In this document: positions 1 through 64,000 of the stretch, one piece after another
Layout of the letters: every line of letters begins with the position of its first letter
Numbering within the stretch: the first letter of the stretch is position 1
Source: a virus
IMG/VR virus record: IMGVR_UViG_3300025767_000013
Span: 1 to 64,000 of that record
Direction: 5' to 3' (one strand)
DNA length: 64,000 bases
Translations under genes and position numbers: made by a program
Notes under the pieces: model-generated
The model's input: the letters and a program-made list of their open reading frames with translations, nothing else
Database searches by the model: none
Told to the model about the DNA's origin: nothing

Positions 1-1811
1 ACGAAATCAGATATCAACCAGATAGGTATGTTTTGGTATCGGAATGGAGTAGAAGAAAATTTGAACATTTGGGTATTGATACAACTGTTTGGGAATATCC
101 TATCGATACAATTGAATACGATAAATCTGAATTCAAAAAAGAATTGGGATTTGAAGAAGATTGGAAGCATGTTCTAATGGTTGGATTATTTACGCCCGGT
201 AAAAATCAAAGTGAGATATTCAATATAGCTAGACAATTAGAAAAGTTCAAAATCAAATTTCATTTTGTTGGAAACCAAGCTATGAACTTTGAATCATATT
301 GGAAACCACTAATGGAATTCAAACCCGATAATTGTATTGTTTGGGGTGAAAGACAAGATGTGGATAAGTTTTACAAAGCATCCGATATGTTCTACTTCAG
401 TTCAATATTGGAATTGAATCCACTCTCAATTAAAGAAGCATTGGGGTATGGATTAGAATGCATCTTCCGAAAGTTGGATACATACTTAGATACCTATGAC
501 TCAAATGAATTGGTTACCTATATTGATGATAATTTGGATAAAACCAAACGAATTATATTAGAAAAATTAATGCCGGAATTTAATCAAATTCCTGGTTGGT
601 TTTCTTACCAACAAATTTATGATTCGGTTGTAGAAAGTGGGAATAACAACTCTTTATTTGTTGAGTTGGGTAGTTGGTTTGGTAAATCAACAAACTATAT
701 GGCAACCAAAATAAAGGAATCGGGTAAAACAATAAACTTTACCGCTATTGATACTTGGAAAGGTACTGATGATGAAATCCTACACCAAAACATAGTTGGT
801 TCATATGGTGGTGATATATTCTCTGAGTTTATGGAGAATACTATTTTGAGTAAGAACTATAAAGGATTAAACTTAATCAAAGATACATCAGAAAACGCAT
901 CTCAGCAATTTCCTATGTGTAGTATCGATTATATGATGATTGATGCTGGGCACGATTACGATTCAGTTAAGGGGGATTTGAATAGATGGTATCCAAAGAT
1001 TAAACCTGGTGGAATTATTAGTGGTGATGATTTTGCTACAAATATTTTCGAAGAAGTTACACAAGCCGTTGGTGAATACTTTTATGACCAAGTTACTATG
1101 GTTGGTTATAATTGGTTTAGAAATAAACCAAAGATTCAAATCAAACATTTGTTGACAAGACCGGATGATTTGAGAGAACAAATCAGTATTGAATCAATCA
1201 GACAATTGGCACAATATGGTATCATATACGAACCAATGGTAAACGAACCATACACACAACCAGCACCCGCTGAGTTTTGTAGGAGACCGGAACATCTAAG
1301 TAAAGATAATAAGCCGGGTGAGTTATACACTGGAGCTGGATTGGGTTGGATAACTGGTGGACACTACGGATGTTATATGGCTCACCGAAGAGCATTGGAA
1401 ACAATGGATGACAAATTTGATTACACTCTTATCTTTGAAGCAGATGCATATATTTTCACTGGGTTAAAAGAGTTTGTTGATATCATTCATAAGGCGTGTT
1501 TTATTTCTGAGAGAGATAAAGTTCCTTACATTTCATTTGCGGATAATCCATCTCGTTCTAAGGAAAAAATTGATGAGTTATTTTCCAAAACCGCATCAAA
1601 TCAAGACCTTGCTCACGCATACTTAATTCCCAATAGAGAAAAACAATGGTGGTTGGATAGAATCAATGATTGTGAATGGGATGTGGCTGATTTATGGTAT
1701 AACCATGTGTTCTTCCACCATCATAGACCTCGTTACACAACTAACAAAGTTTACTCAAAGCAAGCGGAAGGATTTTCATTATTGGATTTAACTAACAAAA
1801 CTTGGAAATGA
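1..1811 (+). CDS. Glycosyltransferase / methyltransferase / glycosyltransferase fusion (5' partial)
   Basis: The reading frame is open to the left edge, so the true start lies before the window; the first in-frame start-like codon (TTG at 33) is internal. Numbering from there: residues 1-180 look like the C-terminal half of a GT-B (family 4-like) glycosyltransferase, with a VGLFTPGKNQ strand-loop and an E-x7-E-like tail (LELNPLSIKEALGYG at 126-140). Residues 186-365 are a class I SAM methyltransferase (VELGSWFGKST at 210-220 as motif I; IDAGHDYDSVKGDL at 303-316; KPGGIISGDD at 324-333). Residues 405-592 resemble a GT25-type or related phage glycosyltransferase (GHYGCYMAHRRALE at 443-456, then LIFEADA at 466-472, where many relatives have an acidic E/D-D-D triad). 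It overlaps the next gene by ATGA, so it is the first visible member of a coupled sugar operon. Domain families are recognised by motif only; donor and acceptor are unknown. Confidence 0.75.
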   Translation, partial: EIRYQPDRYVLVSEWSRRKFEHLGIDTTVWEYPIDTIEYDKSEFKKELGFEEDWKHVLMVGLFTPGKNQSEIFNIARQLEKFKIKFHFVGNQAMNFESYWKPLMEFKPDNCIVWGERQDVDKFYKASDMFYFSSILELNPLSIKEALGYGLECIFRKLDTYLDTYDSNELVTYIDDNLDKTKRIILEKLMPEFNQIPGWFSYQQIYDSVVESGNNNSLFVELGSWFGKSTNYMATKIKESGKTINFTAIDTWKGTDDEILHQNIVGSYGGDIFSEFMENTILSKNYKGLNLIKDTSENASQQFPMCSIDYMMIDAGHDYDSVKGDLNRWYPKIKPGGIISGDDFATNIFEEVTQAVGEYFYDQVTMVGYNWFRNKPKIQIKHLLTRPDDLREQISIESIRQLAQYGIIYEPMVNEPYTQPAPAEFCRRPEHLSKDNKPGELYTGAGLGWITGGHYGCYMAHRRALETMDDKFDYTLIFEADAYIFTGLKEFVDIIHKACFISERDKVPYISFADNPSRSKEKIDELFSKTASNQDLAHAYLIPNREKQWWLDRINDCEWDVADLWYNHVFFHHHRPRYTTNKVYSKQAEGFSLLDLTNKTWK

Positions 1812-2950
1812 TTTACGATAAATTAAAAAAGAATCTAAACAACATTGTTGATATTTCCAATAGAATTATCATCAGTTTCATCAATGGACCTAAAGTAGAA
1901 ATTTTAGGTAATAATGATTTAGAATATAGTGTTCAGTTTATAAACAATAAAAACAATGAGATAATTTTTGAAAGTAAAATCAGAAATAATCATTGGACTA
2001 AGTGTAGTATTGAGTATTTTATTGATTGGAGAATCAACATATTTCAAAATGGTGAATTGATAAAAACTTACAACTATAATGCAAATGGTAAACGAGTATT
2101 TATCGCATTGGATTCAAAAGCATTGGGAGATACATTGGCATGGTTTCCATACTTTGATGAATTTAGAAAAAAACATAATTGTGAATTAGTTGTATCAACA
2201 TTTCACAATAATATGTTTAGACATCAATATCCTCATATTGAATTTGTGGAACCTGGTTCAGTTGTTCAAAACTTATACGCTATGTATTGTGTTGGATTAT
2301 TTTATACATCCGATGGTAGTGTAAACATTTACAAAAACCCAAATGATTTCAAAACACAAACAATGCAAAAAATGGGTTCTGATATTTTGGGACTGGAGTA
2401 TAAAGAAATTAAACCACTTCTTCCACAAAAGAATATTAAGAAAGATGATAAGTTAATCACTATTGCAATTCACGGAACCGCACAACCAAAATATTGGAAC
2501 AATCCAAATGGTTGGCAGGATGTGGTAGATTGGTTGAACAACAGAGGTTATACAGTCAAACTACTTTCAAGAGAAGGAAATGATTATATGGGTAACAAAC
2601 ATCCAAATGGAGTTATCCAACATCCAAACGGACCTATTGAAAAGGTAATGGATGAGATGAGAAAATCAAAAGCATTCATTGGTATTGGTAGTGGATTAAG
2701 TTGGTTGAGTTGGGGGTTGGGAACTAAGACGGTATTGATTAGTGGATTCTCCTACGATTGGGCAGAAATGCAAGATTGTGTTAGAATTGGTACACCTGAA
2801 GGAAAGTGTAGTGGATGTTTTAATCGATTAAGATTAGATGCTGGTGATTGGAATTGGTGTCCAGACCACAAAGGAACCGAAAGACAATTTGAATGTACTA
2901 AATCACTTACATCAGAAATGGTAATCAAAGAATTAGAAAAGTTCTTATGA
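1808..2950 (+). CDS. TibC/Aah-type protein O-heptosyltransferase (BAHT family)
   Basis: 380 residues from the ATG at 1808, which overlaps the upstream stop (ATGA). An N-terminal beta-rich domain (about 1-95) precedes a GT-B fold of the heptosyltransferase (GT9) superfamily. LDSKALGDTLAW at 101-112 carries the family's catalytic-type Asp region. IGIGSGLSWLSWG (291-303) and VLISGFS (309-315) match the donor-binding part of the autotransporter heptosyltransferases. Four cysteines at C334, C337 (CSGCF), C351 (NWCP) and C363 (FECT) reproduce the iron-binding finger that marks the TibC/Aah group and is absent from ordinary LPS heptosyltransferases. Known members transfer heptose from ADP-heptose to serines in repeated strand-loop-strand proteins. 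The next two genes encode ADP-heptose synthesis steps, which supports the donor. The acceptor is not shown by the sequence; the phage's own repeat fibres are the best candidates, host surface proteins an alternative. Confidence 0.82.
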   Translation: MIYDKLKKNLNNIVDISNRIIISFINGPKVEILGNNDLEYSVQFINNKNNEIIFESKIRNNHWTKCSIEYFIDWRINIFQNGELIKTYNYNANGKRVFIALDSKALGDTLAWFPYFDEFRKKHNCELVVSTFHNNMFRHQYPHIEFVEPGSVVQNLYAMYCVGLFYTSDGSVNIYKNPNDFKTQTMQKMGSDILGLEYKEIKPLLPQKNIKKDDKLITIAIHGTAQPKYWNNPNGWQDVVDWLNNRGYTVKLLSREGNDYMGNKHPNGVIQHPNGPIEKVMDEMRKSKAFIGIGSGLSWLSWGLGTKTVLISGFSYDWAEMQDCVRIGTPEGKCSGCFNRLRLDAGDWNWCPDHKGTERQFECTKSLTSEMVIKELEKFL

Positions 2951-3336
2951 AGAAAGTTTGGATGAATGGTTGTTTTGATGTTCTACATCATGCTCACTTC
3001 AAAATGATTGAGTTCGCATCTACCTTTGGTGATTTAGTTGTAATTGGAATTGATTCCGATAGACGAGTTAAAGAACTAAAAGGTGAAGATAGACCTTTCC
3101 ATTCTCAAGAAGAACGAAAATACAATTTAGAAAGAATCAAAGGGGTTAGTAGAGTGTTTATATTTGATTCATCTCAATTGTTAGAAGAATTAATAAAAAC
3201 TTACGAACCTGATGTATTTGTTATCGGTTCGGATTATAAGAATAAACCAATCGTTGGTGAACAATATGCTAAATCAATTGTTTACTTTAATCGAATGGTG
3301 GAGTTCAGTACAACTAAAATATTAACAAATGAGTAA
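2947..3336 (+). CDS. hldE2-like: D-glycero-beta-D-manno-heptose 1-phosphate adenylyltransferase (HldE C-domain / RfaE2 type)
   Basis: A 129-residue nucleotidyltransferase of the cytidylyltransferase-like HxGH superfamily, matching the C-terminal domain of bacterial HldE as a free protein. Visible motifs: NGCFDVLHHAH (8-18) at the nucleotide-binding site, where the usual HxGH reads HHAH; GIDSDRRVKELKGEDRP (33-49); EER-x-LERIKGV (55-65); VFVIGSDYKNKPIVGE (95-110); and the closing STTKIL. HldE transfers AMP from ATP to heptose 1-phosphate to make ADP-heptose. The general glycerol-3-phosphate cytidylyltransferase family is the alternative, but the KELKGEDRP and GSDY segments and the neighbouring kinase favour heptose. 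It starts in an ATGA overlap with the heptosyltransferase and ends inside the next gene, so translation is probably coupled. Confidence 0.8.
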   Translation: MKKVWMNGCFDVLHHAHFKMIEFASTFGDLVVIGIDSDRRVKELKGEDRPFHSQEERKYNLERIKGVSRVFIFDSSQLLEELIKTYEPDVFVIGSDYKNKPIVGEQYAKSIVYFNRMVEFSTTKILTNE

Positions 3337-4081
3337 AGTATTGGTTATTGGAGAAGTATGTACAGACATCTTCATTTATGGAGATACCCCACGTCTTTCA
3401 CCCGAAGGACCTGCACCTGTATTTCTTCCGAAGAGAGAAACTTACACTTTGGGAATGGGAATGAATGTGGTATTAAATCTAAAATCATTGGGAATGGATG
3501 CCAACTTCACAAACCAACTTCAACCCATCACAAAGACACGATATATTCACGATTCATCAAACACATTGTTATTAAGACTTGATGAAGAAGAGAATATTGA
3601 TAATGTTGGTGAAAGATTAACAGAGATAGATTTTTGGGAATACTCAATGGTAGTAGTATCAGATTACAACAAAGGATTCCTAACTGAAGAAGATATTGCA
3701 TATATCGGATTCAAACACCCAAATGTAATTTGTGATACAAAGAAAAAGTTGGGTGAATGGTGTAGGGATTTACGATTCATTAAACTCAATCGTTCTGAAT
3801 ATGAAAACAACAAAGATTTTATTCAACAAAACGATTGGATTTTAGAAAAGTTAATAATTACATTAGATAAGGATGGGTGTATGTACAATGGTACAAAATA
3901 TCCAACCGAACAAGTAGAGATAATGGATATATCAGGAGCTGGTGATACATTTGTAGCAGGATTTGTGAAAATGTTCTTAGATACTGAAGATATTCCAAAA
4001 TCAATACAATTCGGAAATCGTTGTTCAGCTCAAGTTGTACAAAAACGAGGTGTAACAACAATAGATTACGAAAATTTATAA
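3329..4081 (+). CDS. hldE1-like: D-beta-D-heptose 7-phosphate kinase (HldE N-domain / RfaE1 type, PfkB family)
   Basis: A 250-residue PfkB/ribokinase-family kinase, shorter than the roughly 310-residue bacterial HldE kinase domain. The N-terminus follows the HldE pattern: VIGEVCTDIFIYGDTPRLSPEGPAPVF (6-32), in which RxSPExPxPV is characteristic of this subfamily. SDYNKGFL (111-118), IKLNRSE (151-157) and the catalytic DISGAGDTF (200-208, with Asp206 as the general base) are intact. A usual GGAANV-like stretch reads GMGMNV (42-47). The enzyme phosphorylates heptose 7-phosphate at O1. It overlaps the adenylyltransferase by 8 bases. The order transferase-adenylyltransferase-kinase is a split and inverted version of the fused bacterial HldE. 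The isomerase (GmhA) and phosphatase (GmhB) of the pathway are not in the window and must come from upstream or from the host. Confidence 0.82.
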   Translation: MSKVLVIGEVCTDIFIYGDTPRLSPEGPAPVFLPKRETYTLGMGMNVVLNLKSLGMDANFTNQLQPITKTRYIHDSSNTLLLRLDEEENIDNVGERLTEIDFWEYSMVVVSDYNKGFLTEEDIAYIGFKHPNVICDTKKKLGEWCRDLRFIKLNRSEYENNKDFIQQNDWILEKLIITLDKDGCMYNGTKYPTEQVEIMDISGAGDTFVAGFVKMFLDTEDIPKSIQFGNRCSAQVVQKRGVTTIDYENL

Positions 4082-4085
4082 ATTA

Positions 4086-4098
4086 TATATTTATATAT
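4086..4098 (+). promoter_or_regulatory. Putative late promoter, TATTTATA box
   Basis: TATATTTATATAT lies in a 49-base gap, ending about 33 bases before the ATG of the next gene. The TATTTATA core recurs in front of nine gene groups in this window (4089, 4471, 11305, 13559, a TATTTATT variant at 18048, 21081, 22674, 40649 and 54140). Confidence 0.55.
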
Positions 4099-4130
4099 GA
4101 ATTCAAAAACAATTTTTAATTAAAAATATT

Positions 4131-4451
4131 ATGGCAACAGAAGAAATTCAAAAAATCGATTTGGTTACAAGAGAACTTGATGAGAGTGTAGTAACCCCAA
4201 TCAAAGAAACCAATGGTAAACTTCAACAATTGGTTAATGTATTCGGACAACTCTATTTGAGAAGAAAAGAGTTAGAAGATGAGTTGGTTAAATTGGATGA
4301 AGGTGTTGAGAGAGCTGAAGAAGATTTCAAAAAACACAATGAGGAATTAAGAGAGTTAGTTAACGAACTTGAGAAAGAATATCCAGGCGGACAATTGAAT
4401 CTTGAGAAAGGAACTGTAACTTTCAATCCAGATGCTAAGAAGCAATCGTAA
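4131..4451 (+). CDS. Small coiled-coil protein, function unknown
   Basis: 106 residues, acidic, and almost entirely predicted helix: a heptad-like pattern runs from about residue 25 to 85 (LQQLVNVFGQLYLRRKELED and onward). The C-terminus (GQLNLEKGTVTFNP) looks like a short beta hairpin. No catalytic motif, signal peptide or membrane segment is visible. It has its own upstream TATTTATA box and almost no Shine-Dalgarno sequence. Its position between the sugar cassette and virion genes suggests a structural or assembly role, but no family is recognised. Confidence 0.7.
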   Translation: MATEEIQKIDLVTRELDESVVTPIKETNGKLQQLVNVFGQLYLRRKELEDELVKLDEGVERAEEDFKKHNEELRELVNELEKEYPGGQLNLEKGTVTFNPDAKKQS

Positions 4452-4467
4452 CTAAAAGAGTAAACTC

Positions 4468-4506
4468 TTATATTTATATAGTATAAAGGAAAAAGAATAC
4501 TATATA
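4468..4506 (+). promoter_or_regulatory. Putative late promoter followed by a hairpin with the ribosome-binding site in its loop
   Basis: The TATTTATA box is at 4471-4478. A perfect 10-bp inverted repeat follows: TATATAGTAT at 4475-4484 pairs with ATACTATATA at 4497-4506. Its 12-base loop (4485-4496) contains AAGGA, and the stem ends directly at the ATG at 4507. If transcription starts within or upstream of the left arm, the mRNA would begin with a hairpin that displays the Shine-Dalgarno in the loop. Confidence 0.5.
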
Positions 4507-7500
4507 ATGAACGAACTATCTCAGTTTTTAGTAGAAAGTATATTAGGGGAAGCGGACAGTGTAGACAACCTCGTTGTAGTTTACGCTGGCCGCTTTCAAC
4601 CTTTTCATAAGGGTCATTACGCAACTTATTCGCACTTAGTAAAGAAGTTCGGAAAAAATAATGTTTATATCGGAACATCTAATAAAACCGATAATCAAAA
4701 ATCTCCATTCAATTTTAAGGAAAAGAAAGAAATAATGACAACGATGTTTGGTGTTCCATCAAACAAAATCGTTGAAGTTAAAAATCCATATCAACCTACT
4801 GAAGTTATGAGTAAGTTTGATAAGGATACTACTGCGTTCATTACCGTAGTTGGTAAGAAAGATGCAAGTAGATTGGGTGGTAAATACTTTGAACCATATA
4901 AAGATGGTAAAGAGTTAGAAGGATATAGAGATAGAGGGTATGTTTACATTGCACCAGAACAACCAAATGGTGTAAGTGGTACCGAAGTTCGAATGGGATT
5001 GAGACGAGGTTCTGACGAGGATAAGAAAGAGTTTTTTACCAAAAGAGCATATGGTAAGTTCAATCCTAAAATATTCAAATTTATTGCTGGTAAATTAGCA
5101 CAACTTCCAGAGATTACATCTGAAACCATTTGGATTCCAAAACACATAGTTGAAAGTTGGTTAATCGGTAATGTTGAACTAATCAAAGAAGCATCATCTA
5201 TTATTGGTAAAACCGAAGTGGATGATGGACCTAATTTCCTTTTCCCATCATATGCATCGTTTGAAAAGATTTCACAAAGACGAGCTGAGAAAATTGGAAT
5301 GACTGTTCTATCGCAAATTATGAGTGATGAACTTACTGATATTGACCCACACCCAATTTATCCAAAAGGACCTGTAAAAGCAGTAACTCCATTCCCTGCA
5401 GGTGTGATTGGTAAGGTAACCGCAACCAACCAAAAAGATTACTATGGTTCAGTTGCATATAACAAATGGTTTAAGCATGTTAGTAGAGTTGCTAGTTTAG
5501 TTGGATACTCTTTAGTAGATTCAATTGATTTGGATACTGATAAAATTGAAGCAGAAAAAACAAAAAAGATTACTGGTGTAAAATTACCTGTTATTAAGGA
5601 GGATATCACTATACCTGTAAACATTGGTGATACTATCTTAATGGGTAAATTCAAAAACAAAAAAGTAGTTGTTAAATCTATTGGTAAAGATGAGTATGGA
5701 ATGCCAACTATCAATGGTAAGAAAGTAGCAACTTTCCGAATGATTAAAGAAGGTAACGAAATCGAATTTAATTATTTGAATGAATCTGATATTGTTAAGT
5801 TAAATAACACATTAGGAATTGAAAGGGGTGAACTACCTCAAATACCAAAAGATTCAATCGAAGAATATTTGGGATATTTGGAATCGAATGGAATTCAATT
5901 CGAAATCCAATCTCAGCCGGTAGCATCTTTGAATTCAACGCAAACCGAAATCAATTTTGATAAGGTTAGAGATATGATGATTGATGATGATGTAAATAAC
6001 ACACCAATCATTGTATCTAAAGATGATTATATCTTAGATGGACATCATAGAGCATTAGCAGCATTTAATTCTGATAAAGAATCAGAAATACCTGTAATTA
6101 AAATTGATTTACCAATCGATGAGTTGATTGATGTATCAAATGATTTTAATGGTTCATATAACGAAGATTTAGATGAACAAACTCTAAATGAATTCAATGG
6201 TGTTAGATTTGATGTAATTGGATATGATAAGAATGGTAAACAAGTTGATATGTATCTTCCAAGAGCAAGATTCGGGTTTATGAAAAACATCGTACATGCT
6301 TCAGCTGATAGATTATTCAAAAGTGGTATCTCAAAAGGTAATGGTATTAACTACATTGAAATTTACTATGATAAACATCATTTAGGAACTATTAGATTAC
6401 CACAAAAATTCACTAAAGGTAAAGATTGGGATAAATTACCAATCAACGAAATCCCAATGGCGGATTTGGTAAAGATTGATTCATTCGCAGATAAACAACT
6501 AAACCCAGTAGATGTAGTTCTAACTGACAAACATTTCTTCGATAGATTAAATGACCCTCGTAATGGTAAAGAAATCTCAAACGCAGAGTTGATTGGATTC
6601 TTTAAGAGATTGGGTAAGAATAAAAAGAAATTTGTTGAATTCTTAAACCAATATGGTCAAATCGTAGCAAAGGATAATAGAACGAATATCAACATTCCAT
6701 TTATGAAGCAGGCGAACAAAGTAATCGCTAAAACCATAATGAGAAAATCTGATTTCAAAACATCTTCACCTGAATATGAATTCGAAGCTAAAAAGAATGA
6801 TGAGTTTGAATACAACGAACCATACGCATTGGGTGGTGGAATCTCTGAAGCAAACGCAGTAAGTGGTGGTAAAGTTCACAAATACATTACTGGTAAAAAT
6901 CTTACACTCAAAGGTAAGAAGTATTCAGATATTGAATTTGAAGTATTGGGTATTGATAACAAATCTCAGTTAGTTAAACTTAAAGTTCTATCTCCAAAGA
7001 ATTTATTCGGTGAGGAAATCAATGTTCCATTCAAAACAATTAGAAGAGGACCATTTATTAAAACCAACACAAATATTAGTGAAGGTTTACTAACTGAAGG
7101 TGGGGCATACGGACATATGAATCATCCATTTGATACTGAAATCAATTTAACTTTCGGACAATTAAAAGATATTGTAAATAAAGCATTAGAAGGTAACTTA
7201 GAACTAACGAGAGAAAAAACCGATGGACAAGCATTGGCAATCTCTTGGGTAAATGGTAGATTGGTTGCTGCTAGAAATAAAGGACACTTAAAGAACAAAG
7301 GAGCTGGTGCATTGGATATCAATGGGGTAGCAATGAAGTTCGCTGGTAGAGGTGAGTTAGAGAAAGCTTACAACTTCGCAATGAAAGACCTTTCAAAAGC
7401 AATCTCCAAACTTTCGGAAAAACAAAGAGAGAAAATATTCAAAGGTGGGGCGTGTTTTATGAATTTGGAAGTAATCTATCCAACTTCTGTTAATGTAATT

Positions 7501-8298
7501 CCTTACGGACAAGCACTCTTAGTATTCCACGGAACAATGGAGTATAATGAGGATGGTATTGCAATTGGTGAGAATCAAGAAGCAGCTAAAATATTGGCTG
7601 GTATGATTAAACAAATCAACGCAGATGTTCAATCCGCTTACACAATCCAAGGCCCACCTGTAACTAAATTACCACAAAGTAAAAACCTATCCTCATTAAA
7701 AGGAAAGTATAATTCACAAATCTCAAAACTTCAATCTCAATTTAAGTTGAAGGATAGTGATGGAATCGCAGATTACCATCAAGCTTGGTGGACTGATTTT
7801 GTAACTAAGAAATCACCATCAACTTTAGATAACAAAACCTTAATGGGATTGGTTAAGAGATGGGCATTCTACGATAAATCATTTAGATTGGATAGTAAGA
7901 ATATTTCAGACCCAAAAGTATTAGATTGGGCTCAAGGTATCGATAAAAATGACCACGCTAAAATAGCTAAAGATAACATCAGACCATTTGAAGATATTTT
8001 CTTAGGTGTAGGTTCAGATGTACTTTCATTTATGAGTTCAGTACTTACCGCAAATCCTAACTCAGCAGTTAGGGATATGAAGAAACGATTAGACCAAACT
8101 ATCGCTGATGTTAAGAAAGGTGGAGACCCAAAGAAAGTTGCAAAACTTAAATTGGAGTTGGAAAGATTGAACGCAATCGGTGGTAAAGATAAGATTGTTC
8201 CAAACGAAGGAATCGTATTTGTGTATGGTGGAAAAACTTTCAAATTGACCGGAACCTTCGCACCATTGAACCAAATCTTAGGATTATTTTACGAATAG
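4507..8298 (+). CDS. Multidomain internal virion protein candidate: NMN-adenylyltransferase-like, ParB-like and ligase-like domains
   Basis: 1263 residues. Residues 21-200 are an adenylyltransferase of the NadM/NadR type (AGRFQPFHKGH at 27-37; SGTEVR at 157-162, the ISSTxxR-like motif). Residues 480-545 resemble a ParB/sulfiredoxin-type domain (ILDGHHRALAAF at 509-520). Residues 670-730 hold a conserved-looking segment of unknown function (DKHFFDRLNDPRNGK). Residues 865-1263 resemble an ATP-dependent polynucleotide ligase/nucleotidyltransferase: EKTDG with Lys904 as likely AMP acceptor (KxDG), NLEVIYP (986-992), and NEGIVFV plus KLTG near the C-terminus. Candidate prohead-protease sites, (L/I)-x-E before A or G, separate the parts: after E15, E228, E781, E859 and E864, with a weaker LNE|F at 562. 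This suggests a polyprotein cut into separate proteins inside the head. The domain assignments come from motifs only. Confidence 0.72.
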   Translation: MNELSQFLVESILGEADSVDNLVVVYAGRFQPFHKGHYATYSHLVKKFGKNNVYIGTSNKTDNQKSPFNFKEKKEIMTTMFGVPSNKIVEVKNPYQPTEVMSKFDKDTTAFITVVGKKDASRLGGKYFEPYKDGKELEGYRDRGYVYIAPEQPNGVSGTEVRMGLRRGSDEDKKEFFTKRAYGKFNPKIFKFIAGKLAQLPEITSETIWIPKHIVESWLIGNVELIKEASSIIGKTEVDDGPNFLFPSYASFEKISQRRAEKIGMTVLSQIMSDELTDIDPHPIYPKGPVKAVTPFPAGVIGKVTATNQKDYYGSVAYNKWFKHVSRVASLVGYSLVDSIDLDTDKIEAEKTKKITGVKLPVIKEDITIPVNIGDTILMGKFKNKKVVVKSIGKDEYGMPTINGKKVATFRMIKEGNEIEFNYLNESDIVKLNNTLGIERGELPQIPKDSIEEYLGYLESNGIQFEIQSQPVASLNSTQTEINFDKVRDMMIDDDVNNTPIIVSKDDYILDGHHRALAAFNSDKESEIPVIKIDLPIDELIDVSNDFNGSYNEDLDEQTLNEFNGVRFDVIGYDKNGKQVDMYLPRARFGFMKNIVHASADRLFKSGISKGNGINYIEIYYDKHHLGTIRLPQKFTKGKDWDKLPINEIPMADLVKIDSFADKQLNPVDVVLTDKHFFDRLNDPRNGKEISNAELIGFFKRLGKNKKKFVEFLNQYGQIVAKDNRTNINIPFMKQANKVIAKTIMRKSDFKTSSPEYEFEAKKNDEFEYNEPYALGGGISEANAVSGGKVHKYITGKNLTLKGKKYSDIEFEVLGIDNKSQLVKLKVLSPKNLFGEEINVPFKTIRRGPFIKTNTNISEGLLTEGGAYGHMNHPFDTEINLTFGQLKDIVNKALEGNLELTREKTDGQALAISWVNGRLVAARNKGHLKNKGAGALDINGVAMKFAGRGELEKAYNFAMKDLSKAISKLSEKQREKIFKGGACFMNLEVIYPTSVNVIPYGQALLVFHGTMEYNEDGIAIGENQEAAKILAGMIKQINADVQSAYTIQGPPVTKLPQSKNLSSLKGKYNSQISKLQSQFKLKDSDGIADYHQAWWTDFVTKKSPSTLDNKTLMGLVKRWAFYDKSFRLDSKNISDPKVLDWAQGIDKNDHAKIAKDNIRPFEDIFLGVGSDVLSFMSSVLTANPNSAVRDMKKRLDQTIADVKKGGDPKKVAKLKLELERLNAIGGKDKIVPNEGIVFVYGGKTFKLTGTFAPLNQILGLFYE

Positions 8299-8310
8299 TA
8301 GAAAACCCAA

Positions 8311-8332
8311 TACTTATATATATAAGTATATA
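8311..8332 (+). promoter_or_regulatory. AT-rich palindromic element, possible promoter variant
   Basis: TACTTATATATATAAGTA is a perfect palindrome, 11 bases before the ATG at 8343. It sits where other genes have a TATTTATA box but lacks the core, so it may be a degenerate promoter or only an AT-rich spacer. Confidence 0.3.
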
Positions 8333-8342
8333 AAATAGGTTT

Positions 8343-9020
8343 ATGGCTGAAAAGGGATTCAATAGAAAGTTCATGCATCCAACTCGTAGAAAGTTGGCTG
8401 ATATGGTTTTCACTGGTAAATACGAAAAGAACACTCAAATAGGATTTTCCGATGCAAAAGAAGAAACCAAACGCAATGTTGGTGATATTTGGGAAGATAA
8501 GGATGGTAATGTTTGGGAACAAAAAGAGTATGGTAAAGTAAAACAATCTAAACTCAGTAATACAATGGTTGAGGTTAGAAAGTATCTTCAACAATTAAAT
8601 ACTTGCAAAGCAACTGATTGTGATGTAAGTGGAAGGTTCTCTAAATCAGATAAAAAACTCATTTCAAAGACCGGTTATTGTGCTGGTTGTTTGGCTAAGA
8701 GAGAACTACAAATCAAACAAGATGGTTTATGGGAAGCATACGAACAATATAGAGTTTACTCTAATATGGCAGCGTATGGAACTGAGGTTTTGGAAAAGTG
8801 GAATCAAGCCTTAAATGAAGTTACCAATATTCACGAATACATCAACGATGATGGTTCGATTGAAAAGTGGTCATCAAATGAGGATGTCCAAACTTTGAGA
8901 GTACAAATTGAATCCGATATTGAAAATGGTAAGAAGGAACTTACCGAAGTTATTGAAAAAAGAAACGCTGCATATGAATTGTTGAAAGACAAGAATTATG
9001 AGTTAGTTACTAAACTTTAA
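8343..9020 (+). CDS. Conserved phage protein with a C4 zinc-finger-like motif
   Basis: 225 residues. The N-terminus is basic (FNRKFMHPTRRKLADMV). A C-x4-C-x19-C-x2-C arrangement (C88, C93, C113, C116; CKATDC and CAGC) suggests a bound zinc. The C-terminal half is helical and charged. No enzyme motif is visible. It lies two genes before the large terminase, where T4-type phages often carry the small terminase, but it does not show a recognisable gp16 pattern, so that assignment is only a possibility. A DNA-binding, late-transcription or packaging accessory role would fit the finger and the location. Confidence 0.65.
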   Translation: MAEKGFNRKFMHPTRRKLADMVFTGKYEKNTQIGFSDAKEETKRNVGDIWEDKDGNVWEQKEYGKVKQSKLSNTMVEVRKYLQQLNTCKATDCDVSGRFSKSDKKLISKTGYCAGCLAKRELQIKQDGLWEAYEQYRVYSNMAAYGTEVLEKWNQALNEVTNIHEYINDDGSIEKWSSNEDVQTLRVQIESDIENGKKELTEVIEKRNAAYELLKDKNYELVTKL

Positions 9021-9031
9021 TTTTAGAAACA

Positions 9032-9415
9032 ATGAAGGATAATAAGGTTTATTTAATTTTGATTGTTATTTTAGGATTTGTTGGTTACACTATGTTCACA
9101 ATGAGAGATATTAGAACCAATGTGGAATCCTTCAATCAAAAAATAGATTCTATCCAAAATGATATTGATTCAATTGCGTTAGTAAATTCGGAATTGGATA
9201 ACAAGATAGAATCGTTACATTCTGAAATTGAACTTATTGATGGTGATATCAGTAGAGTTCAAAATAACATTTATACCATAAAGCAGAATACAGATGAAAA
9301 AGTTAATAATGTTGATGTTCTTACTTTTAATGAGCTTGTCGAGTTTTTCTCAAACCGTTACTCAAACAGACTCGATAGTAAGACTGGAAGTTCCGATAGT
9401 AAAGCTGGTAATTAA
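9032..9415 (+). CDS. Membrane-anchored coiled-coil protein, candidate inner-membrane spanin
   Basis: 127 residues. A single N-terminal membrane segment (about residues 6-25, VYLILIVILGFVGYTMF) follows a short lysine-containing start, giving an N-in, C-out topology. Residues 30-100 form a long coiled coil with regular I/V/L spacing (IDSIQNDIDSI, LDNKIESLHSEIELID). The last residues are polar. This is the architecture of Rz-type i-spanins. The 3' third of the gene overlaps the start of another envelope gene in a different frame, as Rz/Rz1 genes often do. It has no homology that can be named by eye; a non-lytic membrane protein remains possible. Confidence 0.6.
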   Translation: MKDNKVYLILIVILGFVGYTMFTMRDIRTNVESFNQKIDSIQNDIDSIALVNSELDNKIESLHSEIELIDGDISRVQNNIYTIKQNTDEKVNNVDVLTFNELVEFFSNRYSNRLDSKTGSSDSKAGN

Positions 9416-9704
9416 GGATTTAGTTACCTTTGATGGTACTGTTTTGGAATTAACCGAAACAAAACGATTATTGGATTTATCTAATGATAAATTGTTATTG
9501 AAGGATGAGGTAATTGTTAACTTAAATACCAAAGTTCAGAATTTGGAAACTATCATCACTAAAAAGGATGAACAATTTAAGTTGGAACGAGAAAAATCAG
9601 AACAACTCTTAAAAGAGTTAAAGGGGCAACGAAGAAAAACATTTTTCTATAAAGTGGGAACTTTTATAGGAGCTGGGGCACTTACCCTTTTATTAGTAAG
9701 ATAA
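9294..9704 (+). CDS. Secreted coiled-coil protein with a C-terminal membrane segment, nested spanin-partner candidate
   Basis: 136 residues, read in the +1 frame relative to the gene it overlaps for 122 bases. MKK plus a hydrophobic stretch ending SLSSFSQ|T is a classic signal peptidase I signal of the kind common in Flavobacteriia. A coiled-coil region (about 50-112, LNTKVQNLETIITKKDEQFK) is followed by a basic patch (GQRRK) and a C-terminal hydrophobic segment (VGTFIGAGALTLLLV). There is no lipobox cysteine, so it is not a standard Rz1 o-spanin. The topology resembles a unimolecular spanin without the lipid anchor. The overlap, paired coiled coils and location before the terminase make a lysis role plausible, not proven. 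Confidence 0.6.
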   Translation: MKKLIMLMFLLLMSLSSFSQTVTQTDSIVRLEVPIVKLVIKDLVTFDGTVLELTETKRLLDLSNDKLLLKDEVIVNLNTKVQNLETIITKKDEQFKLEREKSEQLLKELKGQRRKTFFYKVGTFIGAGALTLLLVR

Positions 9705-9707
9705 TTT

Positions 9708-11291
9708 ATGGCTGAAGCTAAAAAGACATTAAAACAAATTATCGCTGAGGAATATCAGAGGTGTGCAAAAGACCCGATATACTTTATGCGAAAGTATTGT
9801 ATGATTCAACATCCGGTGAGAGGAAAAATTCCCTTTCACCTTTTTCCGTTTCAAGAAGATACACTTACTCAATTCAAAGACCATCGTTACAACATCGTAT
9901 TGAAATCTCGCCAAACTGGTATCTCAACACTAACCGCAGGATTCTCTTTGTGGAAAATGTTATTCAATGATGATTACAATGTATTGGTAATTGCAACCAA
10001 ACAAGAGGTAGCTAAGAACCTTGTAACGAAGGTTAGGGTGATGAACCAATACTTACCTTCTTGGTTAAAGTTAACAACCGTAGAAGATAACAAACTATCT
10101 CTGCGATACTCAAATGGTTCACAAATAAAAGCAACTTCAGCAGCTGGAGATGCCGGTCGTTCTGAAGCACTATCCCTTTTAGTATTTGATGAGGCAGCCT
10201 TCATTGATAAGATTGAAGAAATTTGGATTTCTGCACAATCTACTTTATCAACTGGTGGTTCTGCTATCGTACTATCTACGCCAAATGGTGTCGGTAACTT
10301 CTTCCACAAAACTTGGGTAGGTTCTGAAGATGGAACTAATGGATTCAATAACATCCGAATTCATTGGAGTGTTCACCCTGAAAGGGAGCAAGCATGGAGA
10401 GATGAGCAAGAGGTTCTATTAGGACCAAAAGGAGCAGCGCAGGAATGTGATTGTGATTTTGTTTCTTCGGGTGATTCAGTTATTGACCCACAACTATTAC
10501 AATTCTACAAAGATACCTATGTACAAGAACCAGTTGAAAGAGGTGGATTCGATGGTAATCTTTGGAAATGGGAATATCCAAACTATTCAAAATCATATAT
10601 GGTTGTAGCGGACGTTGCGAGGGGAGATTCTTCCGACTACTCCGCTGCGCATGTAATTGATGTTGAGGATTCATCTCAAGTAGCAGAATATAGAGGTAAG
10701 TTGGATACAAAGGATTTTGGAAATTTCTTAGTAGCATTAGCAACCGAATACAATAACGCATTGTTGGTGATTGAAAACGCAAATGTTGGATGGGCAGCTA
10801 TTCAACAAGTAATCGATAGAAACTATTCTAATCTTTACTATATGAGTAAGGATTTGAAATATGTGGATGTGGAGAATCAATTATCAAACAAATATCGTTC
10901 TGAGGATAGGGGAATGGTGGCTGGATTCTCAACAACATCAAGAACTCGTCCTTTGATTATCTCAAAGTTGGAAGAATATGTTAGAGAAAAATCTATCACA
11001 ATCCGTTCAGTAAGAACCATTGATGAGTTGTTCACATTTATTTGGAACAATGGTAGAGCTGAAGCAATGCGAGGTTACAATGATGACCTTACAATGGCAT
11101 TGGCAATCTCACTTTGGGTAAGAGATACAGCTCTTAGATTAAGACAAGAGGGGATTGATTTAACAAAACAGGCACTTAATGGTATATCTTCATATACTTA
11201 TACTGGGATATATGGTGGAAACGATATAGATGAAAACCCTTGGCAAATGAAAATTGGAGATTCCGTTGAGGACCTATCAAAATGGTTATAA
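9708..11291 (+). CDS. 17: Terminase large subunit (gp17-like packaging ATPase/nuclease)
   Basis: 527 residues, close to the usual length of T4-type large terminases. The ATPase domain has a Walker A variant (SRQTGIST, 67-74), Walker B (LLVFDEAAF, 157-165) and the coupling motif LSTPNG (189-194). The nuclease domain of the RNase H fold follows: VADVARGDSSDYS (300-312, with Asp302), VIENANVG (354-361, with Glu356) and NDDLTMALA near the C-terminus. It powers DNA translocation into the prohead and cuts the concatemer. Four bases separate it from the spanin-like gene, so lysis and packaging genes may share a transcript. The portal comes next but one, without the tail sheath and tube genes that separate them in T4. 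Confidence 0.95.
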   Translation: MAEAKKTLKQIIAEEYQRCAKDPIYFMRKYCMIQHPVRGKIPFHLFPFQEDTLTQFKDHRYNIVLKSRQTGISTLTAGFSLWKMLFNDDYNVLVIATKQEVAKNLVTKVRVMNQYLPSWLKLTTVEDNKLSLRYSNGSQIKATSAAGDAGRSEALSLLVFDEAAFIDKIEEIWISAQSTLSTGGSAIVLSTPNGVGNFFHKTWVGSEDGTNGFNNIRIHWSVHPEREQAWRDEQEVLLGPKGAAQECDCDFVSSGDSVIDPQLLQFYKDTYVQEPVERGGFDGNLWKWEYPNYSKSYMVVADVARGDSSDYSAAHVIDVEDSSQVAEYRGKLDTKDFGNFLVALATEYNNALLVIENANVGWAAIQQVIDRNYSNLYYMSKDLKYVDVENQLSNKYRSEDRGMVAGFSTTSRTRPLIISKLEEYVREKSITIRSVRTIDELFTFIWNNGRAEAMRGYNDDLTMALAISLWVRDTALRLRQEGIDLTKQALNGISSYTYTGIYGGNDIDENPWQMKIGDSVEDLSKWL

Positions 11292-11302
11292 TTTGGAATT
11301 AT

Positions 11303-11320
11303 GATATTTATATAGTATAA
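11303..11320 (+). promoter_or_regulatory. Putative late promoter, TATTTATA box
   Basis: GATATTTATATAGTATAA shares both the TATTTATA core (11305-11312) and the downstream TATAGTATAA with the element before 4507. The core ends 28 bases before the ATG at 11341, the same spacing as at 4507. Confidence 0.55.
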
Positions 11321-11340
11321 GTAATTATTTGATTTTACAC

Positions 11341-11748
11341 ATGGAAAATTATACTTCTCAACTTTACAAAGAATTTAAGAATATCCACAAAGAGGATATT
11401 TTAGAATACGATGTGGAAAATTACTATGACTTAAAAGAATTTGTTGATTTTTTGAATAACTTAAAAGAAGATATCAACGAAGCTGAATATCAAGGTAGAG
11501 AAGTAAAACTTAACAAACCTATGAGAGGTGATGTTAAAAAATTCAAAGTTTATGTTAAAAATGAAAAGGGAAATGTTGTGAAGGTAAACTTTGGACATGG
11601 TGGTTCTTCTGCTAAAGCAGCGGGAGAAGAAACTATGAGGATTAAGAAAGATAATCCAGACCGAAGAGCAGCATTTAGAGCTAGACATAATTGTGATAGT
11701 CCTGGTCCGAGAACCGGAGCAAGATATTGGAGTTGTAAAGCTTGGTAA
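11341..11748 (+). CDS. Small prohead-core candidate with a basic Cys/Trp C-terminal motif
   Basis: The ATG at 11341 is preferred over an in-frame TTG 12 bases upstream. 135 residues. The acidic N-terminal 47 residues end in INE|A (E47), a match to the gp21-type cleavage rule, and would leave a basic 88-residue mature protein. That part contains GDVKKFKVYVKN, VKVNFG, and a C-terminal block RRAAFRARHNC-x3-PGPRTGARYWSCKAW; this combination is familiar from hypothetical proteins of many T4-like environmental phages. The basic charge and predicted processing suggest an internal DNA-associated head protein. The gene has its own promoter-like box and precedes the portal gene. Confidence 0.72.
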   Translation: MENYTSQLYKEFKNIHKEDILEYDVENYYDLKEFVDFLNNLKEDINEAEYQGREVKLNKPMRGDVKKFKVYVKNEKGNVVKVNFGHGGSSAKAAGEETMRIKKDNPDRRAAFRARHNCDSPGPRTGARYWSCKAW

Positions 11749-11777
11749 AAATAAAGGTTATAAAATAAAGAAACAAA

Positions 11778-13532
11778 ATGGCAGAACAACAAAATAGTTC
11801 ATTCTTTCAGAGACTAACGAAACTCTTCTCCACCCAAGCGGTTGTAACAATCGATGCGGAAGGTAAGAGAAAGATTAAGGATGTCGATGATAGACAGCAG
11901 GGTAGTACCAACTTAATGAATTTAAGAGATAGGTACACTAAACTTCAGCGTTCATTCTATGGTGACCAAATGGCAGCCCAATCAATGGCATATCACCAAG
12001 TTCGTAGAGAATTATTTAGAGATTACGATGCTATGGATAATGACCCCATTATCTCATCCGCATTAGATATCTACGCTGATGAATCTACTTTGAAAAATGA
12101 GTTTGGAGAAGTAGTTCAAATCAAAACACAAAACGAAAGAGTTAAAGAAATCTTAGAAAACCTTTTCTATGATATTCTTAATGTAGAGTTTAACCTTTGG
12201 GCATGGACTCGAAATATGGTGAAATATGGTGATTTCTTTTTATCATTAGAAATTCAGCCAGGCAGTGGTATCATTAATGTAAAACCACTTCCAGTTTACG
12301 AAACTGAAAGATTGGAGAATACTGATGCAAACAATCCAAACTATGTAAAGTTCAAAGTTAACCATGACCCAAATGGTAAGGGTGAGTATGAGAACTTTGA
12401 AATCGTTCACTTCCGTTTATTATCAGATACAAACTTCCTTCCTTATGGTAAGGCAATGATTGAGAATGGTAGAAGAATTTGGAAGCAGGTTTCTTTGATG
12501 GAAGATGCGATGTTAATCCATAGAATTATGAGAGCTCCGGATAAAAGAGTTTTCAAAATTGATATTGGTAACATACCACCGCAAGAAGTAGATAACTACA
12601 TGCAGAAGATTATCAACAAAATGAAGAAAACTCCATTTGTTGACAAGAATACTGGTGATTACAACTTAAAGTATAACATCCAAAACCTAACCGAAGATTT
12701 CTTCTTACCTGTTAGAGGTGGTGATAGTGGTACTGAGATTGATTCATTGGGTGGATTACAATACACCGCAATTGAAGATATCGATTACCTAAAGAACAAA
12801 ATGTTCGCAGCTCTTAAAATTCCAAAAGCATATTTGGGATATGATGAGAATGTAAATGGTAAAGCAACTTTGGCAGCAGAAGATGTTAGATTTGCAAGAA
12901 CGATTGAAAGAATCCAAAGAACATTAGTATCCGAACTTACTAAACTTGCTGTTGTTCACTTAGCATCACAAGGTATTGAAGGTTCTGATATGGTTGATTT
13001 CGAATTGAATTTGGTAAATCCATCTACAATTTATGAACAAGAGAAAGTAAACCTTTGGAGTGAAAAAGTGAGATTGGTTTCTGATATTACTCAATTGAAT
13101 ATGATTTCAAAAGAGTGGGCATATGAGAACATCTTTAATATGAGTAAGGATGAAATCGACCATCAGAAAACAAATCTTATCAATGATATTAAGGATAGAT
13201 ATCGTTATCGTATGATTGAGGATGAGGGTAATGACCCTGCGGTTCAATCAGAACCATCGGATGTTGAGAATGAGTTGGAAGAATTAAAAACCGAACTCAG
13301 TAACAAAGGTGGTAGACCAAGAGAGGGTAACACTTATGGTAAAGATAAACACCCATATGGTAGAGACCCATTAGGAGCAAAGGAAAATCAAAAAGCACTT
13401 AAAAAAGAAGTTTCATCTGAAAAAATGGCCCATAAATTAGCCAAAGAATATGTAAATGGAATTTCAGCAAAGAAGAGAGTAATTTCTGAAAAGAAGGACT
13501 TTTTGAATGATGACAATTTGTTAGACGATTAA
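11778..13532 (+). CDS. 20: Portal vertex protein (gp20-like)
   Basis: 584 residues. The N-terminal and middle parts follow the T4 gp20 pattern: RRELFRDYDAMDNDPIISSALDIYADE (about 74-100), YGDFFLSLEI, HFRLLSDTNFLPYGKAMIENGRRIWKQ and the clip/stem region LMEDAMLIHRIMRAPDKRVFKIDIGN, then KMKKTPFVDKNTGDYNLKYN and YLGYDENVNGKATLAAEDVRFARTIERIQ. Twelve copies form the ring through which DNA enters and on which the prohead core nucleates. The C-terminal 90 residues are low-complexity and charged (GGRPREGNTYGKDKHPYGRDP) and probably disordered. It follows the small core protein by 29 bases. Confidence 0.93.
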   Translation: MAEQQNSSFFQRLTKLFSTQAVVTIDAEGKRKIKDVDDRQQGSTNLMNLRDRYTKLQRSFYGDQMAAQSMAYHQVRRELFRDYDAMDNDPIISSALDIYADESTLKNEFGEVVQIKTQNERVKEILENLFYDILNVEFNLWAWTRNMVKYGDFFLSLEIQPGSGIINVKPLPVYETERLENTDANNPNYVKFKVNHDPNGKGEYENFEIVHFRLLSDTNFLPYGKAMIENGRRIWKQVSLMEDAMLIHRIMRAPDKRVFKIDIGNIPPQEVDNYMQKIINKMKKTPFVDKNTGDYNLKYNIQNLTEDFFLPVRGGDSGTEIDSLGGLQYTAIEDIDYLKNKMFAALKIPKAYLGYDENVNGKATLAAEDVRFARTIERIQRTLVSELTKLAVVHLASQGIEGSDMVDFELNLVNPSTIYEQEKVNLWSEKVRLVSDITQLNMISKEWAYENIFNMSKDEIDHQKTNLINDIKDRYRYRMIEDEGNDPAVQSEPSDVENELEELKTELSNKGGRPREGNTYGKDKHPYGRDPLGAKENQKALKKEVSSEKMAHKLAKEYVNGISAKKRVISEKKDFLNDDNLLDD

Positions 13533-13555
13533 AAAATTAATAAATAAAAATAAAG

Positions 13556-13585
13556 TTATATTTATATACGATAGATTTTCGTATA
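13556..13585 (+). promoter_or_regulatory. Putative late promoter with downstream hairpin
   Basis: TTATATTTATATA (13556-13568, core 13559-13566) overlaps a perfect 7-bp inverted repeat, TATACGA (13565-13571) with TCGTATA (13579-13585) and a 7-base loop. The next gene starts at 13615. The box-plus-hairpin plan matches the elements before 4507 and 18206. Confidence 0.5.
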
Positions 13586-13614
13586 GGAATATATTATTAT
13601 AGGATAAAAAAGTA

Positions 13615-14493
13615 ATGAAGAGGGTAAAACATTCAAAATTCAAAAATACGGGTATTCTATTTGAGCTACTTGTGAGGCAAATCACATTGGAGGTCTTAAA
13701 TGGTGATACTACCGAAAAGGCGAAGAAAATTGTTAAAGAGTTCTTCTCTTCCAGCACGGAATTGAACAAAGAACTTAGACTATATGATTTGCTTATAAAA
13801 GAAAGATACAATTCAGAATCAAGAGCTGAGAAATTCATTGATACTGTCAATGAAGCTCACGATAGAATTGACCAAAATAAACTACAAAGAGAGAAGTATA
13901 ATCTTATCAAAAAGATTAACGAATCATTCAATATGGATGAGTTCTTATCTTCTCCTATTTCGAACTATAAAGTTCTTGCATCTATCTATAAGATTTTTGA
14001 ATCGAAGAGATATACCGATTATGATGTAAAGGATGTATTTAACTCAAAAATTACCCTCATTGAGAATATCACATCAAAACCATCAACATTGGTAGAAACA
14101 AAAGATTCGGCAGATAAAATTGTTGAATCATATAAAAAGCAAGACAAAGATTTAAGATTACTTACCTATAAAATCTTAGTTGAAACTTTCAACAAAAAGT
14201 ATTCTAATTTAGATGAAAATCAAAAACAACTATTAAAGCAGTATATTAACAATATTACTAATACTACTGGATTTAAGTCTTATGTTGAAAAAGAAATCCC
14301 ATCTATTGTTGCTGAATTAAATCAAATTCAAAAGCAAATCAAAGATAAAGTAACTAAAATCAAATTATCAGAAACCATTTCTGTATTAAAGAAAACCAAA
14401 ATTGGTAAGGTGGTATCTGATAACCACGTTTCATCGTTGATGATTTCATACGAACTTATAAAGGAGTTAAAGGAAAAGGTAAATGGAAAGTAA
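13615..14493 (+). CDS. Conserved head-module protein, function unknown
   Basis: 292 residues, lysine-rich and largely helical. The N-terminus (MKRVKHSKFKNTGILFELLVRQITLEVLNGD) is strongly patterned and looks like a conserved family signature. The middle and C-terminus carry coiled-coil segments (LNQIQKQIKDKVTKIKLSE). No catalytic motif, signal or membrane segment is visible. It sits between the portal and the gp67/gp68-like core protein and overlaps the latter by 11 bases, so a role in prohead core formation or portal attachment is likely from context alone. Confidence 0.7.
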   Translation: MKRVKHSKFKNTGILFELLVRQITLEVLNGDTTEKAKKIVKEFFSSSTELNKELRLYDLLIKERYNSESRAEKFIDTVNEAHDRIDQNKLQREKYNLIKKINESFNMDEFLSSPISNYKVLASIYKIFESKRYTDYDVKDVFNSKITLIENITSKPSTLVETKDSADKIVESYKKQDKDLRLLTYKILVETFNKKYSNLDENQKQLLKQYINNITNTTGFKSYVEKEIPSIVAELNQIQKQIKDKVTKIKLSETISVLKKTKIGKVVSDNHVSSLMISYELIKELKEKVNGK

Positions 14494-14932
14494 GTTAAAG
14501 GAACTTATTGAAGATTTAATTGCTGAGATTGAACAAGAAGATTTGGAAATCGAAGAAGCAACCACTACATCCAATGTAGATGGCTACAATACTCCTAATG
14601 CTTTCAAAGATTCGGATGGAACTGATGAAGATGATGAACCTGAAAATGATTTTATAGATAGAATCAATACATCCACTGGTTATAAAAGAGTAGACGAAAA
14701 TCGTTGGCATGAATTAAGAAAAGATGAATCCTCTCCCAAAGCAAAAATTGGTAAGGGGATTTCGAATGTCAATAGACAACTTTCGGAAATCGAAACATTC
14801 CTTAGATGGTATGGTAAGATTAAAAACGAAAGTGGAATCGATAAAGACCAGTATTGGAAAAGAACACAAAAAAACTTATTCAAAATCAGAGAGAGGTTGA
14901 ATAACATCGTAACATCAATTAGCAAATTATAA
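14483..14932 (+). CDS. Prohead core protein candidate (processed, gp67/gp68-position)
   Basis: 149 residues. The first 25 residues are very acidic (LKELIEDLIAEIEQEDLEIEE) and end at IEE|A, a candidate prohead-protease site. The predicted mature protein begins ATTTSNVDGYNTPNAF, a Thr-rich start with a GYNTPxAF motif of the sort seen in head proteins of T4-like environmental phages, and continues with an acidic linker and a basic helical C-terminus (WKRTQKNLFKIRERLNNIV). It occupies the place of the small core genes 67/68 between portal and protease in T4. Function is inferred from position and processing signal. Confidence 0.68.
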   Translation: MESKLKELIEDLIAEIEQEDLEIEEATTTSNVDGYNTPNAFKDSDGTDEDDEPENDFIDRINTSTGYKRVDENRWHELRKDESSPKAKIGKGISNVNRQLSEIETFLRWYGKIKNESGIDKDQYWKRTQKNLFKIRERLNNIVTSISKL

Positions 14933-14947
14933 TTGGGAATTAGAACT

Positions 14948-16282
14948 ATGAGCATTACCAAAGAACAATTGAAGGAAACACTTCGTAACATAATGAAAGA
15001 AGAATCTGATTATCAGACATTCTTCAAAGCAGCTTTAGAAAAAGCAGGAAAATCAATTCCATCAATGTCTGATGATGAAAAGAAAGTATTCTTTAATAAG
15101 ATTGATGCTGCTTGGGATGGTAAAGGTGAGAAGAACGAAGAGTTAACTGGAAACCAACACAAATTGGATATTGATGGTGATGGTGAAATTGAAGCATCTG
15201 ATTTAGCAGCATTAAGAGCTAAAAAAGATGAATCAGTAACCGAAGGTAAAAAAAGATTTAATACTATGTATGGTGTTGGTAAATCGAAATATGTAGTAAA
15301 CTATCACGATGGTTCAAAGAAACACAAGGATGGTAGTGATTTCTTTGATATTCAAACTTTCAAAAATCAAAAAGACTTTGATAAATTCCAAAAAGCGCTT
15401 TTACAAAAAGGATTCATTGAAGAATCAGTAAACGAAGCAGCTAGTAGAACCGCAATGGAAATTGGTGGTTTGACTGGAATGAACAAAGATGCAATCCAAA
15501 AGTTTGTTGATACTAATGAGTTGGATATTGAAAAGGTTTTTCAATTTGTTAAAAAAGGAAAACTGTCAGATAGAATGGATTTGGTATCTGCAATTGCTGG
15601 AAAGCCAGGTAATCCTATTCAAAAGAAAATGATTAAGATGTTCGGTGAATCAGTAAACGAAGGCGTTTCTCCAAAGGATATGGATAAAATCAAAACCGCA
15701 GTAGAAGCAGCATCTTCATTTATGGGAATTGGTTCTGAGTTAAAGAAATCTGGATTAAAGTATGTATTCGCTACATCTCCAATGCCAATTTATGTAGTTC
15801 AACCAACTCCTAATAATAGAGTTGTTATCGTAAATAAGAAATACGCATCTAAACCTGATTTCGTTTATGGTGATACCGCAGTTGGTGTAATGGAATCTCT
15901 TACTGAAGGTAGAGCATTTATCAACGCAGCTAAGAAAGCAAAAGCTGAAGGTAAAACCGAATTTGAATTCAATGGTAAAACCTACCCAGTAACCATCAAA
16001 GAAAATTTAACTGAAGCAAGATTAGGTAAAGTTGCTTTGTTAAAGCAAGTTGAAAAAGGTAACACATCTCAAATAGAGGGTGTAAAGATTTCTTCGGATT
16101 TGGCATTCGAATTAAGAATGTTCTTAGAAAGACCAATTATGGCAAGAAGTAGAACTGGTATCGCTATTGATAATTCACAGATGAAGGATGCACTTAAAAT
16201 GATGGTGAATGCTGGAATTGAAAAAAGATTATCTGGTGGTGTTAAAGCTGAATTCAAAAAATTAATTGAAAAATACAAATAA
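14948..16282 (+). CDS. Internal head polyprotein candidate with five protease-like sites
   Basis: 444 residues from the ATG at 14948 (an in-frame TTG at 14933 abuts the previous stop and is less likely). Residues 1-99 carry a dockerin/EF-hand-like calcium loop, DIDGDGEIEASDL (74-86). The same short linker, E-(S/N)-(V/L)-(T/N)-E followed by G or A, occurs five times: after E99, E163, E238, E320 and E356. Between the linkers lie compact, mostly basic segments of 36-99 residues, including FNTMYGVGKSKYVVNYHDGSKK, a helical segment at 164-238, a 239-320 segment, GRAFINAAKKAKAEGKTEFE (321-340) with FNGKTYPVTI, and a helical basic C-terminal part. The layout fits a precursor cut by the protease encoded next door into up to six internal proteins. 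No enzyme is recognised. Confidence 0.7.
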   Translation: MSITKEQLKETLRNIMKEESDYQTFFKAALEKAGKSIPSMSDDEKKVFFNKIDAAWDGKGEKNEELTGNQHKLDIDGDGEIEASDLAALRAKKDESVTEGKKRFNTMYGVGKSKYVVNYHDGSKKHKDGSDFFDIQTFKNQKDFDKFQKALLQKGFIEESVNEAASRTAMEIGGLTGMNKDAIQKFVDTNELDIEKVFQFVKKGKLSDRMDLVSAIAGKPGNPIQKKMIKMFGESVNEGVSPKDMDKIKTAVEAASSFMGIGSELKKSGLKYVFATSPMPIYVVQPTPNNRVVIVNKKYASKPDFVYGDTAVGVMESLTEGRAFINAAKKAKAEGKTEFEFNGKTYPVTIKENLTEARLGKVALLKQVEKGNTSQIEGVKISSDLAFELRMFLERPIMARSRTGIAIDNSQMKDALKMMVNAGIEKRLSGGVKAEFKKLIEKYK

Positions 16283-16293
16283 GGAATACCAAT

Positions 16294-16881
16294 ATGAAAA
16301 GTTTAATTATAGAAACCAATTTGTTTGAAGGAAGAGTTAACGAAGATGCTTCGGGTAGAACTTTGGTGAAAGGTGTCCTTCAAAGAGCAGGTGCAGAAAA
16401 CCAAAATGGTAGAGTGTACCCAAAAGGAATTTTAGAAAGAGAAGTAAACAAATATCAACAACTCATCAAAGAAAGAAGAGCATTGGGTGAGTTAGACCAT
16501 CCTGATTCTTCAGTAATCAACCTAAAGAATGTATCTCATAATATTAAAGAAGTACATTGGGAAGGTGAAGATGTAGTTGGTACTGTTGAAATTCTTCCAA
16601 CTCCATCTGGTAATATCTTAAAAGAATTATTAAGAGCAGGAATCCTATTGGGTATCTCATCAAGAGGTATGGGTTCGGTAAAACCAATGGAAGGTAACAA
16701 AGTAGTAGTTGGTGAAGATTTTGAATTAATCGGTTGGGACTTTGTTTCTAACCCATCTACACATGGTGCATTTATGACTCCAATGAACGAATCAGTAGTT
16801 AAAGGTATTGGTACTGATGTTTGTGGAGATTTTTGTAAAGCACAAGATTTAATGAGAGAAATTATAACGGAGTTAGTATAA
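16294..16881 (+). CDS. 21: Prohead core scaffold protease (gp21-like)
   Basis: 195 residues, a serine protease of the T4 gp21 (U9/S80) group. ALGELDHP (63-70) supplies the likely catalytic His69 and GISSRGMGSV (120-129) the serine. GWDFVSNPSTHGAFM (147-161 region) is typical of the family's C-terminal part. The N-terminus contains LFE|G and VNE|D, possible self-cleavage points. The enzyme matures the prohead by cutting core and capsid proteins after (L/I)-x-E; matching motifs are found in its neighbours. It has an AAGGA ribosome-binding site and its stop overlaps the next start (TAATG). It is a little shorter than T4 gp21. Confidence 0.9.
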   Translation: MKSLIIETNLFEGRVNEDASGRTLVKGVLQRAGAENQNGRVYPKGILEREVNKYQQLIKERRALGELDHPDSSVINLKNVSHNIKEVHWEGEDVVGTVEILPTPSGNILKELLRAGILLGISSRGMGSVKPMEGNKVVVGEDFELIGWDFVSNPSTHGAFMTPMNESVVKGIGTDVCGDFCKAQDLMREIITELV

Positions 16882-17435
16882 TGAGCAAGAAAAATTTTGA
16901 TATCTATGATTATGTGCACAACAACAAAATCACTTTTAAGGTTGATGCACCAAAAGGAACCAGTGTAACTAAAGGTTACAATGATATCCGTAAAACAAAC
17001 ATCAACGAAGTAAAAATTGTAGATGGTAAATTCAGTTTATCTGAATCATTGGATGCTAACCGCCCGTTGGCAACTGAAGTAAAGAAACATTTCTTAGAAA
17101 TTATTTCTACTTACAAAGGATTCTCTGAACAAATGAAAAGACAATCTGATATCGTTGAGGTAGCAGAAACATTAGGTGGAGTTGTGGAAGCAGCTAAAAC
17201 CTTAACTCTTTCAGAAGCTGGTGATTGGTTCGATAAAGTAACCATCAAAAGAAATATGAGTGAGTTGGATAAAATGGATAAAGCATTTGATAAAGTAGCT
17301 GCAGAAGCTAGAGCATTGGATGAAAGGTTGCACGCATTGTATGAGGATATGGGTAACATCTTAGGTAGATACTATGAGATTTCCGATATTGACCCACAAA
17401 CAATGAAGGAAAGATTAGGAATTAAAGGAGAATAA
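16881..17435 (+). CDS. Prohead-core-associated protein, candidate protease substrate
   Basis: 184 residues, coupled to the protease by TAATG. The N-terminal half is mixed beta/helix (NKITFKVDAPKGTSVTKGYN). The C-terminal half (113-184) is helical and well patterned (ELDKMDKAFDKVAAEARALDERLHALYEDMGNILGRYYEI). LSE|A at 110-113 and VVE|A at 101-104 fall exactly at the junction, so the helical half may be released during head maturation. No family can be named; the location within the core gene cluster supports a head role. Confidence 0.65.
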   Translation: MSKKNFDIYDYVHNNKITFKVDAPKGTSVTKGYNDIRKTNINEVKIVDGKFSLSESLDANRPLATEVKKHFLEIISTYKGFSEQMKRQSDIVEVAETLGGVVEAAKTLTLSEAGDWFDKVTIKRNMSELDKMDKAFDKVAAEARALDERLHALYEDMGNILGRYYEISDIDPQTMKERLGIKGE

Positions 17436-17439
17436 TATC

Positions 17440-17955
17440 ATGCCAGCACAATCACAACAACAACAAAAATTATTCGGATTAGCATTAGCTGTTAAGAGAG
17501 GTGAAGTTTCTCCATCAGAAGTTTCTGATGAAGTAAAAGATATCGTTGATAGAATGAGTGAAAAGGATATTGAGGATTTTGCTGGAACATCTCATAAAGG
17601 TTTACCTAAAAAGGTAGAACAACAAATGAGGGAAATGGTTAGAGAGATTATGAGAGAAAGAGTAATCTCCGAACTAAATGAAGATGGTAAGATGCAAGGT
17701 GGTGAAGATGACCCTTGTTGGAAAGGATACGAAATGGTTGGAATGAAAATGAAGGATGGTAAAGAAGTTCCTAATTGTGTTCCAAAGAATGAATCAGTAA
17801 ATGAAGGGTACTCTACCGAAGAGAAACGAATCGTTCTGATGGCAGTTAAAAAGATTGCTAAATATATGAATGTTGATATGAAAACTGCAATGGGTTATGT
17901 ACTCGGAGCAGGACAGGAACTCGAAAGAGATATCGAAAGAGGAAAAATAAAATAA
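17440..17955 (+). CDS. DUF3008-like head-module protein
   Basis: 171 residues with a good AAGGAG ribosome-binding site. Residues 1-60 (MPAQSQQQQKLFGLALAVKRG, then SEKDIEDFAGTSHKGLPKKV) match the DUF3008 pattern found in many phages. A second segment around 92-116 (PCWKGYEMVGMKMKDGKEVPNC) is a small two-cysteine motif, also seen in phage head regions. NESVNE|G at 117-123 repeats the linker of the 444-residue polyprotein, so a C-terminal helical piece of 49 residues may be cut off. It is the last gene before a terminator. Function unknown. Confidence 0.7.
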   Translation: MPAQSQQQQKLFGLALAVKRGEVSPSEVSDEVKDIVDRMSEKDIEDFAGTSHKGLPKKVEQQMREMVREIMRERVISELNEDGKMQGGEDDPCWKGYEMVGMKMKDGKEVPNCVPKNESVNEGYSTEEKRIVLMAVKKIAKYMNVDMKTAMGYVLGAGQELERDIERGKIK

Positions 17956-17958
17956 AAA

Positions 17959-17986
17959 GGAAAGGTGGTTTATCCACCTTTTTTTA
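17959..17986 (+). terminator. Intrinsic terminator after the core/protease gene group
   Basis: AAAGGTGG (17961-17968), a 5-base loop, and CCACCTTT (17974-17981) form an 8-bp stem followed by a run of T. It lies just past the stop at 17955. Confidence 0.85.
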
Positions 17987-18043
17987 TGTCTCAAAAATAA
18001 AAACTAAAGAAAATCTAATATTTTTTTAGGTTTTGTAAATTTC

Positions 18044-18060
18044 TATATATTTATTCGTAT
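18044..18060 (+). promoter_or_regulatory. Putative promoter for the scaffold-capsid transcript
   Basis: TATATATTTATTCGTAT contains a TATTTATT variant of the recurrent box (18048-18055). It lies between a terminator and the scaffold gene and is the only such element there, so it probably drives the scaffold and capsid genes. Confidence 0.5.
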
Positions 18061-18205
18061 AATAACCCACTATCTTATGTGGGTTGATTGGTTTATGAAT
18101 ACTAACTTTTAATGTTTAGTGACCGAACGACCAATTTACAAACTATTCTACATTGAGGTTCCTCGAATAACTTCAGCAAAAAAACTTAATAAAAGGTAAA
18201 GTAAA
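18061..18205 (+). promoter_or_regulatory. Long structured leader of the scaffold/capsid mRNA
   Basis: 145 non-coding bases. A perfect 7-bp hairpin (AACCCAC 18064-18070 with GTGGGTT 18079-18085) opens the leader right after the promoter-like box. A second possible long-range helix pairs ATTGGT (18087-18092) with ACCAAT (18130-18135), and ACTAAC pairs imperfectly with GTTTAGT inside it. No tRNA or known riboswitch class is recognised. Other leaders here are under 50 bases. Confidence 0.45.
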
Positions 18206-19354
18206 ATGGCAAATTCAAAATTGTTAAAAGAAGCAATTGCTGATGCCAAAGCTGTAAGAGAAACTGCTATCGCTAACGCTAAAATCGCATTAGAAGAAGC
18301 TTTTACTCCACGCTTACAATCTATCCTTTCTAAGAAGCTTCAAGCTGAAATGGAAGGTGAAGAGGAAGAGCCAATGGAAGAAGAGTTAGACTCAAGTGAT
18401 TTGGGAGTAGGTGATAATGTTGACCCATCAGCTGAAGCAAGTGATGCTCACATCGACTTAGGTGCAGAATCTGAAGAAGAGACTGCAGAAGTTGGTGAAG
18501 AAGATGAAGCTCTTGATGTTGTTTCTGAAGAAGAACATTCTGATGAAGAAGCAATGGAAGAGGAAGTTGACGGAGTTGGCTATGATGACCCAACTAACGC
18601 AGATGACGCTGAGATTTCTGAAGAAGAGGACATGGAAATGGACTTGGAAGAAGAAATGGAAGAAGAAGATGAGTTAGATTTGGAATCTATCATTAGAGAA
18701 CTCGAAATGGGTATGGAAGATGACGAAGAAATTTCTGAAGAGGAAATGGATTCTGAAGAAGAAGTATCTGAAGAAGAAATGCAAGATGAAGTTCCTGCAA
18801 TGGAAGAAGAAGAAATGGATTCAGAAGAAGAAGTTGAAATGTCAGATGACATGGAAGCTGAAATGGAAGATGATATGGAAGATGATGAAATTGATTTGGA
18901 AGAGATTCTTAGAGAGATGGGTTACGGCGCTGAAGAAGAAGAAGTAAACGAAGAAGAGGAAGTTGCTGACAACTCTGCTGAATTAGAAGCAGAATTGGAA
19001 GAAGCTTACGCTGCTATCAAAACACTTCAATCTACTATCAACGAAGTAAACCTATTGAACGCAAAATTATTATACGCTAATAGATTGTTCAGAGCTTATA
19101 ACTTAAACAACGAACAAAAAACTAAAGTTGTAGAGAACTTAGACAGAACTACATCTGTTAGAGAAGTAAAATTAGTTTACGCAACGCTTGCTGAATCAAT
19201 GAACTTTACAGGTACTGAAAGAAAAACTAAGAAAGTTGTAGCTGAAGCTGCATCTAAACCAGTTGCTTCTACCGCACCTGCAAAAGAAATTATTTCTGAA
19301 AGCACAAATGAATTGGCTAATAGATTCAAACAATTAGCTGGAATCAACAAATAA
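18206..19354 (+). CDS. 22: Prohead core scaffolding protein (gp22-like)
   Basis: 382 residues. The N-terminus is helical (LLKEAIADAKAVRETAIANAKIALEEAF). Residues about 48-255 are extremely acidic, dominated by E, D and M, and probably disordered. The C-terminal part (about 258-335: LEEAYAAIKTLQSTINEVNL, LLYANRLFRAYNLNNEQK, VREVKLVYATLAESM) is the conserved helical region of gp22-type scaffolds. VAE|A and ISE|S near the C-terminus are candidate protease sites, as expected for a core protein degraded at maturation. The acid tract is far longer than in T4 gp22. It directly precedes the capsid gene and shares its promoter. Confidence 0.88.
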   Translation: MANSKLLKEAIADAKAVRETAIANAKIALEEAFTPRLQSILSKKLQAEMEGEEEEPMEEELDSSDLGVGDNVDPSAEASDAHIDLGAESEEETAEVGEEDEALDVVSEEEHSDEEAMEEEVDGVGYDDPTNADDAEISEEEDMEMDLEEEMEEEDELDLESIIRELEMGMEDDEEISEEEMDSEEEVSEEEMQDEVPAMEEEEMDSEEEVEMSDDMEAEMEDDMEDDEIDLEEILREMGYGAEEEEVNEEEEVADNSAELEAELEEAYAAIKTLQSTINEVNLLNAKLLYANRLFRAYNLNNEQKTKVVENLDRTTSVREVKLVYATLAESMNFTGTERKTKKVVAEAASKPVASTAPAKEIISESTNELANRFKQLAGINK

Positions 19355-19382
19355 CAACTAACATTAAAAAAGGAAAAATAAA

Positions 19383-21002
19383 ATGGCAAATTTTGATTTA
19401 TCTAAGTTAATGGAAGGCCGTAACCCACAAGCAGTAATGTTGAACGAAACTCGTCAACTTAAAGGCAAATGGGAAGCAACTGGTCTTCTTGAAGGCTTAA
19501 ACGCAAAAGAGCAAGGCGCGATGGCGGTATTGCTTGAAAACCAAGCAAAACAATTGCTTGATGAGGCAACCCAAACTGGTGTTGCTGCAAGTTCAGAAGA
19601 ATGGAGTGGCGTAGCTCTTCCATTGGTAAGAAGAATCTTTGGTGAGATTGCTTCTAAAGAATTCGTTAGTGTACAACCTATGAACTTACCTTCAGGTCTT
19701 GTATTCTATCTTGATTTCAAATATGGTACTGCACAAGGTGGTAACCCTGCATTCTCTGGAAAATCACTTTTCGGTGGTACTGGAGCTGACTTAGGTTCTA
19801 CTGATTCAGCAGTAAATGGTTTATATGGTGAAGGTCGTTTCGGATACTCTGCAAACGATGTAACTTCATCTGTAGCTGTTGGTTCAATCACCTTCACTTC
19901 AGCTTCTTGGGCTGATGTAGGTTTCGATGCTTCTCTTTCTGCTTCAGTAGCAGCAGGTGAGGTTGCTAAAGCAACTTTCGCAGCTCCTGCAACTGCAGAT
20001 TTAGATGGTGTTCGTTCTTTCAATGTAGCTAACGCTGCAGTTGTAACTAACTTGAACCAATTCCACTCAGTATCTGGTACTGACTTAGTGTTGATGGTAT
20101 CTGCATCTGCAGGTTTACAAACTTCTAAGGCTGGATTTGGTGTTGTTACCTATTCAGTAGTTCCTGCTGATTACGCAAGAGGTGATTTCGAAGATGGTAA
20201 AAACGCTGGTCAAATCGCTGGTAATGCTGGTTCAGTTGGTATTGATATCGACATCCCAGAAGTTGATTTGGAATTGAAATCAGAAGCTATCGTTGCTAAG
20301 ACTAGAAAGTTGAAAGCAGTATGGACTCCTGAATTAGCGCAAGACCTTAACGCTTACCACTCAATCGATGCAGAGGCTGAATTGACCTCTATGTTATCTG
20401 ATTACATCTCATTGGAAATCGACTTAGAAATCCTTGATATGTTGAAGTCTAACGCATTGACTACTGAGTACTGGTCAGCAACTATCGGTGAAGAGTACAA
20501 CGCTTCAACTGGTGCATGGTCTGCAGCTGCAACTGGTATGGCATACCAAAAGAACACTTGGTTCCAAACCCTTGGTACTAAGTTGAACAAAGTATCTAAC
20601 AAAATTCACCAATTGACATTAAGAGGTGGCGCTAATTTCGTAGTTGCTTCTCCTGATGTATGTACTATCTTGGAATCAATCCCTGGATTTACTGTATCTG
20701 CGGATAAAGATGCTTCATCTTTCGCAGCTGGTGTAACTACTGTTGGTGCTATCGCAAACAGATACACTGTTTATAAGAACCCTTACATGACTTCTAACGA
20801 AATCTTATTAGGTTTCAGAGGTTCTAACTTCTTAGAGACTGGTGCTGTTTACGCTCCATATGTTCCACTTATCATGACTCCATTGGTGTATGACCCAACT
20901 AACTTTACTCCTCGTAGAGGTGTAATGACTAGATACGCTAAGAAGATGGTAAGACCAGAATACTACGGACGTATCTTCGTTAAAGATTTAGCTTCTATCT
21001 AA
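19383..21002 (+). CDS. 23: Major capsid protein (gp23-like)
   Basis: 539 residues, HK97 fold by family. The N-terminal region holds LLE|G (36-39) and LLDE|A (58-62). Cleavage after E61 would remove a 61-residue propeptide, close to the 65 residues removed from T4 gp23. The segment that follows (VALPLVRRIFGEIASKEFVSVQPMNLPSGLVFYLDFKYG) is the standard gp23 pattern. The conserved C-terminal blocks include IHQLTLRGGANFVVASPDVC, YKNPYM, ILLGFRGSNFLETGAVYAPYVPL and FTPRRGVMTRYAKKMVRPEYYGRI. Residues about 140-270 carry a serine/alanine-rich insertion. Codon choice is richer in GC than in its neighbours, as expected for a highly expressed gene. A terminator follows. Confidence 0.96.
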   Translation: MANFDLSKLMEGRNPQAVMLNETRQLKGKWEATGLLEGLNAKEQGAMAVLLENQAKQLLDEATQTGVAASSEEWSGVALPLVRRIFGEIASKEFVSVQPMNLPSGLVFYLDFKYGTAQGGNPAFSGKSLFGGTGADLGSTDSAVNGLYGEGRFGYSANDVTSSVAVGSITFTSASWADVGFDASLSASVAAGEVAKATFAAPATADLDGVRSFNVANAAVVTNLNQFHSVSGTDLVLMVSASAGLQTSKAGFGVVTYSVVPADYARGDFEDGKNAGQIAGNAGSVGIDIDIPEVDLELKSEAIVAKTRKLKAVWTPELAQDLNAYHSIDAEAELTSMLSDYISLEIDLEILDMLKSNALTTEYWSATIGEEYNASTGAWSAAATGMAYQKNTWFQTLGTKLNKVSNKIHQLTLRGGANFVVASPDVCTILESIPGFTVSADKDASSFAAGVTTVGAIANRYTVYKNPYMTSNEILLGFRGSNFLETGAVYAPYVPLIMTPLVYDPTNFTPRRGVMTRYAKKMVRPEYYGRIFVKDLASI

Positions 21003-21023
21003 TAGTAAGTTAAACTTAATACT

Positions 21024-21055
21024 AAGAGGGGGGAGAAATCTCCCCTCTTTTTTTA
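21024..21055 (+). terminator. Intrinsic terminator after the capsid gene
   Basis: AAGAGGGG...TCTCCCCTCTT forms a strong GC-rich stem (one arm has two extra G bases) with a GAAA-type loop near 21036, followed by seven T. It lies 20 bases past the capsid stop. Confidence 0.85.
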
Positions 21056-21076
21056 TGTCCACTTTTTTGTAATAAA

Positions 21077-21090
21077 CTTATATTTATAAG
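21077..21090 (+). promoter_or_regulatory. Putative late promoter, TATTTATA box
   Basis: CTTATATTTATAAG has the core at 21081-21088, directly after the capsid terminator. It ends only 4 bases before the ATG at 21093, so the transcript would be leaderless or would start inside the annotated ORF. Confidence 0.5.
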
Positions 21091-21092
21091 GG

Positions 21093-21317
21093 ATGATGTT
21101 AAATTGGCAGAGATATTACGAACTACATAAACATTTGGGAAACATCAATGAGATTGTTGCCCAATACAATATGTATGTTTACCAAAATGAGGAACAATAT
21201 GATGCCGAGTTAATAAGAAAAGCAGGAAATTCCGGATTATTCATACTTCAAGAAAAAAATGGATATGTGATTTTGCAAGAAGGAAAGCATGAATACGGAC
21301 TATTACAAGAATACTAA
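21093..21317 (+). CDS. Small protein, function unknown
   Basis: 74 residues, rich in Tyr, Gln and Asn (ELHKHLGNINEIVAQYNMYVYQNEEQYDAEL), ending in a repeated pattern (LFILQEKNGYVILQEGKHEYGLLQEY). Possible starts are the ATGs at 21093 and 21096. Both lie almost on top of a promoter-like box, so translation may be leaderless or begin downstream at the Met codon at 21171. It is coupled to the fibre gene by TAATG. No family is recognised. Confidence 0.55.
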   Translation: MMLNWQRYYELHKHLGNINEIVAQYNMYVYQNEEQYDAELIRKAGNSGLFILQEKNGYVILQEGKHEYGLLQEY

Positions 21318-22630
21318 TGAGTAACAAAAGAATATCAGAATTACAATTAGAAGTAAACCCACAAATAAGTGATTTAATTGCACTTGCTTCAGATGGTACT
21401 TCCAAAAGAACTACATTGGGTTCAGTTCTCAACTCATCAATACCATCCACATTTGGAACTACCACAATCAATGGTGATTTGGATGTAAACGGAAACCTTA
21501 GAGTTTCTACATTAATATCCGCATCTATTCTTTACGAAAGTGGTTCAACCATATTTGGTGACTCATTGGATGATACTCATAACTTCAATGGTGATGTAAC
21601 CATTAGTGGTTCTCTTTTCATAAGTGGAACAACCGAATTGGGTGGTGATATATACCCACAAACTCCACAAGGAGCAACATTAGGAACTCTAGAAAAACCA
21701 TTCAGAGAAATCTACTTACAATCGGGTTCTATTAACATTGAATCAGATGTACCTGGTGAACCATCCGCAGTTATTTCTAATAACAACAATAACTTAGAAA
21801 TATCAATTGGGGGTATGAAATTAATACAACCCGATGCATCATTCGTAGCACCAACGGGTTCATTCTCTTATTTAAGTTCAAGTTTTAATCATATTGGTAC
21901 GGCAAATAGATTGGGTGATACTATAACAACGGGTTCATTAAGAGTTAGTGGTTCGACAATTATGTTTGGTGATAATACAATGACAGGTAATACTTCATTA
22001 ACAGGTAGTGTACACATTAGTGGTTCAACTAACTTAGTTGGAAATACTACTTTAGAAGGAACTACTACATTAAGTGGTAGTGTTTCCGTTACGGGTTCTA
22101 TGAGTGTTACTGGTTCGGTTGATGTTAGGGGTGATTTTTACCACAAAGGAAATAAACAATACAACTACGGACAATTCTATTCACTACAAACACAATCTGG
22201 TTCAGCAAATATTGCATACCCAATGAAGTTTGAAGTATCGGATGGTTCGGATGGTGTATCTATTGTAAATAACGGAAGTGGATTTCCAACAAGAATTACA
22301 CCTACACATTCTGGTGTATATAATATTCAATTCTCAAATCAATTGGGTAACACCGCAAATTCGGACATCACATTTGATATATGGTTCAGAATAAGTGAAG
22401 CAAATGTTCCAAACTCAAATACAAAGTTCAGTTTGATTAAATCGTTAGGTAGTGGATTATATGCAGTAGCTGCACTAAACTTCTTAACTCAAATAAATGC
22501 TGGGCAATATGTAGAAATTATGTGGAGTTCTGCTGCATCAACTGCACGATTTGAATATTTGGGAACACAAACAACTCCAACCAGACCAGCAACCCCATCA
22601 ATCATATTGACGGTAACACAAATAGCATAA
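21317..22630 (+). CDS. Fibre protein with beta-repeat shaft and C1q-like tip
   Basis: 437 residues. The N-terminus (MSNKRISELQ) is short. Residues 50-285 are an irregular array of short beta repeats with the recurrent pattern x-G-S-L/V-x-I/V-S/T-G-S/T (VTISGSLFISGTTELGGDIY; TTLSGSVSVTGSMSVTGSVD), typical of trimeric fibre shafts. The C-terminal 140 residues resemble a C1q/TNF-like jelly roll (GVYNIQFSNQLGN, DIWFRISEANVPNSN, LNFLTQINAGQYVEIMWSS), a common trimerising receptor-binding tip. Its place between capsid and neck genes suggests a head or neck fibre (whisker-like or decoration), though a tail fibre is equally possible. The shaft pattern is shared with the giant fibres downstream. Confidence 0.75.
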   Translation: MSNKRISELQLEVNPQISDLIALASDGTSKRTTLGSVLNSSIPSTFGTTTINGDLDVNGNLRVSTLISASILYESGSTIFGDSLDDTHNFNGDVTISGSLFISGTTELGGDIYPQTPQGATLGTLEKPFREIYLQSGSINIESDVPGEPSAVISNNNNNLEISIGGMKLIQPDASFVAPTGSFSYLSSSFNHIGTANRLGDTITTGSLRVSGSTIMFGDNTMTGNTSLTGSVHISGSTNLVGNTTLEGTTTLSGSVSVTGSMSVTGSVDVRGDFYHKGNKQYNYGQFYSLQTQSGSANIAYPMKFEVSDGSDGVSIVNNGSGFPTRITPTHSGVYNIQFSNQLGNTANSDITFDIWFRISEANVPNSNTKFSLIKSLGSGLYAVAALNFLTQINAGQYVEIMWSSAASTARFEYLGTQTTPTRPATPSIILTVTQIA

Positions 22631-22673
22631 TTTTAGATAATCCGATTCTAAACACTATTCTTTTTTTTCTTAA

Positions 22674-22681
22674 TATTTATA
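22674..22681 (+). promoter_or_regulatory. Putative late promoter, TATTTATA box
   Basis: TAATATTTATAGATAAG in an 80-base gap; the core ends 29 bases before the ATG at 22711, close to the 28-base spacing at 4507 and 11341. A GAGG ribosome-binding site follows. Confidence 0.55.
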
Positions 22682-22710
22682 GATAAGTTAAATTAAGAGA
22701 GGAATAGTAA

Positions 22711-23859
22711 ATGGCAGTAGAATACATATATCCTGGTTCATCATCATTCTCAGAAGGACAAACTCCATTTGGAACATATGATTCGGATTCAACATTCGTA
22801 TCCGATGCTCCTAAAGTTGCTCTTTGGTGTGCTAGAAGATTGGGATATCCAATCCAAAATGTAGAATTGGTAGATGAAAGTTTGTATGCTTGTTTCGAAG
22901 AAGCAACTTCTGAATACGCAGCACAAGTAAACCAATTCAATATCCGAAACAACTTAGATGTTGTTAAGGGAAATCCACTTGGTACAAATTATAGTGGAAA
23001 GAATGTTGAGGGTTCATTCCTCCCATCTCTTATTGCTATTGTAGAAGGATATGGAACTTTAGCCGGAGTTGGTGGAAATACTGATATCAAAAAGGGTTCA
23101 ATTGATTTGGTAGCCGGAACGCAAACCTATGATTTGCAATTATTATTTGCTAGTGGTAGTGAAGCCGGTAAAAAAATCCATGTAACTAAAGTATTCCATG
23201 AAGCAACTCCTGCAATCAACAGATTCTTTGACCCTTATTCAGTAAGTGGACAGGGAACTCTTAATTTGATTGATGAATTTGGGTTTGGTTCATTCTCACC
23301 AGCCGCACAATTTATCTTAATGCCAATTTACGAAGATTTATTAAGAATCCAAGCAATTGAGTTCAACGATGAATTCCGTAAATCAGCACACTCTTTTAAT
23401 ATTGTAAATAACAAATTACAAATATTCCCAATACCAACAACAACTGGTAAATTATGGTTTGAATATTTTGTATCTGATGAATTTGTTGAAAACGAAACCA
23501 TCGTAACTGATAATGTAGTTTCGGATTACGCAAATATTGGATATGATTTTATTCCATACGCAAATATTAATGATGTTGGTAAACAATGGATTAGAAAATA
23601 TACACTTGCTCTTGCTAAGGAATTGTTAGGAGCAATTAGAGAAAAATATAGTTCAGTTCCTATTCCTGGTTCCGAAATATCATTAGATGGAGCAGCTCTA
23701 AGGTCAGAAGCTCAAACTGAAAAAGATGCTCTGATTGAACACCTCAGAGAAAACTTAGAGGAGTTGAGTAGAAAGAATCAGTTTGAGGTGAGAGCACATG
23801 AAGCAGACCACCAACAAGAAATGTTGAGAAAAGTTCCACTATTGATTTATACAGGTTAA
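22711..23859 (+). CDS. 13: Neck protein (gp13-like)
   Basis: 382 residues. The segment APKVALWCARRLGYPIQNVELVDESLYACFEEATSEY (about 29-66) is the N-terminal signature of gp13-type neck proteins. A middle beta region (GSIDLVAGTQTYDL; FFDPYSVSG) and a helical C-terminal part (LALAKELLGAIREKYSSVPIPGSEISLDGAALRSEAQTEKDAL) also match that family. It is somewhat longer than T4 gp13. The protein sits below the portal and, with gp14, closes the filled head and accepts the tail. The next gene is its usual partner gp14. Confidence 0.82.
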   Translation: MAVEYIYPGSSSFSEGQTPFGTYDSDSTFVSDAPKVALWCARRLGYPIQNVELVDESLYACFEEATSEYAAQVNQFNIRNNLDVVKGNPLGTNYSGKNVEGSFLPSLIAIVEGYGTLAGVGGNTDIKKGSIDLVAGTQTYDLQLLFASGSEAGKKIHVTKVFHEATPAINRFFDPYSVSGQGTLNLIDEFGFGSFSPAAQFILMPIYEDLLRIQAIEFNDEFRKSAHSFNIVNNKLQIFPIPTTTGKLWFEYFVSDEFVENETIVTDNVVSDYANIGYDFIPYANINDVGKQWIRKYTLALAKELLGAIREKYSSVPIPGSEISLDGAALRSEAQTEKDALIEHLRENLEELSRKNQFEVRAHEADHQQEMLRKVPLLIYTG

Positions 23860-23864
23860 GGTAA

Positions 23865-24320
23865 ATGGCAAGATTCGCATTAGATAGAGATATCAGATTC
23901 TTTGAAGGAATCTCAAGGGAGTTGGTAGATGCAGTAATTGAAACTACTGTTGTTCTATTCAAACTTGCAATTGAGGATGTCAAAACAAATTTATACGGAG
24001 AATCCCTAAACAAATCTTATTATCAAGGAACTGAATGTTCTGCGGTTATTGATAGAGCAGATACAAGCGTTTCTTATGAAGGATTCGGACCTGATTCAGG
24101 TCAGACTGTGGAATTCCGTTTTAATCGATTCACATTAGAGGATAAAGGTTTCTACCCAGAGATTGGTGATATCATTTATCACAACGATGCATATTTCGAA
24201 ATTGATAATGTAAGAGAGGACCAATTAATTGGTGGAAGAAGTGGAGAGAAATTCTCAATCATTTGTTCAACATTTATGACGAGAAGAAGTTCTATTCAAA
24301 CTGAAATGAGAGTTATTTAA
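23865..24320 (+). CDS. 14: Neck protein (gp14-like)
   Basis: 151 residues, shorter than T4 gp14 but with the conserved core: VKTNLYGESLNKSYYQGTEC (about 45-64), FGPDSGQTVEFRFNRFTL (about 74-91) and PEIGDIIYHNDAYFEIDNVREDQLIGG (about 98-124). It interacts with gp13 in the head-tail neck. Stop and next start overlap (TAATG), so it is coupled to the tail-completion gene. Confidence 0.83.
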   Translation: MARFALDRDIRFFEGISRELVDAVIETTVVLFKLAIEDVKTNLYGESLNKSYYQGTECSAVIDRADTSVSYEGFGPDSGQTVEFRFNRFTLEDKGFYPEIGDIIYHNDAYFEIDNVREDQLIGGRSGEKFSIICSTFMTRRSSIQTEMRVI

Positions 24321-25384
24321 TGAATAAGAAGGAAACAAATAGAGCATTACAACGAAGTATTGATAAGGAGTTCACTAAAGGTGTAAAACTTATCGATATT
24401 GATACCACCATAGCAGAGTATATGGTGGATACTATTATTCCAGATGTGGAAGAAAATGGTAATGCGGTTAAGGTTCCTCTTCTTTATGGAAATGCGGAAA
24501 GATGGAATAACGCAAGAAAGCAGGGGTATTTGAGAGACCAAAGGGGTAAGATTCAAATTCCTATGGTAATGTTTAAGAGAAACTCTATTGATAGGCAAGA
24601 TGGAATGGCTCAATTCAAAGATGTTAACACATTACCTGCTTACAAAAAATATTCTCAACAAAATAGATACGAAAGGTTTTCTTTGCAAACTGGGGCTAGT
24701 AAAGCATTCGAACAATATGAGGTATCGGTGCCGGATTATGTAACGGTAACTTATGAGGTAATGATTTGGACATCATTTACCGAACATATGAACAAAATTG
24801 TGGAGGCATTCCAATATGCAACTGATAGATATTGGGGAACCGAAAAAGGATACAAATTTAGAACTCGTATTGATTCATTTGATAATCAACAAGAAGTTGG
24901 AGAAGGTTCGGAGAGAATTATCAGAACATCATTCACAATGGTAACTAACGCATATTTGTTACCTGAAACTTACGATGATAAACCAACGGTTAAAAAATCA
25001 TTTACTCCGAAAAAAGTAGTATGGGGTGTTGAGACTGATTTAAGTGGACAGATGTTCACAAATCCTAACATCTATAACGAATACCAATCGGTAATTGATT
25101 TTGTGGCAATTAGAAGTTCTCAAAGAGCTGTATTTGTTGATGAAACTACAATGAAACTTACAAATGTTAGAAAACCAGCATTACCTAATGAACTAATAGG
25201 TTCTTTCGATGTGAGAAATTGGTTTAGAGTTTATATAAATTCTGAATTCAAACCATCATCAACCTACGATTATATTTTTAATGGAGCAACAAATGAAATC
25301 ACATTCATATTCAATGGAACCTTGGGATTTGCATTGGATGCAAATGATGAAGTTGATATTGTTGGAAAATTTGAACAATTATGA
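24320..25384 (+). CDS. 15: Tail sheath stabiliser / completion protein candidate (gp15-like)
   Basis: 354 residues. IAEYMVDTIIPDVEENGNAVKVPLLYGNAERWNNARKQGYLRDQRGKIQIPMVMFKR (about 32-88) follows the gp15 pattern of a beta-strand start, a P-x-x-YG block and an IQxPxxxFxR strand. YEVMIWTSFTEHMNKIVEAFQ (about 145-165) and a C-terminal beta-rich region (FRVYINSEFKPSSTYDYIFNGATNEITFIFNG) follow. gp15 caps the tail and joins it to the neck, consistent with its place after gp13 and gp14. It is longer than T4 gp15 because of the C-terminal part. Assignment is by pattern and context. Confidence 0.68.
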   Translation: MNKKETNRALQRSIDKEFTKGVKLIDIDTTIAEYMVDTIIPDVEENGNAVKVPLLYGNAERWNNARKQGYLRDQRGKIQIPMVMFKRNSIDRQDGMAQFKDVNTLPAYKKYSQQNRYERFSLQTGASKAFEQYEVSVPDYVTVTYEVMIWTSFTEHMNKIVEAFQYATDRYWGTEKGYKFRTRIDSFDNQQEVGEGSERIIRTSFTMVTNAYLLPETYDDKPTVKKSFTPKKVVWGVETDLSGQMFTNPNIYNEYQSVIDFVAIRSSQRAVFVDETTMKLTNVRKPALPNELIGSFDVRNWFRVYINSEFKPSSTYDYIFNGATNEITFIFNGTLGFALDANDEVDIVGKFEQL

Positions 25385-25758
25385 ATATAAAGACTCTTAA
25401 AAATATAATGAAGGAAGTGAATCAACCAAATGAGTTCATTATGGAACCAGTTGATTTAACGCATCCTTTGTATTGGATTTGGAGAACTACAACCCCATGT
25501 AGATTAAAGACATTGGATAGTAGATTATCTTCCAAAAGACATACTGATGCTAGATTTGATGTTTTTGTATGGGGTGGTTACATTGCACCAAGAGATTATA
25601 AATTCGAACAAATTGGACAGTATTTTCACATAAAATTTATTAGAGAAAATTTCCCATCAACTATTGAAAACTCAAATGACCCAAACTTTGGTCAACCTTG
25701 GAGTTTTGAAGCTGGTGATAATGTGAAAATTGAAGGTGATTTAGAAATACTAAACTAA
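25381..25758 (+). CDS. Tail/neck module protein, function unknown
   Basis: 125 residues, starting in an ATGA overlap with the gp15-like gene. It is mixed beta with several aromatic residues (LYWIWRTTTPCRLKTLDSRL, FDVFVWGGYIAPRDYKFEQIGQYFHIKF). No family is recognised. Coupling on both sides places it in the neck/tail-completion group or at the base of the following appendage. Confidence 0.6.
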   Translation: MNIKTLKNIMKEVNQPNEFIMEPVDLTHPLYWIWRTTTPCRLKTLDSRLSSKRHTDARFDVFVWGGYIAPRDYKFEQIGQYFHIKFIRENFPSTIENSNDPNFGQPWSFEAGDNVKIEGDLEILN

Positions 25759-26231
25759 TGGCAAGAATAAAACCAAATATTGATTTAGGTACTATTACTA
25801 AAAGACGAGATAGAGAATCTTTTAGAAATTTTGTATTGGAGGTAATTGATGATACTTTTATTTATGAGTTCACCCCAACCTCAATATCATTAGATGGTGA
25901 GTTGTTTACCATTCTATTGGGACCTGTTGATAATAGCACACCAGCCGATTCCGATTATGCGGACTTTGGTGATATAAAGGGGTATAGATTTATTTACGAA
26001 GATTTGCAAGTTTCTGCGATAGAAGATTTTGTTGATGTATATTTATATGGAGTTAAGCAAACATCTGATAGATACGAAGTTCAAGTATTTAAGGAATCAA
26101 TTAGAATTAATTCTAATTTTAGTGATGGTGATGAAATACGATTTGTATTTAATCAATCCATAACTAGAGTTCCTGGTGATGTTGTTAGAACTGATTTTGA
26201 GATAAAAGGTAAAATTGCAGAAATATTATAA
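25758..26231 (+). CDS. Appendage-adaptor candidate, function unknown
   Basis: 157 residues, beta-rich (FVLEVIDDTFIYEFTPTSISLDGELFTILLG; DFVDVYLYGVKQTSDRYEV; RINSNFSDGDEIRFVF). The start and stop overlap both neighbours by one base (TAATG). A pattern of paired strands with a G-x-x-Q-T turn is common in virion connector proteins. The similar ending of the gp15-like protein (beta strands then DEVDIVGKF) hints at shared domain history. Its direct coupling to the giant 4800-residue gene suggests that it helps attach that protein. Confidence 0.58.
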   Translation: MARIKPNIDLGTITKRRDRESFRNFVLEVIDDTFIYEFTPTSISLDGELFTILLGPVDNSTPADSDYADFGDIKGYRFIYEDLQVSAIEDFVDVYLYGVKQTSDRYEVQVFKESIRINSNFSDGDEIRFVFNQSITRVPGDVVRTDFEIKGKIAEIL

Positions 26232-29200
26232 TGGCTAGATTAATTCCACAAAAGCAGATTGAAGAAATTAATATTTTTAAGGATAGCATATCCGTTGCTA
26301 ATTCTGTCTTTATTTCTGGTTCTCTTTATGTATCTCAAAGTGTTAACATTGGTAATAGCTTATTGGATAAGCAAGAGATTACCGGTTCAGTTGAAATCAC
26401 TGGTTCATTAAGTGTTGATGGCAATCTTACCTTCAAAAACGCTAATAACCGATTAGATGCAACCGCATCCTTTTCTGATGTATCATTAGATACTCAGTTA
26501 TTTGCCGGTATTAGACCTGAGGATTTTGTAGCATCTGAAGCAACCATTTATGTATCCTCTACAAGAGGTAGTGATGATAATGATGGTCGTTCACCTGCAT
26601 TCCCATTAAGAACAATTAAGAAAGCAGCTCAGTTAGCAACACCTGGAGATGATGGTAGATATGGATTACCAACTGGTTCCTTATTTACTGGATATAGAAT
26701 TGATGTTGATACTGGTACTTACATCGAAGATAATCCAATCGAACTTCCAAGAAACACAACTGTTTGGGGAAGTGGATTGCGTGTAACTAAGATTGTTGCT
26801 AAAAACGAAAACGAGGATTTATTTTGGGTAAACTCTGGTTGTTATCTTGCGGAGATGACATTTGCTGGATTGAGAGTATATCCATCGGTTGATAATTCTC
26901 AGAAAGGATTCGCTATCGCATTTGCGCCAAACGCATTTATTACAACATCTCCCTACATTCAGAACTGTTCGATGATTTCGAATCAGGAAAACTCATTCTT
27001 AGAAGCATACGAAGAGATTCCTGCTGGTGGTGGTGGTTTGAATGTGGATGGTAATAAGATTCACCCTGATTCTCCATTGGCATCAATGGTATTAGATGCA
27101 TATACTCAGATTGCACCAAATGGTGTAGGTTGTCAAGTTGTTGGTAGAGGATTCATTCAGTTGGTATCTTTCTTCACCAACTTCTCCGCATACTCAGTAA
27201 AAGTATTGGATGGTGGACAGGCTGTATTACTTAACTCCAACACCTCATTTGGTGATTATGGTATGTATGCTAGTGGTTCTCGTTTCATTACTGGTAGTGG
27301 TGGTAACACCGATGCATTCTTAAATGTACAGGATAACTATTCAATTATTGTTAATACAATTGAAAAAGGATTATCAGCAATTCCAGCATTAGTTCCAAAC
27401 GCAGCTAATGGTATTAGAGTAACTGACCCAAATATAATTGAACAATATTTCGTATCCGAAGATTCATCTGCAGATGTGGCTGAAGCGGTTAAATCCGATT
27501 TCAGATTAGTAAGTTCAATTGTTGAAAATGGAAATTCTAATGTTCCAACTCTTATTGCTAAGAGTAGTACATCTGGATACTCACCTACATCAGTTTACAA
27601 TATCTCAGGCCAAACCCAATACACTTCATCGGTTAGTGCATCTGCGGAAGATGTGGCATTGGTTGATACAAACTTTGATATCTTATTGGATATTATTGAA
27701 AGAGGAAACGCAGCAACCGCATCTTATGTTGAGATTTCAAATGTATCTCATTCGATTCAAATAAGTGATATTGAACAATATAAAGGATTGGGTTCATCTG
27801 CTACTACAATAGAGAAAGTTAGTAGTGGATTTAATACAATTATGGAAATTATATCAACTGGTATTACAACGGTTGATATTGTGAGTAATACATCGGCTAG
27901 TTATAAAGTAACCGATACAACAATTTACGAAACTGATATCAGTTCATCGCAATCTACAATTGATTATGTGAGTTCATCTCTTTCAATTGTTTATGATATT
28001 TTAGCAAATGGTACCGCATCGGCACCTACAATAATTCTAAGTAGTTCTATTGAGAATCCAACAATTGAGATTCAGAATGCATACGAATTATTGATAAACA
28101 ATATTCCATTTATTCAAGAGGAAACCATAGTTTACCTATCTTCTTCTTGGAGTGAACATCCATACAATCAAGAGACTTGTAAGAGAGATATTGGATACAT
28201 TATAAGTGGTGCGGCACATGACCTTCTTTATGGTGGTAATGAGGAATCGGTAAGAAGTGGTTTATTCTACTACCTATACCCATCCAACGCAACTACATCA
28301 GAATTAGACCCAACTTTAACAGGTATCAAATACGCAAGTGGGTTAGCTCAGAATATATTAGCTGGTAAAATTTTCTCCGATACAACGGTTGAAAATGAAA
28401 ATGGATATGATGTTATCTTCCAAAACAAAGATTTTGTAATTGAAGAAACCATATTATATATTTCATCTTCTTGGAGTGGATTTGATTATAATGAAGCTAA
28501 GTGTAGACGAGATACTGGTTATATCTTAGACGCTGTTGCAACGGATTTAAGATATGATGGTAATGAGAGAAGTGTAACCGCTGGTGAGTTCTATTACAAA
28601 TATCCATCCCAAGCAACATCTACTCAGTTAAATCAAACAATTGATGCGATTAACTACGCTAAGAGATTAACTGAAAAATTATTAAATAACGATACTTTTG
28701 GACAACCATCCGCATCGGTAATTGGGGCTGTTGATTTGATGAGAGAAAACCGCTCATTGATTCAAGACGAAACTATTACATTTATCAACACACAATATCC
28801 AAACTTTGATTATAATCAAACCAAATGTAGAAGAGATGTTGGATATATCATTGATAACATTGCAACCGATTTATTATATGGTGGTAATGAAAGAACTGAA
28901 ATAGCTGGTTTATATTATTTCTTATATCCATCTATCGCTAACACTACTCAATTAACCGAAACTTTATTAGCTATTGAGTATGTTAATGGTTTAGTTGATG
29001 AGGTAATCCAATCCAATGTATTACCTACACCACAAGTTGTATTGAATGTTGATGGTAACATTAAAGTAACCACATATAATTCAGTAACATCATCAATTTC
29101 GGCTACCGATACTGAGGTTACTTTAGTATCTCAATCATTCAATATTGTTGAAGATATAATTCGTTATGGAACCGATTATATCACATCAACTATTGCTGGT

Positions 29201-32200
29201 AATTCTAATGATTATATTTGGACAACATCTACTCCACTTAATGTTAGTGGTAGAACTCAAATTACATCATCTGAAGTTGATTCTGAAAACTTACAAATAA
29301 TTCAAAATAACTTTGGGGTTGTAACTGATATTATTGCTGGTGGGGTTGGTGCTACACCTACATTGGTTGAGAATGTTTCTTCTTCAATAAAAGTAACATC
29401 AACAACTCAATTCACAAATGGAAGTTCGGTAGCAACATCTGCTGAAGCAGCGTTGGTTAGTGCATCAATTGCAATCGTAACTGATATTGTTCAAAACGGA
29501 ACGGCATCATTACCTGATTTGGTTCAAAATACATCGGCATCAATCAAAGTAAGTGGTGAAACACAAACCACTTCAGCAATATCCGCATCTATAACTGAAG
29601 CAAACAAAGTAAGTTCTTCGTTTGAAATCGTAACCGATATTGTTGAAAATGGAGTTAGTGTAATTCCTACTATTGTATCAAACACAAATGAGAATATTAA
29701 ATTCTTTAACGATAGTGTTCAATACATTTCATCATCTTATAGTGGTTCATCGGAAGATGTAGCATTCATTTCATCTTCTATTTCTATTGTAACCGATATC
29801 ATCACAAATGGTACTGGTTCTTTACCAACCATTGTTGATTACACCCAATCATTGGATTCCGAAAATGCTATCGCAGCATACGAAATCCTTAAAAACAATA
29901 TTTCATTCATTCAGGATGAAACAATAGCTTACCTTTCATCGTCTTGGTCAACCGCATCTTATGATGAGAGTAAGTGTAGAAGAGATGTAGGGTTGATTAT
30001 TAGTGGAGCAGCGGAAGATTTATTATGGGGAGCTAATTCAGCATCCGTAATGAATGGATACTATTATTATCTATTCCCATCACAAGCACAAGGTGCACAA
30101 TTGAATCAAACATTAGATGGTATATTCTACGCATCGAAGTTGGCTCAGAAGTTGGTTCAGAACATTGAGTTCGCAACCGCATCAGAAGAAAGAAGAGCAA
30201 CTTGGGATTTGATTACAAACAACACCGAATTTATTAAAGAAGAAACTATCGCTTACTTATCTTCATCTTGGTCAAACTTTGACTACAATGAGGTAACTTG
30301 TAAGAGAGATGTAGGATACATTTTAGATGCAGTTAAAACTGATGTTTATTATGGTGGTAATGAAAGAACCGCTAAAGCTGGTGAGTTCTATTACTTATAT
30401 CCTTCACAAGCAACTATCGGAAACGATGGTGATACTGGTGGACAATTAAACCAAACATTGGATGGTATCCGATATGCTGGTAGAATTGCAAAAAACATTG
30501 TTCAGAGTATTGAACTTTCTTCACCATCTCAAGCAGTATTAGATGCTAAGGAATTATTGTTTGAAAACAAAACATTTATCCAAAATGAGGTAATTGCATT
30601 TATCTCATCTTCTTGGAGTGAGTTCTCATATAACCAAACAACTTGTAAGAGAGATGTTGGTTACATCTTAGATGCCGCAATTACCGATATGGTATATGGT
30701 GGTAACGAAAGAGGTAGAATCGCAGCAGAATACTATTATCGTTATCCTTCATCGGCAATTGTAGGTGGTGTTCCATCTTCAACACAACAAAAAGACCCAA
30801 CTGTTGATGGTATCAATTACACAAACGCATTGGCTCAAAAAATTGTATTGGGTAGTGTATTTGTAGATGCGGATTCAACAAAACTTTCAATTAGAAATTC
30901 AATTGTTGAAAACAAAGCATATGTTCAACAAAATGTAATTGATTATATTAACGATACATACCCAACACTAAACTACAACGATAGTAAGTGTTACAGAGAT
31001 ATCGGATTTATCATCGATGCAGTTGTAACCGATTTGGTATATGGTGGAAATCAAAGAAGTATCAAAGCTGGTACATTCTACTACCTATTCCCATCTGAGG
31101 CAACATATTCACAATTAACCGAAACTATCAATGGTATCAACTTTGGTAGAGATTTGGTTAAGTTGGTTGTTAAGGGAGCTAAATCAATTGAAGATTCATT
31201 TGATGTAGTTGTTAAAATTATTGAGAGTGGTAGTTCAGTTGTAACCGAACAAACTATTGGAACTGATTCAAACGGAGCACCAATCTCGACTGTTGGTATT
31301 CCTAAAAATTCATATGGTGATAATTTAGTAACAACTGTTGTTGGAACTACTATCCCTGCTGAAATTGAATTGGTTAAAAATACTGAAGCCGGAATTAAGT
31401 TAGGAAACGATGTTCAAATTACATCATCTTTATCAGCTGGAACCGATGAGATAAATAAAGTATCATCTTCTTTCAGTATTGTAACTGATATCGTAAAATA
31501 TGGAATCACTCCAACATTAGAAGTTAGTGGTTCATCTGAATTTGTAACTTACTATGAGGTTGTAACATTAGAAGAGGGTAATTACTTATTTAATAAAAAC
31601 CAATTATCTAAATTTGATAATGCATTTACTGAATCATTTGATGATGGTATAGTTGACCCAGAAATTACATTAAAGCGAGGTGAACTATATACATTCTCTG
31701 TAAATTCACTTAACATTGTAAACGCTGATATAAGTGTATTAAAGCCATTCTATATAAAAACAAAAAGAACAGCTGGTACTAACGATTTATATAACGATGG
31801 TATAACTGGAAACGGAACTTCATTTGGTACTGTTACCTTTATTGTTCCTTTTGATGCACCTGATACATTATATTATGTAAATAGTAATAATGTTTCCGCT
31901 AGTGGTATCATCAATATTGTAGATGAATTACCATTATCCGATACTCAACGATATGTAACTATCCCATCTTTGGGTGAGGTTGAAGTTGTTACTAATAATG
32001 TTGATAATATTAAGATAAACAACATCGACCAATACACATCGGAATATACAGCATCCGCTGTACAATCGGTGGCTATTAGTTCTTCATTCGCAACAACTGT
32101 TGATATATTATTTAATGGTGTAGATAACTTACCAACTCAAATCAAAAATGTTGAAGGGTTGGTTAAGAAAAATAATATAGCACAATATACATCTTCAGTT

Positions 32201-35200
32201 GATACAACCGAAGGTTTGAGAAACACAATCAGTTCTTCATTTGATATCGTATTGGATATTGTTGAAAATGGTACTGGTTCAATTCCAACTATTGTTGATA
32301 ACACAACCGATTTAATTAAGGTAACATCTGAAGCTCAATATGTAAGTTCAACTTCTGCTGGTAGTGATGAAATTCAATCTGTAAGTTCATCATTCGCTAT
32401 CGTATTGGACATCCTTAAAAATGGTGTAGGTAGTTTACCAACTGAAATTGAAAATGTAAGTGGTAGTATTAAGAAAACTACATTCGAACAATACATTTCA
32501 GCATCATCGGCAACTCAAACTGAGATTGCTAAGGTTAGTTCTTCGGTAGCCATTGTAACGGACATTATTTCTAATGGAGTTGATTCTCTACCTATCGTAG
32601 TAGATAATACATCAGAACTCATTAAAGTAACTACAACCGAACAATACACTGGTTCTTTGAGTGGTTCATTGGAAGATGTGGCAGCTATTTCATCATCTAT
32701 CTCAATTGTAACTGATGTTATCGCAAACGGATTATTTGGATTACCTACTGTAACGGCTTATACCGCATCAGTTTCTACTCCATCTACTTTGGCAGCGTAT
32801 GAAATCATAAAAGAAAATATCGATTTCATTCAAAACGAAACTATCGCTTACTTGTCATCTTCTTGGTCTACTGCTTCATACGATGAAGCTAAGTGTAGAA
32901 GAGATGTTGGTTTAATTATTAGTGGAGCAGCTGAGGATTTATTGTTCAACTCAATATCCGCATCGGTTGTAAATGGATACTATTACTATTTGTTCCCATC
33001 ACAAGCGCAGGGTGCACAATTGAACCAAACTTTGGATGGTGTATTCTACGCAAGTAAATTAGCACAACAATTGGTTCAGAACAACATCTTTGTAACCGCA
33101 TCATCGGAAAGATTGTTGACAGCTGAATTGATTACAAATAATACTGAATTCATCCAAGAAGAAACAATCGCTTACCTATCTTCATCTTGGTCATCATTTG
33201 ATTATAACGAAACAACTTGTAAGAGAGATGTGGGTTATATCTTAGATGCGGTTAAGACTGATATCGTATATGGTGGTAATGAGAGAAGTGTTAAAGCTGG
33301 TGAATTCTATTACTTATACCCATCCGCAGCAACTGGTTCACAATTGAACCAAACATTAGATGGTATCAACTATGCTGGTAAATTAGCACAAAGAGTAATT
33401 CAGAATATTGAGTTTGTAACCGCATCTGAATTTGTAAGTGCATCTTATGACTTAATCGTAAACAACATCGATTTCGTTAAAGAAGAAACTATCGCTTACT
33501 TATCATCTTCTTGGAGTGGTTTCTCATACAATGAAACAACTTGTAAGAGAGATGTTGGATATATCTTAGATGCTGTTGCAACTGACCTTTATTATGGTGG
33601 AAATGAGAGAAGTATCACCGCTGGTGAATTCTACTACCTATATCCTTCAAACGCAACTGGTTCTGAGTTAATCCAAACTTTAGATGGTATCAACTACGCA
33701 AGAAGATTGGCAAACGAAATCATTCAAAACAATCAGTTCGCATTAGCACCATTCAGTAGAACAAACGCTGTTGATGTATTGATTGAAAACAAACTATTCA
33801 TTCAAGAGGAAGTAATTTCTTATGTATCTTCTTCTTGGAGTGGTGTGTTCTACAATGAGGATAAGTGTAAGAGAGATGTTGGATATATTTTAGATGCTGT
33901 TGCAACCGATACTTTGTATGGTGGTAACGAAAGAAGTTCTAAAGCTGGTGAGTTCTACTACCTATATCCATCAAGAGCAACCAATGCTGGTGTTCCATCT
34001 GAGCAAAATCAATTAGATTCAACTTTAGATGGTATCACATACGCTAAGTTGGTTTCTGATAAATTATTACAAAACGAAATCTTTGTAACCGCATCAACTC
34101 AGGTTGTTGAGGTGGTTAAATTGATTACTGAAAACAAACCATTTATTCAAGCGGAAGTTATTTCTTATATTTCTTCTTCTTGGAGTAATTTTGAATATAA
34201 CGAAGCAAGTTGTTCGCGTGATGTGGGTTACATCTTAGATGCAGTAGCAACTGACTTCTACTATGGTGGAAATGAAAGAAGTATCACCGCTGGTGAGTTC
34301 TATTACTTATTCCCATCAGCAGCTACGGTAAGTGGTAGTGAATCACCAAGCGTAAGTGCACAATTGTACCCAACGGTAGATGGTGTAACCTACGCACAAA
34401 GATTGACAAACAAATTGGTTAACAACATTAATTTGGTAACCGCATCTTTGGAAAGACAAACTACATACAACTTATTGTTGGATAACAAAGAATTACTACA
34501 AAACGAAGTAATCTCATTTATGAGTTCTTCTTGGAGTGGATTTGAGTATATCGAAGCTAAGTGTAGAAGAGATGTTGGATACATCGTAGATGCTGTGGCA
34601 ACGGATGTTCTTTATGGTGGTAATGAAAGAAGTATCACCGCTGGTGAGTTCTACTATCTATACCCTTCAGAAGCAACCACTGTTCAATCTGACCAAACTA
34701 TCACTGGTATCAACCACGCTGCTGGATTGGCTGATAAGATTGTTCAAAACACATTGTTGGTAAATCCTAATAGTGATTTACTTGCGAAGTATAACTTGAT
34801 TTTGGACAACAAAGAATTAGTTCAGGACAATGTTATCAGATTTGTGGATATGAAATATCCTTACTTCACTTACAATAGAGTTAAGTGTAGAAGAGATGTT
34901 GGATTTATCATTGATGCAGTAGCAACTGATTTACTATGGGGTGGTAACGAAAGAAGTATCATCGCCGGTGATTACTATTATAGATACCCATCTGAAGCAA
35001 CAACCATCCAATTGGGTGAAACAACTGAAGCTATCAGATACGCTAAGGGTATTGTTAAACAAATCTTATTAAACACCTTATTGGAAGTTCCATCGGTTAA
35101 ATCAAATACTGAAAACAATATTAGATTTACCGATACAACTCAATATACCGGTTCACTTGCAATTAGTGGAAGTAACCTAACTGATATCAGTTCATCATTT

Positions 35201-38200
35201 GAATTAGTTACGGGGATAATCACATCTGGTATTTCTTCATACACACCATCAACCGCAACATACAATCCTGCAAATGGTGATTTCACAATGACAATTGTAA
35301 GACATGGATTGGATGTTGGCGATAGTATCTATCTAAAACCTGAATCATTCACATTTACTTGTGAAATGGATGGTAATAGAACTGAACACAAATTACCAGC
35401 AGCTGGACAACCTGCATACGATAGTAGATTAACCATTAAATCAGTAACATCAAACACTGTAACTGTGAATGTTGGTAAATCGGGTCCAAATGTAGAGTTC
35501 AATCCAACAAACGCATCATATGACCCATCTACTGGTGATTTTGTAGTAACTGTAGCAAGTCATAGTTTAAGTGTTGGTGAAGGTGTAGTAATGGCAGCTG
35601 AATCATTCGCATTTACTTGTGATATGGATAATGACCAATCGGTTAAATCTTATCCAAGAGTAGGAATCGACCCATTTGCGGTTCGTTCAATTCCACTTAC
35701 TTCGGTAACTGATACTACAATGACATTTAATGTTGGAGCATCTGGTCCAAACAAATACTTCACACCTGTATCTGCTTCTTACAACGCATTGACTGGTGAT
35801 ATGATTCTGACTGTTAGTGAATCGTTTGGATTAGGAGTTGGTAGAAGTGTGGTATTAGAAAATGAATCATTCGCATTCACTTGTGATATGGATGGTAACA
35901 CAACAACCCATTCTTACCCAAGAAGTGGTTCAGACCCATATGCTGAAAAATCAATTCTAATTACTTCAGTTGGTACAACATCACATACACCAACCGATGC
36001 ACCTTACAACCCAACAACTGGTGTGGTAACATTAACAATCGCAAATCACGGATTCTCAAATGGTGATTATGTGAAAGTTGATGATGGTGCATTAACTTAT
36101 ACTTGTGTATCTGATAACAACCAAACCGAACATTCATACCCAAGAGCTGGATACGATTATCCATCTGGTAGATGGTTGGAAATTTCTAATGTAACTACAA
36201 ATACATTCGATATCAATGTAGGTTCATCATCTTACTTAGGTGAACATACTTTTGTAACCGCATCTCTAAATGGTATTAAGAGACAGGATGGTACATTTAC
36301 AATTAATGTGGGAGATGCTGGAAGTGCTTCTGGTTCAATCCATACATTCGTATCTGCATCGGCAAATGCGGTTAAGCACGAACCTCAATCGGTTCACACT
36401 TTTGTATCTGCATCAAATGGGGCATTGAAACACTTACCACAATCTACTCACACATTTGTGAGAACTCAGAGAGATTCGGTAACTACATTGCCAATCGAAG
36501 TTAAGAACATCGAAAACTTAATAAAAGTAACTGATGCAACTCAAACTACTTCTTCTTTAAGTGGTAGTGGAGTAGAGGTTGGTATTGTTTCAGCTAGTAT
36601 TGATATGATTAACGATATTATCAGATTAGGTTCTGATAACATTCCATTCGCTATCGCTAAAAACTTCCAAACTTCTGAGTTAGATACTCCTCAAAACTTA
36701 ACAACTGGTAGATATGTAACCGCAAGTGGTGATTACGAAGTTGGAAATGAGTTAGCAATTGTAACCTCATCATTCGCACAAATCAATGATGTTATTGAGA
36801 ATGGATTAACTTCATTACCAACATTGGTATTGAATACAAACAACAACATTAAAGTAACTAATGTAACTCAATACACCTCATCACTAAGTGGTTCTTCAAC
36901 CGAAACTTCAAAGGTAAGTGCTAGTGTTGATATTATTGAAACAATTGTTCAAAATGGAGTAGGTTCAATTCCAACAATCGTTCAAAACAACACAAATACT
37001 TCAAACTTAATCAAAGTTGGTAATGTAGAACAATACATCTCAGCTAGTGGAGCAGATAAGATTCAATCTAAGATTGTATCATCTTCATTCGGAATTGTGA
37101 TTGATATATTGGTAAATGGAACTGGTTCCCTACCGACTATTGTTGAATACACAAATCAGGTGGATGCACCTAAGACTGTATTGGCTTACAACTTATTAAA
37201 AGAAAATATCGAATTCATTCAGAACGAAACTATATTGTTTATGAGTTCTTCTTGGAGTGGATTTGAATACAACGAAGCAAGTTGTTCGCGTGATGTAGGT
37301 TTAATTGTAAGTGGAGTAGCTGAGGATTTAATCTATAACGCTAATTCAGCATCTGTTGTAAACGGATACTATTATTACCTATTCCCATCTCAGGCAACTG
37401 GTTCACAATTAGACCAGACTGTAACTGCTATCAGATACGCAAGTAACTTAGCACAAAATATTGTTAGAAATAGAACATATGTAACCGCATCGATTGAAGT
37501 ATCTGCTTCATACGATTTGTTGATTCAAAACAAAGAATTCATTGTATCTGAATCAATCTCATTTGTATCTTCTTCTTGGAGTGATTTCTACTACAACCAA
37601 AATACTTGTGGTAGAGATGTTAGATATATCGTAGATGCAGTAGCAACCGACCTTATTTATGGTGGAAACGAAAGAAGTGTAACCGCTGGTAAGTATTACT
37701 ACGATTACCCATCATCAGCAATCGTAGGTGGCGTTCCATCTTCAACTCAACAAAAAGACCCAACTGTAACCGCAATCAACTATGTTAAAGGATTGGTTAC
37801 TGAAATTGTGGGTGGAGCTGTATTCCAAACCGCTTCAAACGAAGTTGAATACACATACGATACAATCAGAACAAATAGAGGATTTATCCAAAATGAAGTA
37901 ATTGCATTCGTAAACGCTAAGTATCCAAACTTATTCTACAACGAAGCTAGTTGTAGTAGAGATACTGGATTCATCGTTGACGCTGTTGCAACTGATTTAA
38001 GATGGGGTGGTAACCAAAGAAGTAGAGAAGCGGGTAGATTCTACTATCTATTCCCTTCTAAAGCAACTAATGTTCAATTGGGTGAAACTACCGATGCAGT
38101 AACTTACGCATCTGATTTGGTAACTGAAATTGTATTGAAGAATACTTTATCAATTCCATCTGCTAGTTTGAATACTGATAATAACATCAAAGTTACATCA

Positions 38201-40633
38201 GCAACTCAAACATTGGGAACTGGAACAACCGATACCTATGTATTAAACACATTAAGTTCATCATTTGGATTAGTAATGGATATTGTTCTAAACGGAACGG
38301 GTTCATTACCAACAATCTCAGATTACACACAATCACTAACTGATTCGGAAATCTTAGAAGCTTATTCATTGATTAAATCAAACATTGGATTTATTCAAAG
38401 TGAATCAATCGCTTACATTTCATCTTCTTGGAGTGAGTTCGAATACAATGAGGCAAGCTGTTCTCGTGATGTTGGTTTAATTGTAAGTGGAGCAGCTGAA
38501 GATTTATTATTCGGTTCAGTATCATCATCGGTGGTTAATGGATACTACTATTACTTATTCCCATCGGAAGCAACTGGTTCTCAATTGAATCAAACATTGG
38601 ATGGTATTAGATACGCAGCTAGATTGACCAATAAGATTGTTCAAAGTGTAACTTTAGAATACCCATCAACTGAAGCATCTTCATCTTGGGAATTGATTAG
38701 AAATAACAAACAATTCATCCAAAGTGAATCAATCGCTTACATCTCATCTTCTTGGAGTTCATTCGGATACAACGAAGATACTTGTAAGAGAGATATTGGA
38801 TATATCTTAGATGCAGTAGCAACGGATATCAAATATGGTGGTAACGAAAGAAGTGTAACTGCTGGAGATTTCTATTATAGATACCCATCTAACGCAACCA
38901 CTTCAGAATTGGAACCAACTACAACTGGTATCGAATACGCTGGTGATATGGCTGAGAAAGTAATTGTTAACCAATTATTCCAATCACCATCATCTGAAGG
39001 TATCGCTGGAAATGAAATATTATTGAGAAATAGAGGTTTCATCCAAAACGAAGTAATCGCTTACATTTCTTCATCTTGGTCTCAATTTGAATACAATGAA
39101 GCAAGTTGCTCGCGTGATACTGGATATATTGTAGATGCAGTAGCAACTGACTTCTTATACGGAGGAAACGAAAGAAGTAGAACTGCTGGTGAATACTATT
39201 ACAAATTCCCATCATCCGCTACTGTTGCTGGAAGTGAATCTCCAAGCGTAAGTGCACAATTGTATCCAACGATTGATGGTGTGAGATACGCAAGTAGAAT
39301 CGCTCAAAAGTTAGTTCAAAACATTGAGTTTGTAACCGCATCAAATGAGGTATCAGCATCTTGGAACTTATTAAGAGATAACAAAGAGTTTATCCAAAAC
39401 GAAGTAATTGCATATATTTCATCTTCTTGGAGTGGTGTTACTTACAACGAAGATAAGTGTAAGAGAGATGTTGGTTATATCATTGATGCCGCAGCAACTG
39501 ACCTTTACTATGGTGGACAGGAAAGAAGTGTAACCGCTGGTTCATTCTACTACTTATTCCCATCTCGGGCAACTGTGAAAGGAACTCCATCTGAGGCAGC
39601 TCAGTTGGACCCAACAATTGATGGTGTAAGATACGCAAACGGATTATCAACAAAAGTAATTCAGAATGTTACTTTCGTAGAACCATCCGCAGAAGTATTG
39701 GTTGGTGCTGATTTATTGATTGGTAACAAACGATTCATCCAATTAGAAACTATTGAATATCTTTCATCTTCTTGGAGTGAGTTTGAATACAATGAGGTAA
39801 GTTGTTCTCGTGATTTAGGATATATTATTGACGCTGCTCGTACTGACTTGGTTTATGGTGGTAACGAAAGAAGTATCAAAGCTGGTACATTCTACTACTA
39901 TATCCCATCAGTAGCAACAACCGAACAAAAACCTCAAACTTTGGATGGTATTGATTTCGCTAAAGGAATGGCTGAGAAAGTAATTTTGAAAGACCAATTG
40001 ACGAGAGCAACATTCCAAACTCAACAATCGGTTGATTATTTGAGAGCAAGTAAAAAATACTTACAATCAATCGCTATTTCTTACACCGCTGGGGCATTCC
40101 CTGATTTTGTTTATAATGAAGAGAAATGTTATAGAGATACTGGTTTCATTGTAGATGCTATCGCAACTGACCTTCTTTACGGAGGAAACGAAAGAAGTAT
40201 CAGAGCAGCGGAATCATATTACACTGGTGTGTACGGAAGTGCGGCAGTTGTAATTACGGAACAAAAGAAAGAAACCGCTGAAACCAATAGATATTTAAGA
40301 ACTCAATTCCAAAGAATTGTAAGAAACTCACCTGTTGAGGTATTTGGTTCATTGATTATCACAACTGGACATGACTTCTCATATTCTGGTGCTGGTGTTA
40401 CCTATAAAGCTTTACCTCCTAACCAAGGTGGTGCTGGTGTACCTGACCCGGATAAGGAAATCACCGAATTGGCTGGTGGTAGAGTTTACTTTACTTCTGG
40501 TAACGAACTTGGTGACTTTAGAATTGGTACCGGACTTGTAATTAATCAGGCAACTGGTACATTGCAGGGTAGAACCTTCTCTCGTTCATTATTCTCGTTA
40601 GTTACACCTTTCTCTCTCGCATTGGAAGGGTAA
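26231..40633 (+). CDS. Giant repeat-built virion appendage protein (4800 residues)
   Basis: Residues 1-95 are a short shaft (SGSLYVSQSVNIG; SVEITGSLSVDGNL). Residues 96-370 resemble a right-handed beta-helix (YVSSTRGSDDNDGRSPAFPL, a DUF1565/pectate-lyase-like start). From about 400 on there are two interleaved repeat types: about 21 copies of a 45-50-residue unit (TQYTSSLSGS-x-VSSSFxIVTDIVxNG) and 23 copies of a unit of about 100 residues with a C-x-RDVGYIxDAxATDLxYGGNERS core. A cupredoxin-like domain lies near 1772-1899 and four copies of an 80-residue ESFxFTCDMDGN unit at about 3004-3337. The last 100 residues (EVFGSLIITTGHDFSYSGAG; GRTFSRSLFSLVTPFSLALEG) match the conserved end of large structural proteins of T4-like environmental phages. 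No secretion signal. Probably a tail or baseplate appendage; receptor unknown. Confidence 0.8.
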   Translation: MARLIPQKQIEEINIFKDSISVANSVFISGSLYVSQSVNIGNSLLDKQEITGSVEITGSLSVDGNLTFKNANNRLDATASFSDVSLDTQLFAGIRPEDFVASEATIYVSSTRGSDDNDGRSPAFPLRTIKKAAQLATPGDDGRYGLPTGSLFTGYRIDVDTGTYIEDNPIELPRNTTVWGSGLRVTKIVAKNENEDLFWVNSGCYLAEMTFAGLRVYPSVDNSQKGFAIAFAPNAFITTSPYIQNCSMISNQENSFLEAYEEIPAGGGGLNVDGNKIHPDSPLASMVLDAYTQIAPNGVGCQVVGRGFIQLVSFFTNFSAYSVKVLDGGQAVLLNSNTSFGDYGMYASGSRFITGSGGNTDAFLNVQDNYSIIVNTIEKGLSAIPALVPNAANGIRVTDPNIIEQYFVSEDSSADVAEAVKSDFRLVSSIVENGNSNVPTLIAKSSTSGYSPTSVYNISGQTQYTSSVSASAEDVALVDTNFDILLDIIERGNAATASYVEISNVSHSIQISDIEQYKGLGSSATTIEKVSSGFNTIMEIISTGITTVDIVSNTSASYKVTDTTIYETDISSSQSTIDYVSSSLSIVYDILANGTASAPTIILSSSIENPTIEIQNAYELLINNIPFIQEETIVYLSSSWSEHPYNQETCKRDIGYIISGAAHDLLYGGNEESVRSGLFYYLYPSNATTSELDPTLTGIKYASGLAQNILAGKIFSDTTVENENGYDVIFQNKDFVIEETILYISSSWSGFDYNEAKCRRDTGYILDAVATDLRYDGNERSVTAGEFYYKYPSQATSTQLNQTIDAINYAKRLTEKLLNNDTFGQPSASVIGAVDLMRENRSLIQDETITFINTQYPNFDYNQTKCRRDVGYIIDNIATDLLYGGNERTEIAGLYYFLYPSIANTTQLTETLLAIEYVNGLVDEVIQSNVLPTPQVVLNVDGNIKVTTYNSVTSSISATDTEVTLVSQSFNIVEDIIRYGTDYITSTIAGNSNDYIWTTSTPLNVSGRTQITSSEVDSENLQIIQNNFGVVTDIIAGGVGATPTLVENVSSSIKVTSTTQFTNGSSVATSAEAALVSASIAIVTDIVQNGTASLPDLVQNTSASIKVSGETQTTSAISASITEANKVSSSFEIVTDIVENGVSVIPTIVSNTNENIKFFNDSVQYISSSYSGSSEDVAFISSSISIVTDIITNGTGSLPTIVDYTQSLDSENAIAAYEILKNNISFIQDETIAYLSSSWSTASYDESKCRRDVGLIISGAAEDLLWGANSASVMNGYYYYLFPSQAQGAQLNQTLDGIFYASKLAQKLVQNIEFATASEERRATWDLITNNTEFIKEETIAYLSSSWSNFDYNEVTCKRDVGYILDAVKTDVYYGGNERTAKAGEFYYLYPSQATIGNDGDTGGQLNQTLDGIRYAGRIAKNIVQSIELSSPSQAVLDAKELLFENKTFIQNEVIAFISSSWSEFSYNQTTCKRDVGYILDAAITDMVYGGNERGRIAAEYYYRYPSSAIVGGVPSSTQQKDPTVDGINYTNALAQKIVLGSVFVDADSTKLSIRNSIVENKAYVQQNVIDYINDTYPTLNYNDSKCYRDIGFIIDAVVTDLVYGGNQRSIKAGTFYYLFPSEATYSQLTETINGINFGRDLVKLVVKGAKSIEDSFDVVVKIIESGSSVVTEQTIGTDSNGAPISTVGIPKNSYGDNLVTTVVGTTIPAEIELVKNTEAGIKLGNDVQITSSLSAGTDEINKVSSSFSIVTDIVKYGITPTLEVSGSSEFVTYYEVVTLEEGNYLFNKNQLSKFDNAFTESFDDGIVDPEITLKRGELYTFSVNSLNIVNADISVLKPFYIKTKRTAGTNDLYNDGITGNGTSFGTVTFIVPFDAPDTLYYVNSNNVSASGIINIVDELPLSDTQRYVTIPSLGEVEVVTNNVDNIKINNIDQYTSEYTASAVQSVAISSSFATTVDILFNGVDNLPTQIKNVEGLVKKNNIAQYTSSVDTTEGLRNTISSSFDIVLDIVENGTGSIPTIVDNTTDLIKVTSEAQYVSSTSAGSDEIQSVSSSFAIVLDILKNGVGSLPTEIENVSGSIKKTTFEQYISASSATQTEIAKVSSSVAIVTDIISNGVDSLPIVVDNTSELIKVTTTEQYTGSLSGSLEDVAAISSSISIVTDVIANGLFGLPTVTAYTASVSTPSTLAAYEIIKENIDFIQNETIAYLSSSWSTASYDEAKCRRDVGLIISGAAEDLLFNSISASVVNGYYYYLFPSQAQGAQLNQTLDGVFYASKLAQQLVQNNIFVTASSERLLTAELITNNTEFIQEETIAYLSSSWSSFDYNETTCKRDVGYILDAVKTDIVYGGNERSVKAGEFYYLYPSAATGSQLNQTLDGINYAGKLAQRVIQNIEFVTASEFVSASYDLIVNNIDFVKEETIAYLSSSWSGFSYNETTCKRDVGYILDAVATDLYYGGNERSITAGEFYYLYPSNATGSELIQTLDGINYARRLANEIIQNNQFALAPFSRTNAVDVLIENKLFIQEEVISYVSSSWSGVFYNEDKCKRDVGYILDAVATDTLYGGNERSSKAGEFYYLYPSRATNAGVPSEQNQLDSTLDGITYAKLVSDKLLQNEIFVTASTQVVEVVKLITENKPFIQAEVISYISSSWSNFEYNEASCSRDVGYILDAVATDFYYGGNERSITAGEFYYLFPSAATVSGSESPSVSAQLYPTVDGVTYAQRLTNKLVNNINLVTASLERQTTYNLLLDNKELLQNEVISFMSSSWSGFEYIEAKCRRDVGYIVDAVATDVLYGGNERSITAGEFYYLYPSEATTVQSDQTITGINHAAGLADKIVQNTLLVNPNSDLLAKYNLILDNKELVQDNVIRFVDMKYPYFTYNRVKCRRDVGFIIDAVATDLLWGGNERSIIAGDYYYRYPSEATTIQLGETTEAIRYAKGIVKQILLNTLLEVPSVKSNTENNIRFTDTTQYTGSLAISGSNLTDISSSFELVTGIITSGISSYTPSTATYNPANGDFTMTIVRHGLDVGDSIYLKPESFTFTCEMDGNRTEHKLPAAGQPAYDSRLTIKSVTSNTVTVNVGKSGPNVEFNPTNASYDPSTGDFVVTVASHSLSVGEGVVMAAESFAFTCDMDNDQSVKSYPRVGIDPFAVRSIPLTSVTDTTMTFNVGASGPNKYFTPVSASYNALTGDMILTVSESFGLGVGRSVVLENESFAFTCDMDGNTTTHSYPRSGSDPYAEKSILITSVGTTSHTPTDAPYNPTTGVVTLTIANHGFSNGDYVKVDDGALTYTCVSDNNQTEHSYPRAGYDYPSGRWLEISNVTTNTFDINVGSSSYLGEHTFVTASLNGIKRQDGTFTINVGDAGSASGSIHTFVSASANAVKHEPQSVHTFVSASNGALKHLPQSTHTFVRTQRDSVTTLPIEVKNIENLIKVTDATQTTSSLSGSGVEVGIVSASIDMINDIIRLGSDNIPFAIAKNFQTSELDTPQNLTTGRYVTASGDYEVGNELAIVTSSFAQINDVIENGLTSLPTLVLNTNNNIKVTNVTQYTSSLSGSSTETSKVSASVDIIETIVQNGVGSIPTIVQNNTNTSNLIKVGNVEQYISASGADKIQSKIVSSSFGIVIDILVNGTGSLPTIVEYTNQVDAPKTVLAYNLLKENIEFIQNETILFMSSSWSGFEYNEASCSRDVGLIVSGVAEDLIYNANSASVVNGYYYYLFPSQATGSQLDQTVTAIRYASNLAQNIVRNRTYVTASIEVSASYDLLIQNKEFIVSESISFVSSSWSDFYYNQNTCGRDVRYIVDAVATDLIYGGNERSVTAGKYYYDYPSSAIVGGVPSSTQQKDPTVTAINYVKGLVTEIVGGAVFQTASNEVEYTYDTIRTNRGFIQNEVIAFVNAKYPNLFYNEASCSRDTGFIVDAVATDLRWGGNQRSREAGRFYYLFPSKATNVQLGETTDAVTYASDLVTEIVLKNTLSIPSASLNTDNNIKVTSATQTLGTGTTDTYVLNTLSSSFGLVMDIVLNGTGSLPTISDYTQSLTDSEILEAYSLIKSNIGFIQSESIAYISSSWSEFEYNEASCSRDVGLIVSGAAEDLLFGSVSSSVVNGYYYYLFPSEATGSQLNQTLDGIRYAARLTNKIVQSVTLEYPSTEASSSWELIRNNKQFIQSESIAYISSSWSSFGYNEDTCKRDIGYILDAVATDIKYGGNERSVTAGDFYYRYPSNATTSELEPTTTGIEYAGDMAEKVIVNQLFQSPSSEGIAGNEILLRNRGFIQNEVIAYISSSWSQFEYNEASCSRDTGYIVDAVATDFLYGGNERSRTAGEYYYKFPSSATVAGSESPSVSAQLYPTIDGVRYASRIAQKLVQNIEFVTASNEVSASWNLLRDNKEFIQNEVIAYISSSWSGVTYNEDKCKRDVGYIIDAAATDLYYGGQERSVTAGSFYYLFPSRATVKGTPSEAAQLDPTIDGVRYANGLSTKVIQNVTFVEPSAEVLVGADLLIGNKRFIQLETIEYLSSSWSEFEYNEVSCSRDLGYIIDAARTDLVYGGNERSIKAGTFYYYIPSVATTEQKPQTLDGIDFAKGMAEKVILKDQLTRATFQTQQSVDYLRASKKYLQSIAISYTAGAFPDFVYNEEKCYRDTGFIVDAIATDLLYGGNERSIRAAESYYTGVYGSAAVVITEQKKETAETNRYLRTQFQRIVRNSPVEVFGSLIITTGHDFSYSGAGVTYKALPPNQGGAGVPDPDKEITELAGGRVYFTSGNELGDFRIGTGLVINQATGTLQGRTFSRSLFSLVTPFSLALEG
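28075..40270 (+). repeat. 23 coding repeats with the C-x-RD-x-G-Y-I core
   Basis: Each unit reads roughly: NxxFIQxExIAYLSSSWS, then YNE-x2-C-x-RDVGYI, DAVATDL-YGGNERS, AGEFYYLYPS and QTLDGIxYA. The Cys, the Arg-Asp pair and the YYYLFPS/YYLYPS block are almost invariant. Units 4, 8, 15 and 18 share a distinct variant (GLI(I/V)SG(A/V)AEDL with VNGYYYYLFPS) that starts each cluster. Confidence 0.9.
35240..36240 (+). repeat. Four coding repeats with the ESFxFTCDMDGN core
   Basis: About 80 residues each: a (S/T)ASYNPxTGDF-like strand, HxLxVGxxV, ESFxFTCDMDGN, HSYPRxGxDP and TVNVGxSGPN. The fourth copy is shortened and altered (GALTYTCVSDNNQTEHSYPR). Confidence 0.85.
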
Positions 40634-40648
40634 TATCTAAAGAAGTAA

Positions 40649-40656
40649 TATTTATA
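40649..40656 (+). promoter_or_regulatory. Putative late promoter, TATTTATA box
   Basis: AATATTTATATAGG in the 41-base gap after the 4800-residue gene; the core ends 18 bases before the next ATG, with AGGA between. Confidence 0.5.
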
Positions 40657-40674
40657 TAGGAAAAAGAAGAAATT

Positions 40675-41538
40675 ATGGCAGATGTTTTTGTACCCTTAAA
40701 CGCATTTAAGTCGGTAGTAACTACTCTGACTGGAGAAGATGACCAAATTTATACTACTCCAGCCGGAGTTTCTACTATTATGCTATCAGCTCAAATCACT
40801 AATAATAATGATTCTGAGGCTGAAAATGTAACTATTAAGTTGACATCCAATAGAGAAATACCAGTTCCTCAAGTAGCTGATATTATCAATACTGGTAGTA
40901 TGTATAGTGCTTCCGCACTTTTGGAAGAAAATTTAACATTTTTGAAAAAAGAAGTAGCAGCTTATACTCAATTTAATAATAACCTATTGGATACTCCATT
41001 TGGGTTTTCACAATCCAGATATGAGGCATATGTAGATACTGCTGTAAACGCTGCTGCATATGATATAGCTAATGGTGGTACAATTAGAACAACAAAAGCA
41101 GCATTATCTTTTTATAATAAAAATGGTGTATCGTTAATTCCTGATGGGCAAGTAACAGCATCCAAAGATGCAATTGATTATACAAATGTATTAGCTCAGC
41201 AAATCATACTAAATGAATCAGTAACTGGTTCGACTGATGTAATAAGATTATACCAAACAACATATACTCAATCATTCAATTATGATTTAATTGCCGAAAC
41301 TGGGTCCGCAGAATTTATTTCTGAAATATTTACTGTTATATCGGATACAATTTATGACCCAGTCAGAGAATTGCAGGAATCGATAGAATTTGTTAATAAT
41401 TTTCCTATACCAATTGGGGATTCATTTTCACCAGTAGTAGCTGGTAAATTGGTATTAGAAGAAGAATTTGGATTAATTTTTTCAGGTTCTGAAAATTTGA
41501 AGGTAGTTCTATCACTTCTTGAAAGTGCAAATGAATAA
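40675..41538 (+). CDS. Virion structural protein, function unknown
   Basis: 287 residues. An N-terminal beta domain (DVFVPLNAFKSVVTTLTGEDDQIYTTPAGVSTIMLSAQITNNND, about 3-46) resembles small decoration or connector domains and is related in style to the 110-residue protein at 54505. Residues 80-190 are helical and include AYDIANGGTIRTTKAALSFY, a distant echo of the DAVATDLYYGGNERSxxAGEFYY unit of the preceding giant protein. The C-terminal part is mixed. It has its own promoter-like box. Probably an appendage or baseplate component. Confidence 0.62.
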   Translation: MADVFVPLNAFKSVVTTLTGEDDQIYTTPAGVSTIMLSAQITNNNDSEAENVTIKLTSNREIPVPQVADIINTGSMYSASALLEENLTFLKKEVAAYTQFNNNLLDTPFGFSQSRYEAYVDTAVNAAAYDIANGGTIRTTKAALSFYNKNGVSLIPDGQVTASKDAIDYTNVLAQQIILNESVTGSTDVIRLYQTTYTQSFNYDLIAETGSAEFISEIFTVISDTIYDPVRELQESIEFVNNFPIPIGDSFSPVVAGKLVLEEEFGLIFSGSENLKVVLSLLESANE

Positions 41539-41560
41539 TTATTAAGTGAATAAATCATAA

Positions 41561-44500
41561 ATGAGTCAATTATTAAGTGGTAAGGTAAAAGTAACTCGTC
41601 CCCAAGATGTATCGGCGGATAGGTATGAGTATCTGCGATTAAATGAAGCAGAACCTAACTTTGGTGTACCTGAAGCTGGTTTAATCGATACGGGTTCAGT
41701 TGCACTTATCGCTACTGATTATGAGGGTAATCGTTTATTTGTTACCCGAATTCAATTAGAGGAATATAGTGGTTCATTTAGTGGTTCATTTCAAGGAGAT
41801 GGTTCTCAGTTAACAAATCTACCTGATACAAGTAGATTAATAAGTGGTTCAGCATCTGCTTCAATTTCACCAAATTTTGGATTCTTGGTAAATGTATCTT
41901 CATCTTTTGATGGAGATATTGATGTTAATGGTGATGTTCGAATTATTGGTGATTTATATGTAGATAATAGAATTGTAGCAAGAGAACTTCTTGTAGAAAT
42001 TATCTCATCATCAATTATTTTCTCATCTGGTTCAAACCGATTTGGAAATACAACCGCAGATTCACAAGAACTTACTGGTTCGGTTGGTATTACTGGTTCT
42101 CTTAATGTAGATGGTAATACGAATCTAACTTATAATGTAGTTGTTGGTGAAAATTTAGATGTAAGTGGTAGTGTTAATATTGGTGGCGATTTAAGTACAA
42201 ATAACATTACCGCATCATATGTATCATCTTCATTCTTTGAAGGAGATGGTAGTAGATTATTCAACCTACCAGCTGCAGCTGAATCAACAAGAATCGTTGA
42301 TGGTAATGTAACCGCATCCGTTAGTAACGAAGAAGGTTTCATAGTAATTTCAGTAGATAGTGGTTCACAGTTTACTGGTTCATTGTTTGTAAGTGGAAAT
42401 ATTGAAATTAATAGTGGTTCATCCTTCTCTGGTAGTGGCGAAAACCTTTTCAATATTCCAAGAGCAGCATTAACACCTGATGCACTTTTATCATCATTTA
42501 TTGTTAGTGGTTCTGTAACCGCATCGGTTGACCCTAATGAGGGATTTGTTGTAACCTCAATTGAAAGTGGTTCCACTTTTAGCGGTAGTATCTTTATGGC
42601 TAGTGGTTCATTCATTAGTTCATCTGGTAGATTATTTTTTGATATTCCCCGCTCCGCTCTTACTGAAGATGCACTTTTATCATCATTTATAGCAAGTGGT
42701 TCAGTAACTGCATCTGTATCTCCTGATAAGGGATTTGTTGTAACCTCAGTTCAAAGTGGTTCAACCTTTAGTGGTTCGATATTTTTAGCTAGTGGTTCTT
42801 ATATTAGTGGTAGTGGTGAACAATTATTTGATATTCCATTCTCAGCACTTTCCGATGAAGCTCAAGCAGCGGTAGAAGCAGTATTATCTTTCCAAGCGGG
42901 AAGAATAGCAACTGGTTCTGTAACCGCATCGGTTGATGCCAATAGGGGATTTATTGTTGAATCACCAATCTATGGTTCTGAGTTTACTGGTTCATTGGAG
43001 GTAACCTCTTATGTATCGGCATCAATGTTTACTGGTAGTGGTGCGGGGTTATATGATATTCCTCGTTCAGCACTTACCGAAGATGCTTTACTTTCCGCAT
43101 TTATTGTTAGTGGTTCAGTAACGGCATCGGTTTCACCTGATAAGGGATTCTTAGTAACTTCTACCGCAAGTGGTTCTACATTTAGTGGTTCCGTTTTCTT
43201 GAGTAGTGGTTCATTCTTTAGTGGTTCTGGTGAAAAATTATTTAATATTCCTCGTTCAGCATTATCACCCGATGCATTAGTATCATCTTTGATAGCATCT
43301 GGTTCGGTAACAGCATCTACATCACCTGATAGGGGTTTTGTTGTAGTATCTCAAGCAAGTGGTTCTGAATTCACTGGTTCGGTTGATATAAGAGGTAATA
43401 TTATAGCAACTGGAAATGTATCAGCATCAATCTTTAGTGGTAGTGGTGCTGGATTATTTAATATTCCTAAATCAGCACTTGCTGATGAAGTATTAATTGC
43501 AACTCAAATATCAACGGGTTCAGTAACCGCATCAGTTTCTGATGTATATGGATTCAGAGTAGAATCTTTACTAAAGGGTTCTGAATTTACTGGCTCTATT
43601 GATGTTACTGGTGATATAAGATTAAACTCAGGTTCAGTTTTTGTAACCAGTGGTTCATTCTTTAGTGGTAGTGGTGAGAAGTTATTTAACATCCCACTTT
43701 CGGCACTTGCTGAAGAAGTAGTAGCATCAACTCAAATTGCGGAAGGTGATGTATCGGCTTCGGTTGACTTTAGAGATGGATTTATTGTTAAATCCATTAA
43801 GAGTGGTTCATCATTCCAAGGAAAAGTATCAGTAACTGGTTCTTTATTCGTTAGTGGAAGTACAATCGAAATTTACTCTGGTTCATTTAGTGGTAGTGGT
43901 GCTAAATTATTTGATATTCCGAGAGCAGCATTAACACCGGATGCATTACTTACTCCATTGATTGTAAGTGGGGCAATTACCGCATCGGTATCGCCTGATA
44001 GAGGTTTTGTTGTAGTATCGGTAAATAGTGGTTCTGAATTCACTGGTTCGGTGGATGTATTGGGAGCTGTAACCGCATCTGCATTTAGAGGTAGCGGTAG
44101 AGATTTAACCGATGTTTCGGTTACATCTATGAGTACGGGTTCCGCAACTGCTTCAGTAAGTGCGGATGGCCAATTTAATGTAACATCACCGCTTGGTACA
44201 AATATCAATGGTTCGATTACTACAACAGGTAACATTACAGCGGCCTCTTATGTAAGTGCATCTACCTTCAAAGGTAGTGGTGCTGAATTAACTGATATTG
44301 TTTCTACTGAAATTGTAAGTGGTTCGGTATCTGCTAGAGTAACCCCTGAAGATGGATTCGTAGTAACCTCGATTGAAAGTGGTTCATTCTTCGATGGTGA
44401 TGTATTCGTAAATGGAATTGTACAAGCTGGCTCTGGAAATTATTTTAGTGGTAGTGGTGAGGGATTATTTAATATCCCAAGAGCAGCACTTACCGAAGAT

Positions 44501-47500
44501 GCTTTGGTAACATCATTTATTGCTAGTGGTTCGGTAACGGCATCTACTTCTCCAAACTTTGGATTTAGAGTAGAATCAGCTGCTAGTGGTTCTCAAATTA
44601 CTGGCTCACTTAGAGTAAACGATACATTACAAGTAACATCAACTGATGTTAGGGCAATTATAGGTAAGTTTTTTAGTGGTAGTGGACAAGGTTTAACTAA
44701 TATCCCCCGTTCGGCTTTAACCGAAGATGCACTTATTTCAACATTCATTGCGTCTGGTTCGGTAACCGCATCTGTTGCACCTAAAGATGGATTTGTAGTA
44801 ACCTCCGTTACAAGTGGTTCTACTTTCTATGGTGAGGTTAGAGTAGCAAGTGGTTCATCTTATAGTGGTAGTGGTGCTAAATTATTCAATATTCCAAAAT
44901 CCGCAATTTCGGATTTGGACACATCTAAAATCTTTAGTGGTTCAGTTACCGCATCAACATCTCCACAAAATGGATTTGTTGTAACTTCAACTGTTAGTGG
45001 TTCTACTTTCTATGGTGAACTTAGAGTTATTACTGGTTCATCATTCTCTGGTAGTGGTGCTAAATTATTCGATATTCCAAGAACTGCACTTACTGAAGAT
45101 GCACTTCTTTCCTCATTTATAGCAAGTGGTTCAGTAACCGCATCTACATCTCCAAATAAGGGATTTGTAGTAACATCTACCGCAAGTGGGTCAACCTTCT
45201 CAGGTTCAATCTTTCTGAGTAGTGGTTCATTCTTTAGTGGTAGTGGTGAGAAACTTTTCAATATTCCAAGAACAGCATTAACACCTGATGCTTTAGTTAG
45301 TACATTAATTGCGAGTGGTTCTGCTACCGCATCTATTTCACCTGTTGAAGGATTTGTGGTTAATACCTCATCTTCTATTGATGGTGATTTGACAGTTACG
45401 GGTAAAATTACCGCAACTGAGTTAAATGTAACATTCATTAATTCAGAAGTAATTTACTCATCGGGTTCAAACATATTTGGTGATAGTTTAACCAATGATA
45501 CTCAACAAATGACTGGTTCGGTTGAGGTAACTGGTTCATTGACTGTTGAGGGTGTAATTACTGGAGATGGTAGTGGATTATACAATATTCCACAATCTGC
45601 ACTTACTGAAGCAGCAACATTGATTGCTAGTGGAAGTGTAACCGCATCAGTTGACCCTGATGCTGGGTTTGTTGTAACTTCAGTTGATAATGGTTCAACA
45701 TTTAGTGGTTCGGTTTACTTATCATCTGGTTCATTCTTCTCTGGTAGTGGTGAGAACTTATTCAATATTCCAAGAACCGCATTTAGTGGTGATTCATTCA
45801 GAATTGCATCTGGCTCAGTAACTGCATCGGTTTCACCTGATTTTGGATTTGTGGTAGAATCGGTGGACAGTGGTTCTATCTTTAGTGGTAGTATCTACTT
45901 ATCATCTGGTTCATTCTTTAGTGGTAGTGGTGAAAACCTTTTTAATATACCATTATCTGCATTATCCGAAATATCATCATTCATTGCTAGTGGTAGTGTA
46001 ACCGCATCGGTTTCACCTGATTTTGGATTTGTAGTAACTTCGGTAGAAAGTGGTTCAACTTTTAGTGGAAGTATTTTCCTAAGTAGTGGTTCATCATTCT
46101 CTGGTAGTGGCGAAAACTTATTTAACATTCCCCGTTCAGCTCTTACCCAAGACGCACTTATTTCAACTGAAATCAAATCTGGTTCAGTAACCGCATCTGT
46201 TTCGCCTGACTTTGGATTTGTTGTAATTTCTGAAGCTAGTGGTTCTACATTTAGTGGTTCGGTAGTTGTAAGTGGTAGTGTTGATGCACAAATAGTAAGA
46301 GCAGATGAATTATCTGGTTCGTTCTCTGGTTCATTCTTTGGAGATGGTGGTGGATTAACAAACATCCAATTAGCAAACTTATCGTTAGAGATTAGTAGAA
46401 TTGCATCTGGTTCAGTTACCGCATCTACTTCACCTGATGGATTTATAGTTGAATCAACTGAAAGTGGTTCATTTATTAGTGGTTCAGTTGAAATCACTGG
46501 TAGTTTGACAGTAATCGATGGAATCATTACCGGTGATGGTAGTGGGTTGAGAAACATCGATATCGCTAACTTAGCAATTGATTCATCTCGTATCTTCACC
46601 GGTTCAGTAACCGCATCCGTTCAGCAAGACGGATTCTTCAGAGTTGGTGATGGCTCAGAATTTAATCCTGTTAAATCTGAATTTAGTGGTTCTGTTTTTG
46701 TATCCGAATCACTATATGTAAATCAATTTATATTTGGTGATGGTACTTACCTACAAAATGTAACAGCAGCAGCTTCACCAAGAATCCAAAGTGGTTCGGT
46801 AACCGCATCGGTTTCACCCGTTTATGGATTCAGAGTAGAATCGGAAAAAAGTGGTTCTGAGTTCACCGGTTCGGTTAACATTAGTGGTTCTATATCAGCA
46901 TCACTTTATGTGGGTGATGGTAGTGGATTATTCAATATCCCACCGGAATCTATTGAAGGACTTGAGTTATTCAAAATTAACTCTGGTTCTGGTATTGCTA
47001 TTATTGACCCTGATAAGTTAGATGTTAATGTTCCAATTACCGCATCTCGATACGATGGTGATGGTTCTGGACTTTTCAATATCCCGGCGGAATCTCTTAC
47101 TGACCTTAAATTAGATAGGATTGAATCTGGTTCTGCAATTGCATTGATTTCTCCTAACAAAGGATTGGAAGTAAATGTTGATGTTAATTTATCTCAATCA
47201 TTATATGTAAGTGGTGGTATATTCGTAACTGGTTCTGATGTTGTATTGGCAAGTGGTTCAACATTCATTGGTGATGGTAGTGGATTAACAAATATCAATA
47301 TTGCTAATCTATCATTTGAAACTTCACTCTTACAAAGTGGTTCGGCAATTGCACAAATTTCTCCAAACCTTGGATTTGTTATCAATGTATCATCTTCAAT
47401 TAGTGGAAACTTAGATGTTACTAATCAAATTTACGCACCAATTATTCGTGGTGGTGAAATTAGCGGTTCATTATATGGTGGTTACTATGGTGAGGGTGAT

Positions 47501-50500
47501 GCGGAAGATAGAGATATTCTTATCTATGATGCGGCCCGTTCTAAATATGTTCCTGTTCCTGAATCAACCCCAACAACCGCAGTTCCATTTAGTAATGTAA
47601 CCGAAGTAACTATTGTTCACAACTTCGATGTAGAATACCCAATTGTTCAGGTTTATGAAACTGGTTCAAATGGAATGATTATTCCACAATCTATCGAACC
47701 AACTGATAACAATACCGTAGTTGTAACCTTTAGTGGTTTGACAAGTGGTTGGGTAGTTGTAGGTAGTGGTGGTTCTAAGATTAGTGGAGCAATTAGTGGT
47801 GATAATGTAATTGGTATCGTACCATCCGCATCAAGAGCAATCACAGCAGAAACTGCTGATGTAGCATTGAATGTACAGGGTATCGATTCGGAATCTTTAG
47901 CATTATTAAACGATTTACAAAATTTTGTAAGAAACGAACAAACCGCATCAATGACGGTGTTAAGTTCTTCTTACGCAGTAACCGCATCATTCGCATTAAA
48001 TGCTGGCGCTGGTGGAGGTGGAGATATTAGTTCTGATATAACTGCATCTATGCAGGTTGGTACCGCATCTTTAGCATATTTTGCATTAACCGCATCTTAC
48101 GCATTGAATGCTGGACAAGGTGGTGGAGATTTAACTTCAGACCAAACCGCATCAATGTATGTTTATTCAGCATCGTTTGCTTCAATTGCGGAATATGCAT
48201 TAAACGCTTTAGATGGTGGTGGAAGTGGATTCCCATTCTCTGGTTCAGCCGAATTAACTGGTAGTTTATTATTAACTGGTAGTTTAGGAATAACTGGTAG
48301 TGTATATATCAATACCTTAGAAAGTGGTTCATCCAATTTCGTAGTTACCTATAACGAAACAACTGGTAGATTAGAAAAAAGAGATATTGAAGCCGCTCAA
48401 GGTGCAGATGGTACTTCTGGTACCTCTGGAACAAGCGGAACTTCTGGTATAAGTGGAACCAATGGTACTTCTGGTACTTCTGGAACAAGTGGAACTTCCG
48501 GTACATCTGGAACAAGTGGAACTTCCGGTACATCTGGAACATCTGGAACATCGGGTACTTCTGGAACAAGCGGAACTTCTGGTTCAGATGGAACATCTGG
48601 TTCTTCTGGTTCAAGCGGAAGTAGTGGTTCATCTGGTTCGTCTGGAACTTCTGGAACAAGTGGTACTTCTGGAACAAGCGGAACATCGGGTTCATCTGGT
48701 TCAAGCGGTAGTAGTGGTTCAAGTGGTAGTAGTGGTTCTTCTGGAACTTCTGGTTCTTCGGGCTCAAGCGGAAGTAGTGGTACTTCTGGTTCATCTGGCT
48801 CATCTGGTTCAAGCGGAAGTAGTGGTTCATCTGGCACATCCGGTTCATCTGGCTCATCTGGTTCGTCTGGAACAAGCGGAAGTAGTGGAAGTAGTGGAAC
48901 ATCGGGTTCAAGCGGTTCTTCTGGAACAAGCGGAAGTAGTGGAACATCTGGGTCATCTGGAACTGCGGGTACATCAGGTTCATCTGGTTCATCTGGAACT
49001 TCGGGTACATCTGGTACTACTGGTAGAGAGGGTGGTAGATTATTTGAAGTAATTAATGAAGATTTTAACTACGCAATAGCTGGTTACGATGATACCACAT
49101 TCCCAACATTAACATTAGTAAGGGGTGAACTTTATTACTTTGATGTTAGTGGAGTTTCATCCTCACACCCATTCGCATTAAGATTATCATCTGGTAATAC
49201 AAATGATATAGATGGTACAATAAATAATGACCCAACAAATGGTAATTATGGTACCAATACACTAATACAATACAGAGTTCCTGAGGATGCTCCTAATAGT
49301 TTAGTTTATCAATGTGTTAACCACTCATCAATGATTGGTATAATTGAAATTGTAAACAAAAATGGTACATCTGGAACTTCTGGAACCTCTGGCACAAGTG
49401 GAACTTCGGGTACATCTGGTTCAACTGGTTCTGCTGGTACATCTGGGACAAGTGGTACATCTGGTACCTCTGGTACATCAGGTTCTTCTGGTACTTCTGG
49501 TTCATCTGGAAGTAGTGGAACTTCGGGTACATCTGGTTCATCGGGTTCAAGCGGAACTTCTGGAAGTAGTGGTTCATCTGGCTCATCTGGTTCATCTGGT
49601 AGCAGTGGTTCTTCTGGCTCATCTGGTACATCTGGTTCATCGGGTTCAAGCGGAACTTCTGGAAGTAGTGGTTCGAATGGTTCATCAGGTTCATCTGGTA
49701 CATCGGGTTCATCTGGTATAAGTGGAACCTCAGGTACCTCTGGTTCTTCTGGTACAAGTGGTGAAAGTGGTTCTTCGGGAACTTCTGGAACCTCTGGGAC
49801 AAGTGGAACTTCGGGTATAGATGGAACCAGCGGAACATCTGGAACTTCGGGTACTTCTGGAACTTCAGGTTCAACAGGTTCAGCTGGAACTTCTGGAACT
49901 TCTGGAACTAGTGGTACGAGTGGAACATCTGGTGAAGCTGGTAGTAGTGGTACTTCGGGTACCTCTGGAACAAGCGGAACTTCCGGAACCTCTGGTACAA
50001 GTGGTACATCTGGCACATCGGGTACTTCTGGTACCGATGGAACTTCAGGTACAAGCGGAACATCAGGTACATCTGGTTCAACTGGAACCGCTGGTACATC
50101 TGGAACTTCTGGAACAAGTGGAACAAGCGGAACTTCTGGTTCTGATGGAACATCGGGTACTTCTGGTACAAGTGGAACTTCAGGTTCAACTGGAACCGCT
50201 GGTACTTCTGGAACAAGTGGAACAAGCGGAAGTAGTGGTAGAGATGGAACTTCGGGTACTTCTGGTACAAGCGGAACTTCGGGTTCAACAGGAACTGCTG
50301 GTACGAGTGGAAGTAGTGGAACTTCTGGAACATCTGGTTCAGATGGAACATCAGGTTCATCTGGAACAAGTGGTTCATCTGGCTCATCTGGTACAAGTGG
50401 AACAAGCGGAAGTAGTGGTTCATCTGGAACTTCTGGAAGTAGTGGTTCTTCTGGTACAAGCGGTTCTTCTGGCACAAGTGGAACATCTGGAACTTCGGGC

Positions 50501-52768
50501 TCATCTGGTTTAGATGGTACTTTATTTGGAAGTAGTGGAACTTCAGGCACCTCCGGTTCTTCTGGAACCTCTGGTTCATCTGGTACATCGGGCTCATCTG
50601 GTGTAGATGGTACTTTCTTCGGAACACATGGTACAAGCGGAACATCAGGTTCAACCGGTACATCTGGTTCATCGGGTCAAAGTGGAACAAGTGGTTCATC
50701 TGGAACAAGCGGAACTTCTGGTTCTTCTGGTATAGATGGAACTTATTTTGGTTCATCGGGTACTTCTGGGACAAGTGGTTCGACTGGTACTTCGGGTTCA
50801 AGCGGAACAAGCGGAACCTCTGGTTCATCCGGTGTAGATGGTACTTTCTTTGGAAGTAGTGGTTCATCTGGTACTTCTGGAACAAGTGGGGTGAGTGGAA
50901 CCTCTGGTTCAACTGGTACTTCTGGAACAAGCGGTTCTTCTGGTATTGATGGGACATTCTTTGGTTCTTCGGGTACTTCTGGTACATCGGGTGCGGGTTC
51001 TTCTGGTACATCAGGTTCTTCTGGATTTGATGGAACTTCTGGAACAAGCGGTTCTTCTGGTATTGATGGGACATTCTTTGGTTCATCTGGTACAAGCGGT
51101 ACATCTGGAGCTGGAACTTCTGGGACAAGTGGTAGTAGTGGTACCAATGGTTCACACGGAACCTCTGGTTCTTCTGGTTTAGATGGAACTTTCTTCGGTT
51201 CCTCTGGTACAAGCGGTACTTCTGGAGCAGGTTCATCGGGTACATCTGGTTCATCTGGTACATCTGGTACAAGCGGTTCATCTGGTTTAGATGGCACTTT
51301 CTTTGGAAGTTCGGGTACTTCAGGTACTTCTGGAGCTGGAACTTCTGGAACTTCGGGTTCTAATGGTTCCTCTGGTACATCTGGAACTTCTGGTTCATCT
51401 GGTTTAGATGGCACTTTCTTTGGTTCATCTGGTACTTCTGGTACTTCAGGTGCCGGAACTTCTGGTTCATCTGGTGTAAGTGGTACAAGCGGAACCTCTG
51501 GTTCTTCAGGTTTAGACGGAACTTATTTTGGTTCTTCTGGTACATCAGGTACTTCGGGTGCTGGAACTTCTGGAACAAGTGGGATTAGTGGAGAGAGTGG
51601 TACTTCTGGTACAAGTGGAAGTAGTGGTTTAGATGGAACTTATTTTGGTTCATCTGGTACTTCGGGTACTTCTGGTGCTGGAACTTCTGGTACAAGTGGA
51701 GTTAGTGGAACATCGGGTACCTCTGGTTCTTCTGGTGTTGATGGTACACTATTCGGTTCATCTGGTACTTCTGGTACTTCAGGTGCTGGGACAAGTGGAA
51801 CATCAGGTTCATCTGGAGTAGATGGTTCTAATGGTACCTCTGGTTCTTCTGGTGTGGATGGAACTTTATTTGGTTCTTCGGGTACATCAGGTACATCAGG
51901 GGCTGGAACTTCTGGTTCATCTGGTCTAAGTGGTTCAAACGGAACTTCGGGTTCATCTGGTGTTGATGGTACTCTATTTGGTTCAAGTGGTACTTCGGGC
52001 ACTTCTGGAGCAGGTTCATCGGGTACATCTGGTTCATCTGGTATTGGGACAAATGGAACTTCGGGTTCGTCTGGTGTTGATGGTACATTATTTGGTTCTT
52101 CTGGTACTTCTGGTACATCAGGTGCTGGTTCTTCTGGTACTTCGGGTATTAGTGGCTCATTTGGAACTTCGGGTACTTCTGGTTTGGATGGAACATTCTT
52201 TGGTTCATCCGGTTCGTCTGGTGTAGATGGAACTTCTGGTTCATCTGGTATTGATGGATTGAGTGGTACTTCTGGTACTTCGGGTTCGTCTGGAACAAGC
52301 ATCACTCCAACCGGAACAACTGATAATGGTGTATTAACCTTCATCAATTCAACAGGCGGAGTTCAAGTTGAACCAAATATTACATTCGATGGTTCATTGT
52401 TGGATGTTACCGGTGCAGTTGAAGCTAGTTCTTACATCTACTCAACAAACTTCAGAGAATTGTTCTCTAATTTGGGTAGTGGTGGTTCTACAACAATCAA
52501 CTTAACAACGGCTAACAACTTCCAATATACGGTTACCACAACTACAACATTTACATTCTCTAACCCACCATCGGGTCCAAGAGCATTTGGTTTCACATTC
52601 GCACTAATCAATGGTGGTTCACAAACAATCACATGGCCAGCATCAGTTAAGTGGGCTAGTGGTGTGGCACCTGCATTAACCGCAAGTGGAACGGATATTT
52701 TGGTATTCTATACTTATGATGGAGGAACCTCTTACTATGGTTTCTTATCAGCAGCAAATATGAGTTAA
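41561..52768 (+). CDS. Giant fibre protein with beta repeats and collagen-like Gly-Thr-Ser tract (3735 residues)
   Basis: Residues 1-90 form the N-terminal attachment part (VTRPQDVSADRYEYLRLNEAEPNFG). Residues 94-1950 hold about 27 copies of a 50-80-residue repeat (SGSVTASVSPDxGFVVTS, SGSTFSGSIFLSSGSFFSGSG, xLFNIPRSALTEDAL). Residues 2281-3580 are Gly-X-Y triplets, almost all GTS or GSS, without proline. They are interrupted by a cupredoxin-like domain at about 2488-2601 (LVRGELYYFDVSGVSSSHPF, VYQCVNHSSMIGIIEIV) and, later, by about 16 GxDGTxFGSSG cassettes. The last 155 residues form a beta-rich tip (NLTTANNFQYTVTTTTTFTF, GGSQTITWPASVKWASG). The protein is a long trimeric tail fibre by analogy. 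Its extreme Ser/Thr content and repeats make it a prime candidate target of the heptosyltransferase at 1808. Confidence 0.82.
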   Translation: MSQLLSGKVKVTRPQDVSADRYEYLRLNEAEPNFGVPEAGLIDTGSVALIATDYEGNRLFVTRIQLEEYSGSFSGSFQGDGSQLTNLPDTSRLISGSASASISPNFGFLVNVSSSFDGDIDVNGDVRIIGDLYVDNRIVARELLVEIISSSIIFSSGSNRFGNTTADSQELTGSVGITGSLNVDGNTNLTYNVVVGENLDVSGSVNIGGDLSTNNITASYVSSSFFEGDGSRLFNLPAAAESTRIVDGNVTASVSNEEGFIVISVDSGSQFTGSLFVSGNIEINSGSSFSGSGENLFNIPRAALTPDALLSSFIVSGSVTASVDPNEGFVVTSIESGSTFSGSIFMASGSFISSSGRLFFDIPRSALTEDALLSSFIASGSVTASVSPDKGFVVTSVQSGSTFSGSIFLASGSYISGSGEQLFDIPFSALSDEAQAAVEAVLSFQAGRIATGSVTASVDANRGFIVESPIYGSEFTGSLEVTSYVSASMFTGSGAGLYDIPRSALTEDALLSAFIVSGSVTASVSPDKGFLVTSTASGSTFSGSVFLSSGSFFSGSGEKLFNIPRSALSPDALVSSLIASGSVTASTSPDRGFVVVSQASGSEFTGSVDIRGNIIATGNVSASIFSGSGAGLFNIPKSALADEVLIATQISTGSVTASVSDVYGFRVESLLKGSEFTGSIDVTGDIRLNSGSVFVTSGSFFSGSGEKLFNIPLSALAEEVVASTQIAEGDVSASVDFRDGFIVKSIKSGSSFQGKVSVTGSLFVSGSTIEIYSGSFSGSGAKLFDIPRAALTPDALLTPLIVSGAITASVSPDRGFVVVSVNSGSEFTGSVDVLGAVTASAFRGSGRDLTDVSVTSMSTGSATASVSADGQFNVTSPLGTNINGSITTTGNITAASYVSASTFKGSGAELTDIVSTEIVSGSVSARVTPEDGFVVTSIESGSFFDGDVFVNGIVQAGSGNYFSGSGEGLFNIPRAALTEDALVTSFIASGSVTASTSPNFGFRVESAASGSQITGSLRVNDTLQVTSTDVRAIIGKFFSGSGQGLTNIPRSALTEDALISTFIASGSVTASVAPKDGFVVTSVTSGSTFYGEVRVASGSSYSGSGAKLFNIPKSAISDLDTSKIFSGSVTASTSPQNGFVVTSTVSGSTFYGELRVITGSSFSGSGAKLFDIPRTALTEDALLSSFIASGSVTASTSPNKGFVVTSTASGSTFSGSIFLSSGSFFSGSGEKLFNIPRTALTPDALVSTLIASGSATASISPVEGFVVNTSSSIDGDLTVTGKITATELNVTFINSEVIYSSGSNIFGDSLTNDTQQMTGSVEVTGSLTVEGVITGDGSGLYNIPQSALTEAATLIASGSVTASVDPDAGFVVTSVDNGSTFSGSVYLSSGSFFSGSGENLFNIPRTAFSGDSFRIASGSVTASVSPDFGFVVESVDSGSIFSGSIYLSSGSFFSGSGENLFNIPLSALSEISSFIASGSVTASVSPDFGFVVTSVESGSTFSGSIFLSSGSSFSGSGENLFNIPRSALTQDALISTEIKSGSVTASVSPDFGFVVISEASGSTFSGSVVVSGSVDAQIVRADELSGSFSGSFFGDGGGLTNIQLANLSLEISRIASGSVTASTSPDGFIVESTESGSFISGSVEITGSLTVIDGIITGDGSGLRNIDIANLAIDSSRIFTGSVTASVQQDGFFRVGDGSEFNPVKSEFSGSVFVSESLYVNQFIFGDGTYLQNVTAAASPRIQSGSVTASVSPVYGFRVESEKSGSEFTGSVNISGSISASLYVGDGSGLFNIPPESIEGLELFKINSGSGIAIIDPDKLDVNVPITASRYDGDGSGLFNIPAESLTDLKLDRIESGSAIALISPNKGLEVNVDVNLSQSLYVSGGIFVTGSDVVLASGSTFIGDGSGLTNINIANLSFETSLLQSGSAIAQISPNLGFVINVSSSISGNLDVTNQIYAPIIRGGEISGSLYGGYYGEGDAEDRDILIYDAARSKYVPVPESTPTTAVPFSNVTEVTIVHNFDVEYPIVQVYETGSNGMIIPQSIEPTDNNTVVVTFSGLTSGWVVVGSGGSKISGAISGDNVIGIVPSASRAITAETADVALNVQGIDSESLALLNDLQNFVRNEQTASMTVLSSSYAVTASFALNAGAGGGGDISSDITASMQVGTASLAYFALTASYALNAGQGGGDLTSDQTASMYVYSASFASIAEYALNALDGGGSGFPFSGSAELTGSLLLTGSLGITGSVYINTLESGSSNFVVTYNETTGRLEKRDIEAAQGADGTSGTSGTSGTSGISGTNGTSGTSGTSGTSGTSGTSGTSGTSGTSGTSGTSGTSGTSGSDGTSGSSGSSGSSGSSGSSGTSGTSGTSGTSGTSGSSGSSGSSGSSGSSGSSGTSGSSGSSGSSGTSGSSGSSGSSGSSGSSGTSGSSGSSGSSGTSGSSGSSGTSGSSGSSGTSGSSGTSGSSGTAGTSGSSGSSGTSGTSGTTGREGGRLFEVINEDFNYAIAGYDDTTFPTLTLVRGELYYFDVSGVSSSHPFALRLSSGNTNDIDGTINNDPTNGNYGTNTLIQYRVPEDAPNSLVYQCVNHSSMIGIIEIVNKNGTSGTSGTSGTSGTSGTSGSTGSAGTSGTSGTSGTSGTSGSSGTSGSSGSSGTSGTSGSSGSSGTSGSSGSSGSSGSSGSSGSSGSSGTSGSSGSSGTSGSSGSNGSSGSSGTSGSSGISGTSGTSGSSGTSGESGSSGTSGTSGTSGTSGIDGTSGTSGTSGTSGTSGSTGSAGTSGTSGTSGTSGTSGEAGSSGTSGTSGTSGTSGTSGTSGTSGTSGTSGTDGTSGTSGTSGTSGSTGTAGTSGTSGTSGTSGTSGSDGTSGTSGTSGTSGSTGTAGTSGTSGTSGSSGRDGTSGTSGTSGTSGSTGTAGTSGSSGTSGTSGSDGTSGSSGTSGSSGSSGTSGTSGSSGSSGTSGSSGSSGTSGSSGTSGTSGTSGSSGLDGTLFGSSGTSGTSGSSGTSGSSGTSGSSGVDGTFFGTHGTSGTSGSTGTSGSSGQSGTSGSSGTSGTSGSSGIDGTYFGSSGTSGTSGSTGTSGSSGTSGTSGSSGVDGTFFGSSGSSGTSGTSGVSGTSGSTGTSGTSGSSGIDGTFFGSSGTSGTSGAGSSGTSGSSGFDGTSGTSGSSGIDGTFFGSSGTSGTSGAGTSGTSGSSGTNGSHGTSGSSGLDGTFFGSSGTSGTSGAGSSGTSGSSGTSGTSGSSGLDGTFFGSSGTSGTSGAGTSGTSGSNGSSGTSGTSGSSGLDGTFFGSSGTSGTSGAGTSGSSGVSGTSGTSGSSGLDGTYFGSSGTSGTSGAGTSGTSGISGESGTSGTSGSSGLDGTYFGSSGTSGTSGAGTSGTSGVSGTSGTSGSSGVDGTLFGSSGTSGTSGAGTSGTSGSSGVDGSNGTSGSSGVDGTLFGSSGTSGTSGAGTSGSSGLSGSNGTSGSSGVDGTLFGSSGTSGTSGAGSSGTSGSSGIGTNGTSGSSGVDGTLFGSSGTSGTSGAGSSGTSGISGSFGTSGTSGLDGTFFGSSGSSGVDGTSGSSGIDGLSGTSGTSGSSGTSITPTGTTDNGVLTFINSTGGVQVEPNITFDGSLLDVTGAVEASSYIYSTNFRELFSNLGSGGSTTINLTTANNFQYTVTTTTTFTFSNPPSGPRAFGFTFALINGGSQTITWPASVKWASGVAPALTASGTDILVFYTYDGGTSYYGFLSAANMS
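41840..47400 (+). repeat. About 27 coding repeats, SGSVTASVSPDxGFVV type
   Basis: The unit alternates a VTASV strand pair, a GFVVTS strand, SGSxFSGS turns and a helix-like LFNIPRSALTEDALLSS linker. Copies differ by point changes and in linker length, so the array is old in part but some neighbours (for example around 42690, 43110 and 45120) are nearly identical. Confidence 0.88.
48401..52300 (+). repeat. Collagen-like GTS/GSS triplet tract
   Basis: About 1190 residues of Gly-X-Y triplets with X and Y almost always Ser or Thr, split by a non-repetitive insert at about 49022-49363. From about 50510 the pattern includes cassettes of the type GLDGTFFGSSG. DNA repeats are imperfect because of mixed codon use (ggt/gga, act/aca, tct/tca/agt/agc). 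Confidence 0.92.
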
Positions 52769-52778
52769 TAGAAAAGTT

Positions 52779-53657
52779 ATGAGTATAGCAAGAAGATTAG
52801 TATCGAGTGCGGGGGGAGGTGAAACCGAACCCTTTCAATTTACCCTAACTTTATCTGGTGGACAAGTTTACGAACTTCCATTGGTAAGTTATTTGGGATT
52901 GGAACCCAATGTCATTGTTGATTGGGGTGATGGGACAAGTGATACCTATATCACAAGTTCAACTGATGTTGGTAGATATCATACCTATTCTTCTGGTGGA
53001 ACTTATCAAGTATCTGTTATTGGATTTATGCCAGGATTTAGGGTTGATAATAGTTCTTACCGATTATTATACACTTCGGTAGATAGCTGGGGAGATGTTG
53101 GTGTAAGGAGTATTAACTTTTATGGTTGTACTAATTTAACATCAATTCCCGGTGGAGCAGTTGGATTGGGAAGGGTGAGTGTATTCAACAACACTTTTAG
53201 AGGAACTGGATTAACTTCAATCCCATCTGATTTATTCCAATATTCATCAGTTGCTACTCAGTTTGTGGATACTTTTTCATTTACTGGAATCACAACAATT
53301 CCAAATAATTTGTTTGATAATTCACCTAATGTATCAATATTCAACTCAACATTTAATGCATGTTTATCGTTGGTAAGTGTACCAAATGAATTGTTTAGAT
53401 ACAACACTCAGGTTATTAACTTTTCATCGGCATTTAGAAATTGTAGAGCATTAACTAATATACCAACATTTCAGTATAATCTTTCAGTAACAACTTTTGC
53501 TAATATATTTAATATGAGTTCTACCACAAATGGTTCATCGAATTGGGGAACTGTTGAGGCACTATGGGATAGGGAACCTGAGCCATTGGGAATAAACGCA
53601 TTTAATAATTGTACTGGAATTACGAACTATGCAGTAATACCTATAAATTGGAAATAA
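52779..53657 (+). CDS. PKD-like plus BspA-type leucine-rich-repeat fibre/adhesin protein
   Basis: 292 residues. Residues about 18-85 look like a PKD-type beta sandwich (VIVDWGDGTSDTY, YHTYSSGGTYQVSVIG). Residues 100-270 are DUF285/BspA-like leucine-rich repeats (INFYGCTNLTSIPGG; TFRGTGLTSIPSDLF; FTGITTIPNNLF; FNACLSLVSVPNELF; FRNCRALTNIPTF). Such domains occur in surface proteins of Bacteroidota and mollicutes and in some phage tail proteins. No signal peptide is visible, in line with a virion protein. It follows the giant fibre by 10 bases and precedes a tail-chaperone-like gene, so it may be a fibre tip or receptor-binding subunit. Confidence 0.75.
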   Translation: MSIARRLVSSAGGGETEPFQFTLTLSGGQVYELPLVSYLGLEPNVIVDWGDGTSDTYITSSTDVGRYHTYSSGGTYQVSVIGFMPGFRVDNSSYRLLYTSVDSWGDVGVRSINFYGCTNLTSIPGGAVGLGRVSVFNNTFRGTGLTSIPSDLFQYSSVATQFVDTFSFTGITTIPNNLFDNSPNVSIFNSTFNACLSLVSVPNELFRYNTQVINFSSAFRNCRALTNIPTFQYNLSVTTFANIFNMSSTTNGSSNWGTVEALWDREPEPLGINAFNNCTGITNYAVIPINWK

Positions 53658-53669
53658 GGAGATAGAGTT

Positions 53670-54122
53670 ATGTATATAAAAATAAAAGATGGAATTATAA
53701 CATACCCCTATACGATTGGGGAGTTAAAATCAGAAAATCCAAATGTAAGTTTTCCTCAAGCTATCACTAATGAAGTTTTGGAAAACTTTGGTGTTTATCC
53801 AGTAGAATCGGTTGAAGTAACTGATGATTACACAAAAAATATAGTGGAAGGAACTCCAACACTATCTGGTTCGGTATATATTCAAACTTGGAATATAACC
53901 GATGCAACTGAAGAAGAAATTAATATTAAAATTGCAGAAAAGTGGTTGGAAGTTAGAGATATGAGAGATTCTTTATTATCTCAATCCGATTGGACTCAAT
54001 TCCAAGATTCACCAATTAGTGGTTCCACTTTAACTGAATGGCAAACATATAGACAATCATTACGAGATATAACATCTCAATCAAATCCATTCGATTTAGT
54101 TTGGCCTTCCAAACCAATGTAG
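53670..54122 (+). CDS. Tail fibre assembly chaperone-like protein
   Basis: 150 residues with an AAGGAG ribosome-binding site. The C-terminal half (RDMRDSLLSQSDWTQFQDSP, then WQTYRQSLRDITSQSNPFDLVWPSKP, about 105-150) matches the phage tail assembly chaperone pattern (R-x-x-RD-x-LL-x-x-SDW ... W-x-x-YRQ-x-LRD ... WP-x-x-P). The N-terminal half is mixed beta and variable, as usual in this family. It probably helps fold the neighbouring fibres and may not be part of the virion. Confidence 0.78.
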   Translation: MYIKIKDGIITYPYTIGELKSENPNVSFPQAITNEVLENFGVYPVESVEVTDDYTKNIVEGTPTLSGSVYIQTWNITDATEEEINIKIAEKWLEVRDMRDSLLSQSDWTQFQDSPISGSTLTEWQTYRQSLRDITSQSNPFDLVWPSKPM

Positions 54123-54139
54123 TAAACAAAATTTGTTTA

Positions 54140-54147
54140 TATTTATA
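54140..54147 (+). promoter_or_regulatory. Putative late promoter, TATTTATA box
   Basis: TTTATATTTATACCTATAAAG in a 50-base gap; the core ends 25 bases before the ATG at 54173. Confidence 0.5.
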
Positions 54148-54172
54148 CCTATAAAGAATGGAATAGATTACA

Positions 54173-54493
54173 ATGAGAATAGACCAACCCAGTTTTTCCG
54201 GCTCAATTACACAAGCTCCTTCGGCATATGCGGACTTAAGTGGTTCGTTTACGGGGAGTTTTACTGGGTCATTTAAGGGTGATATTTCGGTAGATACAGC
54301 AGAGTTTACTAACCTAAGTGTAAGAGATTCTCTTGCAATTGGTTATGAGAAAGATGTAAATACCGAATATGTAATTGTTGCTAGTGGTTCTATTTCTATT
54401 AGTGGTTCCGTTGATTTACAAGGTGGTGGATATAATGTAGATGGGGTAAATGTGTTAGATTCAGCAATCGCATTTGCAATTGCATTAGGATAA
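54173..54493 (+). CDS. Small fibre-shaft-like protein
   Basis: 106 residues. It consists of the same short beta repeats as the large fibres (LSGSFTGSFTGSFKGDISVD; VASGSISISGSVDLQGGGYN) with a small hydrophobic C-terminus (NVLDSAIAFAIALG). It may be a fibre base, an adaptor, or the remnant of a longer fibre gene. No independent domain is recognised. Confidence 0.62.
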   Translation: MRIDQPSFSGSITQAPSAYADLSGSFTGSFTGSFKGDISVDTAEFTNLSVRDSLAIGYEKDVNTEYVIVASGSISISGSVDLQGGGYNVDGVNVLDSAIAFAIALG

Positions 54494-54504
54494 AAAGATA
54501 AGAT

Positions 54505-54837
54505 ATGGCAAATACATTCAAAAATAGTATAAAAGGACCAGCTGGAACAGCTGGTTTAGTGGCTTATACCTGTCCTGCCGCAACTTCAGCAACGGTGATT
54601 GGTGTAAATGTAGCAAATATTGTAGCACAAAATATCCAAGTAGATGTTCAGATTACTGATAATTCTGCTTCGGTAACAAAATATTTAGTGAAGGGTGCAA
54701 CCCTTCCTCAAGGTTCATCAACGATTTTAGTTGGTGGTGACCAAAAAGTGGTATTGGAAGCAAACGATTCTATTACTGTAAAATCATCGGTGAACGCATC
54801 GGTAGATATTGTGGTATCGGTATTAGAAATTACATAA
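54505..54837 (+). CDS. Small beta-sandwich virion protein
   Basis: 110 residues. A beta-rich, Ig-like pattern (GLVAYTCPAATSATVIGVNVANIVAQNIQVDVQITDNSA; VLEANDSITVKSSVNASVDIVVSVLEI) without a signal peptide. Similar small proteins lie beside fibre genes in other large phages and may decorate the tail or head. It resembles the N-terminal domain of the 287-residue protein at 40675. Function unknown. Confidence 0.62.
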   Translation: MANTFKNSIKGPAGTAGLVAYTCPAATSATVIGVNVANIVAQNIQVDVQITDNSASVTKYLVKGATLPQGSSTILVGGDQKVVLEANDSITVKSSVNASVDIVVSVLEIT

Positions 54838-54849
54838 AGATAGAGATTA

Positions 54850-57800
54850 ATGGAATATAAAGGTAAGAATCCGAATGGTATAAATCAGATTAGCCAAAGT
54901 TTACTATCGATTGATGTAAATGGGGTTGAACAAGCACAGGTATCGTTAACATCAGTAGATATTAATACAAATCTATCTGTTGCTGATGGGGTATCCGCTA
55001 ATACCTATACCGGTTCTGCTTTTAGCGGTTCATTTATTGGGGATGGTTCTGAGTTAATCAATATTCCTTTCGAAGGATTAACTCCAGATGCACAATCCAA
55101 AATCGAAAGTGGAGCTGGGACTGCTCGTATTTCAAACGATAAACTTTCAATCAATGTAAATACCGATGTAACTGGTTCAATTTTAGCAACTGGGACAGTA
55201 TCGGCATCTTTCTTAGCAGGAGATGGTTCTCAAATTACAAACATATCAGCAACTTCAATTGGTGATATTGATAAGTTAAAATCAGGTTCAGCTCAAGCGG
55301 TTATCTCACCCAATAGAGGTTTAGAGGTTAATACCGGAGTTGTAATCGAAAAATATTTAGGAGTTAGTGGTTCAGCGGTAATTGGTTCAAACGCATCCGT
55401 TGGTGGTGATTTGAATGTAGCTGGTAAGATTACATCAACCGAACTCCACACAACATACATTTCATCATCAGTAATATTCTCATCTGGTTCAAACAAATTT
55501 GGTGACCAAGCTTCTGATTCACATCAGTTCACTGGTTCGGTTTACATCAAAGATGAGTTAAGAATCCCAGCATACGCATCTGACCCTGCTGGCGGAGAAA
55601 CTGGTGATATCTATTACAACACTGTAGATACAAATATATATCGTTACACCGGTACCCAATGGTTACAAGCTGCTGGTACCGCTGGTACTTCTGGTACATC
55701 GGGAACTTCTGGAACAGGTGGTTCATCTGGTACATCTGGTACGAGTGGTGTGAGTGGAACTTCTGGAACAAGCGGAACATCAGGTACTTCTGGAACTTCT
55801 GGAACAACTGGTTCAGCTGGTACTTCGGGTTCGTCTGGAACCGCTGGTACATCTGGAACAACAGGTAGTGGTGGTACTTCTGGTTCTTCTGGAACAAGTG
55901 GAAGTGGGGGAACATCTGGTACTTCTGGAACATCTGGTACCTCTGGAACAAGTGGTGAAAGAGGAACATCAGGTACCTCAGGGACAAGTGGAACATCTGG
56001 TACTTCGGGTACAAGCGGAAGTGGTGGTACATCTGGTTCGTCTGGTGTAGGTTCATCTGGTACTTCTGGTACAAGCGGAAGTGGGGGAACTTCTGGAACT
56101 GGTGGTACTTCTGGTACCTCAGCAACTTCTGGAACCTCAGGAACATCTGGTTCATCTTCAACCGCTGGTAGTGGTGGTACATCAGGTTCATCTGGTACAA
56201 CTGGTTCGTTTGGTACATCTGGTTCATCTGGGACAAGTGGTACGAGAGGAACGGCTGGTAGTGGTGGTACATCTGGTACCTCTGGAACATCGGGTACTTC
56301 TGGTAGAGATGGTGCAGTAGGTGATGGTGGTTCTTCGGGTACAACAGGTTCGGCTGGTACATCTGGAACCTCTGGAACAAGTGGTGAGAAAGGAACATCG
56401 GGTTCACCGGGTACATCTGGTAGTTCTGGAACAAGTGGAACAAGTGGTAGTGGTGGTACTTCTGGTACAAACTCAACTGCTGGTACGGGTGGTACATCGG
56501 GCTCATCTGGTACTTCTGGTACATCGGGTACATCGGCAACATCTGGTAGTGGGGGTACATCGGGTACATCGGCAACCGCAGGTAGTGGTGGTACCGCTGG
56601 TACCTCTGGAACAAGTGGAACAAGCGGTTCTTCTGGAACCACTGGTTCGGCTGGAACTTCCGGTACCTCTGGAACTTCTGGAACAAGCGGAACATCGGGA
56701 ACTTCTGGTGTAGATGGAATTCAAGGTTCTCAGGGTACTTCTGGTTCACCTGGAACATCTGGTTCTTCTGGTTCTTCTGGTACTTCTGGGACAGCTGGTA
56801 GTGGTGGTTCATCTGGAACATCGGGTTCAGGTGGAACAAGCGGAAGTGGTGGTTCATCTGGAACCACGGGGACAGCTGGTAGTGGTGGAACATCTGGTAG
56901 TGGAGGTTCTTCTGGAACATCGGGTTCATCTGGTACAAGCGGTAGTGGTGGAACATCTGGTAGTGGAGGTTCATCTGGAACATCGGGTTCAGCTGGTACA
57001 AGTGGATTACTATCCTTAACAGGTACAACTAATAATGGTGTAATTACCTTAAATGGAACTGCACCAAACGCAACCGTTGAAAGTAACCTTCTTTTTGATG
57101 GAACAACTTTAACGGTAAATGGTAACCTAAGTGTTACTGGAACAACAACTACTGTCAATACGGAAACTATCCTATTGGCTGATAATATTATTACTCTTAA
57201 TTCAAACTTTACAACTGGTACTCCAACTGAGAATGCTGGTATTGAAGTATTAAGGGGTGGTTCAGCAACTCGTCAATTCTATTGGAACGAATCTGCGGCT
57301 AAGTGGTATTCGGATACCGATTTCGAAGCAAATGGAAGTATATATGCACAAAACGCATATATTGATGATTACATTTATCATAATGGTGATACTAATACTT
57401 ACATTCGGTTTGTAGCAGCTGATGATTTCCAAATTGTAGTTGGTGGTAGACAGGCTCTACGAATGGATGAGGGAACTGACCCGGATAGATTAAGATTTGT
57501 AACCGATTCCGATTGGACTGATTCGTCTGGTAATTGGAATATGTCTGGTAATGTAACCATTGGTGGAACTATTGATACTGGTCAAGGTGCTACTGAGGTT
57601 TACTTAATGGACCAGAATGTTCGTACAACCGATTCTCCAACATTTGCTGGATTGACAGTTGGTGGAATTTCTGTTAGCCCATCAACTTATTTTAGATTAT
57701 TAAGTGGTGGTACGGGTGCTAGTATCGATACCTATACTGATAACGGATTCAGAACTTTAGGATATAGTGGATATTCTTCAATCTTATGGTCAACTAATGC

Positions 57801-60800
57801 TGGTGGTTCTACTGGAACTGTCCAAATGGAGTTTGAATACAATACTCCATCTCGTGGATTTAAGATTAGAAACAAAACTGATAATACCACATGGTCTTCA
57901 GTTGGTTGGGTAGTAATGACTACCTCAAATCAAGGACATATTAGTGGTACTGTTTGGCATTCGAATAATGATGGTGCTGGTTCTGGGTTGGATGCTGACC
58001 TATGGGATGGTTATCAATTCTCTAATTACTTAAACCAAGCGGTTAGAACTTCGGATTCTCCAACATTTGTTCGTTTAACTTTATCACAAGCAACTGGAAC
58101 AGCTCCTTTAACTGTATCATCTACAACATTGGTATCAAACCTTAACGCTGATTTATTGGATAATCAACAAGGAACATACTACGACCATAGAAGATATACT
58201 GATTCTAGCAACTACTTAGGTGGTTATTATGTAAGTGGTGGAACTGAAAAACCAAACAACACTGTATTTGGAGCTGGTAAGTTAAAACTTGCAATGCTTA
58301 GTGGTGGTAACTTAGGATTTGGTGGACCTTGGAATGATGTATTGTGGATGTCATCTTATAATGGTAGTGATGTAAAACGGAGTTCGGCATTAGTATTCAA
58401 TAAATATGATAATACAAGCGTTTGGATTGCAAAACAAAACTTCGATTCAGCAACTTGGGGTACTGGTTACCTTCTATGGAACTCTGGTAACGATGGAGCG
58501 GGTTCTGGATTAGATGCTGACCTTTGGGATGGTTATCAATTCTCGGATTACTTAAATCAGGCGGTTAGAACAACTGATAATGTAACATTCAATGATGTAA
58601 ATGTTAGTGGTGATATAAAAATGAATGGTTCGGATTCCTACATATGGATGCCGAATAACAATTCATACTCAACTGGATTCTATGACCCAGTTAGTGGTTT
58701 AGTTCCGATTCAAGTAAATGGACCATCTGATGGTATTTACATTGGTAATAACGCTTGGTGGAGTTATAACACCGCTAATAACAACAACTACAATGAAAAC
58801 ATCAGATTATTCGCTGCTGCAAATGGTGTATCCGTAATTGCATTTAGAGCTAGTGGAACTGGTGGACAACCATCTAACTCAATATTGGGTTACTCTGATA
58901 GATTTGAAATCAGACAGGGTTCTCAATGGCAGCAAAGAAACTACGCTAACTATGTGGAAGCATATGGTGATTTTAGAGCTCCAATATTTAGAGATTCAAA
59001 TAATACTGGATATTATGTAGACCCTAACTCTACATCAAATATGTACCGAGTTCAAGTTAATGAGTACATAATTGCAGCTAATGGAAATGGTAGAATTATT
59101 TTAGGTGGTAATTTCCATATTGATTCATTCAATGGAAACGATATCTATGTAAACTATTATAATAATGCTAGATTTAGAGTATGGAATGGTTCATCATCTG
59201 AACGATTTAGAGTAGATACTGATGGTATTGTTTACGCTTTCCAAGAATTAAGAACCCCAATCTTATATGATTATAATGATACCACTTATCGTTTCGATGG
59301 TAATGGCACATCAGTATTAAACTATTCAAAACTCAGAAACGCATACGATTGGGAAGAGAGAAGATTTACCAATCCACAAGGTGGAACATTTACAACATCA
59401 ACATCTTCAATAACTGGAGCAATTAGATTATTCTTACCGGCTGATAGAAGAAGGTCTAACACTATGTTAAGAATGACCGTTAAAGTGTATGAATACAACA
59501 CTGGTAATTCTCATACATTCAATGTTGGTGGATATAACTACTATACAGGTCAATGGTACAATGTATTTGCAACTCAATTAACCGATAGTGGTAAGGGTGC
59601 ATTAATTGTTAGATTTGGTGATGATGGAAGTAGACAATGGATTACAATTGGTGAGGCTGGAACTACTTGGACATACCCACAGGTACATATTACCGATGTA
59701 GAAGTTGGATATAGTGGGTTCTCATCAAATTGGGGACAAGATTGGGTAGTTAATTTTGGTGGTATACCTGGTGGAGAAAACTCATCAAGAACCGCATCAT
59801 TAGTTCTTACCTCAAATAACGCATCAAGTAACACTGCGGATGTTTATGGTGGAAATGCTTACTTCTCTCGGTACTATGATAGAGATAATACTGGATACTA
59901 TGTAGACCCAGCATCTACATCATTAATGTATGATGTTAGAGCATACAATAGATTGTATATTGGTTCAAGTACAAGTAACTTAAACATAAACTATGACCAG
60001 ATTTGGAGACCTGATGGTGGACAAATTCACATTGGTTATAGTGCGGCTAACAACATTCAATTAAACAATGGTGGTGGATATACTTACTCTTTAACTTCAT
60101 TGAGAGCACCTATATTCTACAACTATTCAAACACTGGTTATTATGCAGATTTTGATAGTACTGGAACTTCTATTAATATAGCCGGTTCAGTAAACGCAGC
60201 AACATATAACAAACCGGGTTTATTAGTAAACGCATCTGGTACTTCATCTTCTGGTGGAGCATTGGGTATTCAGCAAGTAACATCCGAAGGTTGGACTGGT
60301 ATCTTTGTAGATTTCGAACCATACACTGGATGGGGATTATGGCATGATAATCCAAATAACTATTTCTCATTCACTGCTGAAGCTTCAACTGGACAAATTC
60401 GTTCATTCACTGTTCCATCTCGTCAAAGTGGTAATAGAACAGCGTATGAGAAATTTAGAGTTGACCAGAATAGTGGTGATGTAATCATTGGTAGAGATGG
60501 TTATGCACAGTCATCATTTAGAGCACCTATATTCTATGATACTGATACTTCATATTATGTAGACCCTAATGGTACAACAAATATTAGATACTTAAAAGTT
60601 AATACAACTGGTACATCATCTGGAACAAGAGCATTAACTATTAAATCCGATGGACAGGGTGAAATCAACTTTGGTTCATACCCAGCATCTTGGTCTTCGG
60701 CATTACAAATTCAAAATAATAACAATACTGATTTTATTTGGATTTCCCCATTGGATGATGGATACAATGCTAGATTTAGAACTGGTGGTACTGGATTGGA

Positions 60801-63800
60801 TTTCTATACCGATGGTGGTAATAACACTGGAACTTATTCTGGATTCATAGGGTCTGGATATGTTCAGGGTATTGATTCTATCAGAGGACCAATCTTCTAC
60901 GATTCAAACGATACAACATATCGTGTTGACCCTAATGGAGATTCTCGTATATGGCAGTTGGGTATTGGATATGGTTTACCTGGAAAAAGATTAGATGTAA
61001 TTGGTGACCACGGAACCTCTGCTATGAGGGTTCAATTACCTGCTTCAAACAATGGTGCGGGAACTGGTATTGTACAATTACAAATGTGGACATCTGAACC
61101 AGGTAACACTTGGGATTGGGGTGGATTTGGATATAATGTTGATAACGCATATAACGGAAACACCAACACATACTACTTTGGTAGACCAAATACCAACTTT
61201 GGACAGGCCTACATGAGATTCTCCACTGCGGGACATACATATTTCTATAACACAAATACTTCTGGTACTCGTTCTACGAATATGGAGATGTATTCAAGCG
61301 GATACATTTATGTGAACAATTACCTACAAGCTGGAAACTCATTAAGAGCACCAATTTTCTATGATTCGGATAATACTGGTTATTATGGAAATTTCGCAGG
61401 TACTTCTAGAATAAGTTCATTAGAAACTATTGACCGGGTTGTTATTGGTGGTACATTTGACTACAACGCATACAATCAGGTAGGTTCTACGAGATTACAT
61501 TTCGGTGGTGGTAACTCAGATGCAAATGGCAACTACTACATTGGTACAAACTTAGAAAACTATGGTGGTAACTACGCCAAATTAGATTTAAGATGGCATA
61601 CTGGTATCCGTATGGGTGCACAAGCTGGATATGGTGGTATCAGAATGTACAACAATGAGGATTTATCAACAATGCTATTCTCAGTTGGTAGAAGTTCTGA
61701 AGATGTTGAAGTTACTTACAACCTAAGAGTTGGTGGGGAAAAAGCAATCAACTATCGAAATATGCATGTTGGTTCATTTACCAACTTAGCAACGGCAGAA
61801 GATTGGGTAGTTAGTACTGGTTCTAACAACGCAGCATTGGGTGGTGGATTTGGACAAAATGGTGATGGTAACTCAGTAATTCAAGACTTTGACCCGTGGG
61901 GTAGACCTTCATTGGTTTGGAGAACATTAGGAAACGATACCTCATCAAACGCAGATGGTGGTTGGAACAAAGGAATATCTAACTTAGATGGTAATAAATC
62001 ATATATGTATGTGGTTTATGTGAAGAGAGATTCTTCATCTACGAATGGTACTTATTATTTTGGATGTAGTGGTGGTGAAACACTTAACATGAGTGGTTCT
62101 ACAAATGGTAACCCATACTTCCATGCATTTGGTATCGGTTCACTTCCGCAAGGAGTTTGGTGTGTTGCTGTTGGATATGTATTTGCAAACAATCACCCAT
62201 CTACTGGTTCAACTGGTAGAGGTGGTGTTTGGCGATTGGATACTGGTGATAAAATTTCAGGTTCTACTGATTACAAAATGCGGTACACTGGTACAAGAGG
62301 TCAAACACATAGAACTTACTTATACTACTCAACTGACCCAGCAGCTCACTTAAAATGGTGGGGGCCTGGTGTATATGAAATCAATGGTAACGAACCTAAC
62401 TTAGGTGAACTTTCTGGTGGAGTTGTAGTAGAAGGTGGACAAAACATTAACGGACAATTAACTGTTCAGGGTAATGTATTCGCTGATGTGTATTATGATA
62501 GAAATAACACATCTTACTACGGTGATTTCGCATCTACTTCATATGTAAATGATTGGAGAGCAAATATTGTTTACGATAGAGAAGATACTGGATACTACTT
62601 CGGTAGTGGAGCTGGTGATACTCGAGTTAGAACTTTATCAACAACAGGTCAGATTTTTATTGAAAATGGTGACCCAACAATTTACTTTAGAGATAATAAC
62701 CATCGTTCTGCGATGATTCACGTTAACTCTAACATATTCTATGTATTAAGAGGAACAGGTAACAACTCAACTTCTTGGGGAACTTACAATGGTTATTGGC
62801 CATTGGAAATCAACCTCAATAACAACGATGCTACATTTGGTGGTAATGTAACCGCAATCTACTCAATGTATGCAGAGACATACTATGATAGAAACGATAG
62901 TGGATATTATGTAAATCCTGCTGGATTCTCTAACTTTGGACAATCTAATGGACCTGTTATGCAGATAACCAAAACGGGTTCTGCACCAGGAAATAATATG
63001 ACGATGCTTGTACGGAATCAGTATGGTAACCACTCTTGGGGTATTACCGCTGAATTTAGAGTAGAAGCTAGTGGTGGTGGAGATAGACCATCTATTTTAT
63101 TCTCATCTGGATACAATAGTAGAACTTGGTCTGTTGGATATGGATATAACGATGATAACTTCCGTATCAACACAAACCACGGACATAGAAACGGAAGTTG
63201 GGGTTCAACCAGAATGTTGATTGACACTGGTTCAACAACATATTTCTACGATACAATCCGATTCCCATTTGCATATGACCAAAACAATACTGGTTACTAT
63301 ATGGATATGGATGGTACATCCCGTACAAACTATATCGTAGGTAACCGAATAAAATTAGTTAACAATGTTAACAACGAACCTCGTTGGGATTTCTCCGCAT
63401 ATGTAGTTGAAGCACAACATTGGTATGGTAACTACTCAACTCAAACAATGTATTTGGGTGAAAGTAATGTGGTATATATGCCGGATATCCGACCATACAT
63501 TATGTATGATAGGAATGATACTGGATACTATATGGACCCTAATAGTACATCCAGAACCGCATATACCTTATCAAATGATACTCGTATCATTAACGATTTG
63601 TATTTGGACCAACAATATGGTTCTCAGACAGTAGGTGTTTACTCATCATATAGATTGCAAGGTGTATTTGCAATGGGTAGCTCTTATATGTTACCAAAAG
63701 CTGGTACATCTACTGGTAACCTTTATGGTATGGCTTGGTCACACCCTAATGCAGGTGGTGTAGCAGCTAACTTGAATGACCACGGTTTATTGATTATCAA

Positions 63801-64000
63801 TAATGGTGGATTCCGAGCAGCTATTTCATCTAGAATTGTAGCATCTTCTGATGTTAGGGGTACTTTATTCTATGATTATAATGATACTGGATACTATGTA
63901 GACCCTAACTCTCAACACGGAACAAATATCAATGGTCTTACTGATAGAAGTAGGGCTATGACTGGTCTTTCGGGTAGATACTCATATATGAGACCTCAAA
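54850..64000 (+). CDS. Giant tail fibre with collagen-like tract and NTGYYVDPN repeats (3' partial)
   Basis: The frame stays open from the ATG at 54850 to the window end (3050 codons), so the gene is truncated. Residues 1-275 repeat the shaft style of the 3735-residue fibre (SGSFIGDGSELINIPFEGLTPDAQSK; VIFSSGSNKFGDQ). Residues 276-719 are a Gly-Thr-Ser/Gly-Ser-Gly collagen-like tract. Next comes a conserved-looking tail-fibre segment (LLADNIITLNSNFTTGTPTENAGIEVLRGG, about 774-803). From about 1380 on, a motif F/VYDxNNTGYYVDPNSTS recurs at least 13 times between variable beta-rich segments of 80-300 residues. Proteins of this plan often end in a self-cleaving S74-type chaperone, which would lie beyond the window. 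Probable main receptor-binding long tail fibre. Confidence 0.82.
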   Translation, partial: MEYKGKNPNGINQISQSLLSIDVNGVEQAQVSLTSVDINTNLSVADGVSANTYTGSAFSGSFIGDGSELINIPFEGLTPDAQSKIESGAGTARISNDKLSINVNTDVTGSILATGTVSASFLAGDGSQITNISATSIGDIDKLKSGSAQAVISPNRGLEVNTGVVIEKYLGVSGSAVIGSNASVGGDLNVAGKITSTELHTTYISSSVIFSSGSNKFGDQASDSHQFTGSVYIKDELRIPAYASDPAGGETGDIYYNTVDTNIYRYTGTQWLQAAGTAGTSGTSGTSGTGGSSGTSGTSGVSGTSGTSGTSGTSGTSGTTGSAGTSGSSGTAGTSGTTGSGGTSGSSGTSGSGGTSGTSGTSGTSGTSGERGTSGTSGTSGTSGTSGTSGSGGTSGSSGVGSSGTSGTSGSGGTSGTGGTSGTSATSGTSGTSGSSSTAGSGGTSGSSGTTGSFGTSGSSGTSGTRGTAGSGGTSGTSGTSGTSGRDGAVGDGGSSGTTGSAGTSGTSGTSGEKGTSGSPGTSGSSGTSGTSGSGGTSGTNSTAGTGGTSGSSGTSGTSGTSATSGSGGTSGTSATAGSGGTAGTSGTSGTSGSSGTTGSAGTSGTSGTSGTSGTSGTSGVDGIQGSQGTSGSPGTSGSSGSSGTSGTAGSGGSSGTSGSGGTSGSGGSSGTTGTAGSGGTSGSGGSSGTSGSSGTSGSGGTSGSGGSSGTSGSAGTSGLLSLTGTTNNGVITLNGTAPNATVESNLLFDGTTLTVNGNLSVTGTTTTVNTETILLADNIITLNSNFTTGTPTENAGIEVLRGGSATRQFYWNESAAKWYSDTDFEANGSIYAQNAYIDDYIYHNGDTNTYIRFVAADDFQIVVGGRQALRMDEGTDPDRLRFVTDSDWTDSSGNWNMSGNVTIGGTIDTGQGATEVYLMDQNVRTTDSPTFAGLTVGGISVSPSTYFRLLSGGTGASIDTYTDNGFRTLGYSGYSSILWSTNAGGSTGTVQMEFEYNTPSRGFKIRNKTDNTTWSSVGWVVMTTSNQGHISGTVWHSNNDGAGSGLDADLWDGYQFSNYLNQAVRTSDSPTFVRLTLSQATGTAPLTVSSTTLVSNLNADLLDNQQGTYYDHRRYTDSSNYLGGYYVSGGTEKPNNTVFGAGKLKLAMLSGGNLGFGGPWNDVLWMSSYNGSDVKRSSALVFNKYDNTSVWIAKQNFDSATWGTGYLLWNSGNDGAGSGLDADLWDGYQFSDYLNQAVRTTDNVTFNDVNVSGDIKMNGSDSYIWMPNNNSYSTGFYDPVSGLVPIQVNGPSDGIYIGNNAWWSYNTANNNNYNENIRLFAAANGVSVIAFRASGTGGQPSNSILGYSDRFEIRQGSQWQQRNYANYVEAYGDFRAPIFRDSNNTGYYVDPNSTSNMYRVQVNEYIIAANGNGRIILGGNFHIDSFNGNDIYVNYYNNARFRVWNGSSSERFRVDTDGIVYAFQELRTPILYDYNDTTYRFDGNGTSVLNYSKLRNAYDWEERRFTNPQGGTFTTSTSSITGAIRLFLPADRRRSNTMLRMTVKVYEYNTGNSHTFNVGGYNYYTGQWYNVFATQLTDSGKGALIVRFGDDGSRQWITIGEAGTTWTYPQVHITDVEVGYSGFSSNWGQDWVVNFGGIPGGENSSRTASLVLTSNNASSNTADVYGGNAYFSRYYDRDNTGYYVDPASTSLMYDVRAYNRLYIGSSTSNLNINYDQIWRPDGGQIHIGYSAANNIQLNNGGGYTYSLTSLRAPIFYNYSNTGYYADFDSTGTSINIAGSVNAATYNKPGLLVNASGTSSSGGALGIQQVTSEGWTGIFVDFEPYTGWGLWHDNPNNYFSFTAEASTGQIRSFTVPSRQSGNRTAYEKFRVDQNSGDVIIGRDGYAQSSFRAPIFYDTDTSYYVDPNGTTNIRYLKVNTTGTSSGTRALTIKSDGQGEINFGSYPASWSSALQIQNNNNTDFIWISPLDDGYNARFRTGGTGLDFYTDGGNNTGTYSGFIGSGYVQGIDSIRGPIFYDSNDTTYRVDPNGDSRIWQLGIGYGLPGKRLDVIGDHGTSAMRVQLPASNNGAGTGIVQLQMWTSEPGNTWDWGGFGYNVDNAYNGNTNTYYFGRPNTNFGQAYMRFSTAGHTYFYNTNTSGTRSTNMEMYSSGYIYVNNYLQAGNSLRAPIFYDSDNTGYYGNFAGTSRISSLETIDRVVIGGTFDYNAYNQVGSTRLHFGGGNSDANGNYYIGTNLENYGGNYAKLDLRWHTGIRMGAQAGYGGIRMYNNEDLSTMLFSVGRSSEDVEVTYNLRVGGEKAINYRNMHVGSFTNLATAEDWVVSTGSNNAALGGGFGQNGDGNSVIQDFDPWGRPSLVWRTLGNDTSSNADGGWNKGISNLDGNKSYMYVVYVKRDSSSTNGTYYFGCSGGETLNMSGSTNGNPYFHAFGIGSLPQGVWCVAVGYVFANNHPSTGSTGRGGVWRLDTGDKISGSTDYKMRYTGTRGQTHRTYLYYSTDPAAHLKWWGPGVYEINGNEPNLGELSGGVVVEGGQNINGQLTVQGNVFADVYYDRNNTSYYGDFASTSYVNDWRANIVYDREDTGYYFGSGAGDTRVRTLSTTGQIFIENGDPTIYFRDNNHRSAMIHVNSNIFYVLRGTGNNSTSWGTYNGYWPLEINLNNNDATFGGNVTAIYSMYAETYYDRNDSGYYVNPAGFSNFGQSNGPVMQITKTGSAPGNNMTMLVRNQYGNHSWGITAEFRVEASGGGDRPSILFSSGYNSRTWSVGYGYNDDNFRINTNHGHRNGSWGSTRMLIDTGSTTYFYDTIRFPFAYDQNNTGYYMDMDGTSRTNYIVGNRIKLVNNVNNEPRWDFSAYVVEAQHWYGNYSTQTMYLGESNVVYMPDIRPYIMYDRNDTGYYMDPNSTSRTAYTLSNDTRIINDLYLDQQYGSQTVGVYSSYRLQGVFAMGSSYMLPKAGTSTGNLYGMAWSHPNAGGVAANLNDHGLLIINNGGFRAAISSRIVASSDVRGTLFYDYNDTGYYVDPNSQHGTNINGLTDRSRAMTGLSGRYSYMRPQ
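55675..57006 (+). repeat. Second collagen-like GTS/GSG triplet tract
   Basis: About 444 residues of Gly-X-Y triplets. Unlike the tract at 48401-52300, many triplets here are GSG or GTG and there are several GTAGTS blocks. There is no DGTxFG cassette. The DNA is similar enough to the first tract to allow recombination between them. Confidence 0.9.
58980..63920 (+). repeat. At least 13 coding repeats with the NTGYYVDPN motif
   Basis: Copies of YDxxNTGYYVDPxxTS occur near 58993, 59275, 59880, 60120, 60535, 60900, 61363, 62495, 62575, 62887, 63280, 63505 and 63870. Several are degraded (TTYRFDGNGTS, TGYYGNFAGTS, TGYYFGSGAGD). The motif begins a new unit each time and the segments between differ. 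Confidence 0.85.

Follow-up and report, generated by a model that had tools for sequence, protein, structure and literature searches.

The genome of a freshwater phage encodes a glycosyltransferase (GT) that, from profile searches and a structural model, is best read as a phage representative of a separate branch within the TibC/Aah protein O-heptosyltransferase family. With a probability of roughly 0.6, this branch glycosylates the collagen-like Ser/Thr triplets of a phage fibre, using NDP-D-glycero-D-manno-heptose as donor. What is demonstrated here is the homology, the fold match, the retention of catalytic and finger residues, an operon and a genomic association with the repeats. The window, meaning the whole 64,000-nucleotide stretch that was analysed, contains the following features.

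33..1811, + strand: multidomain protein upstream of GT, with a GT4 domain, a Methyltransf_24 domain and a weak GT25 match (Pfam; synteny)
1808..2950, + strand: GT, TibC/Aah-family (GT9-like, GT-B) glycosyltransferase, 380 aa (TIGR04414, PDB match, residues, model)
2947..3336, + strand: AT, HldE-type nucleotidyltransferase, heptose-1-phosphate adenylyltransferase-like, 129 aa (TIGR02199, phrog_7878)
3329..4081, + strand: KIN, HldA/HldE-type PfkB kinase, 250 aa, GAGD intact (TIGR02198, phrog_8133, PDB HldA 4e84)
41561..52768, + strand: candidate acceptor, 3735-aa protein with collagen-like (Gly-Thr-Ser/Gly-Ser-Ser)n tracts (Collagen PF01391, triplet composition, GT/repeat co-occurrence)

A recurrent cassette with an optional kinase/nucleotidyltransferase pair

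The three overlapping genes of a preliminary description were recovered as open reading frames at 1808-2950, 2947-3336 and 3329-4081, and the kinase GAGD is intact as it had stated. GT starts at an ATG at 1808 that overlaps the stop of the upstream gene as ATGA (an alternative start is the TTG at 1802). GT and AT overlap by 4 nt, AT and KIN by 8 nt. The upstream reading frame runs into the left end of the record; its protein is syntenic in nearly all relatives and is probably part of the same glycosylation cluster.

The grouping of GT, AT and KIN is not due to chance, because blocks in the same order recur in dozens of viral contigs. AT-KIN is nevertheless an optional part of the GT locus, present in 37 syntenic viral GT loci and absent in 29 (about 44% lack it). 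Gain or loss of the pair is confined to one position, immediately behind GT, and the GT tree requires four or more such changes.

GT belongs to the TibC/Aah family and not to the LPS heptosyltransferases

GT scores 268.9 bits (E 6e-80) against the NCBIfam Aah/TibC profile TIGR04414, whose curated cut-off is 200 bits. The heptosyltransferase I profile gives an E value of only about 6e-4, and the GT9 and LPS heptosyltransferase models fit GT weakly. TibC structures (PDB 4rap/4rb4) are matched with E 1e-49 at about 31% sequence identity. The AlphaFold model (pLDDT 93) aligns to TibC 4rap with a Foldseek TM of 0.85, compared with 0.40-0.54 for GT9 enzymes and <0.5 for WaaC/WaaF. On profile and fold we reject a plain LPS heptosyltransferase, in agreement with the family proposed in the preliminary description. 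Bacterial members of the phage-type branch score 303-309 against TIGR04414 and a TibC-type member scores 655.

GT shares with TibC/Aah its size and its fold, an N-terminal beta-barrel followed by a GT-B core, together with the four-cysteine iron finger. The motifs CSGCF, NWCP and FECT, singled out earlier as this finger, align with TibC Cys339, 342, 358 and 370, and the four cysteines are invariant across 51 distinct aligned viral GT sequences. Their clustering in three dimensions would follow from the fold match to TibC. The catalytic D110 and the donor contacts T226, K230 and W305 (TibC numbering) are kept, as are the other sugar-contacting residues.

The main departure is at TibC Arg286, which contacts adenine and whose Ala mutant loses activity (PMC4358343). 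This position is Val in the window GT and in 48 of the 51 viral sequences, and I, L, V or M in the nearest bacterial homologues, so that the donor nucleotide specificity is less certain. Residue 300 is Gly in the phage GT, Pro in TibC and Ser in Aah. The TibC thumb is a hydrophobic beta-hairpin that serves dodecamer formation; its tip (F265-V266) aligns with a nearly invariant Tyr-Met in GT (Y262, M263), and the hairpin is about 3 residues shorter in the alignment.

Divergent HldE-type partners: AT and KIN

AT scores 98.1 bits against the HldE heptose-1-phosphate adenylyltransferase model TIGR02199 (curated cut-off 181.5) and KIN 122.6 bits against the HldA/HldE heptose-7-phosphate kinase model TIGR02198 (curated cut-off 345). 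Both fall below the cut-offs, yet these are the best-scoring families, and the HldE-type assignment made earlier holds in this weaker form. A grouping of AT with glycerol enzymes, the alternative that had been considered, was not found, as glycerol-3-phosphate cytidylyltransferase reaches only 64.7 bits. The best PDB match of KIN, by sequence and by fold, is HldA 4e84. The window AT has HHAH where HxGH is expected, and most relatives have HxGH. The STTR5 Arg, a mark of CTP/UTP use, is absent from the phage AT family.

Judged by these profile matches, AT and KIN would supply only two of the four steps of donor synthesis. No match to GmhA (TIGR00441) was obtained in 16 phage records (the window record and 15 related ones), several of which are fragments. 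The dedicated donor synthesis that had been suggested is not supported in that form, because GmhA was not found in these records and many syntenic GT loci lack AT-KIN.

Heptose enzymes are not new to phages. The cyanophages P-SSM2, S-CAM1 and S-SM2 carry pairs with the same two predicted activities, as in HldE/HldA-HldC, likewise on split genes and from the same kinase (phrog_8133) and nucleotidyltransferase (phrog_7878) families. The window pair differs in lying directly downstream of a TibC-type GT, for which a phage search gave no match in these three cyanophages. Viral NDP-heptose enzymes are active in vitro and their role in viruses has been called unsolved (PMC11573728). ADP-heptose genes as such are no novelty in phages; what is new is the likely acceptor. 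Nor is the GT homologue unannotated in phages, since a database entry from an uncultured phage has been named automatically 'Glycosyltransferase Aah/TibC'. In the literature we found neither a link between collagen-like proteins and heptosyltransferases nor a phage TibC.

GT co-occurs with Gly-Thr-Ser repeats

The preliminary description named no acceptor for GT. The acceptor type of TibC/Aah, the autotransporter strand-loop-strand repeat (TIGR04415), was detected in the E. coli positive control, but neither in the 16 phage records nor in 12 cellular genomes that encode GT homologues. We therefore rejected it. The window instead encodes a predicted collagen-like Gly-X-Y repeat protein, which scores 360.9 bits against Collagen PF01391 (cut-off 27.2). 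Its collagen-like tracts lie at residues 2281-3580, and the protein as a whole contains 190 Gly-Thr-Ser (GTS) and 118 Gly-Ser-Ser (GSS) triplets, almost without proline. About 39 kb separate its gene from GT.

The counts that follow are raw and ignore kinship between genomes. The pattern (G[S/T][S/T])4 was found in 20 of 27 GT-carrying records, against a background of 18 of 369 genomes of one class. Conversely, 18 of 39 viral contigs (at least 30 kb) chosen for their GTS repeats carry GT; in the other 21, many of them fragments, it was not detected. GT was found in none of 30 random viral contigs and in 1 of 36 with proline-type collagen, a single contig that has GTS tracts as well. Collagen in general was for this reason rejected as the partner of GT. 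Set against the 18 of 39, the control count is 0 of 65. The cultured Microcystis phage Mel-JY01 has both GT and a GTS protein. Flavobacterium phage immuto, with a 55% identical TerL, has no GTS tract in its 160 kb, and the phage search did not find GT there.

The association is repeated in bacteria. Within one bacterial family, an exported (GTS)n protein is encoded next to 7 of 8 phage-type GTs and to 0 of 5 TibC-type GTs; 3 of the latter 5 have strand-loop-strand (TIGR04415) repeats as neighbours. Methylobacter has such a GT with an adjacent GTS protein. In unrelated chromosomes, GT lies 38-830 bp from GTS-type repeats.

Proposed function and alternatives

From these observations we infer the acceptor, the donor, the site of action and the physiological effect. 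GT would modify Ser/Thr hydroxyls within the Gly-Thr-Ser/Gly-Ser-Ser triplets of the giant virion fibre protein (41561-52768), and not a strand-loop-strand repeat. The most likely donor is NDP-D-glycero-D-manno-heptose, probably ADP-heptose. KIN would convert heptose-7-phosphate to heptose-1,7-bisphosphate and AT heptose-1-phosphate to ADP-heptose. Translated from overlapping genes, the pair would strengthen the host pathway at its two HldE steps, and the sedoheptulose-7-phosphate isomerase and the bisphosphate phosphatase would be the host's own. Relatives without AT-KIN would use host ADP-heptose. The O-heptoses would be added to the fibre polypeptide in the cytoplasm, ahead of virion assembly, and may stiffen, hydrate or mask the nearly proline-free triplet fibre.

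GT might alter the host surface (LPS or capsule) as GT9 heptosyltransferases ordinarily do, with superinfection exclusion as one possible purpose. LPS-altering genes are common in phages, GT has its weak GT9 and LPS heptosyltransferase matches, and the upstream protein carries GT4 and methyltransferase domains. We consider this very improbable given the profile contrast (E 6e-80 versus about 6e-4), the closer fit to the TibC fold and the invariant finger cysteines in the aligned viral copies; nor does it predict an association with protein repeats. That GT targets some other virion or host protein, its co-occurrence with GTS repeats reflecting only the shared gene pool of large phages, would fit the distance between the two genes in the window and the 21 repeat-bearing contigs without GT. 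It is unlikely in view of the close spacing in unrelated chromosomes and the switch of acceptor between sister GT clades of one bacterial family. GT might also have a different protein as its substrate, or add to a sugar that the upstream GT4/GT25-like protein has attached.

A less improbable departure, though one we would still not favour, keeps the acceptor and changes the donor to CDP-heptose, UDP-heptose or another NDP-sugar, with KIN and AT adapted to suit. The replacement of Arg286 by V/I/L/M across the branch and the sub-threshold AT and KIN scores agree with it, and some heptose nucleotidyltransferases make CDP-heptose and UDP-heptose. The missing STTR5 Arg, the best matches still being heptose-1-phosphate adenylyltransferase and HldA, and the retention of the remaining sugar-contacting residues in GT point the other way.

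Glycosylated fibres and virions have precedents. Bacillus BclA and mimivirus collagen are collagen-like triplet repeat proteins whose glycans have been suggested to keep the fibre stable or hydrated (PMC8968730). The window system, where glycosylation is predicted, differs in its enzymes and sugars, in its nearly proline-free Gly-Thr-Ser triplets and in its TibC-type enzyme. Mycobacteriophage virion proteins (capsid, tail tube) carry glycans, according to work cited in PMC12619734. The glycosyltransferases responsible are likewise encoded by the phage, with other enzymes and acceptors and no heptose route.

Tentatively, and with somewhat less than even confidence, we suggest a widespread and so far undescribed class of collagen-like (Gly-Thr/Ser-Ser)n O-heptosyltransferases acting on phage fibres and bacterial exported proteins, in which dense heptosylation replaces proline/hydroxyproline in making the triplet fibre stable, the donor nucleotide is possibly altered, and the heptose enzymes of phages find an explanation. 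The locus places viral heptose enzymes beside a protein heptosyltransferase homologue and suggests a concrete acceptor. If the proposed function is true, protein heptosylation would extend from autotransporter adhesins to collagen-like fibres, which would give triplet repeats with hardly any proline a means of stabilisation and phage virions a new kind of sugar coat.

Glycosyltransferase family and gene layout

The full virus record is 70,657 bases long, the window being bases 1-64000 of it, and terminase, prohead protease and major head protein mark the virus as a T4-like myovirus. The nearest relatives of the window terminase are those of Microcystis phage Mel-JY01 (56%) and Flavobacterium phage immuto (55%). 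The genes of interest are:

1808-2950, + strand: glycosyltransferase (GT), overlapping the AT gene
2947-3336, + strand: HldE-type nucleotidyltransferase (AT), overlapping the GT and KIN genes
3329-4081, + strand: HldE-type kinase (KIN), overlapping the AT gene
41561-52768: candidate acceptor of 3735 amino acids, with Gly-Thr-Ser/Gly-Ser-Ser (GTS/GSS) tracts

Upstream, a gene whose stop codon overlaps the start codon of GT encodes a multidomain protein with a GT4 domain, a methyltransferase domain and a weak match to GT25.

Assignment of GT to the TibC/Aah family, proposed in the preliminary description, was confirmed by the hepto_Aah_TibC profile (TIGR04414, NCBIfam; 268.9 bits versus a curated cut-off of 200). 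TibC is its sole PDB sequence match up to E = 1 (E = 1e-49), and the AlphaFold2 model (pLDDT 93) resembles TibC with TM 0.85 versus <0.5 for the LPS heptosyltransferases WaaC and WaaF. Based on the residue roles reported for TibC (PMC4358343), GT retains the catalytic base D110, the residues T226, K230 and W305, and all four cysteines of the iron finger; none of these varies among 51 distinct viral GT sequences. In TibC, Arg286 makes contact with adenine and is required (PMC4358343); the window GT and 48 of those 51 viral GTs have Val instead, so the donor of GT is uncertain. The nearest bacterial homologues have I/V/L at this position, and methanotroph members of the branch have I/V/M. The change is not strictly tied to the acceptor, because a few more distant GTS-linked homologues (loci L095, L096 and L085) retain Arg. 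Position 300, the determinant of D,D/L,D stereoselectivity, carries Gly in the window GT, Pro in TibC and Ser in Aah, and at the hydrophobic tip of its dodecamer thumb GT has Tyr-Met where TibC has Phe-Val. We read the window GT as a branch of the TibC/Aah family with putative donor nucleotide recognition. The same GT is fused into multidomain proteins of 0.7-1.5 kaa in other phages (L069-L082, L083, L228-L245), and in Mel-JY01 it is annotated as an FkbM methyltransferase.

An optional kinase and nucleotidyltransferase

Both AT and KIN score below NCBIfam equivalog cut-offs, and their assignment is therefore a relative ranking of profiles: heptose-1-P adenylyltransferase (98 bits) ahead of glycerol-3-P cytidylyltransferase (65) for AT, and heptose-7-P kinase (122.6 bits) for KIN. 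PDB sequence searches ranked cytidylyltransferases first for AT; the top PDB match of KIN, by sequence and by fold, is HldA. The Arg of the STTR5 motif, a mark of CTP/UTP use in heptose nucleotidyltransferases, is absent from the phage AT family, and ADP is thus favoured. GmhA was not found in the phage records. Cyanophages, P-SSM2 among them, were previously known to carry such kinase/nucleotidyltransferase pairs; viral heptose enzymes are reported to yield ADP-heptose in vitro, with the phosphatase absent from viruses.

One protein query matched 166 related viral stretches, 80 of which were kept for synteny. The order common to most is long ORF, small ORF, GT4/methyltransferase protein, GT, (AT, KIN), small ORF, nucleotidyltransferase-like protein of 0.8-1.5 kaa, then terminase. 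The window has a 1263-aa protein (4507-8298) with an N-terminal NMN-adenylyltransferase-like domain, syntenic in relatives before the terminase; immuto has a NadR-annotated protein at a similar position. Because AT-KIN is present in 37 syntenic loci (directly 3' of GT) and absent in 29, it is an optional supplement to GT and no fixed part. Its gain and loss on the GT tree takes at least four changes; when just the branches with full support are considered, a single change is required. Strict GTS matches are more numerous in those records of the syntenic family that have AT-KIN (111, 105, 105, 27, 27 and 13, and 0 in a 53-kb fragment) than in those that lack it (0, 2, 0 and 2). This is no more than a lead, as relatedness and fragment length are confounders.

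Association with GTS-type triplet proteins

The known target, strand-loop-strand autotransporter repeats, is absent from 16 phage records. Direct reading of the flanks of bacterial GT homologues revealed neighbours built of GTS/GSS triplets. The 3735-aa window protein, about 39 kb from GT, contains long tracts of the same kind, with Ser at Y in 277 of 347 Gly-X-Y triplets; the protein as a whole has 190 GTS and 118 GSS. Its size, repeats and place among structural genes suggest a virion fibre. Between two GTS tracts (aa ~2490-2600) lies a cupredoxin-like stretch (FDVSGVSSSHPFAL...YQCVNHSSMIG), unusual in a fibre protein. A 4800-aa ORF (26231-40633), with no Pfam family above cut-off and no NCBIfam match, adjoins the fibre gene, and an 841-aa open frame past the window edge (63001-65526 of the full record), with repeated DTGYYMDPNS motifs, is probably another fibre gene.

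Of 27 GT-carrying records, 20 contain a DNA pattern of four consecutive Gly-[Ser/Thr]-[Ser/Thr] triplets, with none in the reverse-read control; the background is 18/369 genomes in one bacterial class. Among cellular genomes it occurs in 8/12 GT carriers vs 16/367 (p = 3e-8; this and the other association p values are overstated, since they assume independent sequences). Conversely, GT is present in 18 of 39 viral contigs selected solely for the GTS pattern, with a minimum length of 30 kb (7/10 among those of at least 100 kb), in 0/30 random contigs and in 1/36 proline-collagen contigs, that one also having GTS tracts. Leaving it out, the pooled comparison is 18/39 vs 0/65 controls (p = 9e-10). 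Phage immuto has no GT match in the phage search, and its entire 160 kb is free of GTS tracts. The 735-kb phage of locus L085 (LR756501.1), which has this GT, carries an extreme repeat load of 1245 reverse-strand GTS-type matches.

The strongest evidence for the association comes from separate chromosomal lineages and a sister-clade contrast in the Methylobacter family. In Methylobacter, and in one MAG each of Polaromonas, Arenicellales and another gammaproteobacterium, the distance between GT and a GTS-type repeat is 38-830 bp. In the Methylobacter family, where 13/201 genomes have GT, signal-peptide-like (GTS)n proteins adjoin 7/8 intact phage-type GTs (I/V/M at 286) vs 0/5 TibC-type GTs with Arg286 (p = 0.005); six of these neighbours passed a strict filter, and the seventh, that of L492, with shorter triplet runs, was judged by eye. 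Strand-loop-strand repeats (TIGR04415) adjoin 3/5 of the TibC-type GTs. These TibC-type loci (L499-L504), three beside AIDA-like repeat proteins, lie outside known pathogens.

Proposed role

GT most likely O-glycosylates Ser/Thr of the triplet fibre with heptose, a putative activity that would take place in the cytoplasm, using host ADP-heptose with the supply boosted by AT-KIN. Comparison of sequences showed that Ser precedes Gly in strand-loop-strand repeats too, so a Ser-Gly acceptor would be a natural common denominator. The GTS tract could form a polyglycine-II-like bundle instead of a collagen-like fold. On the glycosylated-fibre reading, the sugars may stabilise the polar, almost proline-free triplets of the phage fibre, as hydroxyproline does in animal collagen; glycosylated threonine is cited as a collagen stabiliser in PMC3368898, and PMC8968730 describes BclA as glycosylated.

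Follow-up and report, generated by a model that had tools for sequence, protein, structure and literature searches.

Exchangeable basic modules joined at candidate prohead-protease sites in head-region carrier proteins of a T4-like aquatic phage

The window analysed here is a 64,000-nt stretch (one strand, positions 1 to 64,000) of the IMG/VR record IMGVR_UViG_3300025767_000013, and all features given with coordinates below lie on its plus strand. Its head region encodes a 195-aa S77 (gp21-type) prohead protease (16294..16881; PF03420, E=6.5e-30; phrog_207, E=8.1e-54), in which H69, S122 and S123, taken by analogy with T4 to be the catalytic residues, are invariant in 80/80 aligned sequences. 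Its predicted specificity, after (L/I)xE, is taken from T4, whose gp21-type protease is described as cutting there (PMC9026906), and from the conserved capsid site. In the major capsid protein (gp23; 19383..21002; PF07068) the propeptide ends at E61 in LLDE↓A (arrows mark candidate cuts), at the residue originally given for it; the full motif is kept in 43/43 relatives, but other glutamates of this protein also average 90%. The capsid site, which includes V at P3 in divergent relatives, is of the same motif class as the module linkers below. An acidic, scaffold-like protein (18206..19354; weak match to phrog_15696; pI 4.1), gp22-like as judged by its position, carries candidate sites at E31, E266 and E330, with the full motif kept in 93-100% of relatives. 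The protease has candidate sites of its own at E12 (full motif in 77% of relatives) and E166 (83%); those of scaffold and protease were absent from the first list.

The protease gene directly follows that of a 444-residue protein, carrier A (14948..16282), which five candidate sites divide into six pieces. Its N-terminal module A_N (residues 1-99; 14948..15244; pI 4.8) ends in ESVTE↓, contains a DxDGDG calcium-loop-like motif with an EF-hand match under the Pfam cut-off, and is N-terminal in 29/30 cluster members. Four basic cargo modules follow: m1 (residues 100-163; 15245..15436; pI 9.4; ending ESVNE↓), predicted to form three strands and a helix; m2 (residues 164-238; 15437..15661; pI 9.1; ending ESVNE↓), predicted to be helical; m3 (residues 239-320; 15662..15907; pI 8.9; ending ESLTE↓); and the 36-residue m4 (residues 321-356; 15908..16015; pI 9.2; ending ENLTE↓). 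A fixed C-terminal module, A_C (residues 357-444; 16016..16279; pI 10.1), closes the chain. The structure model of m1+m2 shows two folded domains, with pLDDT <50 at the E238 linker and at the model N-terminus, which corresponds to the E99 linker, and only a slight drop in confidence at E163. A protease GISSRG motif lies <700 nt downstream of carrier A in 26/27 testable relatives, many of these loci having been retrieved by searching with the protease.

Further carriers are encoded nearby. Carrier F (135 aa; 11341..11748; phrog_7595) consists of an acidic leader (pI 4.3), the site INE↓A at E47 and a basic C-terminal piece (pI 10.2). Carrier B (149 aa; 14483..14932) joins an N-module, with a candidate site at E25, to a fixed C-module, and its relatives hold 0-745 residues between the two. 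Carrier C (171 aa; 17440..17955) has a PF11450 (DUF3008) N-module, a CW...VPNCVP tag, ESVNE↓ at E122 and a fixed C-module of pI 9.4. The 184-aa protein encoded at 16881..17435 represents family E.

Carrier D (1263 aa; 4507..8298; PF01467) begins with an acidic 15-residue leader, followed by an NMNAT/cytidylyltransferase-like domain, a variable middle and a ligase-like C-module. Among 48 full-length relatives of 761-1999 aa the ends are fixed and the middle varies; Pfam matches in 30 relatives comprise CTP_transf_like (30), DUF5661 (9), PolyA_pol (4), GNAT (2) and HD (2), and several effector domains share one chain, as in polyvalent proteins. In the comparison of relatives, m1-m4 were absent from carrier D. 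Its C-module, D_C (residues 865-1263; 7099..8295), lies behind LLTE↓GG at E864 and is ligase-superfamily-like: E39-K-T-D-G43 and E370-G-x-V-F374 are invariant in 37 sequences, and KxDG with a downstream EGxVF are presumably motifs of the polynucleotide ligase superfamily. The D_C model has a pLDDT of 82 (<50 at residues 1-6). Its fold matches to ligases are suggestive only: the first 15 Foldseek matches are RNA ligases, but the best has E=0.083, and in VIA-align 2 the top match is a methyltransferase (Z 5.8), ligases reaching Z 5.4.

The original prediction placed five candidate sites in the 444-residue protein, and all five were found (E99, E163, E238, E320 and E356). Its description of their linkers as mostly ES(V/L)(T/N)E holds for the first four (ESVTE↓G, ESVNE↓A, ESVNE↓G and ESLTE↓G), while E356 lies in ENLTE↓A, with EN rather than ES. 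Chance occurrence was estimated by shuffling each of 32 window proteins at constant composition, for a strict linker (E[SN][VLIM][TNSED]E[AG]) and a loose motif ([LIV]xE[AG]). The 444-residue protein has five strict linkers against 0.00 expected, a number reached by none of 1000 shuffles, and five loose motifs against 1.06 (p about 0.002). A single strict linker is present in the 171-residue protein (p about 0.001), and none occurs in the other 30/32 window proteins, including ORFs of 4800, 3735 and 3050 residues. The loose motif, taken alone, is weakly enriched in the 1263-residue protein (6 against 2.43; p about 0.04), marginal in the 184-residue protein (2 against 0.41; p about 0.05) and not above chance, by the same shuffles, in the 135-, 149- and 171-residue proteins. 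It also occurs at E162 of the terminase and E431 of the capsid protein, where it is probably meaningless.

Conservation of the full motif among relatives separates the individual sites. It is strongest at E47 of the 135-aa protein (115/115) and at E864 of the 1263-aa protein, which is kept in 86/86 although the letters upstream vary. In carrier A, E99, E163, E238 and E320 are conserved at 70-84% and E356, near alignment ends, at 34%. Fair values were obtained for E859 of the 1263-aa protein (74%) and E122 of the 171-aa protein (75%). At E25 of the 149-aa protein the glutamate and P3 are 100% conserved and the full motif 58%; at E15 of the 1263-aa protein the figures are 98% for the glutamate and 40% for the full motif. 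All five motifs listed for the 1263-residue protein thus exist, E864, E859 and E15 with fair to strong conservation, but E228 (54%) and E781 (16%) are too weakly conserved to be supported as cleavage sites. The motifs listed for the four shorter proteins are likewise present, and E47, E25 and E122 stand; E112 of the 184-residue protein, conserved at 81% where its other glutamates average 83%, is uninformative and not supported as a cleavage site. A further candidate in the 1263-aa protein, E415 (75%), was missing from the first list.

The pieces delimited in this way differ in charge. Across relatives, median pI values are 9.4-10.1 for C-modules, 5.2 for A_N and 4.7 for B_N. The 192 internal segments have a median pI of 9.35, 142 of them having <=130 residues, and are small and basic in the manner of T4-type internal head proteins; 41/48 internal-segment families (30 of the families singletons) have a median pI >8, against 30% of length-matched segments. 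Exceptions to the charge split are residues 416-781 of the 1263-aa protein (pI 5.0), C_N (6.6) and D_N, which is basic behind a short leader.

In related loci the pieces between sites act as independent modules, permuted and, in several carriers, held between fixed ends. Modules are found across the 444-, 171-, 149- and 135-residue carrier types: m1-m4 are accompanied by the ends of carrier A, B, C, E or F, and relatives of m2 lie in proteins that have those of A, B, C or F, and in others. Several module families are exclusively C-terminal (e.g., 14/14, 17/17 and 12/12), and one mixed-position family has 12 left and 13 right neighbour types. In 78 non-redundant proteins, homology starts within <=5 residues of a loose site in 244/716 cases (null 97.6, sd 9.7) and ends there in 307/807 (null 112.0, sd 9.9), so that breakpoints fall at sites 2.5-3x more often than expected; the sequences are related, and such counts are not fully independent. 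Among 29 mutually dissimilar upstream octamers drawn from 105 contexts, P1 is Glu in 25, with a hydrophobic P3 as well in 24. After ES[VIL][NTS]E, P1' is A/G/S in 133/196 linkers (background 19.5%) and D, E or V in 39/196. For m1, m2 and m3 together, the module end carries hydrophobic-x-E in 77/79 cases when another module follows and in 0/8 at a protein end; m4 is mixed (25/45 internal, 1/6 terminal), and a loose site is lacking at junctions of A_C in 10/19 contexts and of m2 in 14/19. The test proposed at the outset, whether linkers are conserved while domains shuffle, therefore gave a positive answer: both the order of modules and the gene that carries them vary, and hydrophobic-x-E↓small is retained at most junctions. 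Shuffling and the kept junction motif together support the earlier reading of these head-region proteins as polyprotein precursors.

At unrelated junctions the most frequent linker, ESVNE, is also encoded by almost the same DNA (GAATCAGTAAACGAA), which points to a possible recombination seam. In the window the seam reads GAATCAGTAAACGAA at both E163 (15422..15436) and E238 (15647..15661), GAATCAGTAACCGAA, with one mismatch to the consensus, at E99 (15230..15244), and GAATCAGTAAATGAA at E122 of carrier C (17791..17805). The homogeneity of ESVNE DNA is 8.6x that expected from codon usage; for 28 other pentapeptides from dissimilar contexts the median is 0.74x and the maximum 4.7x. The 15-bp linker DNA is the likely seam for in-frame module exchange.

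Isolate genomes show related parts in other arrangements. Among isolates, the closest protease is that of Microcystis phage Mel-JY01. There the NMNAT-like domain adjoins the ligase-like one at IIAE↓GG, which corresponds to the E864 site; the 178-aa carrier B relative of this phage is without any site. No site was found in the B_N relative of immuto or in the short DUF3008 proteins of cyanophages S-SCSM1, S-PM2 and Bellamy, and none lies exactly at the ligase boundary in LR756508, the nearest being 16 residues upstream. Several relatives have been reported from virions: ORF154 (a D_N relative) and ORF160 (a weak tag match) of S-CREM2 were detected by mass spectrometry, the S-SCSM1 NMNAT (a D_N relative, E 1.6e-10) was detected in a virion study, and S-SCSM1 gp93 (a C_N relative, E 1.2e-32) is annotated ‘virion protein’, although the cyanophage authors caution that CsCl-purified stocks may contain such proteins as carry-over. 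The cyanophage NMNAT-like proteins start with ten residues ending in [LI]xE↓A: MKNFSSFLTE↓A in S-CREM2, MKSFLQFLKE↓A in S-SCSM1 and MKNFHQFITE↓A in S-SRM01.

Judged from the sequences compared, carriers consist of a fixed, often acidic N-terminal part, then cargo modules, mostly small and basic, in varying number, and a fixed basic C-module, most junctions reading hydrophobic-x-Glu↓small, commonly ESVNE↓A/G. The best overall explanation, which we consider probable, is that these are head carrier polyproteins of swappable cargo, cut by the prohead protease. The fixed N-terminal part would carry the precursor into the core of the prohead. After prohead closure, the S77 protease would cut the sites in the course of maturing the scaffold and the capsid protein. 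Acidic leaders would exit; basic pieces would remain with the packaged DNA as individual internal proteins, like T4 IPI-III. Some pieces, in particular the NMNAT-like and ligase-like domains of carrier D, would later accompany the DNA into the host. That the S77 protease cuts the candidate sites is very likely, and retention of the pieces in the mature head is a good deal more probable than its opposite. Packaging as such has indirect support from the basic charge of the pieces and from the cyanophage virion proteins related to some modules. Injection of at least some pieces is plausible, and somewhat more likely than not. Cargo would need only flanking sites, so modules could be exchanged in frame, and we lean slightly towards a cassette system in which fixed carrier ends hold interchangeable basic cargo and each junction is both a protease cut site and a 15-bp exchange seam (GAATCAGTAAACGAA).

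The carriers adjoin the protease and scaffold, and T4 core proteins are described as being cut to several fragments that mostly exit (PMC9026906); the carriers might accordingly be cut up like T4 gp22/gp67 and their fragments lost, the modules being assembly aids rather than cargo. We regard this as unlikely, given that the two modelled modules (m1, m2) are predicted to fold, that cargo is basic while the scaffold has a pI of 4.1, that cargo moves between carriers, that carrier D has enzyme-like domains and that relatives of some modules are among proteins reported from cyanophage virions. Considerably less likely is that the proteins stay uncut, their linkers serving only as flexible joints and recombination seams with an incidental likeness to protease sites. 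Recombination alone could account for the conservation of ESVNE as DNA at dissimilar junctions, but hydrophobic-x-E is kept where the peptide is unshared (24/29 octamers; E864), P1' favours A/G/S though the seam stops short of it, and the motif class, including V at P3, is that of the capsid site.

Most improbable, by a small step, is a polyvalent-type multidomain protein injected whole, any processing being left, after entry, to a peptidase of the protein itself or of the host. In its favour, carrier D likewise combines enzyme-like domains, and phage P1 DdrB is described as processed before packaging (PMC5512222). Against this reading, the sites fit the established cutting preference of the family of capsid proteases to which the neighbouring gene belongs, and a Pfam scan of 30 carrier D proteins and 105 further linker proteins matched no peptidase family at E<=0.001, although Pfam may hold no MPTase models. 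Cutting by the prohead protease remains the preferred explanation.

Tailed phages pack and inject proteins, and eukaryotic viruses process polyproteins. If our proposal is correct, one capsid protease frees many payload proteins from shared precursors, as in the polyproteins of eukaryotic viruses, and a T4-like aquatic phage lineage evolves the proteins it packages, and perhaps injects, by exchanging them like beads on a string, with protein processing and recombination both relying on the same 15 bases. This would explain the patchwork look of head-region hypothetical proteins in aquatic T4-like phages and would allow packaged families of unknown function to be found by a sequence rule, hydrophobic-x-E↓A/G/S between modules. 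It also predicts exact new N-termini, which can be checked in existing virion mass-spectrometry data, and the linker suggests a natural seam for in-frame domain exchange.

The proposed arrangement is a variation on T4-type head maturation, new in form. T4 IPI-III and Alt, as described in PMC9026906, are likewise small basic head proteins, and they lose an N-terminal leader when a gp21-type protease cuts after (L/I)xE; T4 internal proteins are not strongly conserved between phages. A putative leader ending in a candidate protease site is present at E47 of the 135-aa protein and partly at E15 of the 1263-aa and E25 of the 149-aa proteins, whereas in carrier A it would be a 99-residue module. None of the ten proteins scanned matched a Pfam or PHROG family named for IPI-III, which says little as IP genes diverge quickly. 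Whereas each T4 internal protein is described with its own propeptide (PMC9026906), several cargos here share one precursor with internal sites, and carrier ends are fixed while cargo changes. The cyanophages S-SCSM1 and S-CREM2 have related NMNAT-like, DUF3008 and CW-tag modules, but as separate genes or short chains, with no long ESVNE-linked train in the regions examined. SPN3US and phiKZ resemble the system proposed here in having many internal proteins and a substrate cut several times by a gp21-related protease (PMC10052503, PMC9026906); the cuts identified in the SPN3US account, besides protease self-cleavage, yield N-terminal propeptides (PMC10052503), whereas the sites here lie between shuffled modules. 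Polyvalent proteins (Iyer et al. 2017) are also multidomain, with shuffled domains, and are thought to enter the cell with DNA; in that description a built-in peptidase (MPTase) is proposed for their separation and some stay whole (PMC5512222), whereas the sites here match the capsid maturation protease and most cargos are without a Pfam family.

The left third of the window, itself part of a 70,657-base IMG/VR virus record, is a T4-type head operon. Its S77 prohead protease (16294-16881; PF03420) and gp23 capsid protein (19383-21002; PF07068) were identified by profile; a weak PHROG hit marks the ORF at 18206-19354 as scaffold-like, and the terminase (9708-11291) and portal (11778-13532) were named by reading the sequence. 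The scaffold-like protein is acidic and holds conserved candidate sites at E31, E266 and E330, absent from the original prediction. Three giant ORFs lie 3' of the head genes, at 26231-40633 (4800 residues), 41561-52768 (3735) and 54850-63999 (> 3050), each free of the strict linker E[SN][VLIM][TNSED]E[AG]. No RNA families or tRNAs were found in the window.

The original prediction listed prohead-protease sites in several proteins of this region. Every one was found at the residue given, and the observation behind the list was right: sites are present, and the strict linker exceeds expectation in the 444-residue protein (five observed, none expected). Among 32 window proteins tested, only this and the 171-residue protein hold strict linkers, and the looser motif (hydrophobic-x-E before a small residue) is only mildly enriched in the 1263-residue protein. 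Conservation in relatives led us to discard E112 of the 184-residue protein and E781 of the 1263-residue protein as cleavage sites, along with capsid E431.

The capsid site offers a yardstick. LLDE|A (bar, predicted cut) is conserved in relatives; of 38 capsid proteins aligned, four replace it with LVSE|A, LVKE|A or LVTE|A. These are the most distant of the list and valine is the commonest linker residue at P3, suggesting that valine is acceptable there to this protease lineage. In alignment with T4 mature capsid chains, query residue 77 pairs with chain residue 29; ungapped extrapolation would place E61 and the T4 cut some 13 residues apart, a rough agreement that proves nothing.

To place the window in context, four IMG/VR scans (at most 80 loci kept from each, out of 82, at least 598, 365 and 79 relatives) yielded a set of 312 loci, partly overlapping on the same contigs; with one further locus (L001) and the window these span 3.42 Mb. 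Requiring an ATG start and a minimum of 70 residues, we called 3451 ORFs, 2221 of them not nested in another, and strict linkers occur at least once in 181 ORFs, at least twice in 80 and at least four times in 17. Splitting the linker proteins at their sites and clustering the pieces revealed an ordered grammar, in which one family occupies the N-terminus in 29 of its 30 members, several are exclusively C-terminal (14/14, 17/17 and 12/12, for example), and others are internal (11/11) or mixed, with up to 12 types of left and 13 of right neighbour.

Searching with profiles built from the terminal modules in the window located relatives of its multi-module genes, which we call carriers. Full-length relatives of four of these have fixed ends and a variable interior: carrier A (444-residue gene; 28 relatives, 179-526 residues), B (149-residue gene; 107, 134-887), C (171-residue gene; 18, 154-414) and D (1263-residue gene; 48, 761-1999). 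In carrier F (135-residue gene) the fixed module is C-terminal and starts anywhere from residue 10 to 1012 in 114 proteins. Cargo of the 444-residue protein (modules m1 to m4) moves among carriers: m2 occurs in 62 proteins. An end of carrier C accompanies it in 16 of them, one of A in 8, one of B in 2, ends of B and C jointly in 1 and one of F in 1, the other 34 (10 truncated) having no recognised carrier end. Conserved linkers with shuffled domains in homologues, which the original prediction had put forward as a check, are thus borne out. Modules m1-m4 were never found with carrier D among the relatives searched by profile. A protease motif follows carrier A within 700 nt in 26 of 27 testable cases, many of these loci having been fetched via the protease.

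The notion that the shortest A carriers are cargo-free did not quite hold, as both 179-182-residue forms inspected retain a Cys-Gly linker together with a piece resembling m4. Runs of Cys-Gly such as GCGCGCGG also lie near protease sites of several linker proteins in other loci (L066 4816-5709, L075 4612-5931, L091 4523-5071, L096 5413-5952). A dockerin-like calcium-loop motif, DxDGDG/DxDNDG, closes A_N, the N-terminal module of carrier A (window 14948-15244; residues about 74-92), and a similar motif is present in virion protein gp92 of cyanophage S-SCSM1 (L318 936-2498). Against a phage collection the 444-residue protein had a single match at E ≤ 0.01, confined to its N-module; in bacterial and archaeal genomes, 19 pattern matches included no relatives and no host emerged.

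Junctions mostly coincide with sites. Among module starts preceded by 15 residues or more, counted as distinct contexts with up to 22 listed per module, a loose site lies within 4 residues of the start of m1 in 22/22, m3 in 16/16, C_C (the C-terminal module of carrier C) in 18/18, m2 in 14/19 and A_C (that of carrier A) in 10/19. The 105 upstream contexts reduce to 29 mutually dissimilar octamers, 25 with Glu at P1 and 24 with a hydrophobic P3 as well. After ES[VIL][NTS]E, P1' is Ala, Gly or Ser in 133 of 196 cases (background 19.5%). Among 78 non-redundant linker proteins out of the 181, internal boundaries of homology have a loose site no more than 5 residues away at 244 of 716 starts and 307 of 807 ends, against 97.6 and 112.0 at random positions.

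A linker that exists for cleavage should be dispensable in a module at the end of a protein. Hydrophobic-x-E follows m1, m2 and m3, taken together, in 77 of 79 internal and 0 of 8 C-terminal cases, the latter representing fewer than eight independent events because m2 accounts for seven, several of which end almost identically. Module m4 is mixed (25/45 internal, 1/6 terminal); it is short and resembles part of some A_N modules, which overlap 14 of its 20 internal misses. At protein ends in general, hydrophobic-x-E occurs about as often as at random: 11 of 76 proteins with at least two strict linkers carry it in their last 7 residues, against 10.2 (sd 2.8) for random 7-mers from the same proteins.

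The junctions also share DNA. A near-identical 15-mer, GAATCVGTAAAYGAA, encodes the ESVNE/ESVTE linker at window positions 15230-15244, 15422-15436, 15647-15661 and 17791-17805, and recurs at unrelated junctions of the window and many viral contigs. At 97 flank-dissimilar places (of 269), ESVNE is spelled GAATCAGTAAACGAA in 51, and pairwise identity is 0.306 compared with 0.036 expected from codon use. Our initial control peptides were mixed (pairwise identity 0.038 to 0.577), as most derive from close homologues. Pentapeptides found at 10 or more flank-dissimilar places number 51; those of the linker rank first (up to 15.9 times expectation; ESVNE 8.6), and the 28 unlike the linker, a fair control, reach at most 4.7, with 0.74 as their median. 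An exact scan of IMG/VR with the 15-mer returned at least 119 stretches, some on contigs already fetched. Across 80 loci examined it turned up 113 times, and 106 of these copies encode ESVNE within an open frame of 80 codons or more; P1', a position that the search pattern does not reach, is Ala, Gly or Ser in 70 of the 106. Nucleotide-level constraint may account for the shared spelling; the flanks of the 15-mer are little conserved, and recurrent recombination at this seam is the likely reading of the sequences.

A structure model of residues 92-256 of the 444-residue protein (43 sequences, mean pLDDT 81, pTM 0.52) predicts two folded domains, with pLDDT falling under 50 in the linkers of E238 and E99, the latter being the model start, and a slight drop round E163 (block means 80 and 75). 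A fold search of the PDB with m1 and m2 gave no match at E ≤ 0.001, and we assign these modules no function. Carrier D opens with an NMNAT/cytidylyltransferase-like domain in all 30 relatives scanned, some of which add PolyA_pol, GNAT, HD or DUF5661 domains. Its last module, D_C, has invariant EKTDG and EGxVF; the first 15 Foldseek matches to its model are RNA ligases, none significant, and nine weak profile matches to PDB sequences, seven to ribosomal protein eS6 (best E 0.00065), were judged spurious. DUF3008 is matched by 19 of 105 other linker proteins, and seven further families by one or two each.

Charge divides the pieces. Median pI exceeds 8 in 41 of 48 internal-segment families (30 singletons), compared with 30% of length-matched segments from other proteins. 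The 444-residue protein has an N-terminal piece of pI 4.8 and five later ones of 8.9-10.1, and the 135- and 171-residue proteins split 4.3/10.2 and 5.0/9.4. Exceptions are residues 416-781 of the 1263-residue protein (pI 5.0), the N-terminal modules C_N (median 6.6) and E_N (184-residue family; 5.9), and D_N, which is basic (pI 9.5) after an acidic 15-residue leader.

Taken together, these proteins are probably, as originally proposed, precursors of packaged internal proteins, with predicted cleavage by the prohead protease and putative injection into the host; this is the best reading of the data. Four findings are new here: the carrier/cargo grammar, the loss of sites at protein-ending modules, the division of the pieces by charge, and the DNA seam. 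Within literature on prohead proteases with polyproteins, internal proteins or shuffling, mostly outside subscription journals, we found no account of shuffled prohead-protease polyproteins, and the main text of PMC10684548, on phage protein mosaicism, contains neither 'protease' nor 'cleav'.

Among isolates, the carrier D of Microcystis phage Mel-JY01 is short (639 residues), its two domains joined at IIAE|GG; the phage's carrier B relative is without any site, which slightly lowers our confidence in the polyprotein reading. The cultured Flavobacterium phage immuto encodes a 360-residue protein with seven loose sites immediately 5' of its protease (L315 17579-18661) and an 841-residue protein with ESVNE|G (8007-10532).

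Virion proteomics provides a comparison with known phages, with carry-over allowed as a possible source of such proteins in both reports (PMC10665884, PMC9602691). S-CREM2 ORF154 and ORF160 were both detected by virion mass spectrometry, according to the former; ORF154 is a D_N relative (i-E 7.5e-7) beginning MKNFSSFLTE|A, and ORF160 has a weak CW-tag match (i-E 5.8e-4), then EISE|G and a further stretch. S-SCSM1 virions contain the NMNAT ORF91, according to the latter; ORF91 is a D_N relative (E 1.6e-10) and gp93 a C_N relative (E 1.2e-32), gp93 and gp92 being annotated 'virion protein'. The internal proteins of T4 are also described as basic (PMC9026906).

Follow-up and report, generated by a model that had tools for sequence, protein, structure and literature searches.

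Why does an uncultivated T4-like phage encode at least two distinct enzyme domains in a single polypeptide beside its head genes, an arrangement by which polyvalent proteins are recognised? The window, a stretch of 64,000 nucleotides of IMGVR_UViG_3300025767_000013, contains an ORF at 4507..8298 on the + strand, the strand of every protein feature and head gene given below. It starts with ATG and encodes 1263 aa, and from the ORF and sequence comparison the whole gene is predicted to be a head-cargo polyprotein. A preliminary description had read it as a fusion of NMN-adenylyltransferase-like (NMNAT-like), ParB-like and ligase-like domains. The ORF and all the motifs quoted there were located in the translation: GRFQPFHKGH (residues 28-37) and SGTEVR (157-162) in the N-terminal part, ILDGHHRALA (509-518) in the middle, and EKTDG (903-907, with Lys904 at 904), NLEVIYP (986-992), EGIVF (1234-1238) and KLTG (1246-1249) in the ligase part. 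The NMNAT-like and ligase-like parts stand, but three domains understate the protein, which has extra modules at approximately residues 229-355, 361-415, 563-645, 646-765 and 782-859. Structure prediction, proposed there segment by segment as a check, gave a confident model for the two enzyme ends but no confident fold for the other modules: folding of residues 1-781 was confident for the NMNAT part only (overall pLDDT 49.1), and the ligase model reached pLDDT 84.7 and pTM 0.80. The general loss of key residues among relatives, which would have spoken against the description, was not seen in the 39-row alignment, where both enzymatic sets are invariant.

The N-terminal domain (residues 16-216; 4552..5154), delimited by Pfam, alignment and fold searches, combines a nucleotidyltransferase fold with the two motifs of NadM/NadR nucleotidyltransferases, GxFxPxHxGH and SGTxxR. 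Pfam CTP_transf_like matches it above the family cut-off (E 1.1e-8) and is found at E<=0.01 in 39/39 full-length representatives, the window protein included; the invariant residues are G28-R-F, P32, H37, S157-G-T and R162. The top Foldseek match of the model is NadM 2qjt (E 2.1e-6) and VIA gives Z 12-13, so the NMNAT-type fold claimed earlier is supported. The fold is of the NMN/pantetheine-adenylyltransferase type, and we are confident that the domain is an NMNAT-like enzyme. NadM, the NMN adenylyltransferase, has the fold and both motifs in common with it, but the window domain scores far below the curated cut-offs (32.8 bits for a cut-off of 397 and 30 for one of 127 in the NCBIfam NMNAT models); it is therefore named NMNAT-like only. 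A further difference from NadM is that the Pfam search of the window protein listed no Nudix family. It is possible, if rather unlikely, that this partner is not an NMNAT and that the C-terminal domain is some other covalent nucleotidyltransferase, capping-like or AMPylating a host protein or RNA. The low curated scores fit such a reading, as do PPAT chains, which reach VIA scores equal to those of NMNATs for this fold, whereas NadM as the best sequence match of the N-terminal part argues for an NMNAT.

The same alternative bears on the ligase-like domain, which forms the last 399 of the 1263 residues (865-1263; 7099..8295) and in which motifs and fold searches point to a covalent nucleotidyltransferase with K904 as the predicted nucleophile. 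EKxDG, which includes motif I (KxDG), occurs in 102/102 distinct ligase-domain sequences, and K904, D906, G907, E988, E1234, G1235 and K1246 are the invariant residues of the 39-row alignment. When the model was compared by VIA, rows 1-36 of the best 50 were RNA or DNA ligases, with DNA ligases at 6.9 or below and the best RNA ligases at 8.0; the top match (Z 8.0, rmsd 4.1, 183 aligned) has a Z at the edge of what VIA's note calls common. A DNA ligase is a possible, lower-scoring reading. The eight top Foldseek matches in the PDB come from two archaeal RNA ligases, all weak (best E 6.2e-3, none at E 0.001; TM-scores about 0.2; rmsd above 15 on the best rows). At the sequence level, the window protein had no Pfam match at E<=1 to a curated RNA/DNA ligase family, and the domain matched neither a PHROG at E<=0.1 nor an NCBIfam ligase at E<=1; its profile search against PDB sequences gave no useful match. 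The earlier claim of a ligase-type domain is supported by the RNA/DNA ligases that lead the fold matches of the model. Judging from the model, the domain probably has the ligase-superfamily fold, and it looks like a ligase-type nucleotidyltransferase whose nearest relatives are RNA ligases. It shares the fold ranking and motifs I, III and IV with RNA ligases of the Rnl1/Rnl3/Naegleria type, but differs from them in having no significant sequence match, a large helical insertion before motif IV (helices at about 196-360 of the model), a single invariant Lys in motif V and no domain after motif V. Motif V of ligases usually has two Lys. From KLTG to the C-terminus there are just 18 residues, so no OB domain follows. 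A capping-like or AMPylating enzyme would be compatible with the single lysine, the missing OB domain and the insertion; against it stand the RNA ligases as top fold matches and the presence of a CCA-adding enzyme as co-cargo in some relatives.

Between the two ends, the sequences compared indicate that the region is made of exchanged modules. A tRNA CCA-adding enzyme occupies the middle in 5/39 representatives, a finding that speaks for RNA repair rather than DNA ligation; one such module matches solved CCA-adding enzymes at E 1.8e-33, and GG-x-x-RD and D-x-D are present in the three modules examined. We regard an RNA repair role as plausible but tentative. In the window protein, the first middle module (residues 229-355; 5191..5571) is recognised by conservation, its model pLDDT being mostly <50. 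It is followed by a small beta-rich module (361-415; 5587..5751) that was delimited by homology and site, recurs in other genes and ends in IKE/G, the slash standing for the predicted cut. LNE/S precedes the DGHHR module (427-562; 5785..6192), placed by weak matches as ParB/sulfiredoxin-like. The ParB-like claim is weakly supported: all of 24 rows share D-G-H-H, the Arg is present in only 12/24, and ParB-like PHROGs match weakly (E 0.014-0.056). A profile search against the PDB gave two proteins, presumably of ParB/Srx fold, at E 0.004-0.016, ranked below chance matches to protein A, and tblastn matched the module to phage F116-type proteins at 30-34%. Taken together, these sequence comparisons weakly suggest a ParB-like identity, and perhaps a counterpart of the DdrB-like ParB domain of polyvalent proteins. 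Homology among relatives defines the next module (563-645; 6193..6441).

The module at residues 646-765 (6442..6801), with an invariant H-F-F-x-R, is possibly related to the T4 endoribonuclease RegB, as sub-threshold Pfam matches suggest: 8/32 members match RegB, the best at 22.4 bits against a cut-off of 27, the window copy not being among them. A phmmer search with one member found nothing, and a profile search of the module against PDB sequences gave no useful match. PBECR nuclease, considered as its identity, was not among the Pfam families listed. Flavobacterium phage immuto encodes the module as a gene of its own. A last small module (782-859; 6850..7083), seen by homology and sites, is flanked by ISE/A and ISE/G, and GLLTE (860-864; 7084..7098) carries the site motif that ends the double joint before the ligase domain.

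These joints resemble the cutting sites of a head protease. Probably, therefore, the phage loads the pieces into its head and delivers them to the cell as infection begins, to mend host RNA or NAD. LLDE/A at residue 61 of the major capsid protein (19383..21002; family match and site) served to read this phage's site motif, and a T4-type head maturation (prohead) protease, the presumed cutter, is encoded in the same window as the cargo gene (16294..16881; PHROG 207, E 8.1e-54). The terminase large subunit (9708..11291; family matches and synteny) is the conserved downstream neighbour: TerL lies downstream on the same strand in 54/55 distinct cases, at 0.7-6.8 kb, and locus L003 has no terminase downstream. 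The first 15 residues (4507..4551) carry LVE/S and LGE/A, and from these motifs we read them as a putative T4-type capsid-targeting propeptide; [ILVM]xE[AGSNDTQ] is found within the first 25 aa in 39/42 distinct N-termini, in the window as LGE/A at 15. Two more sites, IVE/S and IKE/A, mark the joint at residues 216-228 (5152..5190). Overall, the window protein has 9 sites against 3.36 expected, a number reached in 2/500 shuffles, and none was found in the window's terminase and portal.

Considering that linkers are acidic and flexible, (I/L)xE strings could simply be linker features of a conventional multidomain enzyme that acts in the cytosol, is synthesised late in infection and is never packaged, a reading that we consider unlikely. 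In its favour, linkers are Glu-rich, and a glycosyltransferase gene outside the head genes (33-1811) is also site-rich (20/500 shuffles); among the 33 window ORFs tested, 13615-14493 leans the same way (5/500). Homology breakpoints fall within 10 aa of a site in 329/1417 cases against 110.5 expected, but the control motifs [FYM]xE[AGS] and [KDNST]xE[AGS] are likewise enriched there, 2.17 and 1.61 times, and these statistics are non-independent, the proteins being related. A cytosolic enzyme would, however, account poorly for the pattern at the ligase joint, where 78/78 testable distinct joints have I or L at P3 together with E at P1, P2 being free; a huge phage (L002) has neither a site before the ligase nor the GGxxGH start. 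It also fits poorly with the distribution by region, counted in 34/39 representatives (in the other 5 a landmark was not found): linkers and cargo have 140 sites against 51.7 expected and the ligase domain 3 against 29.6, the NMNAT core being not depleted (9 against 9.1). Ligase genes that stand alone (414 aa; 10 loci on 8 contigs) begin with a leader of 15 residues whose last letters, LLNE or LLKE before GGAYGHM, repeat the motif, and the cargo gene adjoins head genes. Joint sites, leaders and gene position thus make the earlier suggestion of a packaged and cleaved product a reasonable one, and we think it likely that the precursor is both packaged in the head and cleaved.

Packaging could also occur without internal cleavage. 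In the available text of PMC5512222 (Iyer et al. 2017), polyvalent proteins combine many conflict-related domains, ParB-like among them, in a single phage protein encoded close to late genes, much as the window protein does, and the virion RNA polymerase of N4 goes into the head without being cut. The window protein might likewise be one uncut multi-enzyme chain that is injected whole, its sites serving leader trimming only, and the fixed order of its ends, NMNAT-like start before ligase-like end in 128/128 complete fused ORFs (64 distinct), suits this. We nonetheless give such a chain a small probability: sites lie at internal joints and not only at the leader, and ligase, RegB-like and ParB-like modules are found in separate genes in relatives, so fusion is unneeded for function. 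Prohead-protease-type joints and the fixed NMNAT-like and ligase-like pair also set the window protein apart from polyvalent proteins, whose 2H domains show no association with RNA ligases in the portion of PMC5512222 consulted. T4 Alt offers a closer parallel for a cleaved precursor: as far as the accessible text of the sources goes, it is cut by gp21 at ITE-6 and LTE-619 (PMC5694885) and injected with the DNA (PMC5694885, PMC5512222). Alt and the other internal proteins that are gp21 substrates have, like the window protein, a short leader and (I/L)xE sites for a T4-type prohead protease, but Alt is one enzyme per gene, whereas the window precursor combines several enzyme modules whose joints carry the sites and whose contents can be swapped, as read from sequence alone.

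We propose the following. The N-terminal leader would bring the precursor into the prohead, where the T4-type protease that the phage itself encodes would cut it at the (I/L)xE joints. The NMNAT-like enzyme, the ParB/Srx-like and the possible RegB-like modules, the small linkers and the ligase-like nucleotidyltransferase would remain in the head and then pass into the cell together with the DNA. The NMNAT-like and ligase-like enzymes would be the constant payload, and between them would lie a cargo bay, its modules being swapped at protease joints. The N-terminal domain varies together with the ligase domain (r 0.89 for 820 pairs among 41 representatives; 0/999 permutations as high). In the cell, the ligase-like enzyme may repair cleaved RNA (tRNA), aided in some relatives by the CCA-adding enzyme, and the NMNAT-like enzyme may raise or recycle NAD, both tasks preceding phage gene expression. 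What the data show directly are the assignments by sequence and fold, the conserved motifs, where the sites lie, the exchange of modules and the synteny with head genes; cleavage, packaging, injection, substrates and counter-defence we infer. On balance we favour a cargo polyprotein that is packaged in the head, cut by the protease and injected so as to restore RNA/tRNA and perhaps NAD.

A literature search that reached few subscription papers found neither this polyprotein family nor an NMNAT-plus-ligase cargo described. What appears to be new is the fixed pair of ends, the exchanged middle and the T4-type sites at the joints. If this is true, T4-like phages deliver whole repair enzymes at infection, beyond inhibitors or modifiers; one precursor and an existing head protease provide a general route to load many enzymes; protease sites also serve as the joints at which recombination exchanges cargo; and a testable function is at hand for a widespread ligase-like family without a curated match, and for DUF6267. 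In its most extended and speculative form, our proposal is that the heads of T4-like phages hold a modular, protease-released RNA and NAD repair kit, made of an unrecognised ligase family (with DUF6267 possibly its cyanophage branch), the NMNAT-like enzyme and interchangeable helpers such as the CCA-adding enzyme, recombined at prohead-protease sites and undoing tRNA- or NAD-destroying defences before phage gene expression.

Cyanophages show a comparable NMNAT-like/ligase-like pairing, but as separate genes in the opposite order: a ligase-like gene (DUF6267/PHROG 455) with the motifs T-K-W-D-G, E-G-[FY]-V and K-[LF]-V is directly upstream of an NMNAT-like 'cytidyltransferase' (PHROG 395) in S-PRM1, ACG-2014i, S-H9-2, S-RIM44 and P-RSM6, and S-PM2 has the pair in split form, about 22 kb downstream of gp23. 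In the accessible parts of two reports (PMC10665884, PMC9602691), NMNAT-like proteins appear in cyanophage virion proteomes, the authors allowing for carry-over in CsCl preparations. The literature search found no paper on DUF6267, and a profile search of the DUF6267 set against PDB sequences gave no useful match. Comparing profiles directly, the window ligase showed no significant relation to DUF6267 (hhalign against DUF6267/PHROG 455 profiles, E 0.21, probability 0.3); a fold-level resemblance is retained, the Foldseek match to a S-PM2 protein having E 8.7e-5, TMq 0.38 and rmsd 12. Microcystis phage Mel-JY01, a cultured relative, encodes the ligase and the NMNAT-like part within a single gene of 639 aa. 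The window-type ligase domain itself occurs in at least 592 IMG/VR stretches and in 3/50,697 phage records; its four bacterial loci (genome_contigs) all belong to MAGs, and the contigs, 3-13 kb long, may be binned phage.

The ORF at 4507-8298 (+) starts with ATG, encodes 1263 amino acids and shares its strand with the T4-like head genes present in the window, which spans 64,000 of the 70,657 bases of the IMG/VR virus record. The terminase (9708-11291, +) lies 1.4 kb downstream, followed by the portal (11778-13532, same strand as the cargo gene), the head protease (16294-16881, +) and the major capsid protein (19383-21002, +). Where the sequence extends at least 7.5 kb downstream, 54 of 55 distinct cases have a terminase there, 0.7-6.8 kb away on the same strand; the sole exception, the huge-phage locus L003, has none downstream. 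All motifs quoted in the preliminary description were recovered at their positions in the window protein.

We propose that this gene may encode a head-cargo precursor that is cut at the joints between its modules. T4 gp21 is reported to cut Alt at ITE-6 and LTE-619 (PMC5694885). The window protein carries nine [ILV]xE[AGS] sites against 3.36 expected, a count reached in 2 of 500 shuffles, and they lie in the leader and between modules (10, 15, 216, 228, 415, 426, 781, 859 and 864). The major capsid protein carries LLDE|A; the terminase and portal have no [ILV]xE[AGS] sites. Sites were counted by region in 34 of 39 full-length representatives, as a landmark could not be located in the other five: linkers had 140 where 51.7 were expected, the NMNAT core had 9 (expected 9.1) and the ligase core had 3 (expected 29.6). 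Of 79 collected 12-mers that precede the ligase domain, one was truncated; the 78 distinct ones that could be tested all have I or L at P3 and E at P1; the start pattern is absent in two further matches, a contig-cut row and the relative L002, which has no site before this domain. Homology breakpoints in 84 representatives fall no more than 10 residues from a site in 329 of 1417 cases, where 110.5 would be expected; six control motifs gave 0.59 to 1.61 times expectation, save [FYM]xE[AGS] at 2.17 times. The site counts above share ancestry and are not independent. By analogy with T4, the leader would bring the precursor into the prohead, the head protease would cut it at the joints, and the folded modules would stay in the head and then be injected.

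The two end domains form a fixed pair. The NMNAT-like domain precedes the ligase-like domain in all 128 complete ORFs with both (64 distinct, window included), with 29 to 1401 residues between the matches, and the two domains co-vary (r 0.89, 41 representatives). At ten loci (8 contigs by name), the ligase is a stand-alone 414-aa gene whose first 15 residues form a leader that ends in LLNE or LLKE and is followed by GGAYGHM. IMG/VR holds 365 stretches encoding whole-protein relatives and at least 592 encoding ligase-domain relatives, of which 80 loci were retained per scan, some from the same contigs; genome contigs gave four loci, all in MAGs. By tblastn, 461 phage records had some match, and in 53 of the 60 records listed the match covers only the ParB-like part; the ligase domain was found in 3 of 50,697 phage records (E<=1).

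Residues 16-216 match Pfam CTP_transf_like (E 1.1e-8), with NadM as the best PDB sequence match (E 1.2e-5). With the structure model (block pLDDT 67-93 over residues 21-200), Foldseek ranks NadM top (E 2.1e-6), and VIA matches NMNAT and PPAT chains alike (Z 12.0-13.0, rmsd 2.7-3.7, 142-166 aligned), so that the fold does not prove the substrate. NCBIfam NMNAT models score far under cut-off against the window protein. The NadM/NadR-type adenylyltransferase first suggested is borne out in fold and best match, with NMN as a candidate substrate.

For residues 865-1263, Pfam (E<=1) and NCBIfam gave no ligase match, PHROG no match and the PDB sequence search nothing useful. EK-x-DG is kept in all 102 distinct ligase-domain sequences. 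With an AlphaFold2 model from 29 sequences (pLDDT 84.7, pTM 0.80), the eight top-ranked Foldseek PDB matches are all chains from two archaeal RNA ligases, with E from 6.2e-3 to 2.9e-2 (none reaches 0.001) and TM-scores of about 0.2 for the best of them. In VIA, RNA or DNA ligases fill rows 1-36, led by 5cou (Z 8.0, rmsd 4.1, 183 aligned); a methyltransferase comes next, at row 37. Motif and fold ranking favour the ligase-like domain of the preliminary description. The window protein has only 18 residues from the start of KLTG to its C-terminus, so no OB domain follows; in DNA ligases and capping enzymes, by contrast, an OB domain does. Because of this absence and the fold ranking, we favour, rather than regard as proven, an RNA-ligase-like enzyme; that such a ligase might use NAD is a guess.

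The middle modules vary. At residues 427-562, the supposed ParB-like domain carries DGHHR, with weak ParB/Srx matches; the Arg is present in half of the aligned rows (12 of 24). A further conserved module spans residues 646-765 (32 aligned rows); 8 of the 32 members weakly resemble T4 RegB, the best at 22.4 bits where the cut-off is 27. Flavobacterium phage immuto encodes a RegB-like relative in a gene of its own near the terminase. In addition, 60 ORFs that lack both end domains, counting repeated contigs and contig-cut ORFs, carry ParB-like, RegB-like or small modules. Among 39 representatives, the middle contains a tRNA CCA-adding enzyme head domain in 5, HD in 3, GNAT in 3 and DUF5661 in 10, and a PHROG tRNA nucleotidyltransferase was matched in 5; the CCA domain of the relative L084 hits CCA-adding enzymes of solved structure (E 1.8e-33). 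The GNAT acetyltransferase module lies between the NMNAT-like and ligase-like domains in the relative L028 (7776-12245) and two other representatives. Given the ligase-like enzyme and the CCA-adding co-cargo of some relatives, the simplest role to propose for these enzymes is tRNA repair after cleavage; the NMNAT-like partner might serve in NAD restoration or NMN recycling.

A possible cousin occurs in cyanophages. S-PRM1, ACG-2014i, S-H9-2, S-RIM44 and P-RSM6 each have, immediately upstream of a 'cytidyltransferase', a gene of ~400 aa with the motifs T-K-W-D-G, E-G-[FY]-V and K-[LF]-V. In Methylophilales phage Melnitz-1, the ligase-like gene has a leader ending in ITE, and one small gene, judged from the match span, separates it from the cytidyltransferase gene. 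In S-PM2, the arrangement seems to be divided between p141 and p142, which at L258 (23026-24805, NC_006820) resemble one ligase-like and NMNAT-like gene with a broken reading frame. Seven of 518 matching records were examined, six of them from among the 60 records listed and picked because the match spanned both genes, so the frequency of the gene pair is not deducible. The ACG-2014i product (E 1.5e-124) and the Melnitz-1 product (E 3.5e-105) both match Pfam DUF6267 and also PHROG 455, neither of which has an assigned function; the other cyanophage ligase-like products were assigned by alignment only. Profile comparison of the DUF6267-type set with the window ligase did not show homology. Foldseek with the window ligase model matched an S-PM2 protein (E 8.7e-5, TMq 0.38), a 591-aa entry that, from its length, is presumably p141 plus p142. 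NMNAT-like proteins are reported from virions of S-CBWM1, S-SZBM1 and S-SCSM1 by proteomics, and the paper on S-CREM2 mentions cytidyltransferases in cyanophage virions; the authors of these proteomes allow for carry-over (PMC10665884, PMC9602691).

Virion NMNAT-like proteins, polyvalent proteins and head proteins processed by a protease have been described before. In the literature searched, we found no head-cargo polyprotein with enzyme modules parted by prohead-protease sites, no fixed NMNAT-like/ligase-like pair and no CCA-adding enzyme within such a polyprotein.

Among 33 window ORFs, two besides the cargo gene had site counts reached in at most 5 of 500 shuffles: 13615-14493 (5) and 14933-16282 (0). 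The latter (+, 449 aa) has seven [ILV]xE[AGS] sites against 1.54 expected, and relatives, L152 and L040 among them, carry its modules rearranged or differently spaced; its product is probably another head-core or cargo polyprotein. The site count of the glycosyltransferase gene at 33-1811 (+) was reached in 20 of 500 shuffles; this single ORF combines a glycosyltransferase group 1 domain with Methyltransf_24 and, weakly matched, glycosyltransferase family 25. At 2947-4081 (+), a nucleotidyltransferase gene (heptose-phosphate adenyltransferase-like PHROG 7878) sits next to a PfkB-type kinase gene, a pair that resembles HldE in split form; of 101 loci, counting repeated contigs, 67 have the nucleotidyltransferase and 69 the kinase upstream of the cargo gene. 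Two giant ORFs occupy 26231-40633 and 41561-52768 (+; 4800 and 3735 aa), and in the first a unit around 'RDVGYILDAVATDL..GGNERS' is repeated many times.
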